Assembly (NCBI RefSeq): GCF_040958095.1
Contig: NC_091217.1
Location: 10,330,880 to 10,394,879, forward strand
DNA: 64,000 bases
Direction: 5' to 3'
DNA from: Procambarus clarkii
Lineage: Eukaryota > Arthropoda > Malacostraca > Decapoda > Cambaridae
In this document: piece after piece, positions 1-64,000 of the stretch
How the letters are laid out: the number at the start of each line of letters is the position of its first letter
Numbering within the stretch: the stretch's first letter is position 1
The notes under the pieces: generated by a model
What the model was told of the DNA's origin: nothing
What the model saw: only the letters and a program-made list of their open reading frames with translations
Databases searched by the model: none
Program-made: the position numbers and the translations under genes

Positions 1-884
1 CTCCGTTTCGTGTTAGCAAACTCAAGGAAGGTAGTGGTACTTGCCTTCAGGTGGTCACGGAATTTCCTTCTATAACTTTCGGTGGAAAGTAGGTAGGCGT
101 CTAACACTGCTTGTTTCAGAGTGTAGTAGTCATTCTCAGACGCCAAAGTACTGAGTGTGACTGCAGCTCTACCTGTAAGATGGACTCTGAGAAGTGTTGC
201 CCATTGGTCGACAGGCCAACTGAGTTGATTAGCAAGGGTTTCAAAGGTGGTAAAGAACACATCAACTTCTGCTTCTACAAAGGATGGCATTAACTTACTT
301 GCATGTGATATATTAAAACTGACGGGAAGATTGGCAGTAGCTTGCTGGCGTTGAGCGAGGTGTGAAGTTTCCAACGTGTATTCCCGTTGACGACACTCAA
401 GAGCCAGAGTCGCTTGTTGCTTGTCATGTTCGCGTTGTATTTCCAACTCGCGTTGTTTGGTTTCAAGCTGTAAGCGTTCCCGCTCCTGGAGTGTTTCAAG
501 CTGTACTCGTTCACGTTCACGGAGCATTGCCAACTCACGTTCCTTGAGGGCGATCTCTTCCCTTCGTATGTCAGCTGCTTCCCTTTGCTGTTCACGGGCT
601 TCCCTTTGCTGCTCACGTTCAATCTTGGCCAGCTCTAGTTTGAGTTTCAGCGTTGCCAAATCAGTTTTATCTGCAATATAGTAAGTTTCATGAGTTTCAG
701 AGTCTATCTTACCTTGCTCTAAATAGTAATCCAGCAACAGGTTGTGTAGGTCATTTTTGTTGGCTTGGTAGGGAACTTCTAGTTGATACTCATGTGCAAG
801 AGTTTGTAGTTCAGTCCTCTTGGCACGACTTAAAGTCCCTATTTCACCTGCTGGATTTGCACGGAAAGTTTGGAGACGAAACAT
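1..884 (-). CDS. Gag protein of a Gypsy-type LTR retrotransposon, 5' part only
   Basis: An open frame runs from an ATG at 884 to the window edge (294 codons, no stop), so the protein is cut by the window. Residues 18-58 form a short helical N-terminal module (LSRAKRTELQTLAHEYQLEV) like the SAP-like start of many Gypsy gags. Residues 75-180 are a long charged coiled coil of Glu/Arg/Gln heptads (EREQQREAREQQREA). From residue 186 it becomes capsid-like, with MPSFVEAEVDVFFTTFE, then WPVDQWATLLRVHLTGRA and YRRKFRDHLKA. This resembles the SCAN-like capsid of Gypsy elements and the proteins derived from them. The role would be particle assembly around element RNA. No zinc knuckle, protease or RT is visible because they would lie left of base 1. 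The family call is from motif memory; a domesticated gag gene is a less likely alternative. Confidence 0.72.
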   Translation of the reverse strand, partial: MFRLQTFRANPAGEIGTLSRAKRTELQTLAHEYQLEVPYQANKNDLHNLLLDYYLEQGKIDSETHETYYIADKTDLATLKLKLELAKIEREQQREAREQQREAADIRREEIALKERELAMLRERERVQLETLQERERLQLETKQRELEIQREHDKQQATLALECRQREYTLETSHLAQRQQATANLPVSFNISHASKLMPSFVEAEVDVFFTTFETLANQLSWPVDQWATLLRVHLTGRAAVTLSTLASENDYYTLKQAVLDAYLLSTESYRRKFRDHLKASTTTFLEFANTKR

Positions 885-1745
885 GGTGAAATTAGCAAAT
901 AAAGGTACACGAATGTTCAATAATGAAATGTCAGAAACAGGACAACGTGGCAACTGGTACCTATCCTGTGTGATCTTTAACAATTTAACGTTAAGTGAAA
1001 GATATTAAATTAAATCAAGGGCGCAGGAAATCTTGTACCCGGTACTCATGTAAGAGAATAAGGGCAAGAAAATCCTACTAACAAATGAAACAAAGTTTCG
1101 AAAACAAATGAAACAGTTAAATGCTTCAAAAGTAAAATTGGTAGTCCAAGGATGTAGGCATACCTTGCCAAGTCTCTAAAGGACATAAAGCAAGTTTTTC
1201 CCACTGAATTTAATATGATACTTACAGAATTAGCGAACTTTTGTGCTCTGAAAAAATAAGCTAATTCCCTACCGTTGTATGTATCATCATCTCTGACTGA
1301 CGTGTAGGGGTGCGAGGTGTCAACTTGTGACGAGAACTGCTGCTGAGGTCCCAATTCAGCAACTAAAGTTCGAGCTAGAGGAACTATGGCCCTCTTTGTC
1401 CTCCTACAGTCAGATTGCAGAAGATTGGGTACTCTTGACCCGGGGCAGACCACAGTACCAGGGTACCAATATGATGATCTGTCAGAATGAGAAATATTCA
1501 AGGGACATAGATGGTAAATACGAGTAATAACATGGAGGGAGAGATGACCAATTAAGAGTATGACTGAGGCCTACAGTCACCACGTAATCCAAAGTTGTCT
1601 CACCTTCACTATATGTTACTCTCGTAATGCACAATACACCGCACCTTATAAAAAATGAAATTGAATGAAAAATAGTAAAGCTACGTTAACAAAGTTAAAT
1701 ACGCTTACCATAAATTACCACTTAGCACCAGTACCTGAGTGAAGC
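885..1745 (-). other. Probable 5' leader of the LTR retrotransposon
   Basis: This stretch separates the gag ATG from a possible primer-binding site. Frames on both strands are short and unlike known proteins; a 151-codon minus frame at 1046-1501 shows no recognisable domain. A non-coding leader is the simplest reading, but only its position supports it. Confidence 0.35.
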
Positions 1746-1763
1746 TCCTAGGACAGGCCCCCA
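1746..1763 (-). other. Candidate tRNA-Pro-type primer-binding site
   Basis: Read on the minus strand the site is TGGGGGCCTGTCCTAGGA. It resembles the primer-binding site complementary to the tRNA-Pro 3' end that many retroelements use (TGGGGGCTCGTCC core), with a few mismatches. It lies about 860 bp upstream of the gag start and just downstream of a stretch ending in CACA, which would be the end of the 5' LTR. With no second LTR in the window this cannot be confirmed. Confidence 0.35.
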
Positions 1764-1768
1764 TATAA

Positions 1769-2455
1769 CTTGTGACGGTAACGCGTTGGTGTTCGGCTGT
1801 TTAAGGCTAGGGGTATGGCCTCGTCACATAGTTATAAAAAAAAATAGAAAAAACTGGAACTTCGTCTGTGGTAAGGTAAGGAGAAGACACACAAAACACA
1901 AGTAAACTTTAACAATGAAATTTTAATTACGTTAAATAAATCAAAACATGAAAATAATGCACAAACAAATATGTATAATAAAATCAATCAATCAAAATAA
2001 TAAGAATACTTAAATGACACAATGAAAAGTTACGTTAAGGCAAAATAACAAGAAGTGCAATACAACAGTTAAGTGGGAGGTGCTGGAATATTGGCTTAAA
2101 GCCACCACCTCTCTCAGTACACGCTAACGTCTAGCTGGGAGGAGTGCTGGCTACGAAAGCACGGAACATTCTGAGGACTGATGTTGGGGCGACCCCAGAC
2201 ATCAGGTAGTATTGGGGGCGAGTACAGGTGCAGCCAGACCGGCGACCAATCAGCGGAGCCGTAGCGATCAACGGGTAGTTTGGTGGTTGGAGTTCGAACA
2301 GGTGGCTGGTTGCATACGTTTCTGCTCACCCTGGCAAGCCTTGCTGGTGCTGGTGTTGTTGTCGTTGTTGGACATTTCTTCCATAGTCTTTTTATATAAT
2401 TGTGAAGACGTAATTTTGGAGGGAAGAGCAGGCTCAATCTCTTGAAGGAGATTAT
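1769..2455 (-). other. Possible 5' LTR or flank, boundaries unresolved
   Basis: If the primer-binding site is correct, the 5' LTR begins here. An AT-rich part with several poly-A/T runs (1830-2050) and a GC-richer part (2090-2350) are visible. The far LTR edge cannot be placed, and no host gene is recognised. Confidence 0.25.
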
Positions 2456-2459
2456 CGTC

Positions 2460-5400
2460 ACAAACATAATAGACCATACTAGTCGTAACATTAACATAAT
2501 AGACCATACTGGTCGTAACATCTATATAATAGACCATACTGGTCGTAACATCTACATAATAGACCATACTGGTCGTAACATCTACATAATAGACCATACT
2601 GGTCGTAACATCAACATAATAGACCATACTGGTCGTAACATCAACATAATAGACCATACTGGTCGTAACATCTACATAGTAGACCATACTGGTCGTAACA
2701 TCAACATAATAGACCATACTGGTCGTAACATCAACATAATAGACCATACTGGTCGTAACATTAACATAATAGACCATACTGGTCGTAACATCAACATAAT
2801 AGACCATACTGGTCGTAACATTAACATAATAGACCATACTGGTCGTAACATCAACATAATAGACCATACTGGTCGTAACATTAACATAATAGACCATACT
2901 GGTCGTAACATCTACATAATAGACCATACTGGTCGTAACATCAACATAATAGACCATACTGGTCGTAACATCAACATAATAGACCATACTGGTCGTAACA
3001 TCTACATAATAGACCATACTGGTCGTAACATCTACATAATAGACCATACTGGTCGTAACATCAACATAATAGACCATACTGGTCGTAACATCTACATAAT
3101 AGACCATACTGGTCGTAACATCTACATAATAGACCATACTGGTCGTAACATCTACATAATAGACCATACTGGTCGTAACATCTACATAATAGACCATACT
3201 GGTCGTAACATCAACATAATAGACCATACTGGTCGTAACATCAACATAATAGACCATACTGGTCGTAACATCTACATAATAGACCATACTGGTCGTAACA
3301 TCTACATAATAGACCATACTGGTCGTAACATCTACATAATAGACCATACTGGTCGTAACATCAACATAATAGACCATACTGGTCGTAACATCTACATAAT
3401 AGACCATACTGGTCGTAACATCAACATAATAGACCATACTGGTCGTAACATCAACATAATAGACCATACTGGTCGTAACATCTACATAATAGACCATACT
3501 GGTCGTAACATCAACATAATAGACCATACTGGTCGTAACATCAACATAATAGACCATACTGGTCGTAACATCAACATAATAGACCATACTGGTCGTAACA
3601 TCAACATAATAGACCATACTGGTCGTAACATCTACATAATAGACCATACTGGTCGTAACATCAACATAATAGACCATACTGGTCGTAACATCAACATAAT
3701 AGACCATACTGGTCGTAACATCAACATAATAGACCATACTGGTCGTAACATCAACATAATAGACCATACTGGTCGTAACATCAACATAATAGACCATACT
3801 GGTCGTAACATCAACATAATAGACCATACTGGTCGTAACATCTACATAATAGACCATACTGGTCGTAACATCAACATAATAGACCATACTGATCATAACA
3901 TTAACATAATAGACCATACTGGTCGTAACATTAACATAATAGACCATACTGGTCGTAACATCTACATAATAGACCATACTGGTCGTAACATCTACATAAT
4001 AGACCATACTGGTCGTAACATTAACATAATAGACCATACTGGTCGTAACATCAACATAATAGACCATACTGGTCGTAACATTAACATAATAGACCATACT
4101 GGTCGTAACATCTACATAATAGACCATACTGGTCGTAGCATCTACATAATAGACCATACTGGTCGTAACATCAACATAATAGACCATACTGGTTGTAACA
4201 TCTACATAATAGACCATACTGGTCGTAACATTAACATAATAGACCATACTGGTCGTAACATTAACATAATAGACCATACTGGTCGTAACATTAACATAAT
4301 AGACCATACTGGTCGTAACATTAACATAATAGACCATACTGGTCGTAACATTAACATAATAGACCATACTGGTCGTAACATCTACATAATAGACCATACT
4401 GGTCGTAACATCTACATAATAGACCATACTGGTCGTAACATCTACAAAATAGACCATACTGGTCGTAACATTAACATAATAGACCATACTGGTCGTAACA
4501 TCAACATAATAGACCATACTGGTCGTAACATCAACATAATAGACCATACTGGTCGTAACATTAACATAATAGACCATACTGGTCGTAACATTAACATAAT
4601 AGACCATACTGGTCGTAACATTAACATAATAGACCATACTGGTCGTAACATTAACATAATAGACCATACTGGTCGTAACATCTACATAATAGACCATACT
4701 GGTCGTAACATCTACATAATAGACCATACTGGTCGTAACATCTACATATTAGACCATACTGGTCGTAACATTAACATAATAGACCATACTGGTCGTAACA
4801 TCTACATAATAGACCATACTGGTCGTAACATCTACATAATAGACCATACTGGTCGTAACATCTACATAATAAACCATACTGGTCGTAACATCAACATAAT
4901 AGACCATACTGGTTGTAACATCTACATAATAGACCATACTGGTCGTAACATTAACATAATAGACCATACTGGTCGTAACATTAACATAATAGACCATACT
5001 GGTCGTAACATTAACATAATAGACCATACTGGTCGTAACATTAACATAATAGACCATACTGGTCGTAACATCTACATAATAGACCATACTGGTCGTAACA
5101 TCTACATAATAGACCATACTGGTCGTAACATTAACATAATAGACCATACTGGTCGTAACATCAACATAATAGACCATACTGGTCGTAACATTAACATAAT
5201 AGACCATACTGGTCGTAACATTAACATAATAGACCATACTGGTCGTAACATTAACATAATAGACCATACTGGTCGTAACATTAACATAATAGACCATACT
5301 GGTCGTAACATTAACATAATAGACCATACTGGTCGTAACATCTACATAATAGACCATACTGGTCGTAACATCTACATAATAGACCATACTGGTCGTAACA

Positions 5401-6429
5401 TCTACATAATAGACCATACTGGTCGTAACATCAACATAATAGACCATACTGGTCGTAACATCTACATAATAGACCATACTGGTCGTAACATCTACATAAT
5501 AGACCATACTGGTCGTAACATCAACATAATAGACCATACTGGTCGTAACATCTACATAATAGACCATACTGGTCGTAACATCTGCATAATAGACCATACT
5601 GGTCGTAACATCTATATAATAGACCATACTGGTCGTAACATTAACATAATAGACCATACTGGTCGTAACATCAACATAATAGACCATACTGGTCGTAACA
5701 TTAACATAATAGACCATACTGGTCGTAACATTAACATAATAGACCATACTGGTCGTAACATTAACATAATAGACCATACTGGTCGTAACATTAACATAAT
5801 AGACCATACTGGTCGTAACATCAACATAATAGACCATACTGGTCGTAACATCAACATAATAGACCATACTGGTCGTAACATCTACATAATAGACCATACT
5901 GGTCGTAACATCAACATAATAGACCATACTGGTCGTAACATCAACATAATAGACCATACTGGTCGTAACATCTACATAATAGACCATACTGGTCGTAACA
6001 TCAACATAATAGACCATACTGGTCGTAACATCAACATAATAGACCATACTGGTCGTAACATCTACATAATAGACCATACTGGTCGTAACATCAACATAAT
6101 AGACCATACTGGTCGTAACATCAACATAATAGACCATACTGGTCGTAACATTATCATAATAGACCATACTGGTCGTAACATTAACATAATAGATCATACT
6201 GGTCGTAACATCTACATAATAGACCATACTGGTCGTAACATTAACATAATAGACCATACTGGTCGTAACATCAACATAATAGACCATACTGGTCGTAACA
6301 TTAACATAATAGACCATACTGGTCGTAACATTAACATAATAGACCATACTGGTCGTAACATCTACATAATAGACCATACTGGTCGTAACATCTACATAAT
6401 AGACCATACTGGTCGTAACATTAACATAA
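2460..6429. repeat. 30-bp minisatellite, left block (about 132 copies)
   Basis: Head-to-tail copies of a 30-bp unit, ACATAATAGACCATACTGG followed by TCGTAACATCT, with very little divergence. Nearly all variation lies in two bases of one triplet, giving three common unit types (tcaacat, ttaacat, tctacat). Rare variants include ggttgt at 4195 and 4915, tagcat at 4140, tctacaaaat at 4441 and tctacatatt at 4741. Thirty is a multiple of three and the unit lacks stops in several frames, so long open frames exist on both strands; these are by-products and not genes. The block ends where LINE copy A begins. Confidence 0.97.
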
Positions 6430-6502
6430 GAACATAAGAACATAACATAAGAACAAAGGCAACTGCAGAAGGCCTATTGGCCCATACGAGGCAGCTCCTA
6501 TT

Positions 6503-9439
6503 CTATAACCACCCAATCCCACTCATATACTTGTCCAACCCGTGCTTGAAACAATCGAGGGACCCCACCTCCACAATGTTACGCGGCAATTGGTTCCACA
6601 AATCAACAACCCTGTTACTGAACCAGTATTTACCCAAGTCTTTCCTAAATCTAAACTTATCCAATTTATACCCATTGTTTCGTGTTCTGTCCTGTGTTGA
6701 TACTTTTAATACCCTATTAATATCCCCCCGGTTATGTCCATTCATCCACTTGTAAACCTCTATCATGTCACCCCTAACTCTTCGCCTTTCCAGTGAATGC
6801 AACTTAAGCTTTGTTAATCTTTCTTCATATGAAAGATTTCTAATTTGGGGAATTAACTTAGTCATCCTACGCTGGACACGTTCAAGTGAATTTATATCCA
6901 TTCTATAATATGGCGACCAAAACTGAACTGCATAATCTAAATGGGGCCTAACTAGAGCAAGATATAGCTTGAGAACCACACCAGGTGTCTTGTTACTAAC
7001 GCTGCGATTAATAAATCCAAGTGTCCGATTTGCCTTATTACGAACATTTATGCATTGATCCTTTTGTTTTAAATTCTTACTAATCATAACTCCCAGATCC
7101 CTTTCGCAATCCGACTTCGCAATCACAACACCATCTAGCTCGTATCTTGTAACTCTATCATCATTACCTAACCTCAGAACTTTACATTTATCAGCATTAA
7201 ACTGCATCTGCCAATCCTTTGACCATTTCAAAACCCTATCTAGATCAACTTGAAGTGATAGTGAGTCCTCCTCCGAATTAATTTCCCTACCGATTTTCGT
7301 ATCATCGGCAAATTTGCAAATGTTGCTACTCAAACCTGAATCTAAATCATTTATATATATTATAAACAACAGAGGTCCCAGGACAGAGCCTTGAGGCACT
7401 CCACTTACAACATTTTCCCACTCTGACTTGATTCCATTTATACTAACTCTCTGTTTCCTTTGGTATAGCCATGCCCTAATCCAGCTTAATATAGCACCCC
7501 CAATACCATGAGACTCTATTTTTTTAATCAGTCTTTCATGTGGCACTGTATCAAAAGCTTTGCTAAAGTCAAGGTATACAACATCGCAATCCTTACCACT
7601 ATCAACTGCCTCAACAATGCTAGAATAAAAAGATAACAAATTTGTTAAACATGAACGGCCATTTATAAAACCATGTTGCGACTCAATTATTAATTTATGT
7701 TTTTCAAGATGAAGACGAATTTTATTTGCTATTATAGATTCGAGCAACTTTCCCACAATGGACGTTAGGCTAATTGGTCGATAGTTAGACGCAAGTGATC
7801 TATCTCCTTTCTTAAAAACTGGTATCACATTAGCAACTTTCCAAAACTCTGGCACTCTGCCTGACTCTATTGATTTATTAAATATGGTTGACAGTGGGTC
7901 ACAAAGCTCCTCTTTGCATTCTTTAAGCACCCTAGCAAACACTTCATCCGGCCCTGGGGATTTGTTTGGTTTGAGTTTTACTATTTGTTTAAGAACATCC
8001 TCCCTGGTAACTGCTAAACTCGTCAACCTGTCCTCGTCCCCACCCACATAGACTTGTTCGGCTGAAGGCATATTGTTAAGTTCCTCTTTAGTAAATACAG
8101 ATACAAAATATTTATTAAAAATACTACTCATCTCTTCATCACTATCTGTTATTTGACCTGTCTCAGTTTTTAATGGACCTATCCTTTCCCTAGTCTTAGT
8201 ACGATATAACTGAAAAAACCCTTTAGGATTTGTCTTTGCTTGCCCTGCTATGCGAACTTCATAGTTTCTTTTTGCTTTCCTTATCTCTTTTTTAACATTT
8301 CTAACCAGTTGTACGAATTCCTGTTCTAAAGTGACCTCCCCATTTTTAATCCTTTTGTACCAAGCTCTCTTTTTACCTATAAGGTTCTTCAAATTCTTTG
8401 TTATCCACTTTGGGTCATTAGTATTCGATCTATTCAATTTGTATGGTATACTACGTTCCTGTGCTTTGTTTAGAATATTCTTAAATAAGTTATATATTGA
8501 ATCCACATCGAAATCCCCATTTAAGTCACCTATCGCTGGGTACATGTCTCGCTCCAAGACCGGCCCACACCCCATACCCAAGACTTTCCAATCAATTTGA
8601 CCCAAAAAATTTCTTAGGCTATTAAAATCAGCTTTTCGAAAATCTGGCACTTTAACAGAATTTTCTCCTACTGGTCTATTCCATTCTATGCTAAATCTGA
8701 TTTCTTTGTGATCACTGCTCCCTAGCTCACTCCCTATTTCGATGTCATTAATTTGCGTTTCCCTGTTAGTTAACACTAAATCTAAAATATTATTTTCCCG
8801 TGTTGGTTCCTTAATGTGTTGCGTAAGAAAGCAATCGTCAATTAATTCTAGAAAATCTTCTGCTTCCCTATTCCCTGTTTTGTTCAACCAGTTTATTCCG
8901 CTAAAATTAAAGTCACCCATGACATAAATACTGTTAGATCTAGATGCTCTAGATATTTCATCCCATAGATGCTTTGCTTCCATTCTGTCTAAATTTGGTG
9001 GCCTATATATTACTCCTATTATAATATTATTAGCTTTTTCGTTTAATTCAATCCAAATAGTTTCTGTGTGTGGCTCTGTTTTGATTCCCTCTTTGAGACT
9101 ACATTTCAAATTGTCCCTAACATATATGGCTACTCCACCTCCTCGTCTAATATATCTATCTGTGTGAAATAGTTTAAATCCATATATTTGATATTCAGCT
9201 AATAGTTCTCTATTTTCTACATTCATCCACGTTTCGGTAAGTGCAATAATATCTATTTTTTCTGTGCAGACAAGAGCATTTAATTCGTTAATTTTATTTC
9301 TTAGACTTCTACTGTTAGTGTAATATACCCTAAGTGAATTGTTATTTTGCGGACCTTCTCTTTCCCTGATCGTTTTGCCAATTCCTTTCTCCCACAAACA
9401 CATACTTTTATTACCTCCTTCCTCCAAATCAATTCCCAT
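6503..9439 (-). CDS. LINE ORF2: endonuclease-reverse transcriptase, copy A, intact
   Basis: 978 codons from the ATG at 9439; a longer version would need a TTG start at 9472. Residues about 35-250 are an APE-type endonuclease with YTNSRSL, LTETW (catalytic Glu 69), IYRPPN, VMGDFN (175-178) and SSDH (242-244). Residues about 485-760 are the reverse transcriptase: KPNKSPGPDE, NYRPISL (552-558), LDFSKAFD (623-630), [13 protein letters not shown] (from 680) and FADD (710-713). The C-terminus has the basic RVQRRMTKLI and LSYEERL motifs of this clade. The enzyme would nick target DNA and copy the element RNA in place. No stop or frameshift is present. It differs from copies B and C at four readable positions: Ser191Arg, Gly286Val, Asn300Tyr and Tyr339Asn. 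All catalytic motifs are kept. Confidence 0.92.
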   Translation of the reverse strand: MGIDLEEGGNKSMCLWEKGIGKTIREREGPQNNNSLRVYYTNSRSLRNKINELNALVCTEKIDIIALTETWMNVENRELLAEYQIYGFKLFHTDRYIRRGGGVAIYVRDNLKCSLKEGIKTEPHTETIWIELNEKANNIIIGVIYRPPNLDRMEAKHLWDEISRASRSNSIYVMGDFNFSGINWLNKTGNREAEDFLELIDDCFLTQHIKEPTRENNILDLVLTNRETQINDIEIGSELGSSDHKEIRFSIEWNRPVGENSVKVPDFRKADFNSLRNFLGQIDWKVLGMGCGPVLERDMYPAIGDLNGDFDVDSIYNLFKNILNKAQERSIPYKLNRSNTNDPKWITKNLKNLIGKKRAWYKRIKNGEVTLEQEFVQLVRNVKKEIRKAKRNYEVRIAGQAKTNPKGFFQLYRTKTRERIGPLKTETGQITDSDEEMSSIFNKYFVSVFTKEELNNMPSAEQVYVGGDEDRLTSLAVTREDVLKQIVKLKPNKSPGPDEVFARVLKECKEELCDPLSTIFNKSIESGRVPEFWKVANVIPVFKKGDRSLASNYRPISLTSIVGKLLESIIANKIRLHLEKHKLIIESQHGFINGRSCLTNLLSFYSSIVEAVDSGKDCDVVYLDFSKAFDTVPHERLIKKIESHGIGGAILSWIRAWLYQRKQRVSINGIKSEWENVVSGVPQGSVLGPLLFIIYINDLDSGLSSNICKFADDTKIGREINSEEDSLSLQVDLDRVLKWSKDWQMQFNADKCKVLRLGNDDRVTRYELDGVVIAKSDCERDLGVMISKNLKQKDQCINVRNKANRTLGFINRSVSNKTPGVVLKLYLALVRPHLDYAVQFWSPYYRMDINSLERVQRRMTKLIPQIRNLSYEERLTKLKLHSLERRRVRGDMIEVYKWMNGHNRGDINRVLKVSTQDRTRNNGYKLDKFRFRKDLGKYWFSNRVVDLWNQLPRNIVEVGSLDCFKHGLDKYMSGIGWL

Positions 9440-9450
9440 ACCTCTATCTA

Positions 9451-10247
9451 CTAACAGTTTAAACCCAAACAAACACCTCTAACCACTTCTTCTAACGAGT
9501 TCGCAACAGCAACAACCCCAGCTCTCGATAGATGCACCCCATCACGAGCATACAGTTCATTTCTTCCATAGAAGTGTTCCCAGTTGTCTATGAAAGATAT
9601 TGCATTTGATTTGCAATATCTTTCCAGCCGGCAATTGACACCAAGTGCCCTCGATATCCATTCATTTCCCACTCCCTTTCTTGGAAGAATGCCACATATG
9701 ATCGGGATTCCTCCCTTGCTCCTAACTAACTCTATGGCTGTTTTATACCTCTGAATCAGTTCCTCACTCCTAACTCGACCAACATCATTTCCTCCCACGC
9801 TAATGCAAATAATGGGATTGTTCCCATTACCAGCCATAATATCATTCATATTGTTTATAATATCACCAATGCCAGCTCCGGGATAGCAAACCCTTAACCT
9901 GTTCCCCCTATCTCTAGCACAAAACGTTCTATCCAAATACCTTATCTGGGAATCTCCCACAACTAATGTTTGCTTAGGTACTTCCTTTACTTTCTGAGGG
10001 GCCTGCGCTTCCTTTCTCTTCGTTGCTTTCCCTTTTGCGCGATCCACAGTCTCTCCACAGCACTCGTCCTCCAAAACGTCAAATGAATTAGAAGTTGCTA
10101 TGGCGTTTGAAGGCGGCTTTATCAAAGTCTTCTTAAGGCCCCTGTCTTTCACAACTCTCCAAGACGAGGTCCCTTTACTGCTGGTCTCCTCCTTCGTTAC
10201 TTCTCGTTGTTCTTTCAGCAGACGCACCTCCTCCCGCAGAAAGTCCA
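9451..10247 (-). pseudogene. LINE ORF1 with SGNH esterase domain, copy A, N-terminus missing
   Basis: The 3' 797 bp of ORF1, starting near residue 20 of the full protein. The SGNH/GDSL hydrolase motifs are intact: VVGDSQIRYLD (nucleophile Ser), PGAG, SVGGNDVGR and DGVHLSRAG (Asp/His). CR1-like LINEs are known to carry such an esterase in ORF1; its role in transposition is not settled. The reading frame has no stop and continues upstream into the minisatellite up to 13227, giving an artificial open frame of more than 1,200 codons. The start codon was lost by 5' truncation, so expression is doubtful. Confidence 0.85.
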
Positions 10248-13246
10248 AATAGACCATACTGGTCGTAACATCAACATAATAGACCATACTGGTCGTAACA
10301 TTAACATAATAGACCATACTGGTCGTAACATCTACATAATAGACCATACTGGTCGTAACATCTACATAATAGACCATACTGGTCGTAACATCTACATAAT
10401 AGACCATACTGGTCGTAACATCTACATAATAGACCATACTGGTCGTAACATCAACATAATAGACCATACTGGTCGTAACATCAACATAATAGACCATACT
10501 GGTCGTAACATTAACATAATAGACCATACTGGTCGTAACATTAACATAATAGACCATACTGGTCGTAACATTAACATAATAGACCATACTGGTCGTAACA
10601 TTAACATAATAGACCATACTGGTCGTAACATCTACATAATAGACCATACTGGTCGTAACATCTACATAATAGACCATACTGGTCGTAACATCTACATAAT
10701 AGACCATACTGGTCGTAACATGAACATAATAGACCATACTGGTCGTAACATCAACATAATAGACCATACTGGTCGTAACATTAACATAATAGACCATACT
10801 GGTCGTAACATTAACATAATAGACCATACTGGTCGTAACATTAACATAATAGACCATACTGGTCGTAACATTAACATAATAGACCATACTGGTCGTAACA
10901 TCTACATAATAGACCATACTGGTCGTAACATCTACATAATAGACCATACTGGTCGTAACATCTACATAATAGACCATACTGGTCGTAACATTAACATAAT
11001 AGACCATACTGGTCGTAACATTAACATAATAGACCATACTGGTCGTAACATTAACATAATAGACCATACTGGTCGTAACATCTACATAATAGACCATACT
11101 GGTCGTAACATCTACATAATAGACCATACTGGTCGTAACATCTACATAATAGACCATACTGGTCGTAACATCAACATAATAGACCATACTGGTCGTAACA
11201 TCTACATAATAGACCATACTGGTCGTAACATTAACATAATAGACCATACTGGTCGTAACATTAACATAATAGACCATACTGGTCGTAACATTAACATAAT
11301 AGACCATACTGGTCGTAACATTAACATAATAGACCATACTGGTCGTAACATCTACATAATAGACCATACTGGTCGTAACATCTACATAATAGACCATACT
11401 GGTCGTAACATCTACATAATAGACCATACTGGTCGTAACATTAACATAATAGACCATACTGGTCGTAACATCAACATAATAGACCATACTGGTCGTAACA
11501 TCAACATAATAGACCATACTGGTCGTAACATTAACATAATAGACCATACTGGTCGTAACATTAACATAATAGACCATACTGGTCGTAACATTAACATAAT
11601 AGACCATACTGGTCGTAACATCTACATAATAGACCATACTGGTCGTAACATCTACATAATAGACCATACTGGTCGTAACATCTACATAATAGACCATACT
11701 GGTCGTAACATTAACATAATAGACCATACTGGTCGTAACATTAACATAATAGACCATACTGGTCGTAACATTAACATAATAGACCATACTGGTCGTAACA
11801 TCTACATAATAGACCATACTGGTCGTAACATCTACATAATAGACCATACTGGTCGTAACATCTACATAATAGACCATACTGGTCGTAACATCAACATAAT
11901 AGACCATACTGGTCGTAACATCTACATAATAGACCATACTGGTCGTAACATTAACATAATAGACCATACTGGTCGTAACATTAACATAATAGACCATACT
12001 GGTCGTAACATTAACATAATAGACCATACTGGTCGTAACATCTACATAATAGACCATACTGGTCGTAACATCTACATAATAGACCATACTGGTCGTAACA
12101 TCTACATAATAGACCATACTGGTCGTAACATCTACATAATAGACCATACTGGTCGTAACATTAACATAATAGACCATACTGGTCGTAACATCAACATAAT
12201 AGACCATACTGGTCGTAACATCAACATAATAGACCATACTGGTCGTAACATTAACATAATAGACCATACTGGTCGTAACATTAACATAATAGACCATACT
12301 GGTCGTAACATTAACATAATAGACCATACTGGTCGTAACATCTACATAATAGACCATACTGGTCGTAACATCTACATAATAGACCATACTGGTCGTAACA
12401 TCTACATAATAGACCATACTGGTCGTAACATCAACATAATAGACCATACTGGTCGTAACATCTACATAATAGACCATACTGGTCGTAACATCTACATAAT
12501 AGACCATACTGGTCGTAACATCTACATAATAGACCATACTGGTCGTAACATCTACATAATAGACCATACTGGTCGTAACATCTATATAATAGACCATACT
12601 GGTCGTAACATTAATATAATAGACCATACTGGTCGTAACATCAACATAATAGACCATACTGGTCGTAACATTAACATAATAGACCATACTGGTCGTAACA
12701 TTAACATAATAGACCATACTGGTCGTAACATTAACATAATAGACCATACTGGTCGTAACATTAACATAATAGACCATACTGGTCGTATCATTAACATAAT
12801 AGACCATACTGGTCGTAACATCTACATAATAGACCATACTGGTCGTAACATCTACATAATAGACCATACTGGTCGTAACATCTACATAATAGACCATACT
12901 GGTCGTAACATCAACATAATAGACCATACTGGTCGTAACATCTACATAATAGACCATACTGGTCGTAACATCTACATAATAGACCATACTGGTCGTAACA
13001 TCTACATAATAGACCATACTGGTCGTAACATCTACATAATAGACCATACTGGTCGTAACATCTATATAATAGACCATACTGGTCGTAACATTAACATAAT
13101 AGACCATACTGGTCGTAACATCAACATAATAGACCATACTGGTCGTAACATTAACATAATAGACCATACTGGTCGTAACATTAACATAATAGACCATACT
13201 GGTCGTAACATTAACATAATAGACCATACTGGTCGTAACATTAACA
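10248..13246. repeat. 30-bp minisatellite, right block (about 100 copies)
   Basis: The same 30-bp unit and the same three unit types as the left block. The order of unit types repeats with a 720-bp period (compare 10921 with 11641, and 11401 with 12121) and, near the right end, a 480-bp period (12361 with 12841). Both 480-bp blocks carry a tctatat variant (12591 and 13071). Left and right blocks were presumably one array of about 7 kb before copy A inserted. Confidence 0.97.
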
Positions 13247-13290
13247 GAATTTGTAGGTTGTTTGTGGCCTATGTTCTTCTATTCCACATT

Positions 13291-13452
13291 CCATAACATG
13301 GCCATACATAACATGGCCATACATAACATGGCCATACATAACATGGCCATACATAACATGGCCATACATAACATGGCCATACATAACATGGCCATACATA
13401 ACATGGCCATACGTAACATGGCCATACATAACATGGCCATACATAACATGGC
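13291..13452. repeat. 15-bp tandem repeat, about 11 copies
   Basis: Unit CATAACATGGCCATA, nearly perfect, with a single variant (acgtaac at 13411). It starts about 45 bp after the 30-bp array but is unrelated in sequence. The short open frames through it are a consequence of the 15-bp unit. Confidence 0.95.
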
Positions 13453-13587
13453 ATTTATTCTCATTGAATTCCATTTGCCAAGTATTGCTCAATACACTTT
13501 GTCCAGGTCACCTTGAAGGGCGCGACTATTGTCTAAGTCTCTTATCTTCCCAGCTGGTGACTTTGCATCATCACCCTAAATGTTCGT

Positions 13588-13748
13588 GTTACATTGCGCG
13601 TGCGTGCGTGTGTGTCTGGTGCAACATTGCGTGTGCGTGCGTGTGTGTCTGGTGCAACATTGCGTGTGCGTGCGTGTCTCTCGTGCAACATTGCGTGTGC
13701 GTGCGTGTCTCTCGTGCAATATTGCGTGTGCGTGTGTCTGGTGCAACA
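13588..13748. repeat. About 33-bp GT-rich tandem repeat, five copies
   Basis: Units of the form GTGCAACATTGCGTGTGCG plus a variable GTGTGTCTG or GTCTCTC end. Unit length falls from about 33 to 27 bp along the array. Confidence 0.9.
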
Positions 13749-13959
13749 CTACGCTCATTTTACGTTGATTCTACTTTATAAAGCTGGGCTTTTATTGCAA
13801 CTACTTTTAAAGCTGTGCTGGTTTGTGGTCGACCAGGTTTTCCTTCAGTGTTTGATGGCTCGTGCACAACACCAACACCAACAGTTGGGGAATATCAGGA
13901 AATACTTCTACAGGACCACTTCCGTACACTCCTGAGACTCAGTTATATCCCCAGTCCAA

Positions 13960-14165
13960 CTGTGTCCTGAAGTTCCCTCCCTCCCATTTCTCTGGATTTT
14001 CAATCTGGCGGTGAAGAGACTAAGAGCGCAGCCGCTGATATACGCAATACGTCAGGTGTCTCTTTCAGTGTCTCGGGTTAGACTCCATCTGGCCCCATAA
14101 CTTTCATCCCATCCTCTGTGGTCACTTCTGCTCCTTCAGGATCGTCCACAGTTCTCGTCGAAGAT
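13960..14165 (-). pseudogene. Possible decayed reverse-transcriptase fragment
   Basis: Read on the minus strand, a piece near 14105-14060 gives VMGPDGV followed after a stop by PETLKETPDVL. This resembles the SPGPDG ... LKE region that opens many LINE RT domains. The rest is disrupted by stops. The similarity is short, so the call is weak. From 14165 to 14575 I see nothing recognisable. Confidence 0.3.
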
Positions 14166-14574
14166 TATAAACTTTCTGGAATCTCTTATTTAATATTTCA
14201 GGCAGCTTTTCTCTCACTTAATCTGACTCTCAAGGTATTGACAAGTTACTGACTCAAGTCTTCCTCCTCATGTCGCTGTGTCATTCTCACTGTGTCTCAA
14301 CTGCTCGTCTAATTCTTACATGTTATTCCTTTTCATTTTCTAGTTGTGTCAAGACTTCTTGCTCCTTCGATTTTCCTCAAGACAGTGTTCCCCACTTGTC
14401 CCAGTGTTGTGGTGTGTTACACCAAGTCCGTCGACTCCTGTCTTGGTGTATCTGTCACCATTATTCCTGGTTTCTGTCCTGGTATCTGTCCACCATTATG
14501 CTGGTTAGCATTGTAAATGTGTGGCCACGTCTGTGGTAGAAAATAATAATAATTAAAAAAAATTATTCCCTTTA

Positions 14575-15120
14575 TTATCTTTTAATGTTGTTCCATACGC
14601 CAATTTTCAGGAAGTTATCACATGTTCCGAAGTGCAGTATTAATTCAATATTTTCCATGTCTACTTTATTTTGTGTAAATATCAGTTCTTGTTTAGCTGA
14701 GAGATCTTCATCGTAATGCCCTCTTAAAATGGTGTCAGGAAATTCCTCTCTGTTGTTACTCAAAATTCCTATTCCTCTTCTTGATGCGGGTCTACCAATT
14801 TCAGATCCATTTTCCCCAGATTGTAATCCTCCGTGATGTGCTTTGATGAATACTATGAAAATGTTAAATGAAATGTTAAAATTTGTGGATCTCGTACAGC
14901 TCCTCAGCGTCCAGACAGGTGGCGAGGACACATCAGGGGTTTTCCCTCTGGAGTGCCACATTGAGGCCCTGAAACAGGAAATTGGCAGCTCTGAGGTGTC
15001 TGACAGCGTCAATGAGGCTGAAACCCAATTCTGGGAGAAAGCTCAAGGGACCCCTAGACCAGGGGCCAAGCATTTCAGACTATGGGAACAAAAGTGTGCT
15101 GACCTTCCACTTGCTTGAAT
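14575..15120. other. Unassigned region with two short open frames
   Basis: A minus frame (14575-15012, 145 codons) and an overlapping plus frame (14843-15118, 91 codons, ending LWEQKCADLPLA) are present. Neither shows a domain I recognise, and the overlap means at most one could be real. It may be remains of another mobile element. Confidence 0.2.
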
Positions 15121-15312
15121 TTGTTTGATTTTACTGATTTAAATTAGTTCACTAATGTATAAAACTGAGTAAATATTGATAATGTATTACTCAGAGTGTA
15201 TTTAGTTATGTATTCATTGTTCTTGTGACTCAACAACCGTCACTCTGAAGCGGTAAGAAGTAGATATATTATGGATTTTAAGTGATAAGGGTCTTGGAAT
15301 ATATTGTTTCTT

Positions 15313-15378
15313 AAGAGAGAGAGAGAGCGGGGGGGGGAGATAGGGGGATATTCTCATAGAATATCTGTATGAGAGATT

Positions 15379-15423
<45 letters not shown>
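15313..15423. repeat. GA-rich microsatellite
   Basis: Two (GA)n tracts, 15313-15330 and 15378-15423, separated by a G-rich stretch. The following region to 15670 remains purine-rich and includes a poly-G run at 15656-15670. Confidence 0.9.
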
Positions 15424-15424
<1 letters not shown>

Positions 15425-15832
15425 AGCCTCACTTGCCAACAGCTCTGCCCAGGAACACTCAAAGAGACAGGTGGTAAAGGCAGTGTGTCAGAGGGCGGAG
15501 AATTGATCACAGTGTTCGGAAAAGATGTGGATAAAGAAGAAGAAAAGAAGAGGAAAAATAAATGGTGGGAGGGAAAATGGAAGATAAAGTATGAAGGAAG
15601 GAGAGAGAGGTAAGTGGGGTCAGTGACTGTATAACATGATATTGGGTGGCAAGGGAGGGGGGGGGGGGGTTGTCGAGACTCCCAGCACTTCCCAAGGTAG
15701 TGTTGTAGAGTTGTGAAGCCAGAGTTGTGCTGTGGGACAGGTGTGTGTGCCAGGTGTGGACTAGCCACACCTGCACGTGCTCCTCGTGCCCTGGACCAGG
15801 ACCTGGCCACTTGCGAAACCTATACATTATTC

Positions 15833-15960
15833 CTTACTGAAGGCGGGGTTGTTGACATATATTAAACAGTTTACGAGCGTGGGAACATTACAACCCAAGG
15901 TTGTTATTGTTGTACACAACCTCCTGGTGTCTCGGGGCTCCTCGTACACTCCTTTATTGG
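15833..15960. repeat. Fragment of the dispersed foldback element
   Basis: The stretch from attaaacagtttacgagcg to cctcctggtgtctcggggctc matches the centre of the foldback elements at 37597 and 44674. Both inverted ends are missing or too diverged to see. The next 300 bp (16020-16290) are a TC-rich low-complexity tract without a gene. Confidence 0.6.
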
Positions 15961-16330
15961 TCCTCTCTGGTCTTCTTCCTTCCCACCTTATCTTGACTTG
16001 TTTTATACTTTCTTTAACATTTTCTTCAGCCTTCTTATAATTTTTCTCGTACTGCTCTGATTCTGACTTTACTCCTTCGCCTTAATTTATCCTTCGCTTT
16101 TCCCCTCTTTCTCTCCCCTTACTCTTCCCTGTCTCTCCTTACCCTTTCTTCGCACCTTTTTCCCTTCTCTCCATTTACCTTTCCTTCCCTTCCCTTTCCC
16201 TACCTTGCTCTCTCCTTCCTCACTTTCGTTAACCTTCATTTCCTCCCCCTTACCCTTCCTTCCCTTCCTGTTCCCTTCCCAGTGACACAGTAGGCACGGC
16301 GCCACACTGGGTGTAGGACATGGTTGTGGG

Positions 16331-17230
16331 AGGTCAACAACACATGACAGGTCAACAACACATGACAGGTCAACAACACATAACAGGTCAACAACACATT
16401 ACAGGTCAACAACACATGCCAGGTCAACAACACATGAGAGGTCAACAACACATGACAGGTCAACAACACATGACAGGTCAACAACACATGACAGGTCAAC
16501 AACACATGCCAGGTCAACAACACATGAGAGGTCAACAACACATGACAGGTCAACAACACATGACAGGTCAACAACACATGACAGGTCAACAACACATGCC
16601 AGGTCAACAACACATGAGAGGTCAACAACACATGACAGGTCAACAACACATGAGAGGTCAACAACACATGACAGGTCAACAACACATGAGAGGTCAACAA
16701 CACATGACAGGTCAACAACACATGACAGGTCAACAACACATGACAGGTCAACAACACATGAGAGGTCAACAACACATGACAGGTCAACAACACATGAGAG
16801 GTCAACAACACATGACAGGTCAACAACACATGAGAGGTCAACAACACATTACAGGTCAACAACACATGTCAGGTCAACAACACATGAGAGGTCAACAACA
16901 CATGACAGGTCAACAACACATGACAGGTCAACAACACATGACAGGTCAACAACACATGCCAGGTCAACAACACATGAGAGGTCAACAACACATGACAGGT
17001 CAACAACACATGACAGGTCAACAACACATGAGAGGTCAACAACACATGACAGGTCAACAACACATGAGAGGTCAACAACACATGACAGGTCAACAACACA
17101 TGACAGGTCAACAACACATGACAGGTCAACAACACATGACAGGTCAACAACACATGAGAGGTCAACAACACATGAGAGGTCAACAACACATGACAGGTCA
17201 ACAACACATGAGAGGTCAACAACACATGAC
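16331..17230. repeat. 18-bp minisatellite, 50 copies
   Basis: Unit AGGTCAACAACACATGAC over exactly about 900 bp, with variants at the last three bases (gac, gag, gcc, tac). The plus frame reads as GQQHMT/GQQHMR hexapeptides, again because the unit is a multiple of three. The repeated peptide has no known counterpart that I recognise, and the flanks lack a start context or splice sites, so I treat it as non-coding. Confidence 0.95.
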
Positions 17231-17524
17231 ACTCCCGGCAACTTCCGGTTCTCCAGGTAATGATCTAAGACACCTCGCCGCGTCTGGTCCTCAAGATGGT
17301 GACCTCGGGGGCACAACCACTTCCGACAAGTAATCTGTCGATCTCAGAATATCTCGCATTATGATAACACTTTGAGGTGGTACGATGGGCTCCAACCCGC
17401 GGCCCTGAGGACGGACGTGCGTTCGATCCCATTGTATGGTCTCTATACCCTCTTGTGATTTTATTGAGCAACTCGCTTTACTTTTCCTTCAAATTTTTAT
17501 GGATATTGACCCTTGAAAATCGTA

Positions 17525-17680
17525 TTATAGCTCACCACAACACTGCTCACTCCCTCCCACCACAACACTACTCACTCCCACCCATCACAACACTGCTCAC
17601 TCCCACCCACCACAACACTGCTCACTCCCTCCCACCACAACACTACTCACTCCCACCCACCACTCCCACCCACCCCGGGT
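17525..17680. repeat. Degenerate tandem repeat of about 25 bp
   Basis: Repeats of CACCACAACACTGCTCACTCC and shorter CCCACCCACC pieces. The neighbouring 17231-17525 and 17690-18095 contain no recognisable gene; the second part is GC-richer. Confidence 0.8.
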
Positions 17681-18102
17681 GTTATGGTCGTCCAGGCCAG
17701 ATATTCCCGGGCATCTTTGATCGCCAGTAAACTTTACCCCGTCATTATCCTCCTTGTTTAGTACTTATGTTCCCGGCCTTCTGGCTGTGAGGCGAGGGCC
17801 AGGTCTATACGGTGTTCTGAGTGCTGGGTGAAGGTGAGTCTTGGCCTGAGTGTGAGGCGAGGGCCAGCTAGGTCTGTACGGTGTTCTGAGTGACGGGTGA
17901 GTGGTCGTACCACGGCGGTGTTGGTGGAGGCGGCGGTGAGTGAGGAGGGGAAGAGTTGGTGTAGTCGGGAAGGCGGTGAGAGGTCGGCGGTCTCCAGGCA
18001 ACCGGATGCCCTCCAGCGCCGCGCCAGGTCACCCCGCCATGCCTTGGTACGCGGGGCCTCATCTGCCTTAGTTGTGTACTGAACACCGTGAAGAACCTGT
18101 AC

Positions 18103-18215
18103 GGAGAGAGAGAGAGAGAGTGTGAGAGAGAGAGAGAGAGTGAGAGAGTGTGAGTGTGAGAGTATAGAAGAGAGATGTAGACACGGACAGCGGGAGAGAG
18201 AGAGAGAGAAAAGAG
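18103..18215. repeat. GA-rich microsatellite
   Basis: Interrupted (GA)n and GAGTGTGAG tracts. Open frames across them are repeat artefacts. Confidence 0.85.
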
Positions 18216-18497
18216 GTAAAATACTCCAATCTTCGCTACCTTCAGCCCCCAAGTTTAGTCACGCACACATCCAACAAATTGTCATTTATCCAAAGTTGGC
18301 TCAGTAAAACTTGGTGTGTTTACCTCCCAGCCTGGCGGCGAGGAGCTGTTTTAGAACACCCCATTAATGTGTTGTTTCCACTGGATGACGGGAGATGTGA
18401 CCCGCATGACAACACGTGCCAGGAGTGGACAGACGGAAGAGAGGAGTGGACAGAAAAGAAAGTGCTCTTCAGGTCATGCGAGTAGCCCAAGATTATC

Positions 18498-20276
18498 GCT
18501 ACAAGCTGCTGCACGTTGCTACAAGTTGCTACAAGCTGCTACAAGCTGCTTCAAGCTGCTACAAGTTGCTACAAGCTGCTGCACGTTGCTACAAGCTGCT
18601 ACAAGTTGCTACAAGCTGCTACAAGCTGTTACAAGCTGCTGCACGTTGCTACAAGTTGCTACAAGTTGCTACAAGTTGCTACAAGCTGCTACAAGCTGCT
18701 ACAAGTTGCTACAAGTTGCTACAAGTTGCTACAAGCTGCTACAAGCTGCTACAAGTTGCTACAAGCTGATACAAGCTGATACAAGCTGATACAAGCTGAT
18801 ACAAGCTGCTACAAGTTGCTACAAGCTGCTACAAGCTGCTACAAGCTGCTTCAAGTTGCTTCAAGTTGCTTCAAGCTGCTACAAGCTGCTACAAGTTGCT
18901 ACAAGCTGCTACAAGTTGCTACAAGCTGATACAAGCTGATACAAGCTGCTACAAGCTGCTACAAGCTGATACAAGCTGCTACAAGTTGCTACAAGTTGCT
19001 ACAAGTTGCTACAAGCTGCTACAAGCTGCTACAAGCTGCTACAAGCTGATACAAGCTGCTACAAGCTGCTACAAGCTGCTACAAGCTGATACAAGCTGCT
19101 ACAAGCTGCTACAAGCTGATACAAGCTGCTACAAGCTGATACAAGCTGCTACAAGCTGATACAAGCTGCTACAAGTTGCTACAAGCTGATACAAGCTGCT
19201 ACAAGCTGCTACAAGCTGCTACAAGCTGATACAAGCTGATACAAGCTGATACAAGCTGCTACAAGTTGCTACAAGCTGATACAAGCTGCTACAAGCTGCT
19301 ACAAGCTGATACAAGCTGATACAAGCTGCTACAAGCTGATACAAGCTGCTACAAGCTGCTACAAGCTGATACAAGCTGCTACAAGCTGATACAAGCTGCT
19401 ACAAGTTGCTACAAGCTGATACAAGCTGCTACAAGCTGATACAAGCTGCTACAAGCTGCTACAAGCTGATACAAGCTGCTACAAGCTGCTACAAGCTGCT
19501 ACAAGCTGCTACAAGCTGATACAAGCTGATACAAGCTGCTACAAGCTGATACAAGCTGCTACAAGCTGATACAAGCTGCTACAAGCTGCTACAAGCTGTT
19601 ACAAGCTGCTACAAGCTGCTACAAGCTGATACAAGCTGATACAAGCTGCTACAAGCTGATACAAGCTGCTACAAGCTGCTACAAGCTGCTACAAGCTGAT
19701 ACAAGCTGCTACAAGCTGCTACAAGTTGCTATAAGCTGCTACAAGCTGCTACAAGCTGCTACAAGCTGCTACAAGCTGCTACAAGCTGATACAAGCTGTT
19801 ACAAGCTGCTACAAGCTGTTACAAGCTGTTACAAGCTGCTACAAGCTGCTACAAGTTGCTACAAGCTGCTACAAGCTGATACAAGCTGCTATAAGCTGCT
19901 ACAAGCTGATACAAGCTGCTACAAGCTGATACAAGCTGCTACAAGCTGCTACAAGCTGTTACAAGCTGCTACAAGCTGATACAAGCTGCTACAAGCTGAT
20001 ACAAGCTGCTACAAGCTGATACAAGCTGTTACAAGCTGTTACAAGCTGCTACAAGCTGTTACAAGCTGCTACAAGCTGCTACAAGCTGATACAAGCTGCT
20101 ACAAGCTGATACAAGCTGCTACAAGCTGATACAAGCTGTTACAAGCTGTTACAAGCTGCTACAAGCTGATACAAGCTGCTACAAGCTGATACAAGCTGCT
20201 ACAAGCTGATACAAGCTGTTACAAGCTGCTACAAGCTGTTACAAGCTGCTACAAGCTGCTACAAGTTGCTATAAGC
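18498..20276. repeat. 10-bp minisatellite, about 178 copies
   Basis: Unit ACAAGCTGCT with four common forms differing at the sixth and the last two bases (acaagctgct, acaagttgct, acaagctgat, acaagctgtt). The forms are not mixed evenly: the gttgct form dominates before about 18760, the ctgat form in the middle and the ctgtt form after about 19790. This suggests local amplification of variants. Confidence 0.96.
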
Positions 20277-20398
20277 CTTCCAGAAAGTGATGCAGGTTTC
20301 AGATTTTCTTTTGCTGGAAGTTTGTATTGGTTTTATATTTATATGAACACTTTACGGCTTCCTTTCCTACCTCTCCTACCCATGCTATGGATAGTGGT

Positions 20399-20745
20399 GC
20401 CACATCACTCTCGTGGTGATGTGGCACCACAGCGGGGCCCCCTCCCTTGATGCCTCACTCTCATGGTGATGTGGCACCACAGCGGGGCCCCTCCCTTGAT
20501 GCCTCACTCACGTGGTGATGTGGCACCACAGCGGGGCCCCTCCCTTGATGCCTCACTCACGTGGTGATGTGGCACCACAGCGGGGCCCCTCCCTTGATGC
20601 CTCACTCACGTGGTGATGTGGCACCACAGCGGAGCCCCTCCCTTGATGCCTCACTCACGTGGTGATGTGGCACCACAGCGGAGCCCCTCCCTTGATGCCT
20701 CACTCACGTGGTGATGTGGCACCACAGCGGAGCCCCTCCCTTGTT
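20399..20745. repeat. 49-bp tandem repeat, seven copies
   Basis: Each copy contains CACGTGGTGATGTGGCACC and GCGGGGCCCCTCCCTTGATG. The last three copies share a GGAGCCCC variant and the first two share TC/CT changes before GTGGTG, showing stepwise growth. Nothing is recognised between 20746 and 20930. Confidence 0.95.
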
Positions 20746-20928
20746 GCCAGACTGATAATGTGCTGGACTTGTACCCAGGATTAACAATGTAAATCACCTG
20801 CTCTGTAATATATGTGATGCAGTTATAATTTGAGCTTGTAAAAGCTCCTTCATCACCTTGTGTGCTTCAGTGCTCTATAACTCTTTAATTTCTATAGCAC
20901 CTATATTACCCTGTCGGAGTAGGAGAGA

Positions 20929-20929
<1 letters not shown>

Positions 20930-21020
<91 letters not shown>
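20930..21020. repeat. (TA)n microsatellite
   Basis: About 45 TA dinucleotides, forming the left boundary of the first foldback element. Confidence 0.95.

Positions 21021-21892
<872 letters not shown>

Positions 21893-21944
<52 letters not shown>
21893..21944. repeat. (TA)n microsatellite
   Basis: About 25 TA units leading into the perfect palindrome. Confidence 0.93.
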
Positions 21945-21948
<4 letters not shown>

Positions 21949-22059
21949 AAATATGACCGAAAAAGTAAGATTAATAATTCTAACACGAATTTTCTCAATC
22001 TTTCGTACATTTCTTTTCACTGTTAGAGGTAAATCAAAAATCAATTCTCCAAAATTCAT
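21943..22059 (-). pseudogene. Mirrored Penelope-like N-terminal fragment, left arm
   Basis: The same 39 residues as the frame starting at 22224, encoded on the minus strand by the left palindrome arm and running out into (TA)n. It lacks the LQERLLPKYTN continuation because the palindrome ends before it. Confidence 0.4.
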
Positions 22060-22069
22060 TTTTATTTCT

Positions 22070-22122
22070 AGTCTGACGCGACACGAGCGCGTTTCGTAAA
22101 ACTTATTACATTTTCAAAGACT
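22070..22122 (-). ncRNA. Hammerhead-like motif, left arm
   Basis: Exact mirror of the motif at 22161-22213, so the same considerations apply. Confidence 0.35.
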
Positions 22123-22160
22123 TTAGTTCACAAATACACAACTGTGTATTTGTGAACTAA

Positions 22161-22213
22161 AGTCTTTGAAAATGTAATAAGTTTTACGAAACGCGCTCGT
22201 GTCGCGTCAGACT
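22161..22213 (+). ncRNA. Hammerhead-ribozyme-like motif, right arm, degenerate core
   Basis: Stem I can form between AGTCT (22161-22165) and AGACT (22209-22213). The second conserved box CGAAAC is at 22187-22192. Stem III can form between CGCG (22192-22195) and CGCG (22203-22206) with a 7-base loop, followed by GTC at 22206-22208, the usual cleavage triplet, directly before stem I. The first conserved box is TTGAAAA (22166-22172) in place of CTGANGA, so two key bases are off and self-cleavage is doubtful. Penelope-like elements are known to carry hammerheads upstream of their ORF; here the ATG follows at 22224. Confidence 0.4.
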
Positions 22214-22223
22214 AGAAATAAAA

Positions 22224-22374
22224 ATGAATTTTGGAGAATTGATTTTTGATTTACCTCTAACAGTGAAAAGAAATGTACGAAAGATTGAGAAAATTCGTGT
22301 TAGAATTATTAATCTTACTTTTTCGGTCATATTTAATAATATATGTCTACAGGAAAGACTGCTACCAAAATATA

Positions 22375-22377
<3 letters not shown>
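22224..22377 (+). pseudogene. N-terminal fragment of a Penelope-like retroelement protein
   Basis: An ATG-initiated frame of about 50 codons (MNFGELIFDLPL, then RKIEKIRVRIINLTF and LQERLLPKYTN) that runs into (TA)n. The pattern of an Arg/Lys-rich helix followed by a leucine and LLPKYT recalls the N-terminus of Penelope-like proteins as I remember them. Reverse transcriptase and GIY-YIG domains are absent. The first 39 residues recur in the mirrored frame on the other strand. Confidence 0.4.

Positions 22378-22470
<93 letters not shown>
22378..22470. repeat. (TA)n microsatellite
   Basis: About 46 TA units that interrupt the Penelope-like frame. From 22475 to 22788 I see no feature. Confidence 0.95.
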
Positions 22471-22472
<2 letters not shown>

Positions 22473-22788
22473 CATTATCATCCTCGTCTCTATCATAATA
22501 GCAAAATAATAATGATTTCGCAGGAAGATAATTTAAGCCTTCGGTCAAAGGAATTATATAGAGAAAAATAATTCTCCTTAAGGTTTAAGATGATGAAAGT
22601 GTGGAGAGTGAAGGTTAAGGTGACGCTAAGCGTATGCGTCTAGTTAAGGGGTTGACCGCCAGAAGTTACTGGATGACGGCGAGGGAGGCCTTGTGGCTCC
22701 TCTCGTGTGTCCTGAATATCTGTTTAGTTATCATGCAAATTGGATTATCACAGAGATGGGAGTTGGTAAAATATTGTTACAGAGGTTG

Positions 22789-22873
22789 CTACCTAGGGGT
22801 GGAGGCCTGGTCGAGGACCGGGCCGCGGGTCACTAAAGCCCCGAAAATCATCTCAAGATAACCTCTCAAGAGG
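22789..22873 (+). mobile_element. 3' fragment of tRNA-derived SINE (type 1)
   Basis: Matches the 3' part of the SINE at 61733-61985: GGGTGGAGGCCTGGTCGAGG, then CCCCGAAAATCATCTCAAGA. The tRNA-like head is missing. Confidence 0.75.
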
Positions 22874-23037
22874 TCGTCGGGCTCATCTTATCCCAGGCTG
22901 CCTTGATGGTAATGAATGGGCTGTAATTACCACACACAAATTAAATATATAAAAGTCGGTACCTAACGTACAAGAGTGAAAAAAAGGTAGACCGTAGAGT
23001 TACGAAGATAACTATAAATGATAAAAGTGGAAGCATC

Positions 23038-23788
23038 AAGTTTAGTTTAGTTCATTTATTATGCACCCCATACCCATCTTGTGGGCGGTAGTGGAAAGGG
23101 TTACAGAGGCACATAATGGGCTCAGGGACTGAGCCCCACAATTCATTTAGCTAAGCAAGTTACAATCTTGATGAGCTAGTTACAAAATTCAATACACATC
23201 GTCACATCATCAATGGATTCGAGATCGACCACAATTACAGTTTTTATTTAATTAAGCAATTGACATATGTGGAGAGCTAGTGTCACAATTGATATGTTTG
23301 TCCTGCACACCGCCCCCCATCCAGTGGGCAGCGGTGGATAGGTTACAATCACTTAGTTACTACCTACAGTTAGCAAACTGGGGATATTTGGCTAAAATTT
23401 CTGGTAGCAGATAATTTTGAATCACATATTTACACATCTCTTGAACATTTGTTATAGAATTGTCTCTGAATTCACGTATCTTTTCGCACTCCATCACATA
23501 GTGACGTAGGGTGTGCGAATAATTTTGTTGACACAGTTTACATTTGGTCAGGTCTACATCAGCAGATAATGAGAATTCCCAGAGATACTTGTAACCGAGT
23601 CTAAGCCGAGCAATAGTAACGTCTAGAAGTCTGCTGATTTTACTGGATGAACCATAGGTGTGTGGCTCCTCTTGCATGATAGTATGATGATAGATGGAAT
23701 TACTGGTGTCAATTTCACTTTGCCTCAGATCTACAAGATTTTGTTGAAGTTCTTGGTGTACTGCTGCTCTCAGACTGCTTATTGACAA
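23038..23788 (-). mobile_element. LINE 3' end (Jockey/I-like, family gamma)
   Basis: Contains the C-terminal coding end (below) and a 3' UTR of about 320 bp. It ends, on the minus strand, with CAAGATGGGTATGGGGTGCA followed by TAATAAATGAACTAAA. The same 3' end occurs at 37495-37530 on the plus strand, which identifies a shared family. The element is 5'-truncated. Confidence 0.75.
23360..23788 (-). pseudogene. C-terminal end of LINE ORF2 with zinc-binding motif, family gamma
   Basis: 142 codons without a stop, ending IQNYLLPEILAKYPQFANCR. Residues 61-70 read ARLRLGYKYLW, followed by CKLCQQNYSHTLRHYVMEC, a CCHC-like zinc motif (CxxC-x8-H-x4-C) found after the RNase H domain of Jockey/I-type LINEs. 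RT and RNase H are missing. The frame is intact and resembles the fragment at 36837-37196. Confidence 0.75.
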
Positions 23789-24139
23789 TTGACAAGGTTA
23801 TACTCAATTTATCCTTTAAAGGGAGATTCTAAGAGATGTGAATTATGTGAATCGGAATTCAATAAAAGATGTGAATTATGTGAGCCGGATGAACCATTTT
23901 CAGTCAAGTGACTCTGGCCACTCGCGGGTGTTTATGACGGGTGTTGGGCGTGTGGCCGCTCATCACTCACATGTTGGTGCACCTCCCGCCGCTCTAATGC
24001 AACACCAACTTTTGTTAATTGTGGCTTTGTTTTATTAAGCCAAAAAAAGAGTCCGGCATTTCGACAAATGAACCAGTTTCCTCTGCTGCCAGCTGGAGCC
24101 GCTGAGAGGGTTCAGGCCTCAGGCAGCGTTGTGCCGGCA

Positions 24140-24406
24140 GCTGCGTTATCTTGAGGTTATCTTGAGATGATTTCGGGGCTTTTTTTTTTTTTAGTGTCCC
24201 CGCGGCCTGGTCCTCGACCAGGCCTCCACCCCCAGGAAGCAGCCCGTGACAGCTGACTAACACCCACGTACCTATTTTACTGCTAGGTAACAGGGGCATA
24301 GGGTGAAAGAAACTCTGCCCATTGATTCTCGCCGGCGCCCGGGATCGAACCCGGGACCACAGGATCACAAGTCCAGCGTCCTGTCCGCTCGGCCGACCGG
24401 CTGCGT
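24140..24406 (-). mobile_element. tRNA-derived SINE (type 1) with 7-bp target duplication
   Basis: In reverse orientation the head at 24399-24330 folds like a tRNA, with an A box (GGCCGAGCGGACA) and a B box (GGGTTCGATCCC), the internal RNA polymerase III promoter. The body contains a T/A run at 24181-24192 and the shared SINE body seen at 61733. GCTGCGT is duplicated at 24140-24146 and 24400-24406, so the SINE proper is 24147-24399. The unfilled site can be read as a continuous sequence across the duplication. It is not a functional tRNA gene because the tRNA part continues into a SINE body. Confidence 0.85.
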
Positions 24407-24496
24407 GGTGCCGGCACCTGAGTTACCAGCAAGATCTTTGTCTAGTGTCCCAAACTACAGCTCCTGTGCGGTCATGTTGTAACTAAGACTTGTAAC

Positions 24497-25031
24497 CAGC
24501 TTCCCCTGGTATAGTGTCAACACCACACACACCTCAGCTTCCCCTGGTATAGTGTCAACACCACACACACACCTCAGCTTCCCCTGGTATAGTGTCAACA
24601 CCACACACACACCTCAGCTTCCCCTGGTATAGTGTCAACACCACACACACCTCAGCTTCCCCCTGGTATAGTGTCAACACCACACACACCTCAGCTTCCC
24701 CTGGTATAGTGTCAACACCACACACACCTCAGCTTCCCCTGGTATAGTGTCAACACCACACATACCTCAGCTTCCCCTGGTATAGTGTCAACACCACACA
24801 CACCTCAGCTTCCCCTGGTATAGTGTCAACACCACACACACCTCAGCTTCCCCTGGTATAGTGTCAACACCACACACACCTCAGCTTCCCCTGGTATAGT
24901 GTCAACACCACACACACACCTCAGCTTCCCCTGGTATAGTGTCAACACCACACACACCTCAGCTTCCCCTGGTATAGTGTCAACACCACACACACACCTC
25001 AGCTTCCCCTGGTATAGTGTCAACACCACAC
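24497..25031. repeat. 38-40-bp tandem repeat, about 14 copies
   Basis: Unit CAGCTTCCCCTGGTATAGTG followed by TCAACACCACACACACCT. Unit length varies by two because of a CA count difference. No gene lies in it or in 25032-25280. Confidence 0.95.
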
Positions 25032-25282
25032 CCTGGGGAGGAAGAAAAGTCACATTTGCATGTTTGCATATTTTTATTTTCCCACGAATTAAATTTCTTG
25101 AGGAAAGTTGGTCCCATTAAAATGATATGAGAAAACTTAAAGTTTGCTGCCCAGGCATGTGGGTACGGGACCAACTACGCCCTGGCACACACACACATAA
25201 CTTCTACCATTAGACTACAGGTGATAATAATATTACCGTAAGTTAGCTACTGTAAATTCCTGTAATCTGGCGCTGGATACCC

Positions 25283-25632
25283 CTACGGGAGGGTCCTGGG
25301 CCCCCCTGGGAGGGACCTGGCCCCCCTGGGAGAGTCCTGGGCCCCCTGGGAGGGTCCTGGCCCCCCTGGGAGGGTCCTGGGCTCCCTGAGAGGGTCCTGG
25401 GCCCCCTGGGAGGGTCCTGGGCTCCCTGAGAGGGTCCTGAGCCCCCTGAAAGATTCCTGGGCCCCTTGGAAAGTTCTTGGGCCCCTGGGACGGCTCTGAG
25501 CCCCTGGGAGGGTCCTGGACCCCCTGGGAGGGTCCTGGGCCCCTGGGAGAGTCCTGGGCCCCTGGGAGAGTCCTGGGCTCCCTGGAAGGGTTCTGAGCCT
25601 CCTGGAAGGGTCCAGGACCCTCCTAGGGGGCC
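25283..25632. repeat. About 20-bp G/C-rich degenerate tandem repeat
   Basis: Units such as CTGGGAGGGTCCTGGGCCCC with many substitutions, about 17 copies. Proline/glycine-rich frames on both strands are artefacts. Confidence 0.9.
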
Positions 25633-25677
25633 CAGGACCAGTTCCAGTTCAGTTTGTTTCAAGATCATTTCAAATAT

Positions 25678-25710
25678 CAACAAGTTGACAGCACAACTGT
25701 CAACTTGTTG
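25678..25710. repeat. Short inverted repeat at the left edge of LINE F
   Basis: Arms CAACAAGTTGACAG (25678-25691) and CTGTCAACTTGTTG (25697-25710) are perfectly complementary around a 5-base loop. Confidence 0.85.
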
Positions 25711-25714
25711 ACAG

Positions 25715-25886
25715 ATAACGAGAGCAGCATACTCTACACTGGCAAAAGTTAGAGCATCATTCAGAAACCTATGGAGGCAATTAGGGCGCTTTACATCTTA
25801 CGTGAGGCCAGTCTTAGAGTATGCCGCCTCATCATGGAGTCCCCATCTGAAGAAGCATATAAAGAAACTGGAAAAGGTTCAGAGGT
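25715..25886 (+). pseudogene. LINE F (family beta), left half of interrupted ORF2 end
   Basis: The frame reads AKVRASFRNLW, then SYVRPVLEYAASSWSPHLKK and ends KKLEKVQR. This is the C-terminal part of a CR1/L2-like RT protein. It stops where LINE B begins, and the next residues of this protein resume at 34429. LINE F is therefore the oldest layer of the stack. Confidence 0.82.
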
Positions 25887-26477
25887 CGCGCAAAAGGGAA
25901 AGCAACGAAGAGAAAGGAAGCGCAGGCCCCTCAGAAAGTAAAGGAAGTACCTAAGCAAACATTAGTTGTGGGAGATTCCCAGATAAGGTATTTGGATAGA
26001 ACGTTTTGTGCTAGAGATAGGGGGAACAGGTTAAGGGTTTGCTATCCCGGAGCTGGCATTGGTGATATTATAAACAACATGAATGATATTATGGCTGGTA
26101 ATGGGAACAATCCCATTATTTGCATTAGCGTGGGAGGAAATGATGTTGGTCGAGTCAGGAGTGAGGAACTGATTCAGAGGTATAAAACAGCCATAGAGTT
26201 AGTTAGGAGCAAGGGAGGAATCCCGATCATATGTGGCATTCTTCCAAGAAAGGGAGTGGGAAATGAATGGATATCGAGGGCACTTGGTGTCAATTGCCGG
26301 CTGGAAAGATATTGCAAATCAAATGCAATATCTTTCATAGACAACTGGGAACACTTCTATGGAAGAAATGAAATGTATGCTCGTGATGGGGTGCATCTAT
26401 CGAGAGCTGGGGTTGTTGCTGTTGCGAACTCGCTAGAAGAAGTGGTTAGAGGTGTTTGTTTGGGTTTAAACTGTTAG
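25887..26477 (+). pseudogene. LINE ORF1 esterase, copy B, N-terminus missing
   Basis: 197 codons from RAKGKATKRKEAQ to the TAG at 26475. All SGNH motifs are present (GDSQIRYLD, PGAG, GGNDVGR, DGVHLS). It corresponds to about residues 88-283 of the copy C protein. The N-terminal coiled coil is lost by 5' truncation, so there is no native start. Confidence 0.88.
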
Positions 26478-26488
26478 TAGATAGAGGT

Positions 26489-27790
26489 ATGGGAATTGAT
26501 TTGGAGGAAGGAGGTAATAAAAGTATGTGTTTGTGGGAGAAAGGAATTGGCAAAACGATCAGGGAAAGAGAAGGTCCGCAAAATAACAATTCACTTAGGG
26601 TATATTACACTAACAGTAGAAGTCTAAGAAATAAAATTAACGAATTAAATGCTCTTGTCTGCACAGAAAAAATAGATATTATTGCACTTACCGAAACGTG
26701 GATGAATGTAGAAAATAGAGAACTATTAGCTGAATATCAAATATATGGATTTAAACTATTTCACACAGATAGATATATTAGACGAGGAGGTGGAGTAGCC
26801 ATATATGTTAGGGACAATTTGAAATGTAGTCTCAAAGAGGGAATCAAAACAGAGCCACACACAGAAACTATTTGGATTGAATTAAACGAAAAAGCTAATA
26901 ATATTATAATAGGAGTAATATATAGGCCACCAAATTTAGACAGAATGGAAGCAAAGCATCTATGGGATGAAATATCTAGAGCATCTAGATCTAACAGTAT
27001 TTATGTCATGGGTGACTTTAATTTTAGCGGAATAAACTGGTTGAACAAAACAGGGAATAGTGAAGCAGAAGATTTTCTAGAATTAATTGACGATTGCTTT
27101 CTTACGCAACACATTAAGGAACCAACACGGGAAAATAATATTTTAGATTTAGTGTTAACTAACAGGGAAACGCAAATTAATGACATCGAAATAGGGAGTG
27201 AGCTAGGGAGCAGTGATCACAAAGAAATCAGATTTAGCATAGAATGGAATAGACCAGTAGGAGAAAATTCTGTTAAAGTGCCAGATTTTCGAAAAGCTGA
27301 TTTTAATAGCCTAAGAAATTTTTTGGGTCAAATTGATTGGAAAGGCTTGGGTATGGGGTGTGGGCCGGTCTTGGAGCGAGACATGAACCCAGCGATAGGT
27401 GACTTAAATGGGGATTTCGATGTGGATTCAATATATAACTTATTTAAGAATATTCTAAACAAAGCACAGGAACGTAGTATACCATACAAATTGAATAGAT
27501 CGTATACTAATGACCCAAAGTGGATAACAAAGAATTTGAAGAACCTTATAGGTAAAAAGAGAGCTTGGTACAAAAGGATTAAAAATGGGGAGGTCACTTT
27601 AGAACAGGAATTCGTACAACTGGTTAGAAATGTTAAAAAAGAGATAAGGAAAGCAAAAAGAAACTATGAAGTTCGCATAGCAGGGCAAGCAAAGACAAAT
27701 CCTAAAGGGTTTTTTCAGTTATATCGTACTAAGACTAGGGAAAGGATAGGTCCATTAAAAACTGAGACAGGTCAAATAACAGATAGTGAT
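26489..27790 (+). pseudogene. LINE ORF2 copy B, N-terminal endonuclease half, broken by insertion
   Basis: 434 codons from ATG 26489, holding the whole endonuclease domain (TETW, GDFN, SSDH) and ending GQITDSD. The frame then runs 12 codons into the inserted sequence and stops at 27826. Its RT half lies at 31727-33361. The two halves cannot make one protein at this locus. Confidence 0.9.
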
Positions 27791-27819
27791 AATATCACTG
27801 ATAGTGATATTATCACTAT
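27783..27819. repeat. Perfect hairpin at the 5' junction of LINE C
   Basis: ATAGTGATAATATCACT (27783-27799) and AGTGATATTATCACTAT (27803-27819) are exact complements with a 3-base loop. The left arm straddles the last bases of copy B, and the right arm lies in the start of copy C. Confidence 0.9.
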
Positions 27820-27851
27820 TATATAACAGATTGTTATATTATCATAGCAAT

Positions 27852-28703
27852 ATGGAAGTTGTAGTGAAGGACCTGGTGACTCTAGTGGGAGCCCTGAGGA
27901 CAGAGTTGGACTCTCTGCGGGAGGAGGTGCGTCAGCTTAAAAAACAACGAGAAGTAACGAAGGAGGAGACCAGCAGTAAAGGGACCTCGTCTTGGAGAGT
28001 TGCGAAAGACAGGGGCCTTAAGAAGACTTTGATAAAGCCGCCTTCAAACGTCATAGCAACTTCAAATTCATTTGACGTTTTGGAGGACGAGTGCTGTGGA
28101 GAGACTGTGGATCGCGCAAAAGGGAAAGCAACGAAGAGAAAGGAAGCGCAGGCCCCTCAGAAAGTAAAGGAAGTACCTAAGCAAACATTAGTTGTGGGAG
28201 ATTCCCAGATAAGGTATTTGGATAGAACGTTTTGTGCTAGAGATAGGGGGAACAGGTTAAGGGTTTGCTATCCCGGAGCTGGCATTGGTGATATTATAAA
28301 CAACATGAATGATATTATGGCTGGTAATGGGAACAATCCCATTATTTGCATTAGCGTGGGAGGAAATGATGTTGGTCGAGTCAGGAGTGAGGAACTGATT
28401 CAGAGGTATAAAACAGCCATAGAGTTAGTTAGGAGCAAGGGAGGAATCCCGATCATATGTGGCATTCTTCCAAGAAAGGGAGTGGGAAATGAATGGATAT
28501 CGAGGGCACTTGGTGTCAATTGCCGGCTGGAAAGATATTGCAAATCAAATGCAATATCTTTCATAGACAACTGGGAACACTTCTATGGAAGAAATGAAAT
28601 GTATGGTCGTGATGGGGTGCATCTATCGAGAGCTGGGGTTGTTGCTGTTGCGAACTCGCTAGAAGAAGTGGTTAGAGGTGTTTGTTTGGGTTTAAACTGT
28701 TAG
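27852..28703 (+). CDS. LINE ORF1: coiled coil plus SGNH esterase, copy C, complete
   Basis: 283 codons from the ATG at 27852; an earlier in-frame ATG at 27786 lies in the insertion junction and is unlikely to be used. Residues 1-36 have hydrophobic heptads (VVVKDLVTLVGALRTELD), a probable oligomerising coiled coil. A basic linker (KGKATKRKE) follows. Residues 112-270 are an SGNH/GDSL hydrolase: GDS (116-118), PGAG (141-144), GGND (170-173) and DGVHLS (254-259). Esterase-type ORF1 proteins are known in CR1-like LINEs and probably act with the element RNA at membranes or in assembly, but this is unresolved. The stop overlaps the region just before ORF2 (11 bp gap to its ATG), suggesting coupled translation. 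Confidence 0.9.
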   Translation: MEVVVKDLVTLVGALRTELDSLREEVRQLKKQREVTKEETSSKGTSSWRVAKDRGLKKTLIKPPSNVIATSNSFDVLEDECCGETVDRAKGKATKRKEAQAPQKVKEVPKQTLVVGDSQIRYLDRTFCARDRGNRLRVCYPGAGIGDIINNMNDIMAGNGNNPIICISVGGNDVGRVRSEELIQRYKTAIELVRSKGGIPIICGILPRKGVGNEWISRALGVNCRLERYCKSNAISFIDNWEHFYGRNEMYGRDGVHLSRAGVVAVANSLEEVVRGVCLGLNC

Positions 28704-28714
28704 TAGATAGAGGT

Positions 28715-31651
28715 ATGGGAATTGATTTGGAGGAAGGAGGTAATAAAAGTATGTGTTTGTGGGAGAAAGGAATTGGCAAAACGATCAGGGAAAGAGAAGG
28801 TCCGCAAAATAACAATTCACTTAGGGTATATTACACTAACAGTAGAAGTCTAAGAAATAAAATTAACGAATTAAATGCTCTTGTCTGCACAGAAAAAATA
28901 GATATTATTGCACTTACCGAAACGTGGATGAATGTAGAAAATAGAGAACTATTAGCTGAATATCAAATATATGGATTTAAACTATTTCACACAGATAGAT
29001 ATATTAGACGAGGAGGTGGAGTAGCCATATATGTTAGGGATAATTTGAAATGTAGTCTCAAAGAAGGAATCAAAACAGAGCCACACACAGAAACTATTTG
29101 GATTGAATTAAACGAAAAAGCTAATAATATTATAATAGGAGTAATATATAGGCCACCAAATTTAGACAGAATGGAAGCAAAGCATCTATGGGATGAAATA
29201 TCTAGAGCATCTAGATCTAACAGTATTTATGTCATGGGTGACTTTAATTTTAGCGGAATAAACTGGTTGAACAAAACAGGGAATAGTGAAGCAGAAGATT
29301 TTCTAGAATTAATTGACGATTGCTTTCTTACGCAACACATTAAGGAACCAACACGGGAAAATAATATTTTAGATTTAGTGTTAACTAACAGGGAAACGCA
29401 AATTAATGACATCGAAATAGGGAGTGAGCTAGGGAGCAGTGATCACAAAGAAATCAGATTTAGCATAGAATGGAATAGACCAGTAGGAGAAAATTCTGTT
29501 AAAGTGCCAGATTTTCGAAAAGCTGATTTTAATAGCCTAAGAAATTTTTTGGGTCAAATTGATTGGAAAGGCTTGGGTATGGGGTGTGGGCCGGTCTTGG
29601 AGCGAGACATGAACCCAGCGATAGGTGACTTAAATGGGGATTTCGATGTGGATTCAATATATAACTTATTTAAGAATATTCTAAACAAAGCACAGGAACG
29701 TAGTATACCATACAAATTGAATAGATCGTATACTAATGACCCAAAGTGGATAACAAAGAATTTGAAGAACCTTATAGGTAAAAAGAGAGCTTGGTACAAA
29801 AGGATTAAAAATGGGGAGGTCACTTTAGAACAGGAATTCGTACAACTGGTTAGAAATGTTAAAAAAGAGATAAGGAAAGCAAAAAGAAACTATGAAGTTC
29901 GCATAGCAGGGCAAGCAAAGACAAATCCTAAAGGGTTTTTTCAGTTATATCGTACTAAGACTAGGGAAAGGATAGGTCCATTAAAAACTGAGACAGGTCA
30001 AATAACAGATAGTGATGAAGAGATGAGTAGTATTTTTAATAAATATTTTGTATCTGTATTTACTAAAGAGGAACTTAACAATATGCCTTCAGCCGAACAA
30101 GTCTATGTGGGTGGGGACGAGGACAGGTTGACGAGTTTAGCAGTTACCAGGGAGGATGTTCTTAAACAAATAGTAAAACTCAAACCAAACAAATCCCCAG
30201 GGCCGGATGAAGTGTTTGCTAGGGTGCTTAAAGAATGCAAAGAGGAGCTTTGTGACCCACTGTCAACCATATTTAATAAATCAATAGAGTCAGGCAGAGT
30301 GCCAGAGTTTTGGAAAGTTGCTAATGTGATACCAGTTTTTAAGAAAGGAGATAGATCACTTGCGTCTAACTATCGACCAATTAGCCTAACGTCTATTGTG
30401 GGAAAGTTACTCGAATCTATAATAGCAAATAAAATTCGTCTTCATCTTGAAAAACATAAATTAATAATTGAGTCGCAACATGGTTTTATAAATGGCCGTT
30501 CATGTTTAACAAATTTGTTATCTTTTTATTCTAGCATTGTTGAGGCAGTTGATAGTGGTAAGGATTGCGATGTTGTATACCTTGACTTTAGCAAAGCTTT
30601 TGATACAGTGCCACATGAAAGACTGATTAAAAAAATAGAGTCTCATGGTATTGGGGGTGCTATATTAAGCTGGATTAGGGCATGGCTATACCAAAGGAAA
30701 CAGAGAGTTAGTATAAATGGAATCAAGTCAGAGTGGGAAAATGTTGTAAGTGGAGTGCCTCAAGGCTCTGTCCTGGGACCTCTGTTGTTTATAATATATA
30801 TAAATGATTTAGATTCAGGTTTGAGTAGCAACATTTGCAAATTTGCCGATGATACGAAAATCGGTAGGGAAATTAATTCGGAGGAGGACTCACTATCACT
30901 TCAAGTTGATCTAGATAGGGTTTTGAAATGGTCAAAGGATTGGCAGATGCAGTTTAATGCTGATAAATGTAAAGTTCTGAGGTTAGGTAATGATGATAGA
31001 GTTACAAGATACGAGCTAGATGGTGTTGTGATTGCGAAGTCGGATTGCGAAAGGGATCTGGGAGTTATGATTAGTAAGAATTTAAAACAAAAGGATCAAT
31101 GCATAAATGTTCGTAATAAGGCAAATCGGACACTTGGATTTATTAATCGCAGCGTTAGTAACAAGACACCTGGTGTGGTTCTCAAGCTATATCTTGCTCT
31201 AGTTAGGCCCCATTTAGATTATGCAGTTCAGTTTTGGTCGCCATATTATAGAATGGATATAAATTCACTTGAACGTGTCCAGCGTAGGATGACTAAGTTA
31301 ATTCCCCAAATTAGAAATCTTTCATATGAAGAAAGATTAACAAAGCTTAAGTTGCATTCACTGGAAAGGCGAAGAGTTAGGGGTGACATGATAGAGGTTT
31401 ACAAGTGGATGAATGGACATAACCGGGGGGATATTAATAGGGTATTAAAAGTATCAACACAGGACAGAACACGAAACAATGGATATAAATTGGATAAGTT
31501 TAGATTTAGGAAAGACTTGGGTAAATACTGGTTCAGTAACAGGGTTGTTGATTTGTGGAACCAATTGCCGCGTAACATTGTGGAGGTGGGGTCCCTCGAT
31601 TGTTTCAAGCACGGGTTGGACAAGTATATGAGTGGGATTGGGTGGTTATAG
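28715..31651 (+). CDS. LINE ORF2: endonuclease-reverse transcriptase, copy C, complete
   Basis: 978 codons, no stop or frameshift. The endonuclease (residues about 35-250) has YTNSRSL, TETW, IYRPPN, GDFN and SSDH. The RT (about 485-760) has [28 protein letters not shown] and FADD. The C-terminal region carries RVQRRMTKLI and LSYEERLTKLKLH. I chose the ATG at 28715, 11 bp after the ORF1 stop; the frame is open further upstream but without an ATG. Domain order and length fit the CR1/L2 group. No RNase H domain is present, as usual for that group. Confidence 0.93.
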   Translation: MGIDLEEGGNKSMCLWEKGIGKTIREREGPQNNNSLRVYYTNSRSLRNKINELNALVCTEKIDIIALTETWMNVENRELLAEYQIYGFKLFHTDRYIRRGGGVAIYVRDNLKCSLKEGIKTEPHTETIWIELNEKANNIIIGVIYRPPNLDRMEAKHLWDEISRASRSNSIYVMGDFNFSGINWLNKTGNSEAEDFLELIDDCFLTQHIKEPTRENNILDLVLTNRETQINDIEIGSELGSSDHKEIRFSIEWNRPVGENSVKVPDFRKADFNSLRNFLGQIDWKGLGMGCGPVLERDMNPAIGDLNGDFDVDSIYNLFKNILNKAQERSIPYKLNRSYTNDPKWITKNLKNLIGKKRAWYKRIKNGEVTLEQEFVQLVRNVKKEIRKAKRNYEVRIAGQAKTNPKGFFQLYRTKTRERIGPLKTETGQITDSDEEMSSIFNKYFVSVFTKEELNNMPSAEQVYVGGDEDRLTSLAVTREDVLKQIVKLKPNKSPGPDEVFARVLKECKEELCDPLSTIFNKSIESGRVPEFWKVANVIPVFKKGDRSLASNYRPISLTSIVGKLLESIIANKIRLHLEKHKLIIESQHGFINGRSCLTNLLSFYSSIVEAVDSGKDCDVVYLDFSKAFDTVPHERLIKKIESHGIGGAILSWIRAWLYQRKQRVSINGIKSEWENVVSGVPQGSVLGPLLFIIYINDLDSGLSSNICKFADDTKIGREINSEEDSLSLQVDLDRVLKWSKDWQMQFNADKCKVLRLGNDDRVTRYELDGVVIAKSDCERDLGVMISKNLKQKDQCINVRNKANRTLGFINRSVSNKTPGVVLKLYLALVRPHLDYAVQFWSPYYRMDINSLERVQRRMTKLIPQIRNLSYEERLTKLKLHSLERRRVRGDMIEVYKWMNGHNRGDINRVLKVSTQDRTRNNGYKLDKFRFRKDLGKYWFSNRVVDLWNQLPRNIVEVGSLDCFKHGLDKYMSGIGWL

Positions 31652-31722
31652 AATAGGAGCTGCCTCGTATGGGCCAATAGGCCTTCTGCAGTTACCTTTG
31701 TTCTTATGTTCTTATGTTCTTA

Positions 31723-33426
31723 TGATGAAGAGATGAGTAGTATTTTTAATAAATATTTTGTATCTGTATTTACTAAAGAAGAACTTAACAATATGCCTTC
31801 AGCCGAACAAGTCTATGTGGGTGGGGACGAGGACAGGTTGACGAGTTTAGCAGTTACCAGGGAGGATGTTCTTAAACAAATAGTAAAACTCAAACCAAAC
31901 AAATCCCCAGGGCCGGATGAAGTGTTTGCTAGGGTGCTTAAAGAATGCAAAGAGGAGCTTTGTGACCCACTGTCAACCATATTTAATAAATCAATAGAGT
32001 CAGGCAGAGTGCCAGAGTTTTGGAAAGTTGCTAATGTGATACCAGTTTTTAAGAAAGGAGATAGATCACTTGCGTCTAACTATCGACCAATTAGCCTAAC
32101 GTCTATTGTGGGAAAGTTACTCGAATCTATAATAGCAAATAAAATTCGTCTTCATCTTGAAAAACATAAATTAATAATTGAGTCGCAACATGGTTTTATA
32201 AATGGCCGTTCATGTTTAACAAATTTGTTATCTTTTTATTCTAGCATTGTTGAGGCAGTTGATAGTGGTAAGGATTGCGATGTTGTATACCTTGACTTTA
32301 GCAAAGCTTTTGATACAGTGCCACATGAAAGACTGATTAAAAAAATAGAGTCTCATGGTATTGGGGGTGCTATATTAAGCTGGATTAGGGCATGGCTATA
32401 CCAAAGGAAACAGAGAGTTAGTATAAATGGAATCAAGTCAGAGTGGGAAAATGTTGTAAGTGGAGTGCCTCAAGGCTCTGTCCTGGGACCTCTGTTGTTT
32501 ATAATATATATAAATGATTTAGATTCAGGTTTGAGTAGCAACATTTGCAAATTTGCCGATGATACGAAAATCGGTAGGGAAATTAATTCGGAGGAGGACT
32601 CACTATCACTTCAAGTTGATCTAGATAGGGTTTTGAAATGGTCAAAGGATTGGCAGATGCAGTTTAATGCTGATAAATGTAAAGTTCTGAGGTTAGGTAA
32701 TGATGATAGAGTTACAAGATACGAGCTAGATGGTGTTGTGATTGCGAAGTCGGATTGCGAAAGGGATCTGGGAGTTATGATTAGTAAGAATTTAAAACAA
32801 AAGGATCAATGCATAAATGTTCGTAATAAGGCAAATCGGACACTTGGATTTATTAATCGCAGCGTTAGTAACAAGACACCTGGTGTGGTTCTCAAGCTAT
32901 ATCTTGCTCTAGTTAGGCCCCATTTAGATTATGCAGTTCAGTTTTGGTCGCCATATTATAGAATGGATATAAATTCACTTGAACGTGTCCAGCGTAGGAT
33001 GACTAAGTTAATTCCCCAAATTAGAAATCTTTCATATGAAGAAAGATTAACAAAGCTTAAGTTGCATTCACTGGAAAGGCGAAGAGTTAGGGGTGACATG
33101 ATAGAGGTTTACAAGTGGATGAATGGACATAACCGGGGGGATATTAATAGGGTATTAAAAGTATCAACACAGGACAGAACACGAAACAATGGATATAAAT
33201 TGGATAAGTTTAGATTTAGGAAAGACTTGGGTAAATACTGGTTCAGTAACAGGGTTGTTGATTTGTGGAACCAATTGCCGCGTAACATTGTGGAGGTGGG
33301 GTCCCTCGATTGTTTCAAGCACGGGTTGGACAAGTATATGAGTGGGATTGGGTGGTTATAGAATAGGAGCTGCCTCGTATGGGCCAATAGGCCTTCTGCA
33401 GTTACCTTTGTTCTTATGTTCTTATG
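31723..33426 (+). mobile_element. LINE copy D: 3' half of the interrupted element B/D
   Basis: Starts at the codon that follows the break in copy B and runs to a normal 3' end with a short GTTCTTAT tail at about 33410-33426. The junction with copy E follows immediately. Confidence 0.9.
31727..33361 (+). pseudogene. LINE ORF2 copy D, RT half
   Basis: 544 codons from EEMSSIFNKYF to the TAA at 33359, holding the complete RT domain including FADD. It lacks the endonuclease half (at 26489-27790) and a native start; a fortuitous upstream ATG in the tail repeat of copy C (31706) is in frame. Confidence 0.9.
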
Positions 33427-34427
33427 TAAGTCAGAGTGGGAAAATGTTGTAAGTGGAGTGCCTCAAGGCTCTGTCCTGGGACCTCTGTTGTTTATAATAT
33501 ATATAAATGATTTAGATTCAGGTTTGAGTAGCAACATTTGCAAATTTGCCGATGATACGAAAATCGGTAGGGAAATTAATTCGGAGGAGGACTCACTATC
33601 ACTTCAATTTGATCTAGATAGGGTTTTGAAATGGTCAAAGGATTGGCAGATGCAGTTTAATGCTGATAAATGTAAAGTTCTGAGGTTAGGTAATGATGAT
33701 AGAGTTACAAGATACGAGCTAGATGGTGTTGTGATTGCGAAGTCGGATTGCGAAAGGGATCTGGGAGTTATGATTAGTAAGAATTTAAAACAAAAGGATC
33801 AATGCATAAATGTTCGTAATAAGGCAAATCGGACACTTGGATTTATTAATCGCAGCGTTAGTAACAAGACACCTGGTGTGGTTCTCAAGCTATATCTTGC
33901 TCTAGTTAGGCCCCATTTAGATTATGCAGTTCAGTTTTGGTCGCCATATTATAGAATGGATATAAATTCACTTGAACGTGTCCAGCGTAGGATGACTAAG
34001 TTAATTCCCCAAATTAGAAATCTTTCATATGAAGAAAGATTAACAAAGCTTAAGTTGCATTCACTGGAAAGGCGAAGAGTTAGGGGTGACATGATAGAGG
34101 TTTACAAGTGGATGAATGGACATAACCGGGGGGATATTAATAGGGTATTAAAAGTATCAACACAGGACAGAACACGAAACAATGGGTATAAATTGGATAA
34201 GTTTAGATTTAGGAAAGACTTGGGTAAATACTGGTTCAGTAACAGGGTTGTTGATTTGTGGAACCAATTGCCGCGTAACATTGTGGAGGTGGGGTCCCTC
34301 GATTGTTTCAAGCACGGGTTGGACAAGTATATGAGTGGGATTGGGTGGTTATAGAATAGGAGCTGCCTCGTATGGGCCAATAGGCCTTCTGCAGTTACCT
34401 TTGTTCTTATGTTCTTATGTTCTTATG
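33427..34427 (+). mobile_element. LINE copy E: strongly 5'-truncated family-alpha LINE joined to the tail of D
   Basis: Begins at ORF2 codon 671 directly after the tail repeat of copy D and ends in its own three-unit GTTCTTAT tail, followed by LINE F sequence. This gives two family members head-to-tail without any host DNA between them. Confidence 0.9.
33428..34354 (+). pseudogene. LINE ORF2 copy E, C-terminal 308 residues
   Basis: Open from [19 protein letters not shown] to TAG at 34352. It contains GVPQGS and FADD but lacks the first RT motifs and the endonuclease, so it is inactive. One readable difference from C and D is LQFDLDR in place of LQVDLDR. Confidence 0.9.
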
Positions 34428-34856
34428 TTTGCAACGAGACTCGTCCCAGTGCTACGAGGGATGGGGTATGAGGAGCGCCTGAGGGAACTGTGCCTTACGA
34501 CACTAGAAAGAAGAAGGGAGAGGAGGACATGATAGGAACGTATAAAATACTCAGCTTGACAGAGTGGACATTCACGAAATGTTCACACGGAATAGTAACA
34601 GAACGAGGGGACATGGGTGGAAGTTGGAAACTCAGATAAGTCACAGAGATGCTAGGAAGTTTTCTTTTAGCGTGAGAGTAGTGGGAAAATGGAATGCACT
34701 TCAGGAACAGGTTGTGGAAGCAAATACTATTCATAATTTTAAAACCAGGTATGATAGGGAAATGGGACAGGAGTCATTGCTGTAAACAACCGATGCTCGA
34801 AAGGCGGGATCCAAGAGTCAATGCTCGATCCTGCAGACACAACTAGGTGAGTACAA
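34428..34856 (+). mobile_element. LINE F (family beta), right half and 3' end
   Basis: Continues the protein broken at 25886: ATRLVPVLRGMGYEERLREL, then, after a frameshift near 34530, RGHGWKLETQISHRDARKF and VVGKWNALQEQVVEANTI. It ends with AACTAGGTGAGTACAA, the family-beta 3' tail also seen (inverted) at 38310, 46375, 51610 and 62085. It is a decayed copy, older than A-E. Confidence 0.85.
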
Positions 34857-35328
34857 CTTCCTCATTATAAAGGAGTCGGACAACGCGAGGTATAATTCGT
34901 GTGACATTTTGTATGCTCTAAAAAATAAGCTCATGAGTAGAATTTAATTGTTCCTTTGGCCAGCAATGGCTGCCAGCGCCCCGGTGATGTGTGGCGCCGC
35001 CCTTCTGATGGACCGAATAATTTGTGCAACTTTTTCTGTTTCAAGCGTCCAGTGATGTATATTTTTGTTTGTCGTCAAAGGACTTTGTATCTGTCTCCGA
35101 ACAAACTTTTTTGTGAAAGCAATATGTGAATGAAAGGGGAGGCAGCGAGTTGAAATGTACTTCATTTAACAGCTGTGAAATATGTAATATTAGTGCAAAT
35201 AATACAAGAATAAACCAGTTTCTCCTCAGCCAAGGGCAAGGGAGACATTCCCTGTGGCTGGTCTGACGTTATATAAAAGTATGTTGCAATGGGTGAATGT
35301 TTGTATCGTTGTGTGAATGTCTGGCGAT
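34857..35328. other. No recognised gene
   Basis: A minus frame of 73 codons (34944-35165) contains IIRSIRRAAPHITGALAAIAG but matches no family that I know. Nothing else is visible. Confidence 0.3.
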
Positions 35329-35655
35329 GGGTGAATGGTGATGGGGTAAGGTCTGCGGTGATGAGGGAAGATCTGCGGTGATGGGGGAAGGTCCATGGTG
35401 ATGGGGGAAGGTCCATGGTGATGGGGGAAGGTCCATGGTGATGGGGGAAGGTCCATGGTGATGGGGGAAGGTCCATGGTGATGGGGGAAGGTCCATGGTG
35501 ATGGGGGAAGGTCCATGGTGATGGGGGAAGGTCCATGGTGATGGGGGAAGATCCATGGTGATGGGGGAAGGTCCATGGTGATGGGGTAAGATCTGCGGTG
35601 ATGAGGGAAGATCTGCGGTGATGGGGGAAAGTCTATCGTGATGGGGGAAGGTCTT
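35329..35655. repeat. 20-bp minisatellite, about 16 copies
   Basis: Unit GGTCCATGGTGATGGGGGAA; outer copies carry an atctgcggtgatg variant on both sides of a homogeneous centre, as expected if the centre expanded most recently. The flank 35656-36040 has no recognised gene. Confidence 0.95.
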
Positions 35656-36039
35656 TTGTGTTTAGTGCTGGTCTGTCGTTTTTGGTTAATTGATAACAAC
35701 ATGTATATTGACTTTTCCAATATGAGTGATATTTTGTCATATAAATGGCTGCATTTTCGTGTACTGGTTTTGTAGCCTCTGTAGCACAAGTCCTCGTACC
35801 AGGAGCATCTAAGGAGGGAGTGTCCACTGTGTGTAGTCTTATTCACAAAGATAAGTCCACATTTTAGACTATTGGGATCGTGAAAGGCATAACAAGAAAA
35901 TGTACTAACTTGGCTTAACGTACACAACCTTAGACTAAAGTAATTACATATATGTACTATATTAGGCCGAATACAAATTATTTGTGGTTATTGCCCCAGA
36001 TCTTTTGTCCTGTATAAAATTAAAAAGTACAATCAGTAC

Positions 36040-36440
36040 AAAAGTACAATGCCATCATTGTGATCCAGATGAGAATGATGGTTAAGGAACCCGGAACAAT
36101 GCCATCATTGTGATCCAGATGAGAATGATGGTTAAGGAACCCGGAACAATGCCATCATTGTGATCCAGATGAGAATGATGGTTAAGGAACCCGGAACAAT
36201 GCCATCATTGTGATCCAGATCACAATGATGGTTAAGGAACCCGGAACAATGAGAATGATGGTTAAGGTACCCGGAACAATGAGAATGATGGTTAAGGAAC
36301 CCGGAACAATGAGAATGATGGTTAAGGAACCCGGAACAATGAGTATGATGGTTAAGGAACCCGGAACAATGATGGTTAAGGAACCCGGAACAATGATGGT
36401 TAAGGAACCCGGAACAATGATGGTTAAGGAACCCGGAACG
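36040..36440. repeat. Tandem repeat whose unit shrinks from 50 to 30 to 24 bp
   Basis: All units share GATGGTTAAGGAACCCGGAA. The first part (36061-36220) has 50-bp units with GCCATCATTGTGATCCAGAT, the middle (36241-36360) has 30-bp units with GAGAATGATG, and the last (36361-36440) has 24-bp units. Confidence 0.93.
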
Positions 36441-36634
36441 AGAGAAAACCACAAAATCTCGGAGCGTTACGAATGATATCAGTAAAATCCACATTTTATT
36501 GTATTTTATAAAATCCACAAAATCCGCTAGAAAAGTCCTCCTACTCCCTTAATTGGCTATTTTGGATAGTAAGTGCGGTACTGAAATGGTTTATTGAAAT
36601 TCGTACTAAAGTTGGATTTGTGAGCTGTACATTC

Positions 36635-36770
36635 CCTCACCCTGGCACTCCCCCTCACCCTGGCACTCCTTCCTCACCTTGGCACTCCCCCTCACCCTGG
36701 CACTCCTTCCTCACCTTGGCACTCCCCTCACCCTGGCACTCCTTCCTCACCTTGGCACTCCCCCTCACCG
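36635..36770. repeat. C-rich tandem repeat of about 18 bp
   Basis: Repeats of CTGGCACTCCCCCTCACC and CTTGGCACTCCTTCCTCACC, about seven units. Confidence 0.85.
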
Positions 36771-36784
36771 TGTCATTAGTGTCA

Positions 36785-37545
36785 TCAAAGTGTCATTAGA
36801 CGAGAACTCCTGGATGGATTTGAAGAAAGTAGAACTGTGCAAACTGGAACTAGCAGGTCCATTGTTCATCACAATGAAATGTGTGAAGTAAAACATGTGT
36901 ATGGGGCAAGTAACAAAGTCACTAGACTAACAGATGTTGTCACAGCTCGTATAAGACTTGGCTACAAGTATCTCTGGCAGTTCGGCTTGTATAGGGATCT
37001 AGATGAAGTAAAGTGTAAAGTGTGTGGACATAGGCAGGGACACACACTCGAACACTATATCTTGGATTGTAGTAAAATTGAGCCATTTAGAGATAAATCT
37101 AAGCTCACTCTGTATGATATGGCAACCTATCTTATTACCATGGATAAAGTACCTGAAATCCTTGCACTGTATCCACATTTCGCTTCCAGTAGATGAACGA
37201 CATATGAGATTCAGAAACAAGTAGTGTATTGTGAGGACTAATAATAAACAGAAGGTCCCCTATGACTCTGTAATATCCCCATTGGCCAAACTATTATGTA
37301 ATAGCGATAAGACCTGCCATTAATGTATGATGACTTACTGTAAATATATAGCTCTTGAAATAGCACTTTCTCTGTAAATAGCTGACATTGTAACTATAAG
37401 GTGTGAAGGATAGATGAAATTGTTTATGTAATAATCTAAGTTGAGGTCTGATAAAGACCTTTTGTGCCCTCTGTAATGCTTTTGCGCTACCGCTCACAGG
37501 ATGAGTATGGGGTGCACAATAAACTAGCCGCCTTCGGCGGCAACA
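36785..37545 (+). mobile_element. LINE 3' end (Jockey/I-like, family gamma)
   Basis: A C-terminal coding end followed by a 3' UTR ending CGCTCACAGGATGAGTATGG and GGTGCACAATAAACTA, the same end as the element at 23038 in the opposite orientation. It is 5'-truncated and bounded on the left by the C-rich repeat. Confidence 0.75.
36837..37196 (+). pseudogene. C-terminal end of LINE ORF2 with zinc-binding motif, family gamma
   Basis: 119 codons ending MDKVPEILALYPHFASSR. It contains TARIRLGYKYLWQFG and CKVCGHRQGHTLEHYILDC, a CCHC-like motif matching the fragment at 23360-23788 in spacing and sequence. RT and RNase H are missing. Confidence 0.75.
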
Positions 37546-37596
37546 ATCAAATGTTGCCTCGGAACCACAGAGGAGCATGATGGAGACTTGCCACCA

Positions 37597-37860
37597 GGGG
37601 CCAGATTCACGAAGCAGTTACGCAAGTACTTACGAACGTGTACATCTTTCCTCAATCTTTAACACCTTTGGTTACATTTATTAAACAGTTTACAAGCATG
37701 AAAACTTGCCAATCAACTGTTGTTATTGTTATAAACAGCCTCCTGGTGCTTCGGAGCTCACTAACTGTTTAATAAGTGTAAACAGAGCCGCCAAAGATTG
37801 AGAAAAGATGTACAGGTTCGTAAGTGCTTGAGGACCTGCTTCGTGAATCTGGCTCCAGGT
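37597..37860. mobile_element. Foldback (MITE-like) element, copy 1
   Basis: Ends GGGCCAGATTCACGAAGC and GCTTCGTGAATCTGGCTCC are inverted. The inner arms are also complementary (TACATCTTTCCTCAATCTTT versus AAAGATTGAGAAAAGATGTA), so nearly the whole 260 bp can fold. No coding frame is present. Related copies are at 44674, 63286 and, partly, 15833. Confidence 0.85.
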
Positions 37861-38309
37861 CCCTCTTCCTGTGATTAGCATAGGAAGTGAGCAGCACCTG
37901 GTCTCCTGCCAAGGTGCTCCCTCTCACCTGATTGGCTGACGACTAACGATGCCATCAGCTACTGGTTCGGATCTGTGACGCCCATTACAGATAAAAATGT
38001 CGGAGTGTCCAATCAGCATCGTCAGCGTGTAATTATCATCCATCCGAGTGATGGCCGGGTTAAGGGTCTTGAAGGAGTTCCATCACTCCAATTACTACAT
38101 TAGTGTTACTAAATAAAACACACACAAGATGTCACTCAATTCTCGACACGTTAGTTGGTTATATTTGTTATATATTATATTTTTATTATAATACGTTATT
38201 TTTTATACGTTATATTTTAACGTATAAAATATTTTACATGTTATATTTTTTGTGTTGCTATGAAGTCCTTTGTGAGTTGTTTTATTCCTCTCATGAGACA
38301 GTGATGGTA

Positions 38310-38585
38310 TGTACTCACCTAGTTGTGCTTGCGGGGGGTTGAGCTCTGGCTCTTTGCTCCCGCCTCTCAGCTGTCAGTCAACTTATTCCCCCCCCCCCTC
38401 ACACACACACACCCTCTCCCCTAAGGAAGCAGCCCGTAGCAGTTGTCTAACTCCCAGGTACCTATTTAATGCTAAGTGAACAGGAGCATCAAGATGAAAG
38501 AAACTGCCCATCTGTTTCCGCCTCCGTTGGGAGATCGATCCCCGGACCGTAAGGTTAGTGTGATGGTCGCGCGCCACGGGGCTCT
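38310..38585 (-). mobile_element. LINE family-beta 3' tail fragment and a diverged SINE
   Basis: 38310-38385 matches the inverted family-beta 3' end (GTACTCACCTAGTTGTGCTT). 38424-38585 resembles the inverted type-1 SINE body (GGAAGCAGCCCGTAGCAGTT, TACCTATTTAATGCTAAGTG) with a diverged head. 37861-38310 and 38586-39317 have no recognised gene; 38150-38270 is very AT-rich and 38700-38870 TC-rich. Confidence 0.65.
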
Positions 38586-39317
38586 ACACAAACCTGTCCT
38601 CACATAACAGAATTTGAAGCTAATGTTCTAAGCTTCATAGATTATGTCTGGCTTCTTTAAGGCATTAAGAGCAGTAATGTAGTCTTCCTTATCAACCGTC
38701 CAACCCCTTCCCGGCCGCCTGATCTCTTCCTACTTCCCTTCCGTATTTCACTGTCTTGTCTTCCCCTTACCTCTTTCCTTCTCTCTCTCTTACCTTTTCT
38801 CCGCCTCTCTTGCTTTTTCTCTCCCTCTTTTAATCTTCCCTAGCCCCTCTCTCTCTCTCTCTCTCTCAGTCCTCACACGTGATGTCCCCCCTAATCACTT
38901 TCCATCTGGGCCTTTGTCAGTTAGGATGGTAAGGAATCACGGTGACAAAAGAGGATCCTTGAATACCTAGGCTTCGGCGCCAGGAATGGCCAGGTCCCTG
39001 AATTACTGCCTGCAGGAATCTCTCTTCGGCCGCGTCAGTAAGCTCTCATCTGATTCATTACAGGAGACTCGGAGCTATGATCAGTGGGTTCTGGATCCCT
39101 GTTGCCACACCGGGGGATGAACGCTCATCCCACTCTTTCTTTGCCAGTGATTGATTGTTTTTCCTATTCGTAACTAGAGGAAAATTGGTTCTCTTGATTT
39201 TTGTGTATATTTTTGTATGGTGAAATGTGTGATTGTGATGAGAACAGTTACGATAGGTCCTTCACTGAGTGATTGAATCTTGTTAATTTATAGCAATTAC
39301 ACTAAAGTACACATGCA

Positions 39318-39329
39318 CGCACGCACGCA

Positions 39330-39410
<81 letters not shown>
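39318..39410. repeat. (CA)n microsatellite
   Basis: About 46 CA units immediately 5' of a truncated LINE. Confidence 0.95.
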
Positions 39411-39413
<3 letters not shown>

Positions 39414-41625
39414 GACGGGAGAGGAGGAGGAGGAGTGGCCCTGCTGATAAGGAAGGACTGGAGTTTTGAAGAGATGGAAATTCCGGGCTGTGAAGGATTC
39501 AGAAACTACCTAACAGGGACTATAACAATGGGTGGACCTAAGATAATAGTGGCAGTCATTTACAACCCTCCACTAAATGACAGAAGACCCAGACAGGAGT
39601 TCGATAGAAACAACATGATAACCAATAATATAATAGAGAGAGCAGCTTCATTTGCCTGCAGGAATGAATCCAGACTCTGTCATGGCCGATTTCAACCATG
39701 GAAAGATAGACTGGGAGAATGGGGACCCATATGGAGGTGCAGATATATGGAGAGCTAAACTCCTGGAAGTGGCAACAAGGAACTTTCTGAGCAAACATGT
39801 CAAGGGACCCACAAGAATGAGAGGCAATGACGAAGCAGCTAGACTCGACCTGATATTTACCTTGAATAAGTCAGAAATAAGTGAAGTCAAGTTTGAAGTT
39901 CCCGTAGGAATGAGTGACCACTGTGTATTGACATTTGAGTATCTGGTAGAGGTAGGGATAACTTATCCAAGGATGGAATTGGAAGGGAAGAGGCTAAAGG
40001 GGCTTTGACCTCACCAGCGATAAGGTCAAAATTTGGAATCTGTTGGAGCTGAATATGACAAAGGCTGTTGGGCCTGACAGGATCTCACCATTGATACTAA
40101 AAGAAAGTGCAGAGGCACTAACTGTGCCCCACTCTCTATGGTGTATAACAGGTCACTGGGAACAGGAGACCTACAGGAAAGCTTAGAAGGCAACTATTGT
40201 AGTCCCAGTATATAAAAAGGGTGACAGGCAAGAGACACTGAACTACAGACCAGTTTCCCTAACTTGTATACCATGCAAGGTGATGGAGAAAATCGCTAGG
40301 AAAAGGCTCGTAGAGCATCTGGAGGGAAATAACTTTGTAACACACCAGCATGGGTTCAGAGATGGTAAATCGTGCCTCACAGGTTTAATAGAATTATATG
40401 ACCAAGCAACAAAAATTAGGCAAGAATGAGAAGAGTCGCAGACTGCATTTTCTTCGACTGTCCGAAAGCTTTTGACACAAGTACCCCATAAAAGGCATTT
40501 GCAAAAGTTAGAACAACAGGCAGTAATAAAAGGTAAGGGGCTCCAGTGGATAAGGGAGTATCTAAGCAACAGGAAACAGCTAGTAACTGTGAGGGAAAGG
40601 ACAACTGAGTGGTGAGATGTCACCAGCGGAGTCCCACAGGGCTCTGTACTTGGACCCATCCTGTTTCTAATATATGTAAACGATCTTCCTAGAGGGTATA
40701 GACTCATTCCTCTCAATGTTTGCTGATGATGCAAAAATTATGAGAAGAATCAAAACAGATGAAGATTGACAGAGACTACAGGACGACCTGGGCAAGCTGG
40801 AGGAATGGTCTTGAAAATGGTTATTAAAGTTCAACTCAGGAAAGTGTAAAGTAATGAAATTAGGCGAAAGGAGCAGAAGGCTGAACACAAGGTACCATCT
40901 GGGAGGTGAAATCCTGCAAGAGTCAAATAGAGAAAAAGATCTGGGGGGGGGGGGAGTTGATATCACACCGAACCTGTCCCCATAAGCCCACATCAAAAGG
41001 ATATCATCAGCGGCATATACTAGATTGGCCAACTTGGCCAACATAAGAACTGCCTTTGGAAACTTATGTAAGGAATAGTTCAGGACCTTGTATACCACCT
41101 ATATCAGATCAATTCTGGAATATGCAGCTCCAGCCTGGAGTCCATACCTAGTTAAATACAAGACAAAGTTAGAGAAGATTCAGAGGTATGCCACCAGACT
41201 AGTCCCAGAACTGAGAGGTATGAGCTACGAGGAAAGGCTAAGGGAGCTAAACCTCACGTCCCTGGAAAACAGAAGAGTAAGGTGAGATATGACAACCGCC
41301 TACAAAATTCTGTGGGGAATTGACAGGGCGCACAAAGACAAACTCTTTAGCACGGGTGGAACACGAACAAGGGGACACAGGTGGAAACTTAGAACCCAGA
41401 CTAGCCACAGAGACATTAGAAAGATTTTTTTAGTGTCAGAGTAGTTAACAGATGGAATGCATTAAGCAGTGATGTGGTGGAGGCTGACTCCGATACACAG
41501 TTTCAAATGTAAATTTGATATAGCCCAGTAGGCTCAGGAATCTATACACCAGTTGATTGACAGTTGAGAGGCGGGACCAAAGAGTCATAGCCCAACCCCC
41601 GCAAACACAACTATGTGAGAACACA
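39411..41625 (+). pseudogene. Decayed LINE (family beta): endonuclease to 3' end
   Basis: Coding remains in order: GRGGGVALLIRKDWSF and VIYNPPLND (endonuclease), FNHGKIDWENG, a region with MSDHCVL, then RT pieces [50 protein letters not shown] and the C-terminal YATRLVPELRGMSYEERL. Several frameshifts and in-frame stops (for example near 40428, 40616 and 40767) make it non-functional. It ends at the shared family-beta tail AACACAACTATGTGAGAAC before a short (CA)n. The 5' part of the endonuclease is missing. Confidence 0.85.
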
Positions 41626-41719
41626 CACACACACACACACACGAGATATATAAGAGAAATATATATAGTAAACATAATAGAGGAAAAATAATTTTTATTA
41701 GAAACACGGGGTTCAAGAC

Positions 41720-41830
41720 TTGAGGGGTTGGCGGGGGGGGGGGGGGGGACTTGAGGGGTTGGCGGAGGGTGGGGGACCTGAGGGGATGGTGGTGGGGAAC
41801 TTGAGGGGGTTGGTGTGTGAGGTTGGAGGG
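41720..41830. repeat. G-rich degenerate tandem repeat
   Basis: Units of GACTTGAGGGGTTGGCGG type with poly-G expansion. 41831-42126 holds nothing recognised. Confidence 0.8.
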
Positions 41831-42126
41831 GTGGTGAACCACACATAACTACACTACTGCACTAGATAAAAATAATTACACGAGCAAAGAGGTAATCAAG
41901 TATGGTTGACTTCCTCTAGCTCGTGCCCTTATTGCTCCTGGTTTACGCCTTAATTACCCTTACATCTTATCTAAACTTTTCATGTGACCGGTTTGGGCCT
42001 CGTCCAGACGATATGCCTAGCTAAGTGTCGGTGCTTTACCCGGCTGGCACCTTGCCTCCCCCTCTCCCCAATGACCCTCTTCCAGTCATTCCATGCAACC
42101 TTCCCTCCATCACTCACATCCTATAA

Positions 42127-42355
42127 CATTAGCAGCAGCAGCAACAGTAGTGGCAGCAGCAGGTTAAGCAGGAACAACAGTAGTGGCAGCAGCAAGTTAA
42201 GCAGGAACAACAGTAGTGGCAGCAGCAGGTTAAGCAGGAACAACAGTAGTGGCAGCAGCAAGTTAAGCAGGAACAACAGTAGTGGCAGCAGCAGGTTAAG
42301 CAGGAACAACAGTAGTGGCAGCAGCAAGTTAAGCAGGAACAACAGTAGCACAAGT
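42127..42355. repeat. 33-bp minisatellite, about seven copies
   Basis: Unit AACAACAGTAGTGGCAGCAG followed by CARGTTAAGCAGG. Caggtt and caagtt forms alternate, so the true repeating unit is about 66 bp. The downstream 42355-42530 stays CAG/CAA-rich. Confidence 0.93.
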
Positions 42356-42539
42356 AACAATAGTTGCAGCCACAAAAGAAAAAAAAAAGGAGCAAGATAC
42401 CAGGAACAGCAGTAACTGCAGCAGCATAGCAGTAGCATCAGTTATTTCAAACAACAACAATAACAAGAGGAGCAACAGCAGAAGGAGCAGCAGCAGCAAC
42501 AGCAACACAAACAGTAAATAATGGAGTGAGGAAGTGGCA

Positions 42540-42690
42540 GGCGGTGTAGTGCAGACATGGCAGGGAGGAGGGGGTCGACCAGGTGGGGAGGGGACGACCA
42601 GGAGGGGGAGAGTCGACCATGGGGGGGGGGTCGACCAGGGGGCGGGAGTCGACCGGGAGGAGGGCGGGGAAGGGGGGGGGGGCGGATTTG
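42540..42690. repeat. G-rich degenerate repeat
   Basis: Repeats around GGGGGTCGACCAGG with long G runs. No gene is recognised here or in 42700-43230. Confidence 0.8.
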
Positions 42691-43229
42691 GAGGGAAATA
42701 CAGAAAGTTTAATCTTTTCAGATGGCATTCATTGTTGCTCCAGCTCGGTGTGACCAATCCCGTAAATGGCGTTGGTGGAGGCGGTGCGTCAGTGTACATA
42801 ATGACGGACCCGGAGCCCTGACCCGCGCCTCCACCTGCTGATTGGCTCGCCGCCTTGCGTACACGGCAACCCGTCCTCGACTCAAGTCCATTACATTCAG
42901 TGGTCAACCCCACAGACGCATTCATAAATTTTAACTTGCTGTTCATTCAAAACGGGAATTTTCTCAAGTATAAAATAATATTGTAATATATTGGCATATT
43001 GTGTATATATAGGCATAGGATAGGTTAGGTGTTTAGATTCTGTTGGCGATTATTTGTATTTGTAGTACGTGGGTGAAGCATTTATAGCGTTGTGATTTGA
43101 ACAAAATTCGTCAGTGAAGCACTTGTTCCGGATATGTTCGAACGTCAGCAGTTGTGAGTTGTGTGTAAACCGCTTTTCATTCATAAACAGGGGGTTTGGC
43201 GGGTGCATGGAATCACTTTTGAATCTTTG

Positions 43230-43395
43230 TTTGGAGGACGGGCTGTACACGGAGCTCGTGCTTCACGGGGCCCCCTCGTGTTTCACGGTGCTCCTCGTGC
43301 TTCACCGGGCCCCCCTCGTGCTTCACTGCTTCACGGTGTCCCTCGTGCTTCACCGGGGCCCCTCATGCTTCACCGGGCCCCTCATGCCTGTTTTG
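43230..43395. repeat. Degenerate 20-27-bp tandem repeat
   Basis: Variants of CCTCGTGCTTCACCGGGCCC. The next 250 bp have loosely repeated TTCCATTACCTGG pieces. Confidence 0.8.
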
Positions 43396-43639
43396 TGTTC
43401 GCAGATTTCCGGGTGTCCATTATCTTGGAGTTCCAGTTGCTGTGAATTTCCATTACCTGGTCGCCAGTTACTCCGAGACTCCATTACCCGGGGACTCCGC
43501 TGTCTCGGGACACCGTTTGGCTCCTTGTTTTGGGTAACGAATATAATTTCCCACAATTTTCTGGGGCTCCAGTGCCTGTGAGTGTTCCGTCATCTGGAAC
43601 TTCAGTTATTACGGAAATTGATTGATATATTTGTATATT

Positions 43640-43725
43640 CCTGCAGTTGCCCAGACCACACACTAGAAGGTGAAGGGACGACGACGTTTCGGTCCGTCCT
43701 GGACCATTCTCAAGTCGATTCCTGC
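43640..43725. repeat. Single arm of the 47.6-kb inverted-repeat element
   Basis: Contains CAGACCACACACTAGAAGGT and CGTCCTGGACCATTCTCAAG, matching one arm of the palindrome at 47571-47740 but without the second arm. Confidence 0.8.
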
Positions 43726-43835
43726 AGTATATCTTGAGTTGTATATTCCTGCAGCTTAGGTCCCACGAAGTGCGTACTCCCGGTGTTCTCAACCAGATTG
43801 GTTGTCGTTTCACTTACTCTAGAGGCCAGTGCTGC

Positions 43836-44374
43836 TCCGTGGCACTGATAGCCATTTTCCTCCGTGGCACTGACAGCCATTTTCCTCCGTGGCACTGACA
43901 GCCATTTTCCTCCGTGCCACTGACAGCCATTTTCCTCCGTGGCACTGACAGCCATTTTCCTCCGTGGCACTGACAGCCATTTTCCTCCGTGCCACTGACA
44001 GCCATTTTCCTCCGTGGCACTGACAGCCATTTTCCTCCGTGCCACTGACAGCCATTTTCCTCCGTGGCACTGACAGCCATTTTCCTCCGTGGCACTGACA
44101 GCCATTTTCCTCCGTGGCACTGACAGCCATTTTCCTCCGTGCCACTGACAGCCATTTTCCTCCGTGGCACTGACAGCCATTTTCCTCCGTGGCACTGACA
44201 GCCATTTTCCTCCGTGGCACTGACAGCCATTTTCCTCCGTGGCACTAACAGCCATTTTCCTCCGTGCCACTGACAGCCATTTTCCTCCGTGGCACTGACA
44301 GCCATTTTCCTCCGTGCCACTGACAGCCATTTTCCTCCGTGGCACTGACAGCCATTTTCCTCCGTGCCACTGAC
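43836..44374. repeat. 25-bp minisatellite, about 22 copies
   Basis: Unit CCGTGGCACTGACAGCCATT followed by TTCCT. The only frequent variation is ccgtggc versus ccgtgcc. Open minus frames of up to 256 codons exist but change repeat peptide with every unit because 25 is not a multiple of three; I take them as artefacts. Confidence 0.95.
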
Positions 44375-44402
44375 ACTTTCCTCGGAGACAGTGAGTTCTA
44401 GA

Positions 44403-44452
44403 TTTTTTTTTTTTTTTTGCAGGGCTAACCTCTGGCTGGCCCACTAAGTATA
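44403..44452. repeat. Dispersed repeat, copy 1 (poly-T plus GCAGGG)
   Basis: Poly-T, then GCAGGGCTAACCTCTGGCTG and GCCCACTAAGTATAGTG. A second copy is at 45645-45720 (with CTAAGTCTCTGGATGGCCCA). This may be a 3' end of an unidentified retroelement. Confidence 0.5.
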
Positions 44453-44673
44453 GTGATAAACACATGAATGATAAACACATGAATGAAAAACAAATATGTG
44501 CAAAGACTAACGTAATTAATCCGGTAAACCTGATAGCGTGAATGAATATATATATATTATCGCCTCACCAGGAGTGAGGAGTCTTCAATGCGAAGCCTGA
44601 ACACGGTGTGTATAATTTATTCGGATTCACAGGTATTATTTTGATGCATAATTACACCTGTCCTCGGGCCAGA

Positions 44674-44930
44674 TTCACGAAAGCACTTACGCAAGCACTT
44701 ACGAACCTGTACATCTTTTCTCAATCTTTGGCGGCTTTGTTTCCAATTATTAAACAGTTAATGAGCTCCGAAGCACCAGGAGGCTGTTTATAACAATAAC
44801 AACAGTTGCATGGGAAGTTGTCATGCTTGTAAACTGTTTAATAAATGTAACCAAAGCCGTTAAAGATTGAGGAAAGATGTACACGTTCGTAAGTGCTTGC
44901 GTAAGTGCTTTCGTGAATCTGGCTCCTCGA
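44674..44930. mobile_element. Foldback (MITE-like) element, copy 2
   Basis: Ends GGGCCAGATTCACGAAAGC and GCTTTCGTGAATCTGGCTCC are inverted, with the same interior as the 37.6-kb copy in opposite orientation. CCTCG flanks both ends (44669-44673 and about 44926-44930), a possible 5-bp target duplication. From 44931 to 45770 no gene is recognised. Confidence 0.85.
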
Positions 44931-45644
44931 TACTAGGGACTGTCGTCATGGAGACGACACATCTCCTCTCCAGTGAAAGGCTTTTGTTTTCATTTAAAAA
45001 TTTTCGAAACCGATTATATAGTTTTCAAACGGAACACAAAAAAAGGTGACATTAGGAACATTTTTTCCGACGCTGATGTTTATTGTCTTGTGCTTTGCCA
45101 TCAACAACACTAGTATAGTCGCTGTTATATCAGGTTTTCCTCCTTTTTCATCGGGTTTGTCATTCTCTTATTTGTAATGTGAATCGTTTTTGTTTTTCAT
45201 TTTATAATTTTTTTTTACTTTACCCTCAATCTCCATCCGCTACGCTGATCCTCAGCCGGCTACCCTTAATCCACACCAACCCCCAACTACCTGCTTAACC
45301 CCCCACCCGCTACCACTAACCCCCAATCCTCACCAACTAGCCCCCCCCCCCCACCCGCTACCCCTCAACGATAATGGCCATAGTTATGCACATCAAAAGC
45401 TGCTTCGTGCTGTCATAAATGTCCCTCAAATGAGCCACGTAACGCAAATGGAATTGCTAGTGAAACATCCCATTATTCAGCCAAACAGTTTAAGACTCGT
45501 CTTGGATGAGAACTTAAGAGTTTATCAAAAATTTTAAATAATTTCCGTTCTCAATGGCCCAGTATGTCAAGATTGACTTCATTTGTTTCAGATGTATTTT
45601 CTGTATTTTTTTTCTCACGAATTTAGAGCTTTTTCACAAAATTG

Positions 45645-45720
45645 TAGGAGCGATTTTTTTTTTTTTGCAGGGATATTCCTGCGCGGGCCCTAAGTCTCTG
45701 GATGGCCCACTAAGTGTTAC
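45645..45720. repeat. Dispersed repeat, copy 2
   Basis: Poly-T followed by GCAGGGATATTCCTGCGCGG and a TGGCCCACTAAGTG end, related to 44403-44452. Confidence 0.5.
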
Positions 45721-45774
45721 TTGTTTCTGTTTTACTTAGACGGAGTATGAGTATTTAAGACTCGTATGGTCGCT

Positions 45775-46620
45775 TCAGTAAGGTTATGCCCCCATGTGCT
45801 TAACAACTTCTGCTCTGTTGAATCTAAGTTGAAATCTTATTGGGTTTGTAACTGTGCACTGTGTTAGATAATGTTCCAGTGGTCTGTCGGGCATTTCTTC
45901 ACAGTCCTGACATTTCCTCTCATCTTCTGGAACCTGTAAGCCTATTTCCCATGCACATGGGTATCCAAGCCTGATGCGATGTAAATGTACTTCTGTTGTT
46001 CTACTGCTCCCTTCCATCAAAATAAGTGGTTCGTAGTTGGTTGAATTCTTGTACCAACCCGCAGATCCTGATGTTGCAACTGCTGTGTTGTGGTCACTGG
46101 ATATCTTTTGCATTGCTCTGTCTCTAATTACTTTCTTAATCTGTGATAGATTCTGTGGTATGTAAATGTCTACATTTCTTTTCTTAGTTGCAAGTTTTGC
46201 AGCTGCGTCTGCAATGTCATTTCCTATTATTCCCACATGACTTGCCATCCAGTTGATAAATACCCGACGACCTTGACGTTTGAGTGCATTAATGTTATGA
46301 CATTTGTGAGCAGATGGATGTTGTCACGTATGTGTTCTTGTTGCAAGGTTTCAGTGGCAGTTCTCGAATCTGTATCCACCTAGTTGTATTCACCTAATTG
46401 TGGTTGCGGGGGGGGGGGGGTTGAGCTCTGCTCTTTCGGCCCGTCTCTCAACTGTCAATCGATCAGCTGTTACTTTTTTGTATGTATGTATGATAACATG
46501 TCGGTGTTCAGCTAAAGCATGTTTCAAAGCCTTTTGACTGGCTAGCATCTCTGTAAAGTTGAACACCCGTTTGAGAGTCGCTGAATATCTTGATCACTTG
46601 CGCCGAACGATCCAATCTGC
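45775..46620 (-). pseudogene. Decayed Jockey/I-type LINE: RNase H and C-terminal zinc motif
   Basis: The main frame (45784-46248, 154 codons) begins MASHVGIIGNDIADAAAKLA, the last RNase H motif (SHxGxxGNxxAD). It continues to HRIRLGYPCAWEIG and CQDCEEMPDRPLEHYLTQC, a CCHC-like motif. Upstream, after frameshifts, an earlier RNase H piece (FSDSQTGVQLY) is readable near 46600. A family-beta 3' end is inserted at about 46375-46465 (TAGTTGTATTCACCTAATTG and a poly-G run). No RT remains. It is a fragment of a different family from the gamma copies. Confidence 0.75.
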
Positions 46621-47074
46621 TTCAGTAATCCAGATTAATCACATGCGAGGAGTACCAGTGTCAACATGAACACCTCATACCACATGACCTGAGCACCTCA
46701 CACCATGCATGAAGAGGAAAGACAAACTAACTTTAAAAGAAAATTAAATACACCATGACAATTAATTTCCACTTATTTGACACTGTTGTGGGCTACAAAA
46801 TATTATATGCTGTTAAAATCACAGTACTGGGCTATCATCGTAATAAAACTTACATTTATATAAATAAATATATATGATAATTGAGACGTGAAATCACATC
46901 GGAAACATATTGAAGCTGTCAGGTTGTCATTTTTGAACTAATATTGATTATTTGCCGAAAAATAATAAATCTATCTGGATTTGGCCGATGTCATTTACAA
47001 TTCTCCTGAAAACTAGTCCAATAAAAGGCTTGCAATATAAACACACAGGAATTAAGCAAAGTGCAGAAAGTGCT

Positions 47075-47190
47075 ATTCCATAAATCAACAACCGTGTTTC
47101 CAAACCAGTATTTACCCAGGTCTTTCCTAAACCTAAACTTAACCAATTTAAATCCATTGTTTAGAGTTCTATGACCATGATATTTGTAAC
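47075..47190 (-). pseudogene. Small diverged fragment of LINE family alpha
   Basis: Read on the minus strand it gives FRFRKDLGKYWFGNTVVDLW, the C-terminal ORF2 motif of copies A-E (KYWFSNRVVDLW there). It is an old relative. 46480-47075 and 47190-47559 show nothing else. Confidence 0.75.
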
Positions 47191-47558
47191 TTTCTGTATC
47201 CTAATAATATTAAATAGTTATCAAGAATCGAATATAAATTGAAGCTGTCTTGATTGACATTCGGGATTTTCTGAACCTGAATATTAAATAAACATTGGTA
47301 TCATTCATTTATTAGAAGATTAAATCTAAAATGTATGAAGACGTACGAGGCTATATTGCACACAATCAAATTAATGGACTAAAATAATTATAAATGAGTT
47401 GACGAATCACTTTTCAAATTTGTTGATCAACAGTTAAACACGAGGCTATTATTTACACTAACATGATTTTATATATGCAGGAATAATATCTGCAATGTTT
47501 CTGGTAAACTCCTGGGTCAACAGATGGCTAATATTAATACAGACTCCCTGTACACAGG

Positions 47559-47783
47559 CTTCATTCTCTAATGTTGACCAGACCACACACTAGAAGGTGA
47601 AGGGACGACGACATTTCGGTCCGTCCTGGACCATTCTCATGTCGATTGATCATCCATTCTCACAATCGACTTGAGAATGGTCCAGGACGGACCGAAACGT
47701 CGTCGTCCCTTCACCTTCTAGTGTGTGGTCTGGTCAACATACTTTAGCCACGTTATTGTGACTCATCGCCTTCATTCTCTAAT
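47559..47783. mobile_element. Inverted-repeat element (170-bp palindrome) with 14-bp target duplication
   Basis: Arms 47571-47648 and 47663-47740 are complementary with one or two mismatches (for example acatttcgg versus the complement of ccgaaacgt) around a 14-base loop. CTTCATTCTCTAAT is found at 47559-47572 and 47770-47783, so the inserted unit is about 47573-47769 with a non-palindromic tail ACTTTAGCCACGTTATTGTG. A long direct duplication points to target-primed insertion (SINE/LINE-like) and not to a DNA transposon. The single-arm relative is at 43640. Confidence 0.82.
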
Positions 47784-48500
47784 ATTATATTAATAGGACA
47801 GAGACAGTGTGACTAAACGGAAATGAGAAATGATTGGAGATTATCATTCACAATACCGCTGGGAAATTTAGGCGGTTTAATCTCTTGGAAATATATGAGT
47901 TCTTCCTCAACAGCATCTTAGTTATTAGTGTCTTGACGTCACCTCAGCAGCGTCATTTGACCACAGAACAAAGATCACAACAATCATTTTCATCGTGATG
48001 ATCACGAACACGTGCGTTTATTCATCTAGGTTCACCATCAGACTTCCTCTTCACTCACCTGAATCCCATAAACAAGGAGCTGTTTGCCCACGATGGAGGA
48101 CGGCGCCAGCGTGTCGCCTCCGTAAAACCATAATCCTAATTGGAGCTGCATGTTCCCATGCTGAAGCCTGGACGGGTGCGTTGCTCGTCCTCACGCTCAG
48201 TAGGCTGCAGGGGAAATTGGCAACACCCTGGCGCCGATAGGAAATGCACATAGGTTCGGAATTTCTCTTTATTATATAATATTGCGTATATATTCTATAC
48301 AAATTAACATGTGTTTATTAAGCTGGTTGGTACTAGTCATGTCACGTAACCTCTCCGCGCCAACAAGTTCAAGTATGTTTATTGAGATAAGCAATAAATA
48401 CATCTCAAAGGGATAGAGTAGCTTAGGCTATTTCTACCCAAAAGTTACCTCCTTACTCCCCTAACCTCTACCCCCTTCATCCCAACCTCTTCCGCTCCGC
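47784..48500. other. No recognised gene; short dispersed repeat
   Basis: 48367-48440 (TTCAAGTATGTTTATTGAGA) looks like the inverted 3' end of another retroelement. The rest, including a GC-richer part near 48060-48240, shows no gene. Confidence 0.3.
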
Positions 48501-50010
48501 CCTAACCTCTCCCCATCAGCCAACACTCTCCGCCACGACCTTTTTCAACTTACCAGGTCAACAGGGCCGATGAAGCCAACAACGGAGCAGTAATTGCAGT
48601 CAGGAGAAATTTACCGCACTAAATCCAAGATCATTTCAGAAAAATTGTCCTCATATTGAACTTAAAACGACTAAAGGCAAACTTCAAAAGACAAACGACT
48701 TCATCGGAATGTGGTACCGCCCACCAAGACAGCTCTGCCTTACCATGGCCGACATTACAAAACTCATCAGATGAAACAGGCTTCCCTATTTTCTGGGAGA
48801 TCTAAATGCAAAACACAGAGCTCTCGGACATGGAAGAAACAACCAGGTAAGAGAAGCCATACACAGTATGGTAGGAAACAAATTTAATCCATATTAGCCC
48901 TGACAAATTAGGCTATACTGGCAAACTTGACATTAGTTTGGCAAACAACCATCCATTCCTAAACACCCACATAGAAAAAGTCTCAGTAAACACAAGTGAC
49001 CACCAACTAATAATACTGACTCTCAACAAACTCAATACAAAATCCCTCCCTCCCTTCCCAGTCTTCAATATCCAAAAACTGATTGTGAGGCATTCAAATG
49101 CAGCGCAAGTTACTCTAACAGATTTTAGAGGCAAGGAAACGTCCAGCATAAACACAGAACTAAATCAATGAAAAGCATCACGGTAAAATGCATTAACAAA
49201 CATTTCCCCAAAGGTAGATACTTGACGCTCCCACACCCTCTAGCAGCCGTTTAACTCAACACTTCAAAGCAGATATAACACTCTCCTTCAACTTACAACA
49301 CACAATGGATGAACAGACGAGCGCAAAAGACTACAGAGGGAACTTCAATATGAGCTGTGAGATTGATATAAAAAAAGAATACACCAAAAAATAAGATATG
49401 ATAAGCAAATCCAAACAGATCAAAGAAACTCCGGAAAGTTCTGGAAAAGAAAGTAAAAAACGTGATGTGCGCCTCATACAAGGAAACATCTTTCATCAAA
49501 GATGAGTTAGGAAATAAGCTTTCTGAAGACGGAGAAGAAAAAGATTTCAGGAAAAGTAATTACAAATCTTGTGGAAAGCAGTCACAACTTTATCACCACC
49601 GCAAACAATAGACTTTAACAACATTCGCAATGAGTGCCACCTTGTAAACCACATAAGCAACGAAGAGGCCCAAAAACAATTACAGGTTTTAAAAACCTTT
49701 TACCTGTCATTAGCAAAACAAACAAACAGGTATAGATGAGCCTTCCAGTGACGGAAATACATTAATTTTCGTTCTTGCATCTGGACTATTATCCCACCTA
49801 CTTCAAAAATGTCACCATGCGATTATTTCATAAGCCAGGCAAACCACTAACACAAAATGAAGTTATAGACAATTTCCTTACCAGAAATTCCATGTAAAAA
49901 AAAAATCGTTAAAATCATCAACCACTGACTGGTTAAGCACATGGAAGTGGATCAAAAGTATAACACCAGACAACATAGATTCAGAAACTCCAGAGGGGCC
50001 CCATATATAG
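48500..50010 (+). pseudogene. Heavily decayed Jockey-like LINE (endonuclease into RT)
   Basis: Pieces in order and in shifting frames: WYRPPRQLCL (48709), FLGDLNAKHRALGHGRN (48794), a terminal endonuclease part with NTSDHQLIILTLN (48989), KIRYDKQIQTDQRNSGKFWKR (49390) and RT-like YYPTYFKNVTMRLFHKPGKP (49790). The order matches Jockey-type LINEs. Many stops and frameshifts show that it is old. It ends before the central RT motifs. Confidence 0.7.
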
Positions 50011-51060
50011 CCCTGATCTGTGAACCTGGCTCCATTGGGATGCCGCAATAAATGATGTAGTGTAGTGCTCAGGGATGTATCGAAAGTATCTCTGGCTTAA
50101 AATCTTGCACACCGGCCTAAAATAGAAATATCTGAACTTGGGTTCCCCACAGAGATTTACTGCCGGTTTTCATTCTAAAAACGCGGGCAGGTTGGGGATT
50201 TAAAAAAAAAAAGCTTATTTTTTGTTACCAACCGTGCTCCGCCTCCTCCCCCAGCACTTCTTTCGGTCCGAATCTCTCTCCTTCACCTCAACCCCTCTCT
50301 CACTATCTACACGTTACTCTCTCATCTCACTTGTGCTCCTAAGTTTATCCTTCATTTTCTTTCAATAAATACAAATTTCCACACTTCCTTCTTTCAATTT
50401 GCCTAAATATCCTCCTCGCTCTCTTATCCATTGCATCCTCATCCTAAGCTCTGTCTCGAAACATCGCAGTTAGCCCTACCATTCTCTTATTGGCCTGCCT
50501 TCACCTCTCCGTTATTCCACCCTCCCCTCCCTCTCGTCTTCCATTTCCTCATCTCCCGTCCCTCCGTTTTTTGTCTTTCCATTCGCCCTTCGTCGTTCCA
50601 TTTGCTAGTCACCCTTCCAGACAGCCATTTACATCGACCTCTTCTCTTCAACGAATTTAATCCAAAGAATTAAAATTCGTAGCGAGCGCGCGGTGTAGCC
50701 TAATGACAACTGGAGCCAGACCTTGTCTTCCCTGTTGTCCGGGCATGTGCTGGGAGCCGGGGAGGATCATACCCTACCTGCCACACTACTGACAACGGAG
50801 GCAGCTCATTTTATTGGCTTAAAATAAATATTAATTAAATGCAACTATGTAGGAATAATTTGGTAGGTATTATTACTCGCATCAGATGTGTCTGCAGGAT
50901 GATGAAGGTGATGAATTAAATGACGCGTATTCTATGACAAATTCAGAGATGAAACTAGTTACACATTCAAATTATTAATATGTATATTAAATTATTGGAA
51001 TCTGAGTATTATTTTTTAAATGTGCTAATAGACTAAATGGGTGACTTGTGTGTAGACGCG
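50010..51060. other. No recognised gene
   Basis: A TC-rich tract (50230-50640) is followed by ordinary AT-rich sequence. Short frames have no recognisable domain. Confidence 0.4.
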
Positions 51061-51065
51061 CGCGC

Positions 51066-51154
<89 letters not shown>
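51061..51154. repeat. (GT)n microsatellite
   Basis: About 45 GT units after a short GCGCGC stretch. Confidence 0.95.
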
Positions 51155-51259
51155 TGTGTAGCGGGAGTTTAGATCCACTGTTGATGCGGAGTGTGTGGTG
51201 GAGGATGACACCAACTATCATTGTAACGCGCGCACGCCTCTCTATTTCCATAATTAAAC

Positions 51260-51650
51260 TTGCATGGTTTGAGCTTCGCTTCTTTGGCCCGCCTCTCAAA
51301 TACCAATCAATTGTTGTACAGGTTTCGGAGCCTATTGGGCTCTATTTTATTCAACTTTGAAAATGTGTGTGGAGTCTGCCTCCACCACATCATAATGTAT
51401 TCCATTTCCTAACTACTCTGACACTGAGAAAATTCTTTCTAATGTCTGTGTGGCTCATTTGGGAACTCAGTTTCCACCTGTGTCCCCTAGTGCGAGTTCC
51501 ACCCGTGCTAGCCTGACTGAAAATTTTATGTGGTAATCACGTCTCTCATAACTTCTGTTCTGGATCCACCAAAGTGAGGATCAATTCATGCAGTGTGGGT
51601 GTGTGTACTCAACTAGTTATACTCACCTAGTTGTGCTTACCTATCTCCTA
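51260..51650 (-). pseudogene. LINE family-beta 3' end, decayed
   Basis: On the minus strand it carries remnants of the ORF2 C-terminus and 3' UTR shared with 62085-62665: TTTGGCCCGCCTCTCAAATA, CCTCCACCACATCATAATGT and CTCAGTTTCCACCTGTGTCC in plus-strand reading. A separate copy of the tail (CTCACCTAGTTGTGCTTACC) is at 51622-51641. Confidence 0.75.
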
Positions 51651-51707
51651 TCCTGAGCAAACGGCCAAAAGCGACGTTATTTTTAAGAGGACAGATTGGT
51701 ATATTAA

Positions 51708-51864
51708 CTGACGGTTCTCAGCAGGAGACTAAGGGTTCTCAGCACGAGACTGATGGTTCTCAGCACAAGACTGACAGTTCTCAGCAGGAGACTGATGGTT
51801 CTCAGCACGAGACTGAAGGTTCTCAGCAGGAGACTGAAGGTTCTCAGCAGGAGACTGACCACTT
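51708..51864. repeat. 21-bp minisatellite, seven copies
   Basis: Unit GGTTCTCAGCAGGAGACTGAA with cacgaga/caggaga variants. 51865-52640 is AT-rich with no recognised gene. Confidence 0.9.
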
Positions 51865-52639
51865 CTGTACCTCCTGTCTAACTTGTCCTGGTTAGGCTAT
51901 CAGTGCCTCCAGCCACTTTACTTTCCTACCTTAATTGGCTTTCAACCTTTATTGCACAAACTCCTCTTTTAGCAATTAGACTACAGAGCCCAGTTGTTAA
52001 AATGACCGACCGTTTGTACTAGTTTGAAATTTATTGCCAATTTAATGAAGTTTTTTCTCCTCCACATTTATTTTATTGCAGATTTTCTTTTTTTTAGCAG
52101 TCATGTTTTGCCAGCCCCTCACACTGTTTAGATAGCACTTATAATAACAATGAGGACTATCGTACAATATATATTGGCGTAAAAGGCAATTAGAAAGTAG
52201 AAATCGGTACTATTGAATTTAGACAAACTGGAAAAGTTTCTATACTGATGTTGCAAAAACAGTTTAACCTAATCTAACTTTCATAGGCCTAATACAGGTA
52301 CCTGAGGCCTATTATAGAACATATATGTGCTATACTAGGCTTAGTAATATTTAAGTTTGGTTTTTAGTATTTATTGTTTCTGACTATACAGTAAATTGTA
52401 CCAAATTCTACTATCTAATTATCAGTTACGTCTCTGTATGTACTATGGTCCACGTAGTTGCGTATATAAACAGAAGGATGGGTTGTGTTTTGCACAAAGC
52501 AGCAGAACTTCCTTATAATTTAGATATATTTCAAATTTTGAATCATAAATATTGCATCATCTGCATACAGCAAATTATATATACGCCATTTATTCCTGAT
52601 ATACACTAAATTATCCATATACGCCATTATCTGTTTAAA

Positions 52640-53070
52640 ACTTCATACACGTCCAGTATTTACCTCTATTAATTTTTCTCGTCCTTATAAAGGCTAGGCT
52701 ATGTATGCGTTGTATCGCCTCTAGCATACCTTCCCCGGCTTCATTACTGCAGAGATCAACGTAGCCTCTTCCGCTACAGAACTCGCGCTGTATATTATTA
52801 ATTTCCCAAGTATATTTGGAAGACTTCCACTCAGTATTTTGACATACGCTTTGCAACCATCAGTATGATTATTGCCTCGATAGTTCTTAATCAGACTGCT
52901 TTCTCTTTCCTTTAAATATATAGGTACAATCACAGCTCCTTTCCAATATATAATTTGGTATAGCATCACTTTAACCAAGCTTTCTGGTAAATTATCAATG
53001 TCTAGTTCAGTGTTTTTTTCTCCAGTGTTAAAAATATTATAATTTACTCACATACTTCATCAATATCAGC
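52640..53070 (-). pseudogene. Decayed reverse-transcriptase fragment of another LINE
   Basis: The minus frame 52721-52978 reads WKGAVIVPIYLKERESSLIKNYRG, which matches the W-x-x-A-V-V-P-I-Y-K...KNYRG motif of RTE/craniate-type RTs. It is followed by KAYVKILSGSLPN and, after a frameshift, GRGYVDLCS where FRRGRGCVDQ would be expected. The copy is old. Confidence 0.65.
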
Positions 53071-54330
53071 TTTCCCTCATTGCAACTTCTGCATTGCTGA
53101 GCGTGTATTTTGGTTTCGTGTTGTCGGGGGCAGGAAGCCTCTCAGAATGAGTTCCCTCTAGACACGTGAGTCTAGGCCAATGAATGACCTTTCCCAGAAT
53201 GCAACCTACAACAGTCGACTAACTCCAGGGTATCTTTTTACTACTAGGTGAAAAGAAGCATTAGGGTTATCTTTTGCTATTGTTTTCTGCCTTTTTCCTA
53301 TTCATATTTACATTCAAATTTTTAATAAATTCCATCCATGATCCTAGAAACGTACATCTTTTCTTACTTGTAATTTCTTCTTAACCAGTTTAACGTTTAA
53401 CAAAATTTTGTTTTCGTATTTCCATTGATTTTAGTGGCACTTTTCTTTCCTTTTCTGACTTATTTATAAAAATTGCATCTTTTTTAGTTTATAGACAATT
53501 TTCTTCCAGCTTATTATTCACTTATTGTTAGTGTTCTTAATCTATTGCGTTAACAATTTTTTTTCATTTTGGGTAAAAGCCTACTGCAATCGTTTTCTTC
53601 CTATAGAGGATAACAATAAGATAATTTTTAAATAGTATTTATTTTAATGCTGCAATCTGCAGCAGAGCAAAGTAAACCATCAATATTAGTTAATATGAAA
53701 TTGTAAAACAATCACGCCAAGGAGTTTGGCGCGGCCATTTTTGTCAGTGTGTCAGCCGGCGTCGCAGAGGGTGGGTGTGCGGAATTAATCTGCGTGGTTT
53801 TTAGGTCTGTCTGCGGCACAGAGTGACCACACTGGATATCAACAACCTGGAGCAGACGACGGTAATTAGTGAGGCCCAAGTTAATGAAATTTTGGCAACC
53901 CTATAACGTTTAGTTTATAAATTATGAGCATGTGTGTTGAGGTGGGCGGAGTAGGAGGGAAGACCTGAGAAAAGTATGTACCTCTTATGTCAGCGCTACT
54001 CTGTATACAAACTTAACTTAACCAGATCTTTTCTATCGTAATTAAACTCGTGCCATCTGGAATGTCGACCCGTGTTAAGACAAAAGTCCCAAGAGAATGT
54101 TCTTTGTGCCAAGCAGAGATATTGTTGGTAAAGTTTAACAACGTAGATGTTTTAGGATGATTTACGCCTCTCGTCGGCTTTGGCGAACTCCAGCGACCTC
54201 TGTGACCTTTTAGGCACTAGAGTAAACGATCTTAGAAGATTTGCAGGTGTTGTAACGTTAACTTCATACTGAAGTCATTGTTATCCATGCTTAGTTTGTT
54301 CTCTCTTAGGAATACATTGTTGCCTTACAC
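53071..54330. other. No recognised gene; a possible SINE fragment
   Basis: 53195-53275 (CAGTCGACTAACTCCAGGGT and CTACTAGGTGAAAAGAAGCA) resembles the inverted type-1 SINE body. The remainder is AT-rich. Confidence 0.35.
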
Positions 54331-54385
54331 ACACAGAAATCACAATTGCGTGATGCATCAAATGAACAAATCCACATTGTTGCCT
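54325..54385 (-). mobile_element. Tail fragment of SINE type 2
   Basis: CACAGAAATCACAATTGCGT and GATGCATCAAATGAACAAAT are shared with 58611-58660. In the reverse direction this is the tail of the type-2 tRNA-derived SINE. Confidence 0.6.
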
Positions 54386-54964
54386 ATTAGGAAAACGTGT
54401 AGTGCTCATATTTCTCAACGTTGGCGGACTGTAGGAAAGACCAAGATGCAAAGTTAGGTATTTATCTGGACAAGGGGCTAAGACAATACAACTATTTAGC
54501 ACTTGAAAGGGATAAGAGGATAAGGATCTGGGATAGGACGAAGGGCAGGAATGGTACCCAAGTTGCAAGACGGTTTAGGTGGTAGGAGTGGGAAAGGTTG
54601 GGTAAGGAAGTGTATTACATCTTCGCCTTCCCATGGATGGTGTTGAGTGGCAACATTTATCCTAGCATCCAATAACAAATGAAATTCCGTAATTGGCTGA
54701 CGAGGCGCAAAAAACTTGGTACGAAAGTTCTTGGATTGGATATTTTTAAATTTAATATTTAATTAGAAAATACAATTTAATAATAAATTAGATTTTTACT
54801 TCGTCTTTTCAGTTTTTGTGTATTAGCAGTTTTAATGAAATTCATAGTCCTGGTGATGACACATTTATTATTGTGATTGTTCAGGGTTAGGCCTATGCGC
54901 TAAGTGCAGCTCACCTAATGTTCCTTTTTTTCCCCTTGCTACTTTGGGGTGGTTGTTATAGATT

Positions 54965-55030
54965 TAGCTACTCAGAACGAAATGCCCATATAGCACGGGC
55001 TATAGTGAGCCCATAATTGAGTTCGGTTAT
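54965..55030. repeat. Dispersed repeat with TAGCACGGGCTATAGTGAGC
   Basis: Shares GCTACT-C-GAAC and AGCACGGGCTATAGTGAGCCC with 60655-60735 and 60768-60860. The element type is unknown. Confidence 0.55.
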
Positions 55031-55204
55031 TCGCGATATCCTTGTTACTGTGATATTTGGGTCAAAGTTTTAAATGGAGGTGGGATTTCCTCCTTATCCC
55101 CCTTTTCTTTTTCGCTTTGTTTTAGCGCACTGATTTTAGTCTTGTTTTAATAACATTATCTTGGTGGCGGATGAAGATGCAGAATGTTCACTAGTTTGTC
55201 CCAT

Positions 55205-55925
55205 AATTTAACTGTTTTTCTAATCATTATAGTCGCTGGAATTTGCATCAAATGCAGCTGCTGTCGTTGCATTAATGTTCAGTTTGATGCGCAGGACTTC
55301 AGTTGTTTCACATTCCAGTAAGTAGTGCAATGGTGACGCCTCTGCTTCTGTTCCACAGTTATGACACTCTTTAACTATTGGGTTTATTACCTCCCAGCAG
55401 CACTTGTAACCAAGTCTGTGTATGGCTACTGCAATGTCTCTGGATATCATTTTGCCAGACTTGAAGGAGTAGTACCCAGTGGCTTGTTCGTACCACACCG
55501 CAGTGGATCTTCCTTCCACTACTTTGGCTCTGTGGCAATTTTTGATTGTTGGGATTATTTTCTTCTTGATTTGTTCCTTAATCTATACAAAATTTGAAGG
55601 TATTTGAACCTGTACAACAGGTAGAGCAGTGACAGTTTTTGCTAGTGAGTCTGCTTTTTCATTACCATCTATGCCAATGTGACTTGGTATCCAATTTAGT
55701 GATTGACAGCCGTAGATTGTGTGCTTCTTTTCCTAAATGTAGCATTTCTGTAATGAGTTGTATATTATCTCTGTGCTGACTGGATAACAATGCCTGGAGC
55801 GTAGATTAAGAGTAGGTATGAATGATAGACATCAAGTAAATTATTCTCAATTGTATAATTTATGGCCTCCTTCAGGGCATATTGCAATGTTGAGCACCCA
55901 CTATTCATGCTCCAGTAAGCTCCAT
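55205..55925 (-). pseudogene. Decayed Jockey/I-type LINE: RNase H and C-terminal zinc motif
   Basis: Readable on the minus strand: GAYWSMNSGCSTLQYALKEA near 55900, SHIGIDGNEKADSLAKTVTA near 55680 (RNase H signature), then VAIHRLGYKCCWEV and CHNCGTEAEASPLHYLLEC (CCHC-like) in the frame 55220-55519. Stops and frameshifts separate the parts. It is a third family with this architecture, distinct from gamma and from the 45.8-kb copy. 55926-56592 shows no other gene. Confidence 0.75.
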
Positions 55926-56592
55926 GGTTGTGCAGGCCACATCTTCATTACACGCTGTCAATGACCTTCATCACTGTAACCATCTTCACTTACACACCAT
56001 CATCATCACTGTACTCTTAAGTATTCGCAACCATAATCACTTCATCACTACACACTGTTTTCATCTTAGATCATCATCACTGTGACCATCTTCATTACTC
56101 ATTTAATTAATAAATAAACTACATAAAATAAACCAGCATTTAATTTTTATGTATTATCTTGTCTAACATACATATTTATGGTATATGTTTGGATTAAGTA
56201 GTATGCTGCAGCAAGGTTTCTCCTGATTCTGGAAGCTCCCCAACACTTTTATTATGTATAAAACAATGTGCAGAATCTTGGTGAGGATGGAGTCTGGTTT
56301 TTTCTGTGATTGGAATTTGGTATCAATTGTCATTTCATGTAAAGAGTGGAGTAGCATGGGGCCGACCTCGAGCCCTGATGTCCGTCCTCCAAACACCCAC
56401 CAGTCACCTTGCAATATTTAGGGAGGCTAGCCCCAAGCCTCTGGCCTCCAACCTTGGACAAAACGCCTAACATTTATTAAACATTTTTTTTATACTTATA
56501 GATTATTTATTTGATTTTATATATATATATAATATGCTACTTTTACCAAACTAGCACCACGCGATTCTCACCACTAAATCCTTGTGTTCCAG

Positions 56593-56748
56593 GGACGAAA
56601 TTCCTGTGTCAGACGACGCTGTGCCCGATCAAGAACGAGGATGGGGATACGTGTATGTTCATCGTCAACTTCCAGGACCTTACAGTCAAGCCTGAGGAGG
56701 ACGAGGACGAAGATTCTTCCCTCGGCGACAACACCATCCAGTCCAGAT
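56593..56748 (+). CDS. ERG-type voltage-gated potassium channel (KCNH family), exon a: second half of the PAS domain
   Basis: An exon between a TTCCAG acceptor and a T|GTGAGT donor, starting with the last two bases of a Gly codon and ending one base into the next codon (phases 1 and 1). It encodes TKFLCQTTLCPIKNEDGD, then TCMFIVNFQDLT and an acidic stretch PEEDEDEDSSLGDN. The pattern G-x-x-FLC...P-x-KNEDG...MFI-NF is the hallmark end of the PAS domain of ERG channels, which gives them slow deactivation by docking onto the cyclic-nucleotide-binding homology domain. Upstream exons with the PAS start are not in the window. The next exon is at 59819. Confidence 0.85.
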
Positions 56749-56935
56749 GTGAGTCTTCTGGAGATTTGTTTAATTTTCATGTAGAGTAAAGCTTTTAACT
56801 TGGCGCCGAAGAGAGATGCAGTTGGTAATGCGATTCACCGAACAAAAGCCAAAAGTATGTGTTTCTGGAAGGTGCCTTGTCTTGCACCTTGTAGAAGAGT
56901 TTTAAACTATGCATGGTAGGAGTAGGCTGCATTAG

Positions 56936-57115
56936 CTAGTGTTTGAGGAGTTGCAGGTTGTATATGGAAGGGCAGACGAGTGGGGTCACCATTTTGTATG
57001 TGGTGATCATGTCTTCCCGAGCTCTTCTGTCTTCCTGCGACGTGAGGTGCAGTTCACGCAGCCTTTCCTCATAATTCATGCCTCTTAGTTCTGGGACTAG
57101 CCTTGTGCCTAGAGT
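56936..57115 (-). pseudogene. LINE family-beta fragment inside the channel intron
   Basis: The minus frame reads GTRLVPELRGMNYEERLREL, then HLTSQEDRRAREDMITTYK, the ORF2 C-terminal motif of family beta. Both sides are truncated. 57116-57616 has no feature. Confidence 0.8.
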
Positions 57116-57616
57116 GTGTGTGTTTGTTGATATGCCCCATGAGGTAGGGGTGCCATTCATACTTTCCGAATGATGGAGGGATGGTGAATGTGTTCCTCGG
57201 GAGGTGGGTGTAAGGAACAGGAACGTGTGAAGGAGGGAAGCACAGGGCTGACAACTATCTATATCACTTCCCTCGGTCCCACTGGGAAGTTTACCTGGTC
57301 TTAAAACGTACCAGCTGACCGAGGCTATTAAGGGCCCTCCACATCCATCCACACCCATCCACACTTGATTGCCATGGTCGTCTGCAGCACTTAACAGCGT
57401 GAATGAGCTAGCGTTGTGTAATTCAATAATCTTTTAAATCGAAGTCAGCAGCCATGGCGAAATACAGTGGCCAAAATAATGAAGCAACGATTTGTTACAC
57501 ATTAATTAATCACACGTGAACGAGTCTAATTAAGTTTGTTAAAGCGGAAGAGAGGACGAACGGGGTCGGCGAACCCTCTACTTAACCTGATTTTAGGTTT
57601 TTAATTTACTCTGCGT

Positions 57617-57618
57617 TA

Positions 57619-57666
<48 letters not shown>

Positions 57667-57678
57667 TATTATTATTAT
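57617..57678. repeat. (TAA)n microsatellite
   Basis: About 16 TAA units followed by a short inverted TTA run. 57680-58400 is AT-rich intron without a recognised feature. Confidence 0.93.
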
Positions 57679-58399
57679 GTCTTAAATATAGTATAATGTA
57701 ATTCTAGTCTACGTCAGCAATGTTTGTGAAGGCATTATAGTATGAACAGACTGTATCCTAATATATGTAACTAACCTACATAATTATGATCATAATTAAA
57801 ATGAAATTAATAGTTGCCTAAGAATATAGAGCAGTTGCAGTGGGTTTATATTATTGTGATAGTCGTTTATACTTAAGTAATTATATGTACATAATATACA
57901 CATAATACATGCCAAGATTAATTGTGGTTTAATTATCATTAGGTGTATGCCGATATGAAGCTAAATTAAAATAGTTAAGTTGCAACGATAATAAAGTTAC
58001 CTTCCAAAATTTGTAACTCCAGCTGTGATCACGTTTTCAACCCATTTGCAAGGGGAATCTCAGCTAGTGAACAAATAAATATGTATTCACCGTCTGTATA
58101 TTATTCACCCCATTATAAACCCGAATAAAATGAATTATTATAGGAGCTATTTTTAAACATTTTTGTTTCAGTTAAATAGACTAGCGTAGTTCTGTCGATA
58201 TATCAATAAACCTGAACAATGAATTTATTAAAGCCTATGTTAGTGGTGAATTGTATACAGACAACCCTGTACGTAAATTTATATAAATTTCGTACGAGGG
58301 TAACTGTTGGCGCTCGACACGTTGAGGCTCGCATTGCTGACGTCAGCAACACATGACTTGTGCAGGACGACCCGTAACTGTCTCGTGTGTTTCAAGTTT

Positions 58400-58590
58400 A
58401 CTATGCCAAGCAAGTTTACCATTCCTCGCTAGTTTACTGTCTCGCTAGTCTACCATGCCTGCCTTTGTTTTCCATGCCTCTAGTTTATAGTGCCTTGCAA
58501 TCTAACCATGCCTTGCTAGTTTACCACGCCTCGTTAATTAACCGTACCACGCTAGTTTACCATAACTCGTTGGTTTACCATGCCTCGTAT
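58400..58590. repeat. Degenerate 18-20-bp tandem repeat
   Basis: Units around CTCGCTAGTTTACCATGCC, about nine copies with many substitutions. Confidence 0.75.
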
Positions 58591-58610
58591 AATTTCTATT
58601 TCATATATAT

Positions 58611-58957
<347 letters not shown>

Positions 58958-59117
58958 TTGTCTTGCAGGGATTTAAGCAATAGTTTGTGTTTGTTGGTTG
59001 TTGAGTAGAATTTTAAATTAGTGCTGGAGATCAAGGCCCGTTACCCTTCGGAGGGTTACCCAGCCCACAACAAGAGCTCACTGAGCAAACTACAAGTATA
59101 CTTTAACCTTTAAGTTT

Positions 59118-59483
59118 ATGACTATAGTATACTCTCGGTACATGCACCGAGAAGGTGGGTGCGTACCTCAGTGCTCAGTATATATCACTTGTGAGGGGAG
59201 TATGTTTTATGTTGGGATTATGGCCCATCAACCAATGGATGGTTATCAAGGCCTCTACAATATCTTGCTGACCAACCAGGAAGTATACTTTTGTCCTGAA
59301 AATAGTCCAGGATTAAAGGATATATATATCTCAAGGTTATATACCGTGAAGCAGGATACACTGTATACACAACTCGTAAGTGGAGTTGTGTGGTCAGTAT
59401 GGTTAGTTGTGATACTTGTTACAAACTGTGTTCTCTTCCCATATTGTTGTATTTATTTTATTCATGTATCAATCACATTCTGA
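59118..59483 (+). CDS. Uncharacterised 121-residue frame inside the channel intron
   Basis: A single uninterrupted frame from ATG to TGA between exons a and b. It has six cysteines in the first 70 residues or so (CVPQCSVYITC and VYFCPENSPGLK among them) and a hydrophobic segment (QLVSGVVWSVWLVVILVTNC, about residues 84-106) that could span a membrane. Just upstream, in another frame, LEIKARYPSEGYPAHNKSSL also looks protein-like. A Cys-rich ectodomain followed by a membrane helix is seen in some channel accessory subunits, but I do not recognise the family. It could be a retrocopy or chance. No splice sites or promoter are evident. Confidence 0.3.
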   Translation: MTIVYSRYMHREGGCVPQCSVYITCEGSMFYVGIMAHQPMDGYQGLYNILLTNQEVYFCPENSPGLKDIYISRLYTVKQDTLYTQLVSGVVWSVWLVVILVTNCVLFPYCCIYFIHVSITF

Positions 59484-59818
59484 GATGTGTAGTGTTTGTG
59501 TATTGAAATTTTTGGTAATTAATATTATAAATAGTATAAATATCTTTTATAAATATTTGTTTCTCATTCATTACTGAATTATTAGTGTTACTGTAGCAGT
59601 ATTACTATTATTAGTACCTTCAGTAATTCTACTGATATATTTAACTGTAGTACGCGGTATTCCTCTGATTATGTTGTATTTTTTGTGTGAGTGGGTAGGC
59701 AGCAAAATTAGTTCTTACGAACGTTGAATTACCTTTGGTGTAGGCTTTGGTGAAGGTCAGTTGCTGTCATCCGTGCCAGTCGTAACTGGGGTTTCACCCA
59801 CTTTTTCTCTCCCACCAG

Positions 59819-59990
59819 TCAACCGGGCACGGGCATCGTTCCGTCAGTCTTTCCGCATGGGGACACTCCGACGGGGGAAGTCACCAGCCTCCGGCCCGTC
59901 CAGATCCCCCGCGACGCGCATGGAACCTATCATTGACGAGCCCGCCGACGAGCCGCCGGAGGAGCAGGAGGATGACGCCACCGCCAGCAG
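59819..59990 (+). CDS. ERG-type potassium channel, exon b: start of the PAS-S1 linker
   Basis: Acceptor CACCAG, donor AG|GTAAGG, 172 bp (phase 1 in, phase 2 out). The codon split with exon a gives Phe, so the protein reads FNRARASFRQSFRMGTLRRG, a basic Ser/Arg block typical just after the PAS domain of ERG channels. It is followed by Pro/Ser-rich sequence and an acidic end EPADEPPEEQEDD. The basic block contains RRGKS and FRQS, which look like kinase sites. The joining phase and the conserved motif make the exon convincing. Confidence 0.82.
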
Positions 59991-60654
59991 GTAAGGCACA
60001 TGAGTTAATGCTGAACACTCTTTTTACAAGGATTAGGGGGAGGGAAACGTGCGCTCCAGGGGGTAAGTGAAGGTATGGGGGTTGGGGAGCGTGGTGTTTG
60101 GTCAAGTGTCTGACTAAAGGGATCTTTCGTATAAGTGTGTTGAAATGTAAGGGCGGAAGCAGAGACATAAGGGATAAACAACTGTGTCGAAGAAACCGAG
60201 ATATCTGAGAAGCAAACAAATTGTGGAGAAGGAATAGATGTTGAATAAATTAAAATGTTGGTTGAAGAAACAGAGACCTTAGTAAAAAAAACAGAAACGT
60301 TGGAGAAGAATAGGGATAGTCATGTTTGAGATAAATGACAACGTTTGACAATGGAATGGTGACTAGTTAAAATATAAGTGTTATAGAAGAAATGGGAATG
60401 TTATAAACTTGAATTTACCTGAGAGCCAAGAGCCATTAGTAGCATCGACGGGGACAGGAAGCCGCCGGCCTGGAGGCTTGTTAAAGGTTCCACTATTGTT
60501 CCTGAGGATTTTTGCTGTCTGAACTTTATGAAGCAATGCTCGTTGTGGAGTGCATTGTTATGCCTTACATATAAGATTTTACATTTTCAATATTGGAAAG
60601 CATTTGTCAGCTTTCTGACTGTGTTGACATAGATCTCTTCGCAAGGCCTCAGTA

Positions 60655-60860
60655 TCGGTTTTCAGCTACTGGGAACAAAAGGTTCCAAGCAGCACGGGGT
60701 ATAGTGAGCCCGTCGTACTCGCCCACCACAGGAGATGTGCTGAGAGGAGAGAGGAGGATGTTGTTGTTTTATATTCAGATACTCTGAACAAAAAGTTCCA
60801 AGTAGCACGGGCTAAGGTGATCCCGTAGTGGACTTACCTGGCACAGGAGCGGGGCTGTAA
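60655..60860. repeat. Two copies of the dispersed AGCACGGG repeat
   Basis: CAGCTACTGGGAACAAAAGG followed by GCAGCACGGGGTATAGTGAG (60660-60710), and a second copy at about 60770-60860 ending ACCTGGCACAGGAGCGGGGC. The same core is at 54965. 59991-60654 and 60861-61443 hold intron without another feature. Confidence 0.6.
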
Positions 60861-61443
60861 CTGGAAGAGAGGAAGATACAGACAAATAAATAGGGAAAGA
60901 GACTAAGATGAAAGCTGAGGACCAAGTAAGGGAAATAGACAAGAACAAGATGAACGGTAAGAATAAGATGAACGTAAGAATAAGAGGAACAGTAAGGATA
61001 AGAAATATGTTTGGTCATTATATTTTCAGCTACGATATTATGACATCCTCCGCATTAGTATTAACTACCCGGTCATGGATAGTGTTTAGTCACTTGTAAA
61101 GAAAACTACGAGTTTGGTTGACAGGAAGCGATGGAACTGTAGTTTCCTGCTGTATTTTGTATTCAACCATTTATATGTACCTCTACACGTTTGATTTTCC
61201 ATGTGGACAAAACTTTTTTTTCAAGATTTTTTTCAAATAAAAATTATTATATAAGTTTTGGGTGATGTTGGTCTTGGACAAGATCTGTTTCCCTTTATTT
61301 TAACTTTTGATTACGAAACAGTGGAGAATTCAACGAGACAAAGGGTTAAGGTCTCCGGAGGACGGATTAAGGTCTCCGGAGGACGCTCTTCACGGTTGCC
61401 AGATCTCATCATCATTATCACCACTACCTCTCTTTCCCTCCAG

Positions 61444-61696
61444 AAAGCTTGATGACAGCGACCAGCGAGACCCATTGCTGGGCTCCACCATCCCCGCCGC
61501 CGTCGCCGCCGACACCGCCGCTGCAGGTACCACTGCTCCTCGACCCGCCAGCAGGGCCGCCTCCGGAGCACCCGTGCGCACCTCTGCTGGCGCCACGCTT
61601 GCTGTGCCTGCTGTTGCTCTTGAGTCGCCGCCTATTACTGCTGCTTCTGGTGATGCTGCCGCTACGCTGGTCGTCTCTACTGCTACTGATAGAAAG
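61444..61696 (+). CDS. ERG-type potassium channel, exon c: Ala/Thr-rich linker
   Basis: Acceptor CTCCAG, donor AAAG|GTGCGT, 253 bp (phase 2 in, phase 0 out). The split codon with exon b is Arg, giving RKLDDSDQRDPLLGSTIP, then about 65 residues rich in Ala, Thr, Pro and Ser (AAVAADTAAAGTTAPRPASR and SAGATLAVPAVALESPPI). The first part keeps DxxDPLLG, which looks constrained; the rest is low-complexity and probably disordered. GC content is higher than in the surrounding intron. It may be alternatively spliced; both junctions fit the neighbouring exons. Confidence 0.72.
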
Positions 61697-61722
61697 GTGC
61701 GTGAATGTTAGACAAGCATTGT

Positions 61723-61995
61723 AAGATTGCCAGGTCGGAGCCGGTCGGCCGAGCGGACAGCACGCTGGACTTGTGATCCTGTGGTCCTGGGTTCGATCCC
61801 AGGCGCCGGCGAGAAACAATGGGCAGAGTTTCTTTCACCCTATGCCCCTGTTACCTAGCAGTAAAATAGGTACCTGGGTGTTAGTCAGCTGTCACGGGCT
61901 GCTTCCTGGGGGTGGAGGCCTGGTCGAGGACCGGGCTGCGGGGACACTTAAAAAGCCTCGAAATCATCTCAAGATAACAGATAACAAGATTGCCA
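61723..61995 (+). mobile_element. tRNA-derived SINE (type 1), complete, with 10-bp target duplication
   Basis: AAGATTGCCA is present at 61723-61732 and 61986-61995, bounding a SINE at 61733-61985. The head has the A box GGCCGAGCGGACA and B box GGGTTCGATCCC, and the body ends ATCATCTCAAGATAAC. It lies only 26 bp downstream of the exon c donor (duplication start), in the same orientation as the gene. Confidence 0.9.
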
Positions 61996-62084
61996 TAGTT
62001 TGTGAGACAATCAGTGCCAGAGTGTGAGTGTGAGATAATCAGCGCAAGTGTGTAAGACAAGCAATGCAAGAGTGCGAGAGAGTA

Positions 62085-62665
62085 CTTACCTAGTTGTGCT
62101 TGCGGGGGTTGAGCGCTGGCTCTTTGGTCCCGCTTCTCAACTGTCAGTCAACTGATGTACAGATTCCTGAGCATACTGGGCTCTATCATATCTACATTTG
62201 AACCTGTGTATGGAGTCAGCCTCCACCACATCACTGCCTAATGCATTCCATCTGTTAACTACTCTGACACTGAAAAAAATCTTTCTAATGTCTCTGTGGC
62301 TCATTTGGGTACTCAGTTTCCACCTGTGTCCCTTTGTTCGTGTTTCACCCGTGCTGAAGAGTTTCTTTGTCCACCCTGTCAATTTCCCTGAGAAGTTTGT
62401 AGGTGATTATCATGTCTTCCCTTACTCTTCTGTTTTCCAGGGACGTGAGGTTCAGCTCCCTTAGCCTTTCCTCGTAGCTCATACCTCTCAGTTCCGGGAC
62501 TAGTCTGGTGGCATACCTCTGAATCTTCTCTAACTTTGTCTTGTGTTTAACTCTGTATGAACTCAGGCTGGAGCTGAATACTCCAGGATTGGTCTTTCAT
62601 AAGTGGTATACAAGGTCCTGAACGATTCCTTACAAGTTTCTAAAGACTACTTTGTCTTTAGGAGA
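62085..62665 (-). pseudogene. LINE family-beta 3' end, decayed
   Basis: On the minus strand: GTTRTKGHRWKLSTQMSHRD-like sequence (RTKGHRWKLSTQMSHRDI in the frame 62137-62382) followed by VVNRWNALGSDVVEADSIH, matching LINE F and the 39.4-kb copy. Upstream, YEERLREL-type sequence is at 62475. The 3' end at 62085-62110 is the shared tail CCTAGTTGTGCTTGCGGGGG in plus-strand reading. Confidence 0.82.
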
Positions 62666-63285
62666 CAGTTTGTAAGAGTGTGAGGTAATGAGTGAAGAGT
62701 GTGAGGTAATGAGTGAAGAGAGTGAGATAATCAGCACAAGAGTGTAAAAGAATCAGTGCAAGAGTGGGAAAAAAGCAAGACAAGTGTAAGAGTACTAGTT
62801 GAGTGAATAACTTCAGAGATTGAATACCCAGACTTAAGAGTGTAAAACTAAAGCACGATGTCAGTTATTATAAGGATGTGAGGCTGGCTGAGAGCTGAGC
62901 ATGTAGGTGCTTCTATAACTGAGTCTGTGTTAATAGCTACGATTAAAGTCCTCTAGTCTAAAATAATCTGATAGTGAAGTACATCTAAAATAATCTAATA
63001 ATGACGTACTCAGAAGCAGCTTTAGCGTCATGTTGTAACTTAATGGAATGTAGGGAAACTTTTACCAAGTTTGAAATATAGGAGTAACTAGCATGTGAAA
63101 TCATAAAATATTTTGGGTTAGTATTTTGTGCGATGATAGGATAAATAATGTTAATTGCTGGGATGTTGTGAAGCCATAGAATAGTTGATGAATTGAAGAT
63201 TGAATAGTATCATCAGCTGAGCTGTCGGGGCTTTGGAATTATTCCAATTGGGCCAGAATTCAAATAATGTATTTAAATATCCATG
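62666..63285. other. Intron; weak GAGTGTGAGGTAATGAGTGA repeat
   Basis: 62680-62790 has a loose repeat of about 24 bp. The rest shows no feature. Confidence 0.4.
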
Positions 63286-63617
63286 TGCGAGAGCTGTATA
63301 TTTTTCTTGGATTATGGCGGCTTTGTTTACATTTAGTAGACAGGTTATGAGTACTGGAGCGTTAAGAGGTGGTCTGTCACTATAGTACGCGTTAAGAGGT
63401 TGTCAATAATTGTTGTCAATCACAATAGTACGCGTTAAGAGGTTGTCTATCACAATAGTACGCGTTAAGAGGTTGTCTATCACAATAGTATCCTTGACTT
63501 GGGAATTTTCGAATCTCGTAAACTGTTTAATAAATACAGACTAAGCCACCATGATCGAGAAAAGTTGTATAGGTTTCGTAAGTGCACACGTAAATGCTTG
63601 ATGAATCCTGGCCCAAA
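63286..63617. mobile_element. Foldback element copy 3, expanded by an internal 30-bp tandem repeat
   Basis: The outer parts (TATGGCGGCTTTGTTTACAT at 63315; TGTATAGGTTTCGTAAGTGC at 63566) match the foldback elements at 37597 and 44674 with divergence. Inside, 63384-63490 holds about four copies of ACGCGTTAAGAGGTTGTCTA plus TCACAATAGT (30 bp). Confidence 0.7.
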
Positions 63618-63803
63618 AGAGTGACTTTAGAAACGGTTTAGAGCAGAACTTAAAGATATAGTTCAGAGTAGCGAGGAAATTGTATTGTTGGTAAACATTA
63701 AAGAAGAATCCAAGCTCTTTAGTGAACCTTTATTTTTGTCCATTACAAACCAGATTCAAAACATGTCTTTTCAGTTTTAATTCTATTTGATGTTGATCCG
63801 CAG

Positions 63804-63947
63804 CGCACATTCGACGCCCTCCACGTGACTCGACCTTCCCTCCAGGCCTTCCTAGACGACCGCAAGACGTCGCTGCCCATCTGGAAGAGGAAGGACTCTG
63901 CCAACTCCCGCAAGGACTCCGTCGCCACAACCACCTCCAAGGAGCGA
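63804..63947 (+). CDS. ERG-type potassium channel, exon d: distal linker
   Basis: Acceptor CCGCAG, donor CGA|GTAAGT, 144 bp = 48 codons in phase 0 on both sides, in frame with exon c. It encodes RTFDALHVTRPSLQAFLDDR, then KTSLPIWKRKDSANSRKDSV and ATTTSKER. The basic Ser-rich RKDS repeats suggest regulatory phosphorylation, an inference. The membrane domain (S1-S6, pore) should follow to the right of the window. Exon size is a multiple of three, so it could be skipped without a frameshift. Confidence 0.75.
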
Positions 63948-64000
63948 GTAAGTCCAGATCGTACCTCGTGGTACTCTCTCACACTTCCATGTCTGCTGGA

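Follow-up and report, generated by a model that had tools for sequence, protein, structure and literature searches.

What gives rise to a perfect palindrome made of two copies of the start of one transposable element? The window (the whole stretch analysed here, 64,000 nt of Procambarus clarkii, NC_091217.1:10,330,880-10,394,879, forward strand, assembly GCF_040958095.1) contains an exact inverted repeat with arms at 21939-22140 and 22143-22344 (406 bp overall, with 202 nt per arm and no mismatches), separated by a 2-nt centre, AC. A sequence-only reading of the window had described the palindrome as exact, which it is, but had placed it at 21941-22342, 2 bp too short on each side. We asked what the arms are, where they begin and end, and which process could have set them head to head within (TA)n.

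The window palindrome

Judged by its sequence, each arm represents the beginning of a Penelope-like element (PLE). An ATG lies about 80 nt from the centre in each arm, with the frame pointing outward (22224 on the forward strand; the mirror position, 22059 on the reverse strand, was computed by hand). The repeat search and the open frames agree with the sequence-only reading that the arms are head-to-head PLE 5' ends with outward ORF starts and (TA)n on both sides. Counted outward from the centre, the arms first differ at offset 204, the point at which the left arm gives way to (TA)n (the element reads TTTAATAAT up to this junction and ATAT follows). The right arm carries about 37 nt more of the element beyond this offset and then enters (TA)n (the element reads ACTAAT, then ATAT). 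The features are as follows.

21893-21938, no strand: left-flank (TA)n tract.
21939-22140, reverse strand: left arm, PLE leader and ORF start, ending at the no-tail (N) reverse transcription (RT) start site (inverted repeat and alignment).
21939-22059, reverse strand: the same ORF start in the left arm, interrupted by (TA)n after about 120 nt (mirror coordinate by hand).
22070-22122, reverse strand: hammerhead-like element of the left arm, predicted cleavage 22075/22074 (mirror by hand).
22141-22142, no strand: centre, the putative joint of two cDNA ends, a few nt from the A of TCAGT (predicted start) in copies with upstream sequence.
22143-22344, forward strand: right arm, PLE sense strand, exact complement of the left arm (inverted repeat).
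22161-22213, forward strand: hammerhead-like three-way junction of the right arm with a degenerate core, predicted cleavage 22208/22209 (fold; no Rfam hammerhead match).
22224-22381, forward strand: ORF start MNFGELIFDLPLTVKRNVRK...LLPKYTNI, interrupted by (TA)n (open frame).
22345-22381, forward strand: tail, about 37 nt of extra PLE ORF in the right arm only (T site), its edge uncertain by a few nt because the last bases are common with (TA)n.
22382-22470, no strand: right-flank (TA)n tract.

When up to 3 mismatches were allowed, a 35-mer taken from the arm was found in the two arms and nowhere else in the window (maximum count of 0 in 100 shuffles), and a perfect palindrome with arms of 202 nt is far above chance expectation. 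The locus encodes about 40 and about 52 codons before (TA)n is reached. Thus, it lacks RT and endonuclease coding and is not a complete PLE.

Other repeats were identified in the window. Two copies of a foldback element of about 390 bp (21021-21410 and 21504-21893) are mutually inverted, and each lies between (TA)n tracts. The element has TTAGG-like repeats in its middle and ends GTCGTACCTA...CAGCCTA, and such ends also border the (TA)n of PLE copies L009, L011, L033, L037 and L041. A LINE-like unit of 3.8 kb forms an inverted pair (6433-10248 and 27906-31724, 99.3% identity) beside a 30-bp minisatellite, and encodes a 991-aa frame that looks endonuclease- and RT-like by eye. The minisatellite is found on both sides of this unit (2406-6437 and 10111-13296), with more than 1000 codons open on the forward strand and long frames on the reverse strand. 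Truncated LINE-like frames also follow one another head to tail over 26450-34354 (26450-27826, 28676-31651, 31652-33361 and 33362-34354), the last two copies starting deeper inside the ORF.

The element family and its longer copies

The genome searched comprises 4,027,284,227 bases in 2308 contigs (4.03 Gb). The 202-bp arm gave 363 candidates, 40 of which were scored, with 41 matches listed. Among the matches listed, copies at 100% identity and full score occupy at least 6 places including the window, which fits the recent origin that the sequence-only reading had considered.

The longer copies support the expectation that they encode a PLE-type RT and not an unrelated protein. An 868-aa frame at L026:5214-7817 (reverse strand) begins as the arms do and matches RVT_1 (E 1.1e-7, 32.2 bits against a Pfam cut-off of 29.6); the L028 frame scores 24.9 bits, under the same cut-off. 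The sequence-only reading had suggested looking for full copies with RT and GIY-YIG domains after the ATG. Both are seen downstream of the same ATG, but the match to GIY-YIG (PF01541) is weak and below the cut-off of 22.6 bits (E 0.0034 and 18.1 bits in L026, E 0.013 and 16.3 bits in L028), with the motif visible by eye. A PDB search with the L026 frame gave 4 matches, the best being a group II intron RT (E 0.00011). The L025 locus has two leader copies (start regions) that enclose an ORF unit and lie 2742 bp apart, a tandem, pseudo-LTR arrangement. Its two pieces, each scanned separately, gave no RVT_1 match, and a PDB search with one of the pieces gave no match. An exact 24-mer of the palindrome has no match in viral contigs, and blastn of the right arm against phages and plasmids gave none.

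PLEs have a tail of 30-40 bp, and in this family about 37 nt separate the N and T ends. Exact 29-mers running into TA number 16,293 for N ends and 19,303 for T ends genome-wide, counts that reflect number and not AT preference, because the patterns demanded TA. Uncut copies carry GATATAAAATCGGAGATGCGTAAGTTCTATTCAGT or close variants upstream of the centre, a TATA box with its T 30 bases before the A of TCAGT, an arthropod initiator. We define this A as +1, so that the window joint is at +1/+4.

Locus L010 contains an open frame of 841 aa (L010:7183-9705; RVT_1 34.5 bits) that adjoins a PLE copy. The family unit does not match this frame; thus, it is probably a different RT element, and it is not counted as a member of the PLE family.

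Outer ends of the palindromes

Most outer ends align at one of two sites and are nearly always followed by (TA)n. We classed them as N at about +205 (accepted range 198-212) or T, with tail, at about +242 (accepted range 233-246). In the window they lie 117-121 nt (N) and 156-160 nt (T) after the ATG, allowing for TA ambiguity.

We examined 67 places with window-type or hammerhead-site palindromes (including the window, and including L030, L031, L034 and L067, none of which has two long arms), and 49 were classifiable at both ends. N/T was found in 47 of these, NN in 2 and TT in none; the other 18 places comprise 8 T/other, 6 N/other and 4 other/other. Without four likely duplicates (L043, L083, L089 and L091), the N/T fraction is 43/45. 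The first 54 places fetched gave 39 N/T, 1 N/N, 0 T/T, 8 T/other, 4 N/other and 2 other/other (39/40 classifiable; binomial p 7.5e-11 against one half). Twenty of the 54 were fetched after the rule had been noted and provide a fresh test (16 N/T, 2 T/other, 1 N/other and 1 N/N). The 13 extra places, which are 13 of the 50 listed hammerhead-site palindromes, have one common joint and gave 8 N/T, 1 N/N, 2 N/other and 2 other/other. Because the flanks match in few of them (both flanks in L090/L091, one in L088/L089), we consider the 13 to be mostly separate events with a favoured microhomology joint. The NN exceptions are L071 (C31:10129950-10130730) and L085 (C8:9340908-9341608). TAATATAATATAT is found at the end of both arms of L071.

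Neighbouring ends were also paired on C1, using the first 100 listed N and first 100 listed T ends, whose common span (C1:1-25.02 Mb) holds 189 ends. Head-to-head neighbours within 10 kb are mixed in 38 of 44 cases (20 TN, 18 NT), with 4 TT and 2 NN, whereas shuffled labels gave a mean of 22.0 mixed pairs and a maximum of 35 in 20000 (binomial p 5e-7). Three of the mixed pairs, at 24.98 Mb, resemble one tandem duplication. Tail-to-tail neighbours are mixed in 5 of 13. Longer insertions were read from alignment tables at 20 loci. Nine are head-to-head N/T (L009, L014, L015, L016, L017, L018, L023, L024 and L028), and the unequal-arm insertions L015, L016, L017, L023 and L028 are among them; L025 is T/T, L011 is roughly T/T, and both ends are not clear in nine. 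The one-tail, one-no-tail rule thus holds in the copies examined, with exceptions.

Proposed origin

We propose that the palindrome is most likely a stub, formed when PLE RNA was copied twice, from each side of a cut in (TA)n, and we assign this reading a probability of about 0.72. The PLE protein, probably as a dimer, would cut both strands of a (TA)n tract, and each 3' end would prime cDNA synthesis inside the ORF start of PLE RNA. Measured from the ATG, one cDNA would start 117-121 nt downstream, at the no-tail site, and the other 156-160 nt downstream, at the tail site, whose RNA is able to pair with (TA)n. The two would then run to the RNA 5' end, near the transcription start below the TATA box, and joining of the cDNA ends there would leave two head-to-head 5' ends with no gene body. 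In larger insertions, the template may have continued into the upstream unit, or one cDNA may have been longer. In a larger sister class of palindromes, the two cDNAs end on the predicted hammerhead site or slightly before it, suggesting that self-cleaved RNA also serves as template. The anatomy, the pairing of one N with one T end in the copies examined and the recurrent stop points are observed directly; we infer the dimer, the use of one RNA molecule for both arms, the ribozyme cleavage and the end joining.

Palindrome centres as putative RNA 5' ends

If both cDNAs run off the RNA, the centres mark RNA 5' ends. We counted centres as raw matches per motif in zones of about 15 nt with arms of 10-16 bases, so that the following counts are not strictly comparable: 3 at -37 to -23 (reversed control 0), 49 at -11 to +4, the start zone below the TATA box (reversed control 5), 42 at +6 to +21 (reversed control 0; by eye, one repeated 30-mer accounts for 11 of them, and in about 12 one arm extends to the start zone), and 178 around the predicted hammerhead bond, or 127 with a stricter pattern (reversed control 0 in both). 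The patterns are exact and thus miss mutated copies, and the lists include duplicates.

The longer arm of the start-zone matches stops at +1 in 10/49 and at -9 or -10 in 11/49, at least 7 of the 49 looking unrelated to the element on reading. Arm ends range from about -19 to +5 and form two clusters. Placement of the centres exactly at +1 is weakened by the wider pattern, in which the ends spread over the start zone. At the hammerhead site, 42 of the 50 palindromes listed out of 178 have a longer arm that ends precisely on the base following the predicted bond (3 of the others are short by 2 and 5 are past the bond). The 100 arms of these 50 stop at the predicted bond in 59 cases, short of it by 1-6 in 35, and beyond it in 6. 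With the stricter pattern, which allows no short-stopping arm, both arms are within 1 nt of the bond in 41 of the 50 listed out of 127. From these distributions, the start appears broad or subfamily-dependent, and the hammerhead peak is one base wide, which suggests hammerhead-ended RNA as an in vivo template.

The predicted hammerhead

The minimum free energy fold of the leader is a three-way junction with stem I (AGUCU/AGACU), stem II (GUAA/UUAC), GAAA, a GC-rich stem III, and GUC before AGACU. This is the plan of a type I hammerhead. The fold has z = -0.66, with 44/200 shuffles folding at least as well, and an Rfam search returned no hammerhead match. The core is UUGAAAAU rather than CUGANGA in 60/60 motifs (15 variants), taken from loci chosen as good matches or palindromes. 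It carries substitutions at both C3 and G8 and contains one extra U; the two substitutions would allow a U-A pair, which may preserve activity. The L025 unit, searched with a single loose pattern, gave no canonical core. Rfam microRNA matches on the palindrome were set aside, being below gathering scores and of the kind that any long hairpin gives, and covariation was dropped as support, there being by eye too few paired changes in the 15 variants. Given the weak fold z, the degenerate core and the Rfam result, self-cleavage at the predicted bond is inferred from the position of the bond.

The main rival to cleavage, which we consider rather unlikely, is that the RT stalls on intact RNA when it reaches the base of stem III. 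A GC-rich stem immediately upstream of the stop could hold up the enzyme, and the altered core, the Rfam result and the shuffled folds all fit RNA that remains uncut, as does the dispensability of the Anolis ribozyme in vitro (PMC11167929). The stops, however, are one-base exact at the predicted bond in the proportions given above, and copies carrying upstream sequence read through the stem. On balance, the stops suggest cleaved RNA as the template of these palindromes.

Relatedness of the arms and alternative origins

A strict pattern for the window-type centre matches 14 places in the genome, against 0 for a reversed control. Among these (the window and 13 fetched places), 11 are two-armed copies of the element, and the window palindrome is one ordinary member of the larger palindrome set. 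L030 and L034 match the pattern yet are not the element, L031 is without a long left arm, and L039/L040 are one duplicate that matches on both flanks. Joints vary among the 11 two-armed copies, with 4-10 nt between GTGTATT arms, and short filler sequences are found at palindrome joints. At L029, element sequence in the left arm breaks off near +123 and non-TA sequence (CCACTGTTGGAGGTCAACAG) follows, and the right flank matches L039/L040.

Paired arms of one palindrome share subfamily variants (e.g., L032, L036, L037 and L039). The mean arm-arm distance is 0.033 within and 0.062 between palindromes, and 0/10000 partner shuffles were as low as the observed within-pair mean (26 palindromes, from 30 given (10 + 20) minus L044, L051, L055 and L057; L030, L031, L034 and L040 were excluded beforehand). 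The partner is the nearest arm, ties allowed, in 35/52 arms and uniquely nearest in 12. L029, L035 and L053 appear divergent in this comparison because one arm ends early. From the shared variants and the low within-pair distance, both arms probably derive from one source copy, perhaps one RNA.

The closeness of the arms would also be expected if a single target-primed cDNA snapped back, copied itself and joined the far side via TA microhomology. Short joint fillers fit such a hairpin second strand, as do L009 and L024, in each of which the two arms share one internal stop (U2421 and U2031, respectively). This route accounts neither for the use of the other RT start site by the second arm nor for the lack of TT palindromes, and it would not give N/T ends in unequal-arm insertions. 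We judge it improbable. A poorer candidate is an antisense PLE transcript that primes itself, its 3' end folding back and being extended, with insertion of the hairpin product. Such self-priming has already been proposed for head-to-head palindromes in bdelloid Penelope (PMC3846280) and agrees with the variants shared by the arms of one palindrome. As we read it, the proposal predicts equal outer ends, yet 47/49 differ by the tail, and the centres sit where sense-RNA 5' ends are expected (below the TATA box and at the hammerhead site).

Duplication is evident among the palindromes themselves. Likely later duplicates are L039/L040, L042/L043 and L090/L091 (both flanks match) and L088/L089 (one flank); the remaining shared flanks are one-sided and mostly a common neighbouring repeat, and L082/L083 matched ambiguously. 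Seven identical CTATAG-centred PLE palindromes lie within 76 kb (G000:C23:41155993-41231706), and their 30-mer is also present on C25 (once) and C35 (three times), so that this palindrome seems to have spread through duplication. The paired duplicates named first, and the 0 mismatches in 202 bp, could be taken to favour inverted duplication or gene conversion of a single insertion at the DNA level, but the tail is in one arm only and the breakpoints coincide with RT start sites and with RNA 5' ends of two kinds, and we regard this origin as highly improbable. Gene conversion, which the sequence-only reading had offered as a cause of the identity, is not needed, as the arms were probably alike from the outset, copied from a single RNA or from several made at one locus. 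Among known assembly artefacts are perfect palindromes (inverted-duplication chimeras), a cause that we consider very unlikely because such palindromes are found at many loci and differ there in joint and flanks; the outer ends are unequal, and the two flanks of the window palindrome differ. Of the three causes in the sequence-only reading, recency fits, conversion and artefact are disfavoured, and the likely cause, copying of PLE RNA from both sides of a cut, was absent from its list.

Comparison with known systems

The palindromes bear on how PLEs integrate, on why their ends are inverted and may carry a tail, and on the function of their hammerheads. They seem to preserve, in an assembled genome, a record of cDNA starts and RNA 5' ends, so that all three questions can be tested by counting together with a few assays of RNA ends. 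A wider reading, on which we are evenly divided, is that of an asymmetric complex that uses each start site once, one per DNA end, on sense RNA, so that the palindromes would record RNA 5' ends and RNA cut by a variant hammerhead would be a regular in vivo template. If true, PLE ribozymes would gain the in vivo role that they have been missing. Listings from a search of the open literature showed nothing on hammerhead-centred palindromes or on one start per end, and novelty is claimed within that search.

In LINE-1 twin priming, two cDNAs are made off both strands of one target site and an inversion results. The process proposed here is alike in priming two cDNAs from both target strands with an inverted product. 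Twin priming inverts part of one 3'-anchored copy, whereas here both cDNAs would start at dedicated internal sites and run toward the RNA 5' end.

The Penelope elements of the bdelloid Adineta vaga (Pen2a_Av and others) have inverted head-to-head pLTRs, a 31-bp tail that is optional at one of them, a promoter with TATA and an Inr-like sequence in the pLTR, and palindromes at the head-to-head junction (PMC3846280). The crayfish family is alike in all of these, with head-to-head inverted ends, a single optional tail, a TATA box and junction palindromes. The A. vaga palindromes are ascribed to antisense self-priming (PMC3846280); here, by contrast, the N/T rule holds in 47/49 classifiable cases, and the centres fall at the hammerhead site or within the predicted start zone.

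The closest likeness in mechanism is to PAc (Poseidon of Anolis carolinensis), a PLE studied in vitro by Frangieh et al. (PMC11167929). PAc has two adjacent internal RT starts, mainly 111-118 nt into the ORF, and its tail of 30-40 bp is the stretch between them; the crayfish ends are at a matching place. Both DNA strands are cut and extended, at AT-rich targets, and a hammerhead lies near the ORF start; the crayfish family appears to share these features, its hammerhead being a predicted one. Frangieh et al. saw the RT start site alike on both strands, which speaks against the reading proposed here. The use of one start at one insertion end and of the other start at the other end is absent from the main text of PMC11167929. 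The RT start of PAc is not homologous to the cut DNA, whereas both sites here carry TAATAT adjoining (TA)n. Known PLE hammerheads are usually without helix III (PMC6155905), which the predicted hammerhead here has. The PAc cleavage site is 26 nt after the ATG (PMC11167929), and that predicted here is about 15 nt before it. Frangieh et al. found ribozyme mutants to be without effect on insertion in vitro and no reads beginning or ending at the PAc ribozyme site (PMC11167929). In this family, 178 palindromes are centred on the predicted site, and on the evidence of their end points they point the opposite way to the ribozyme results for PAc.
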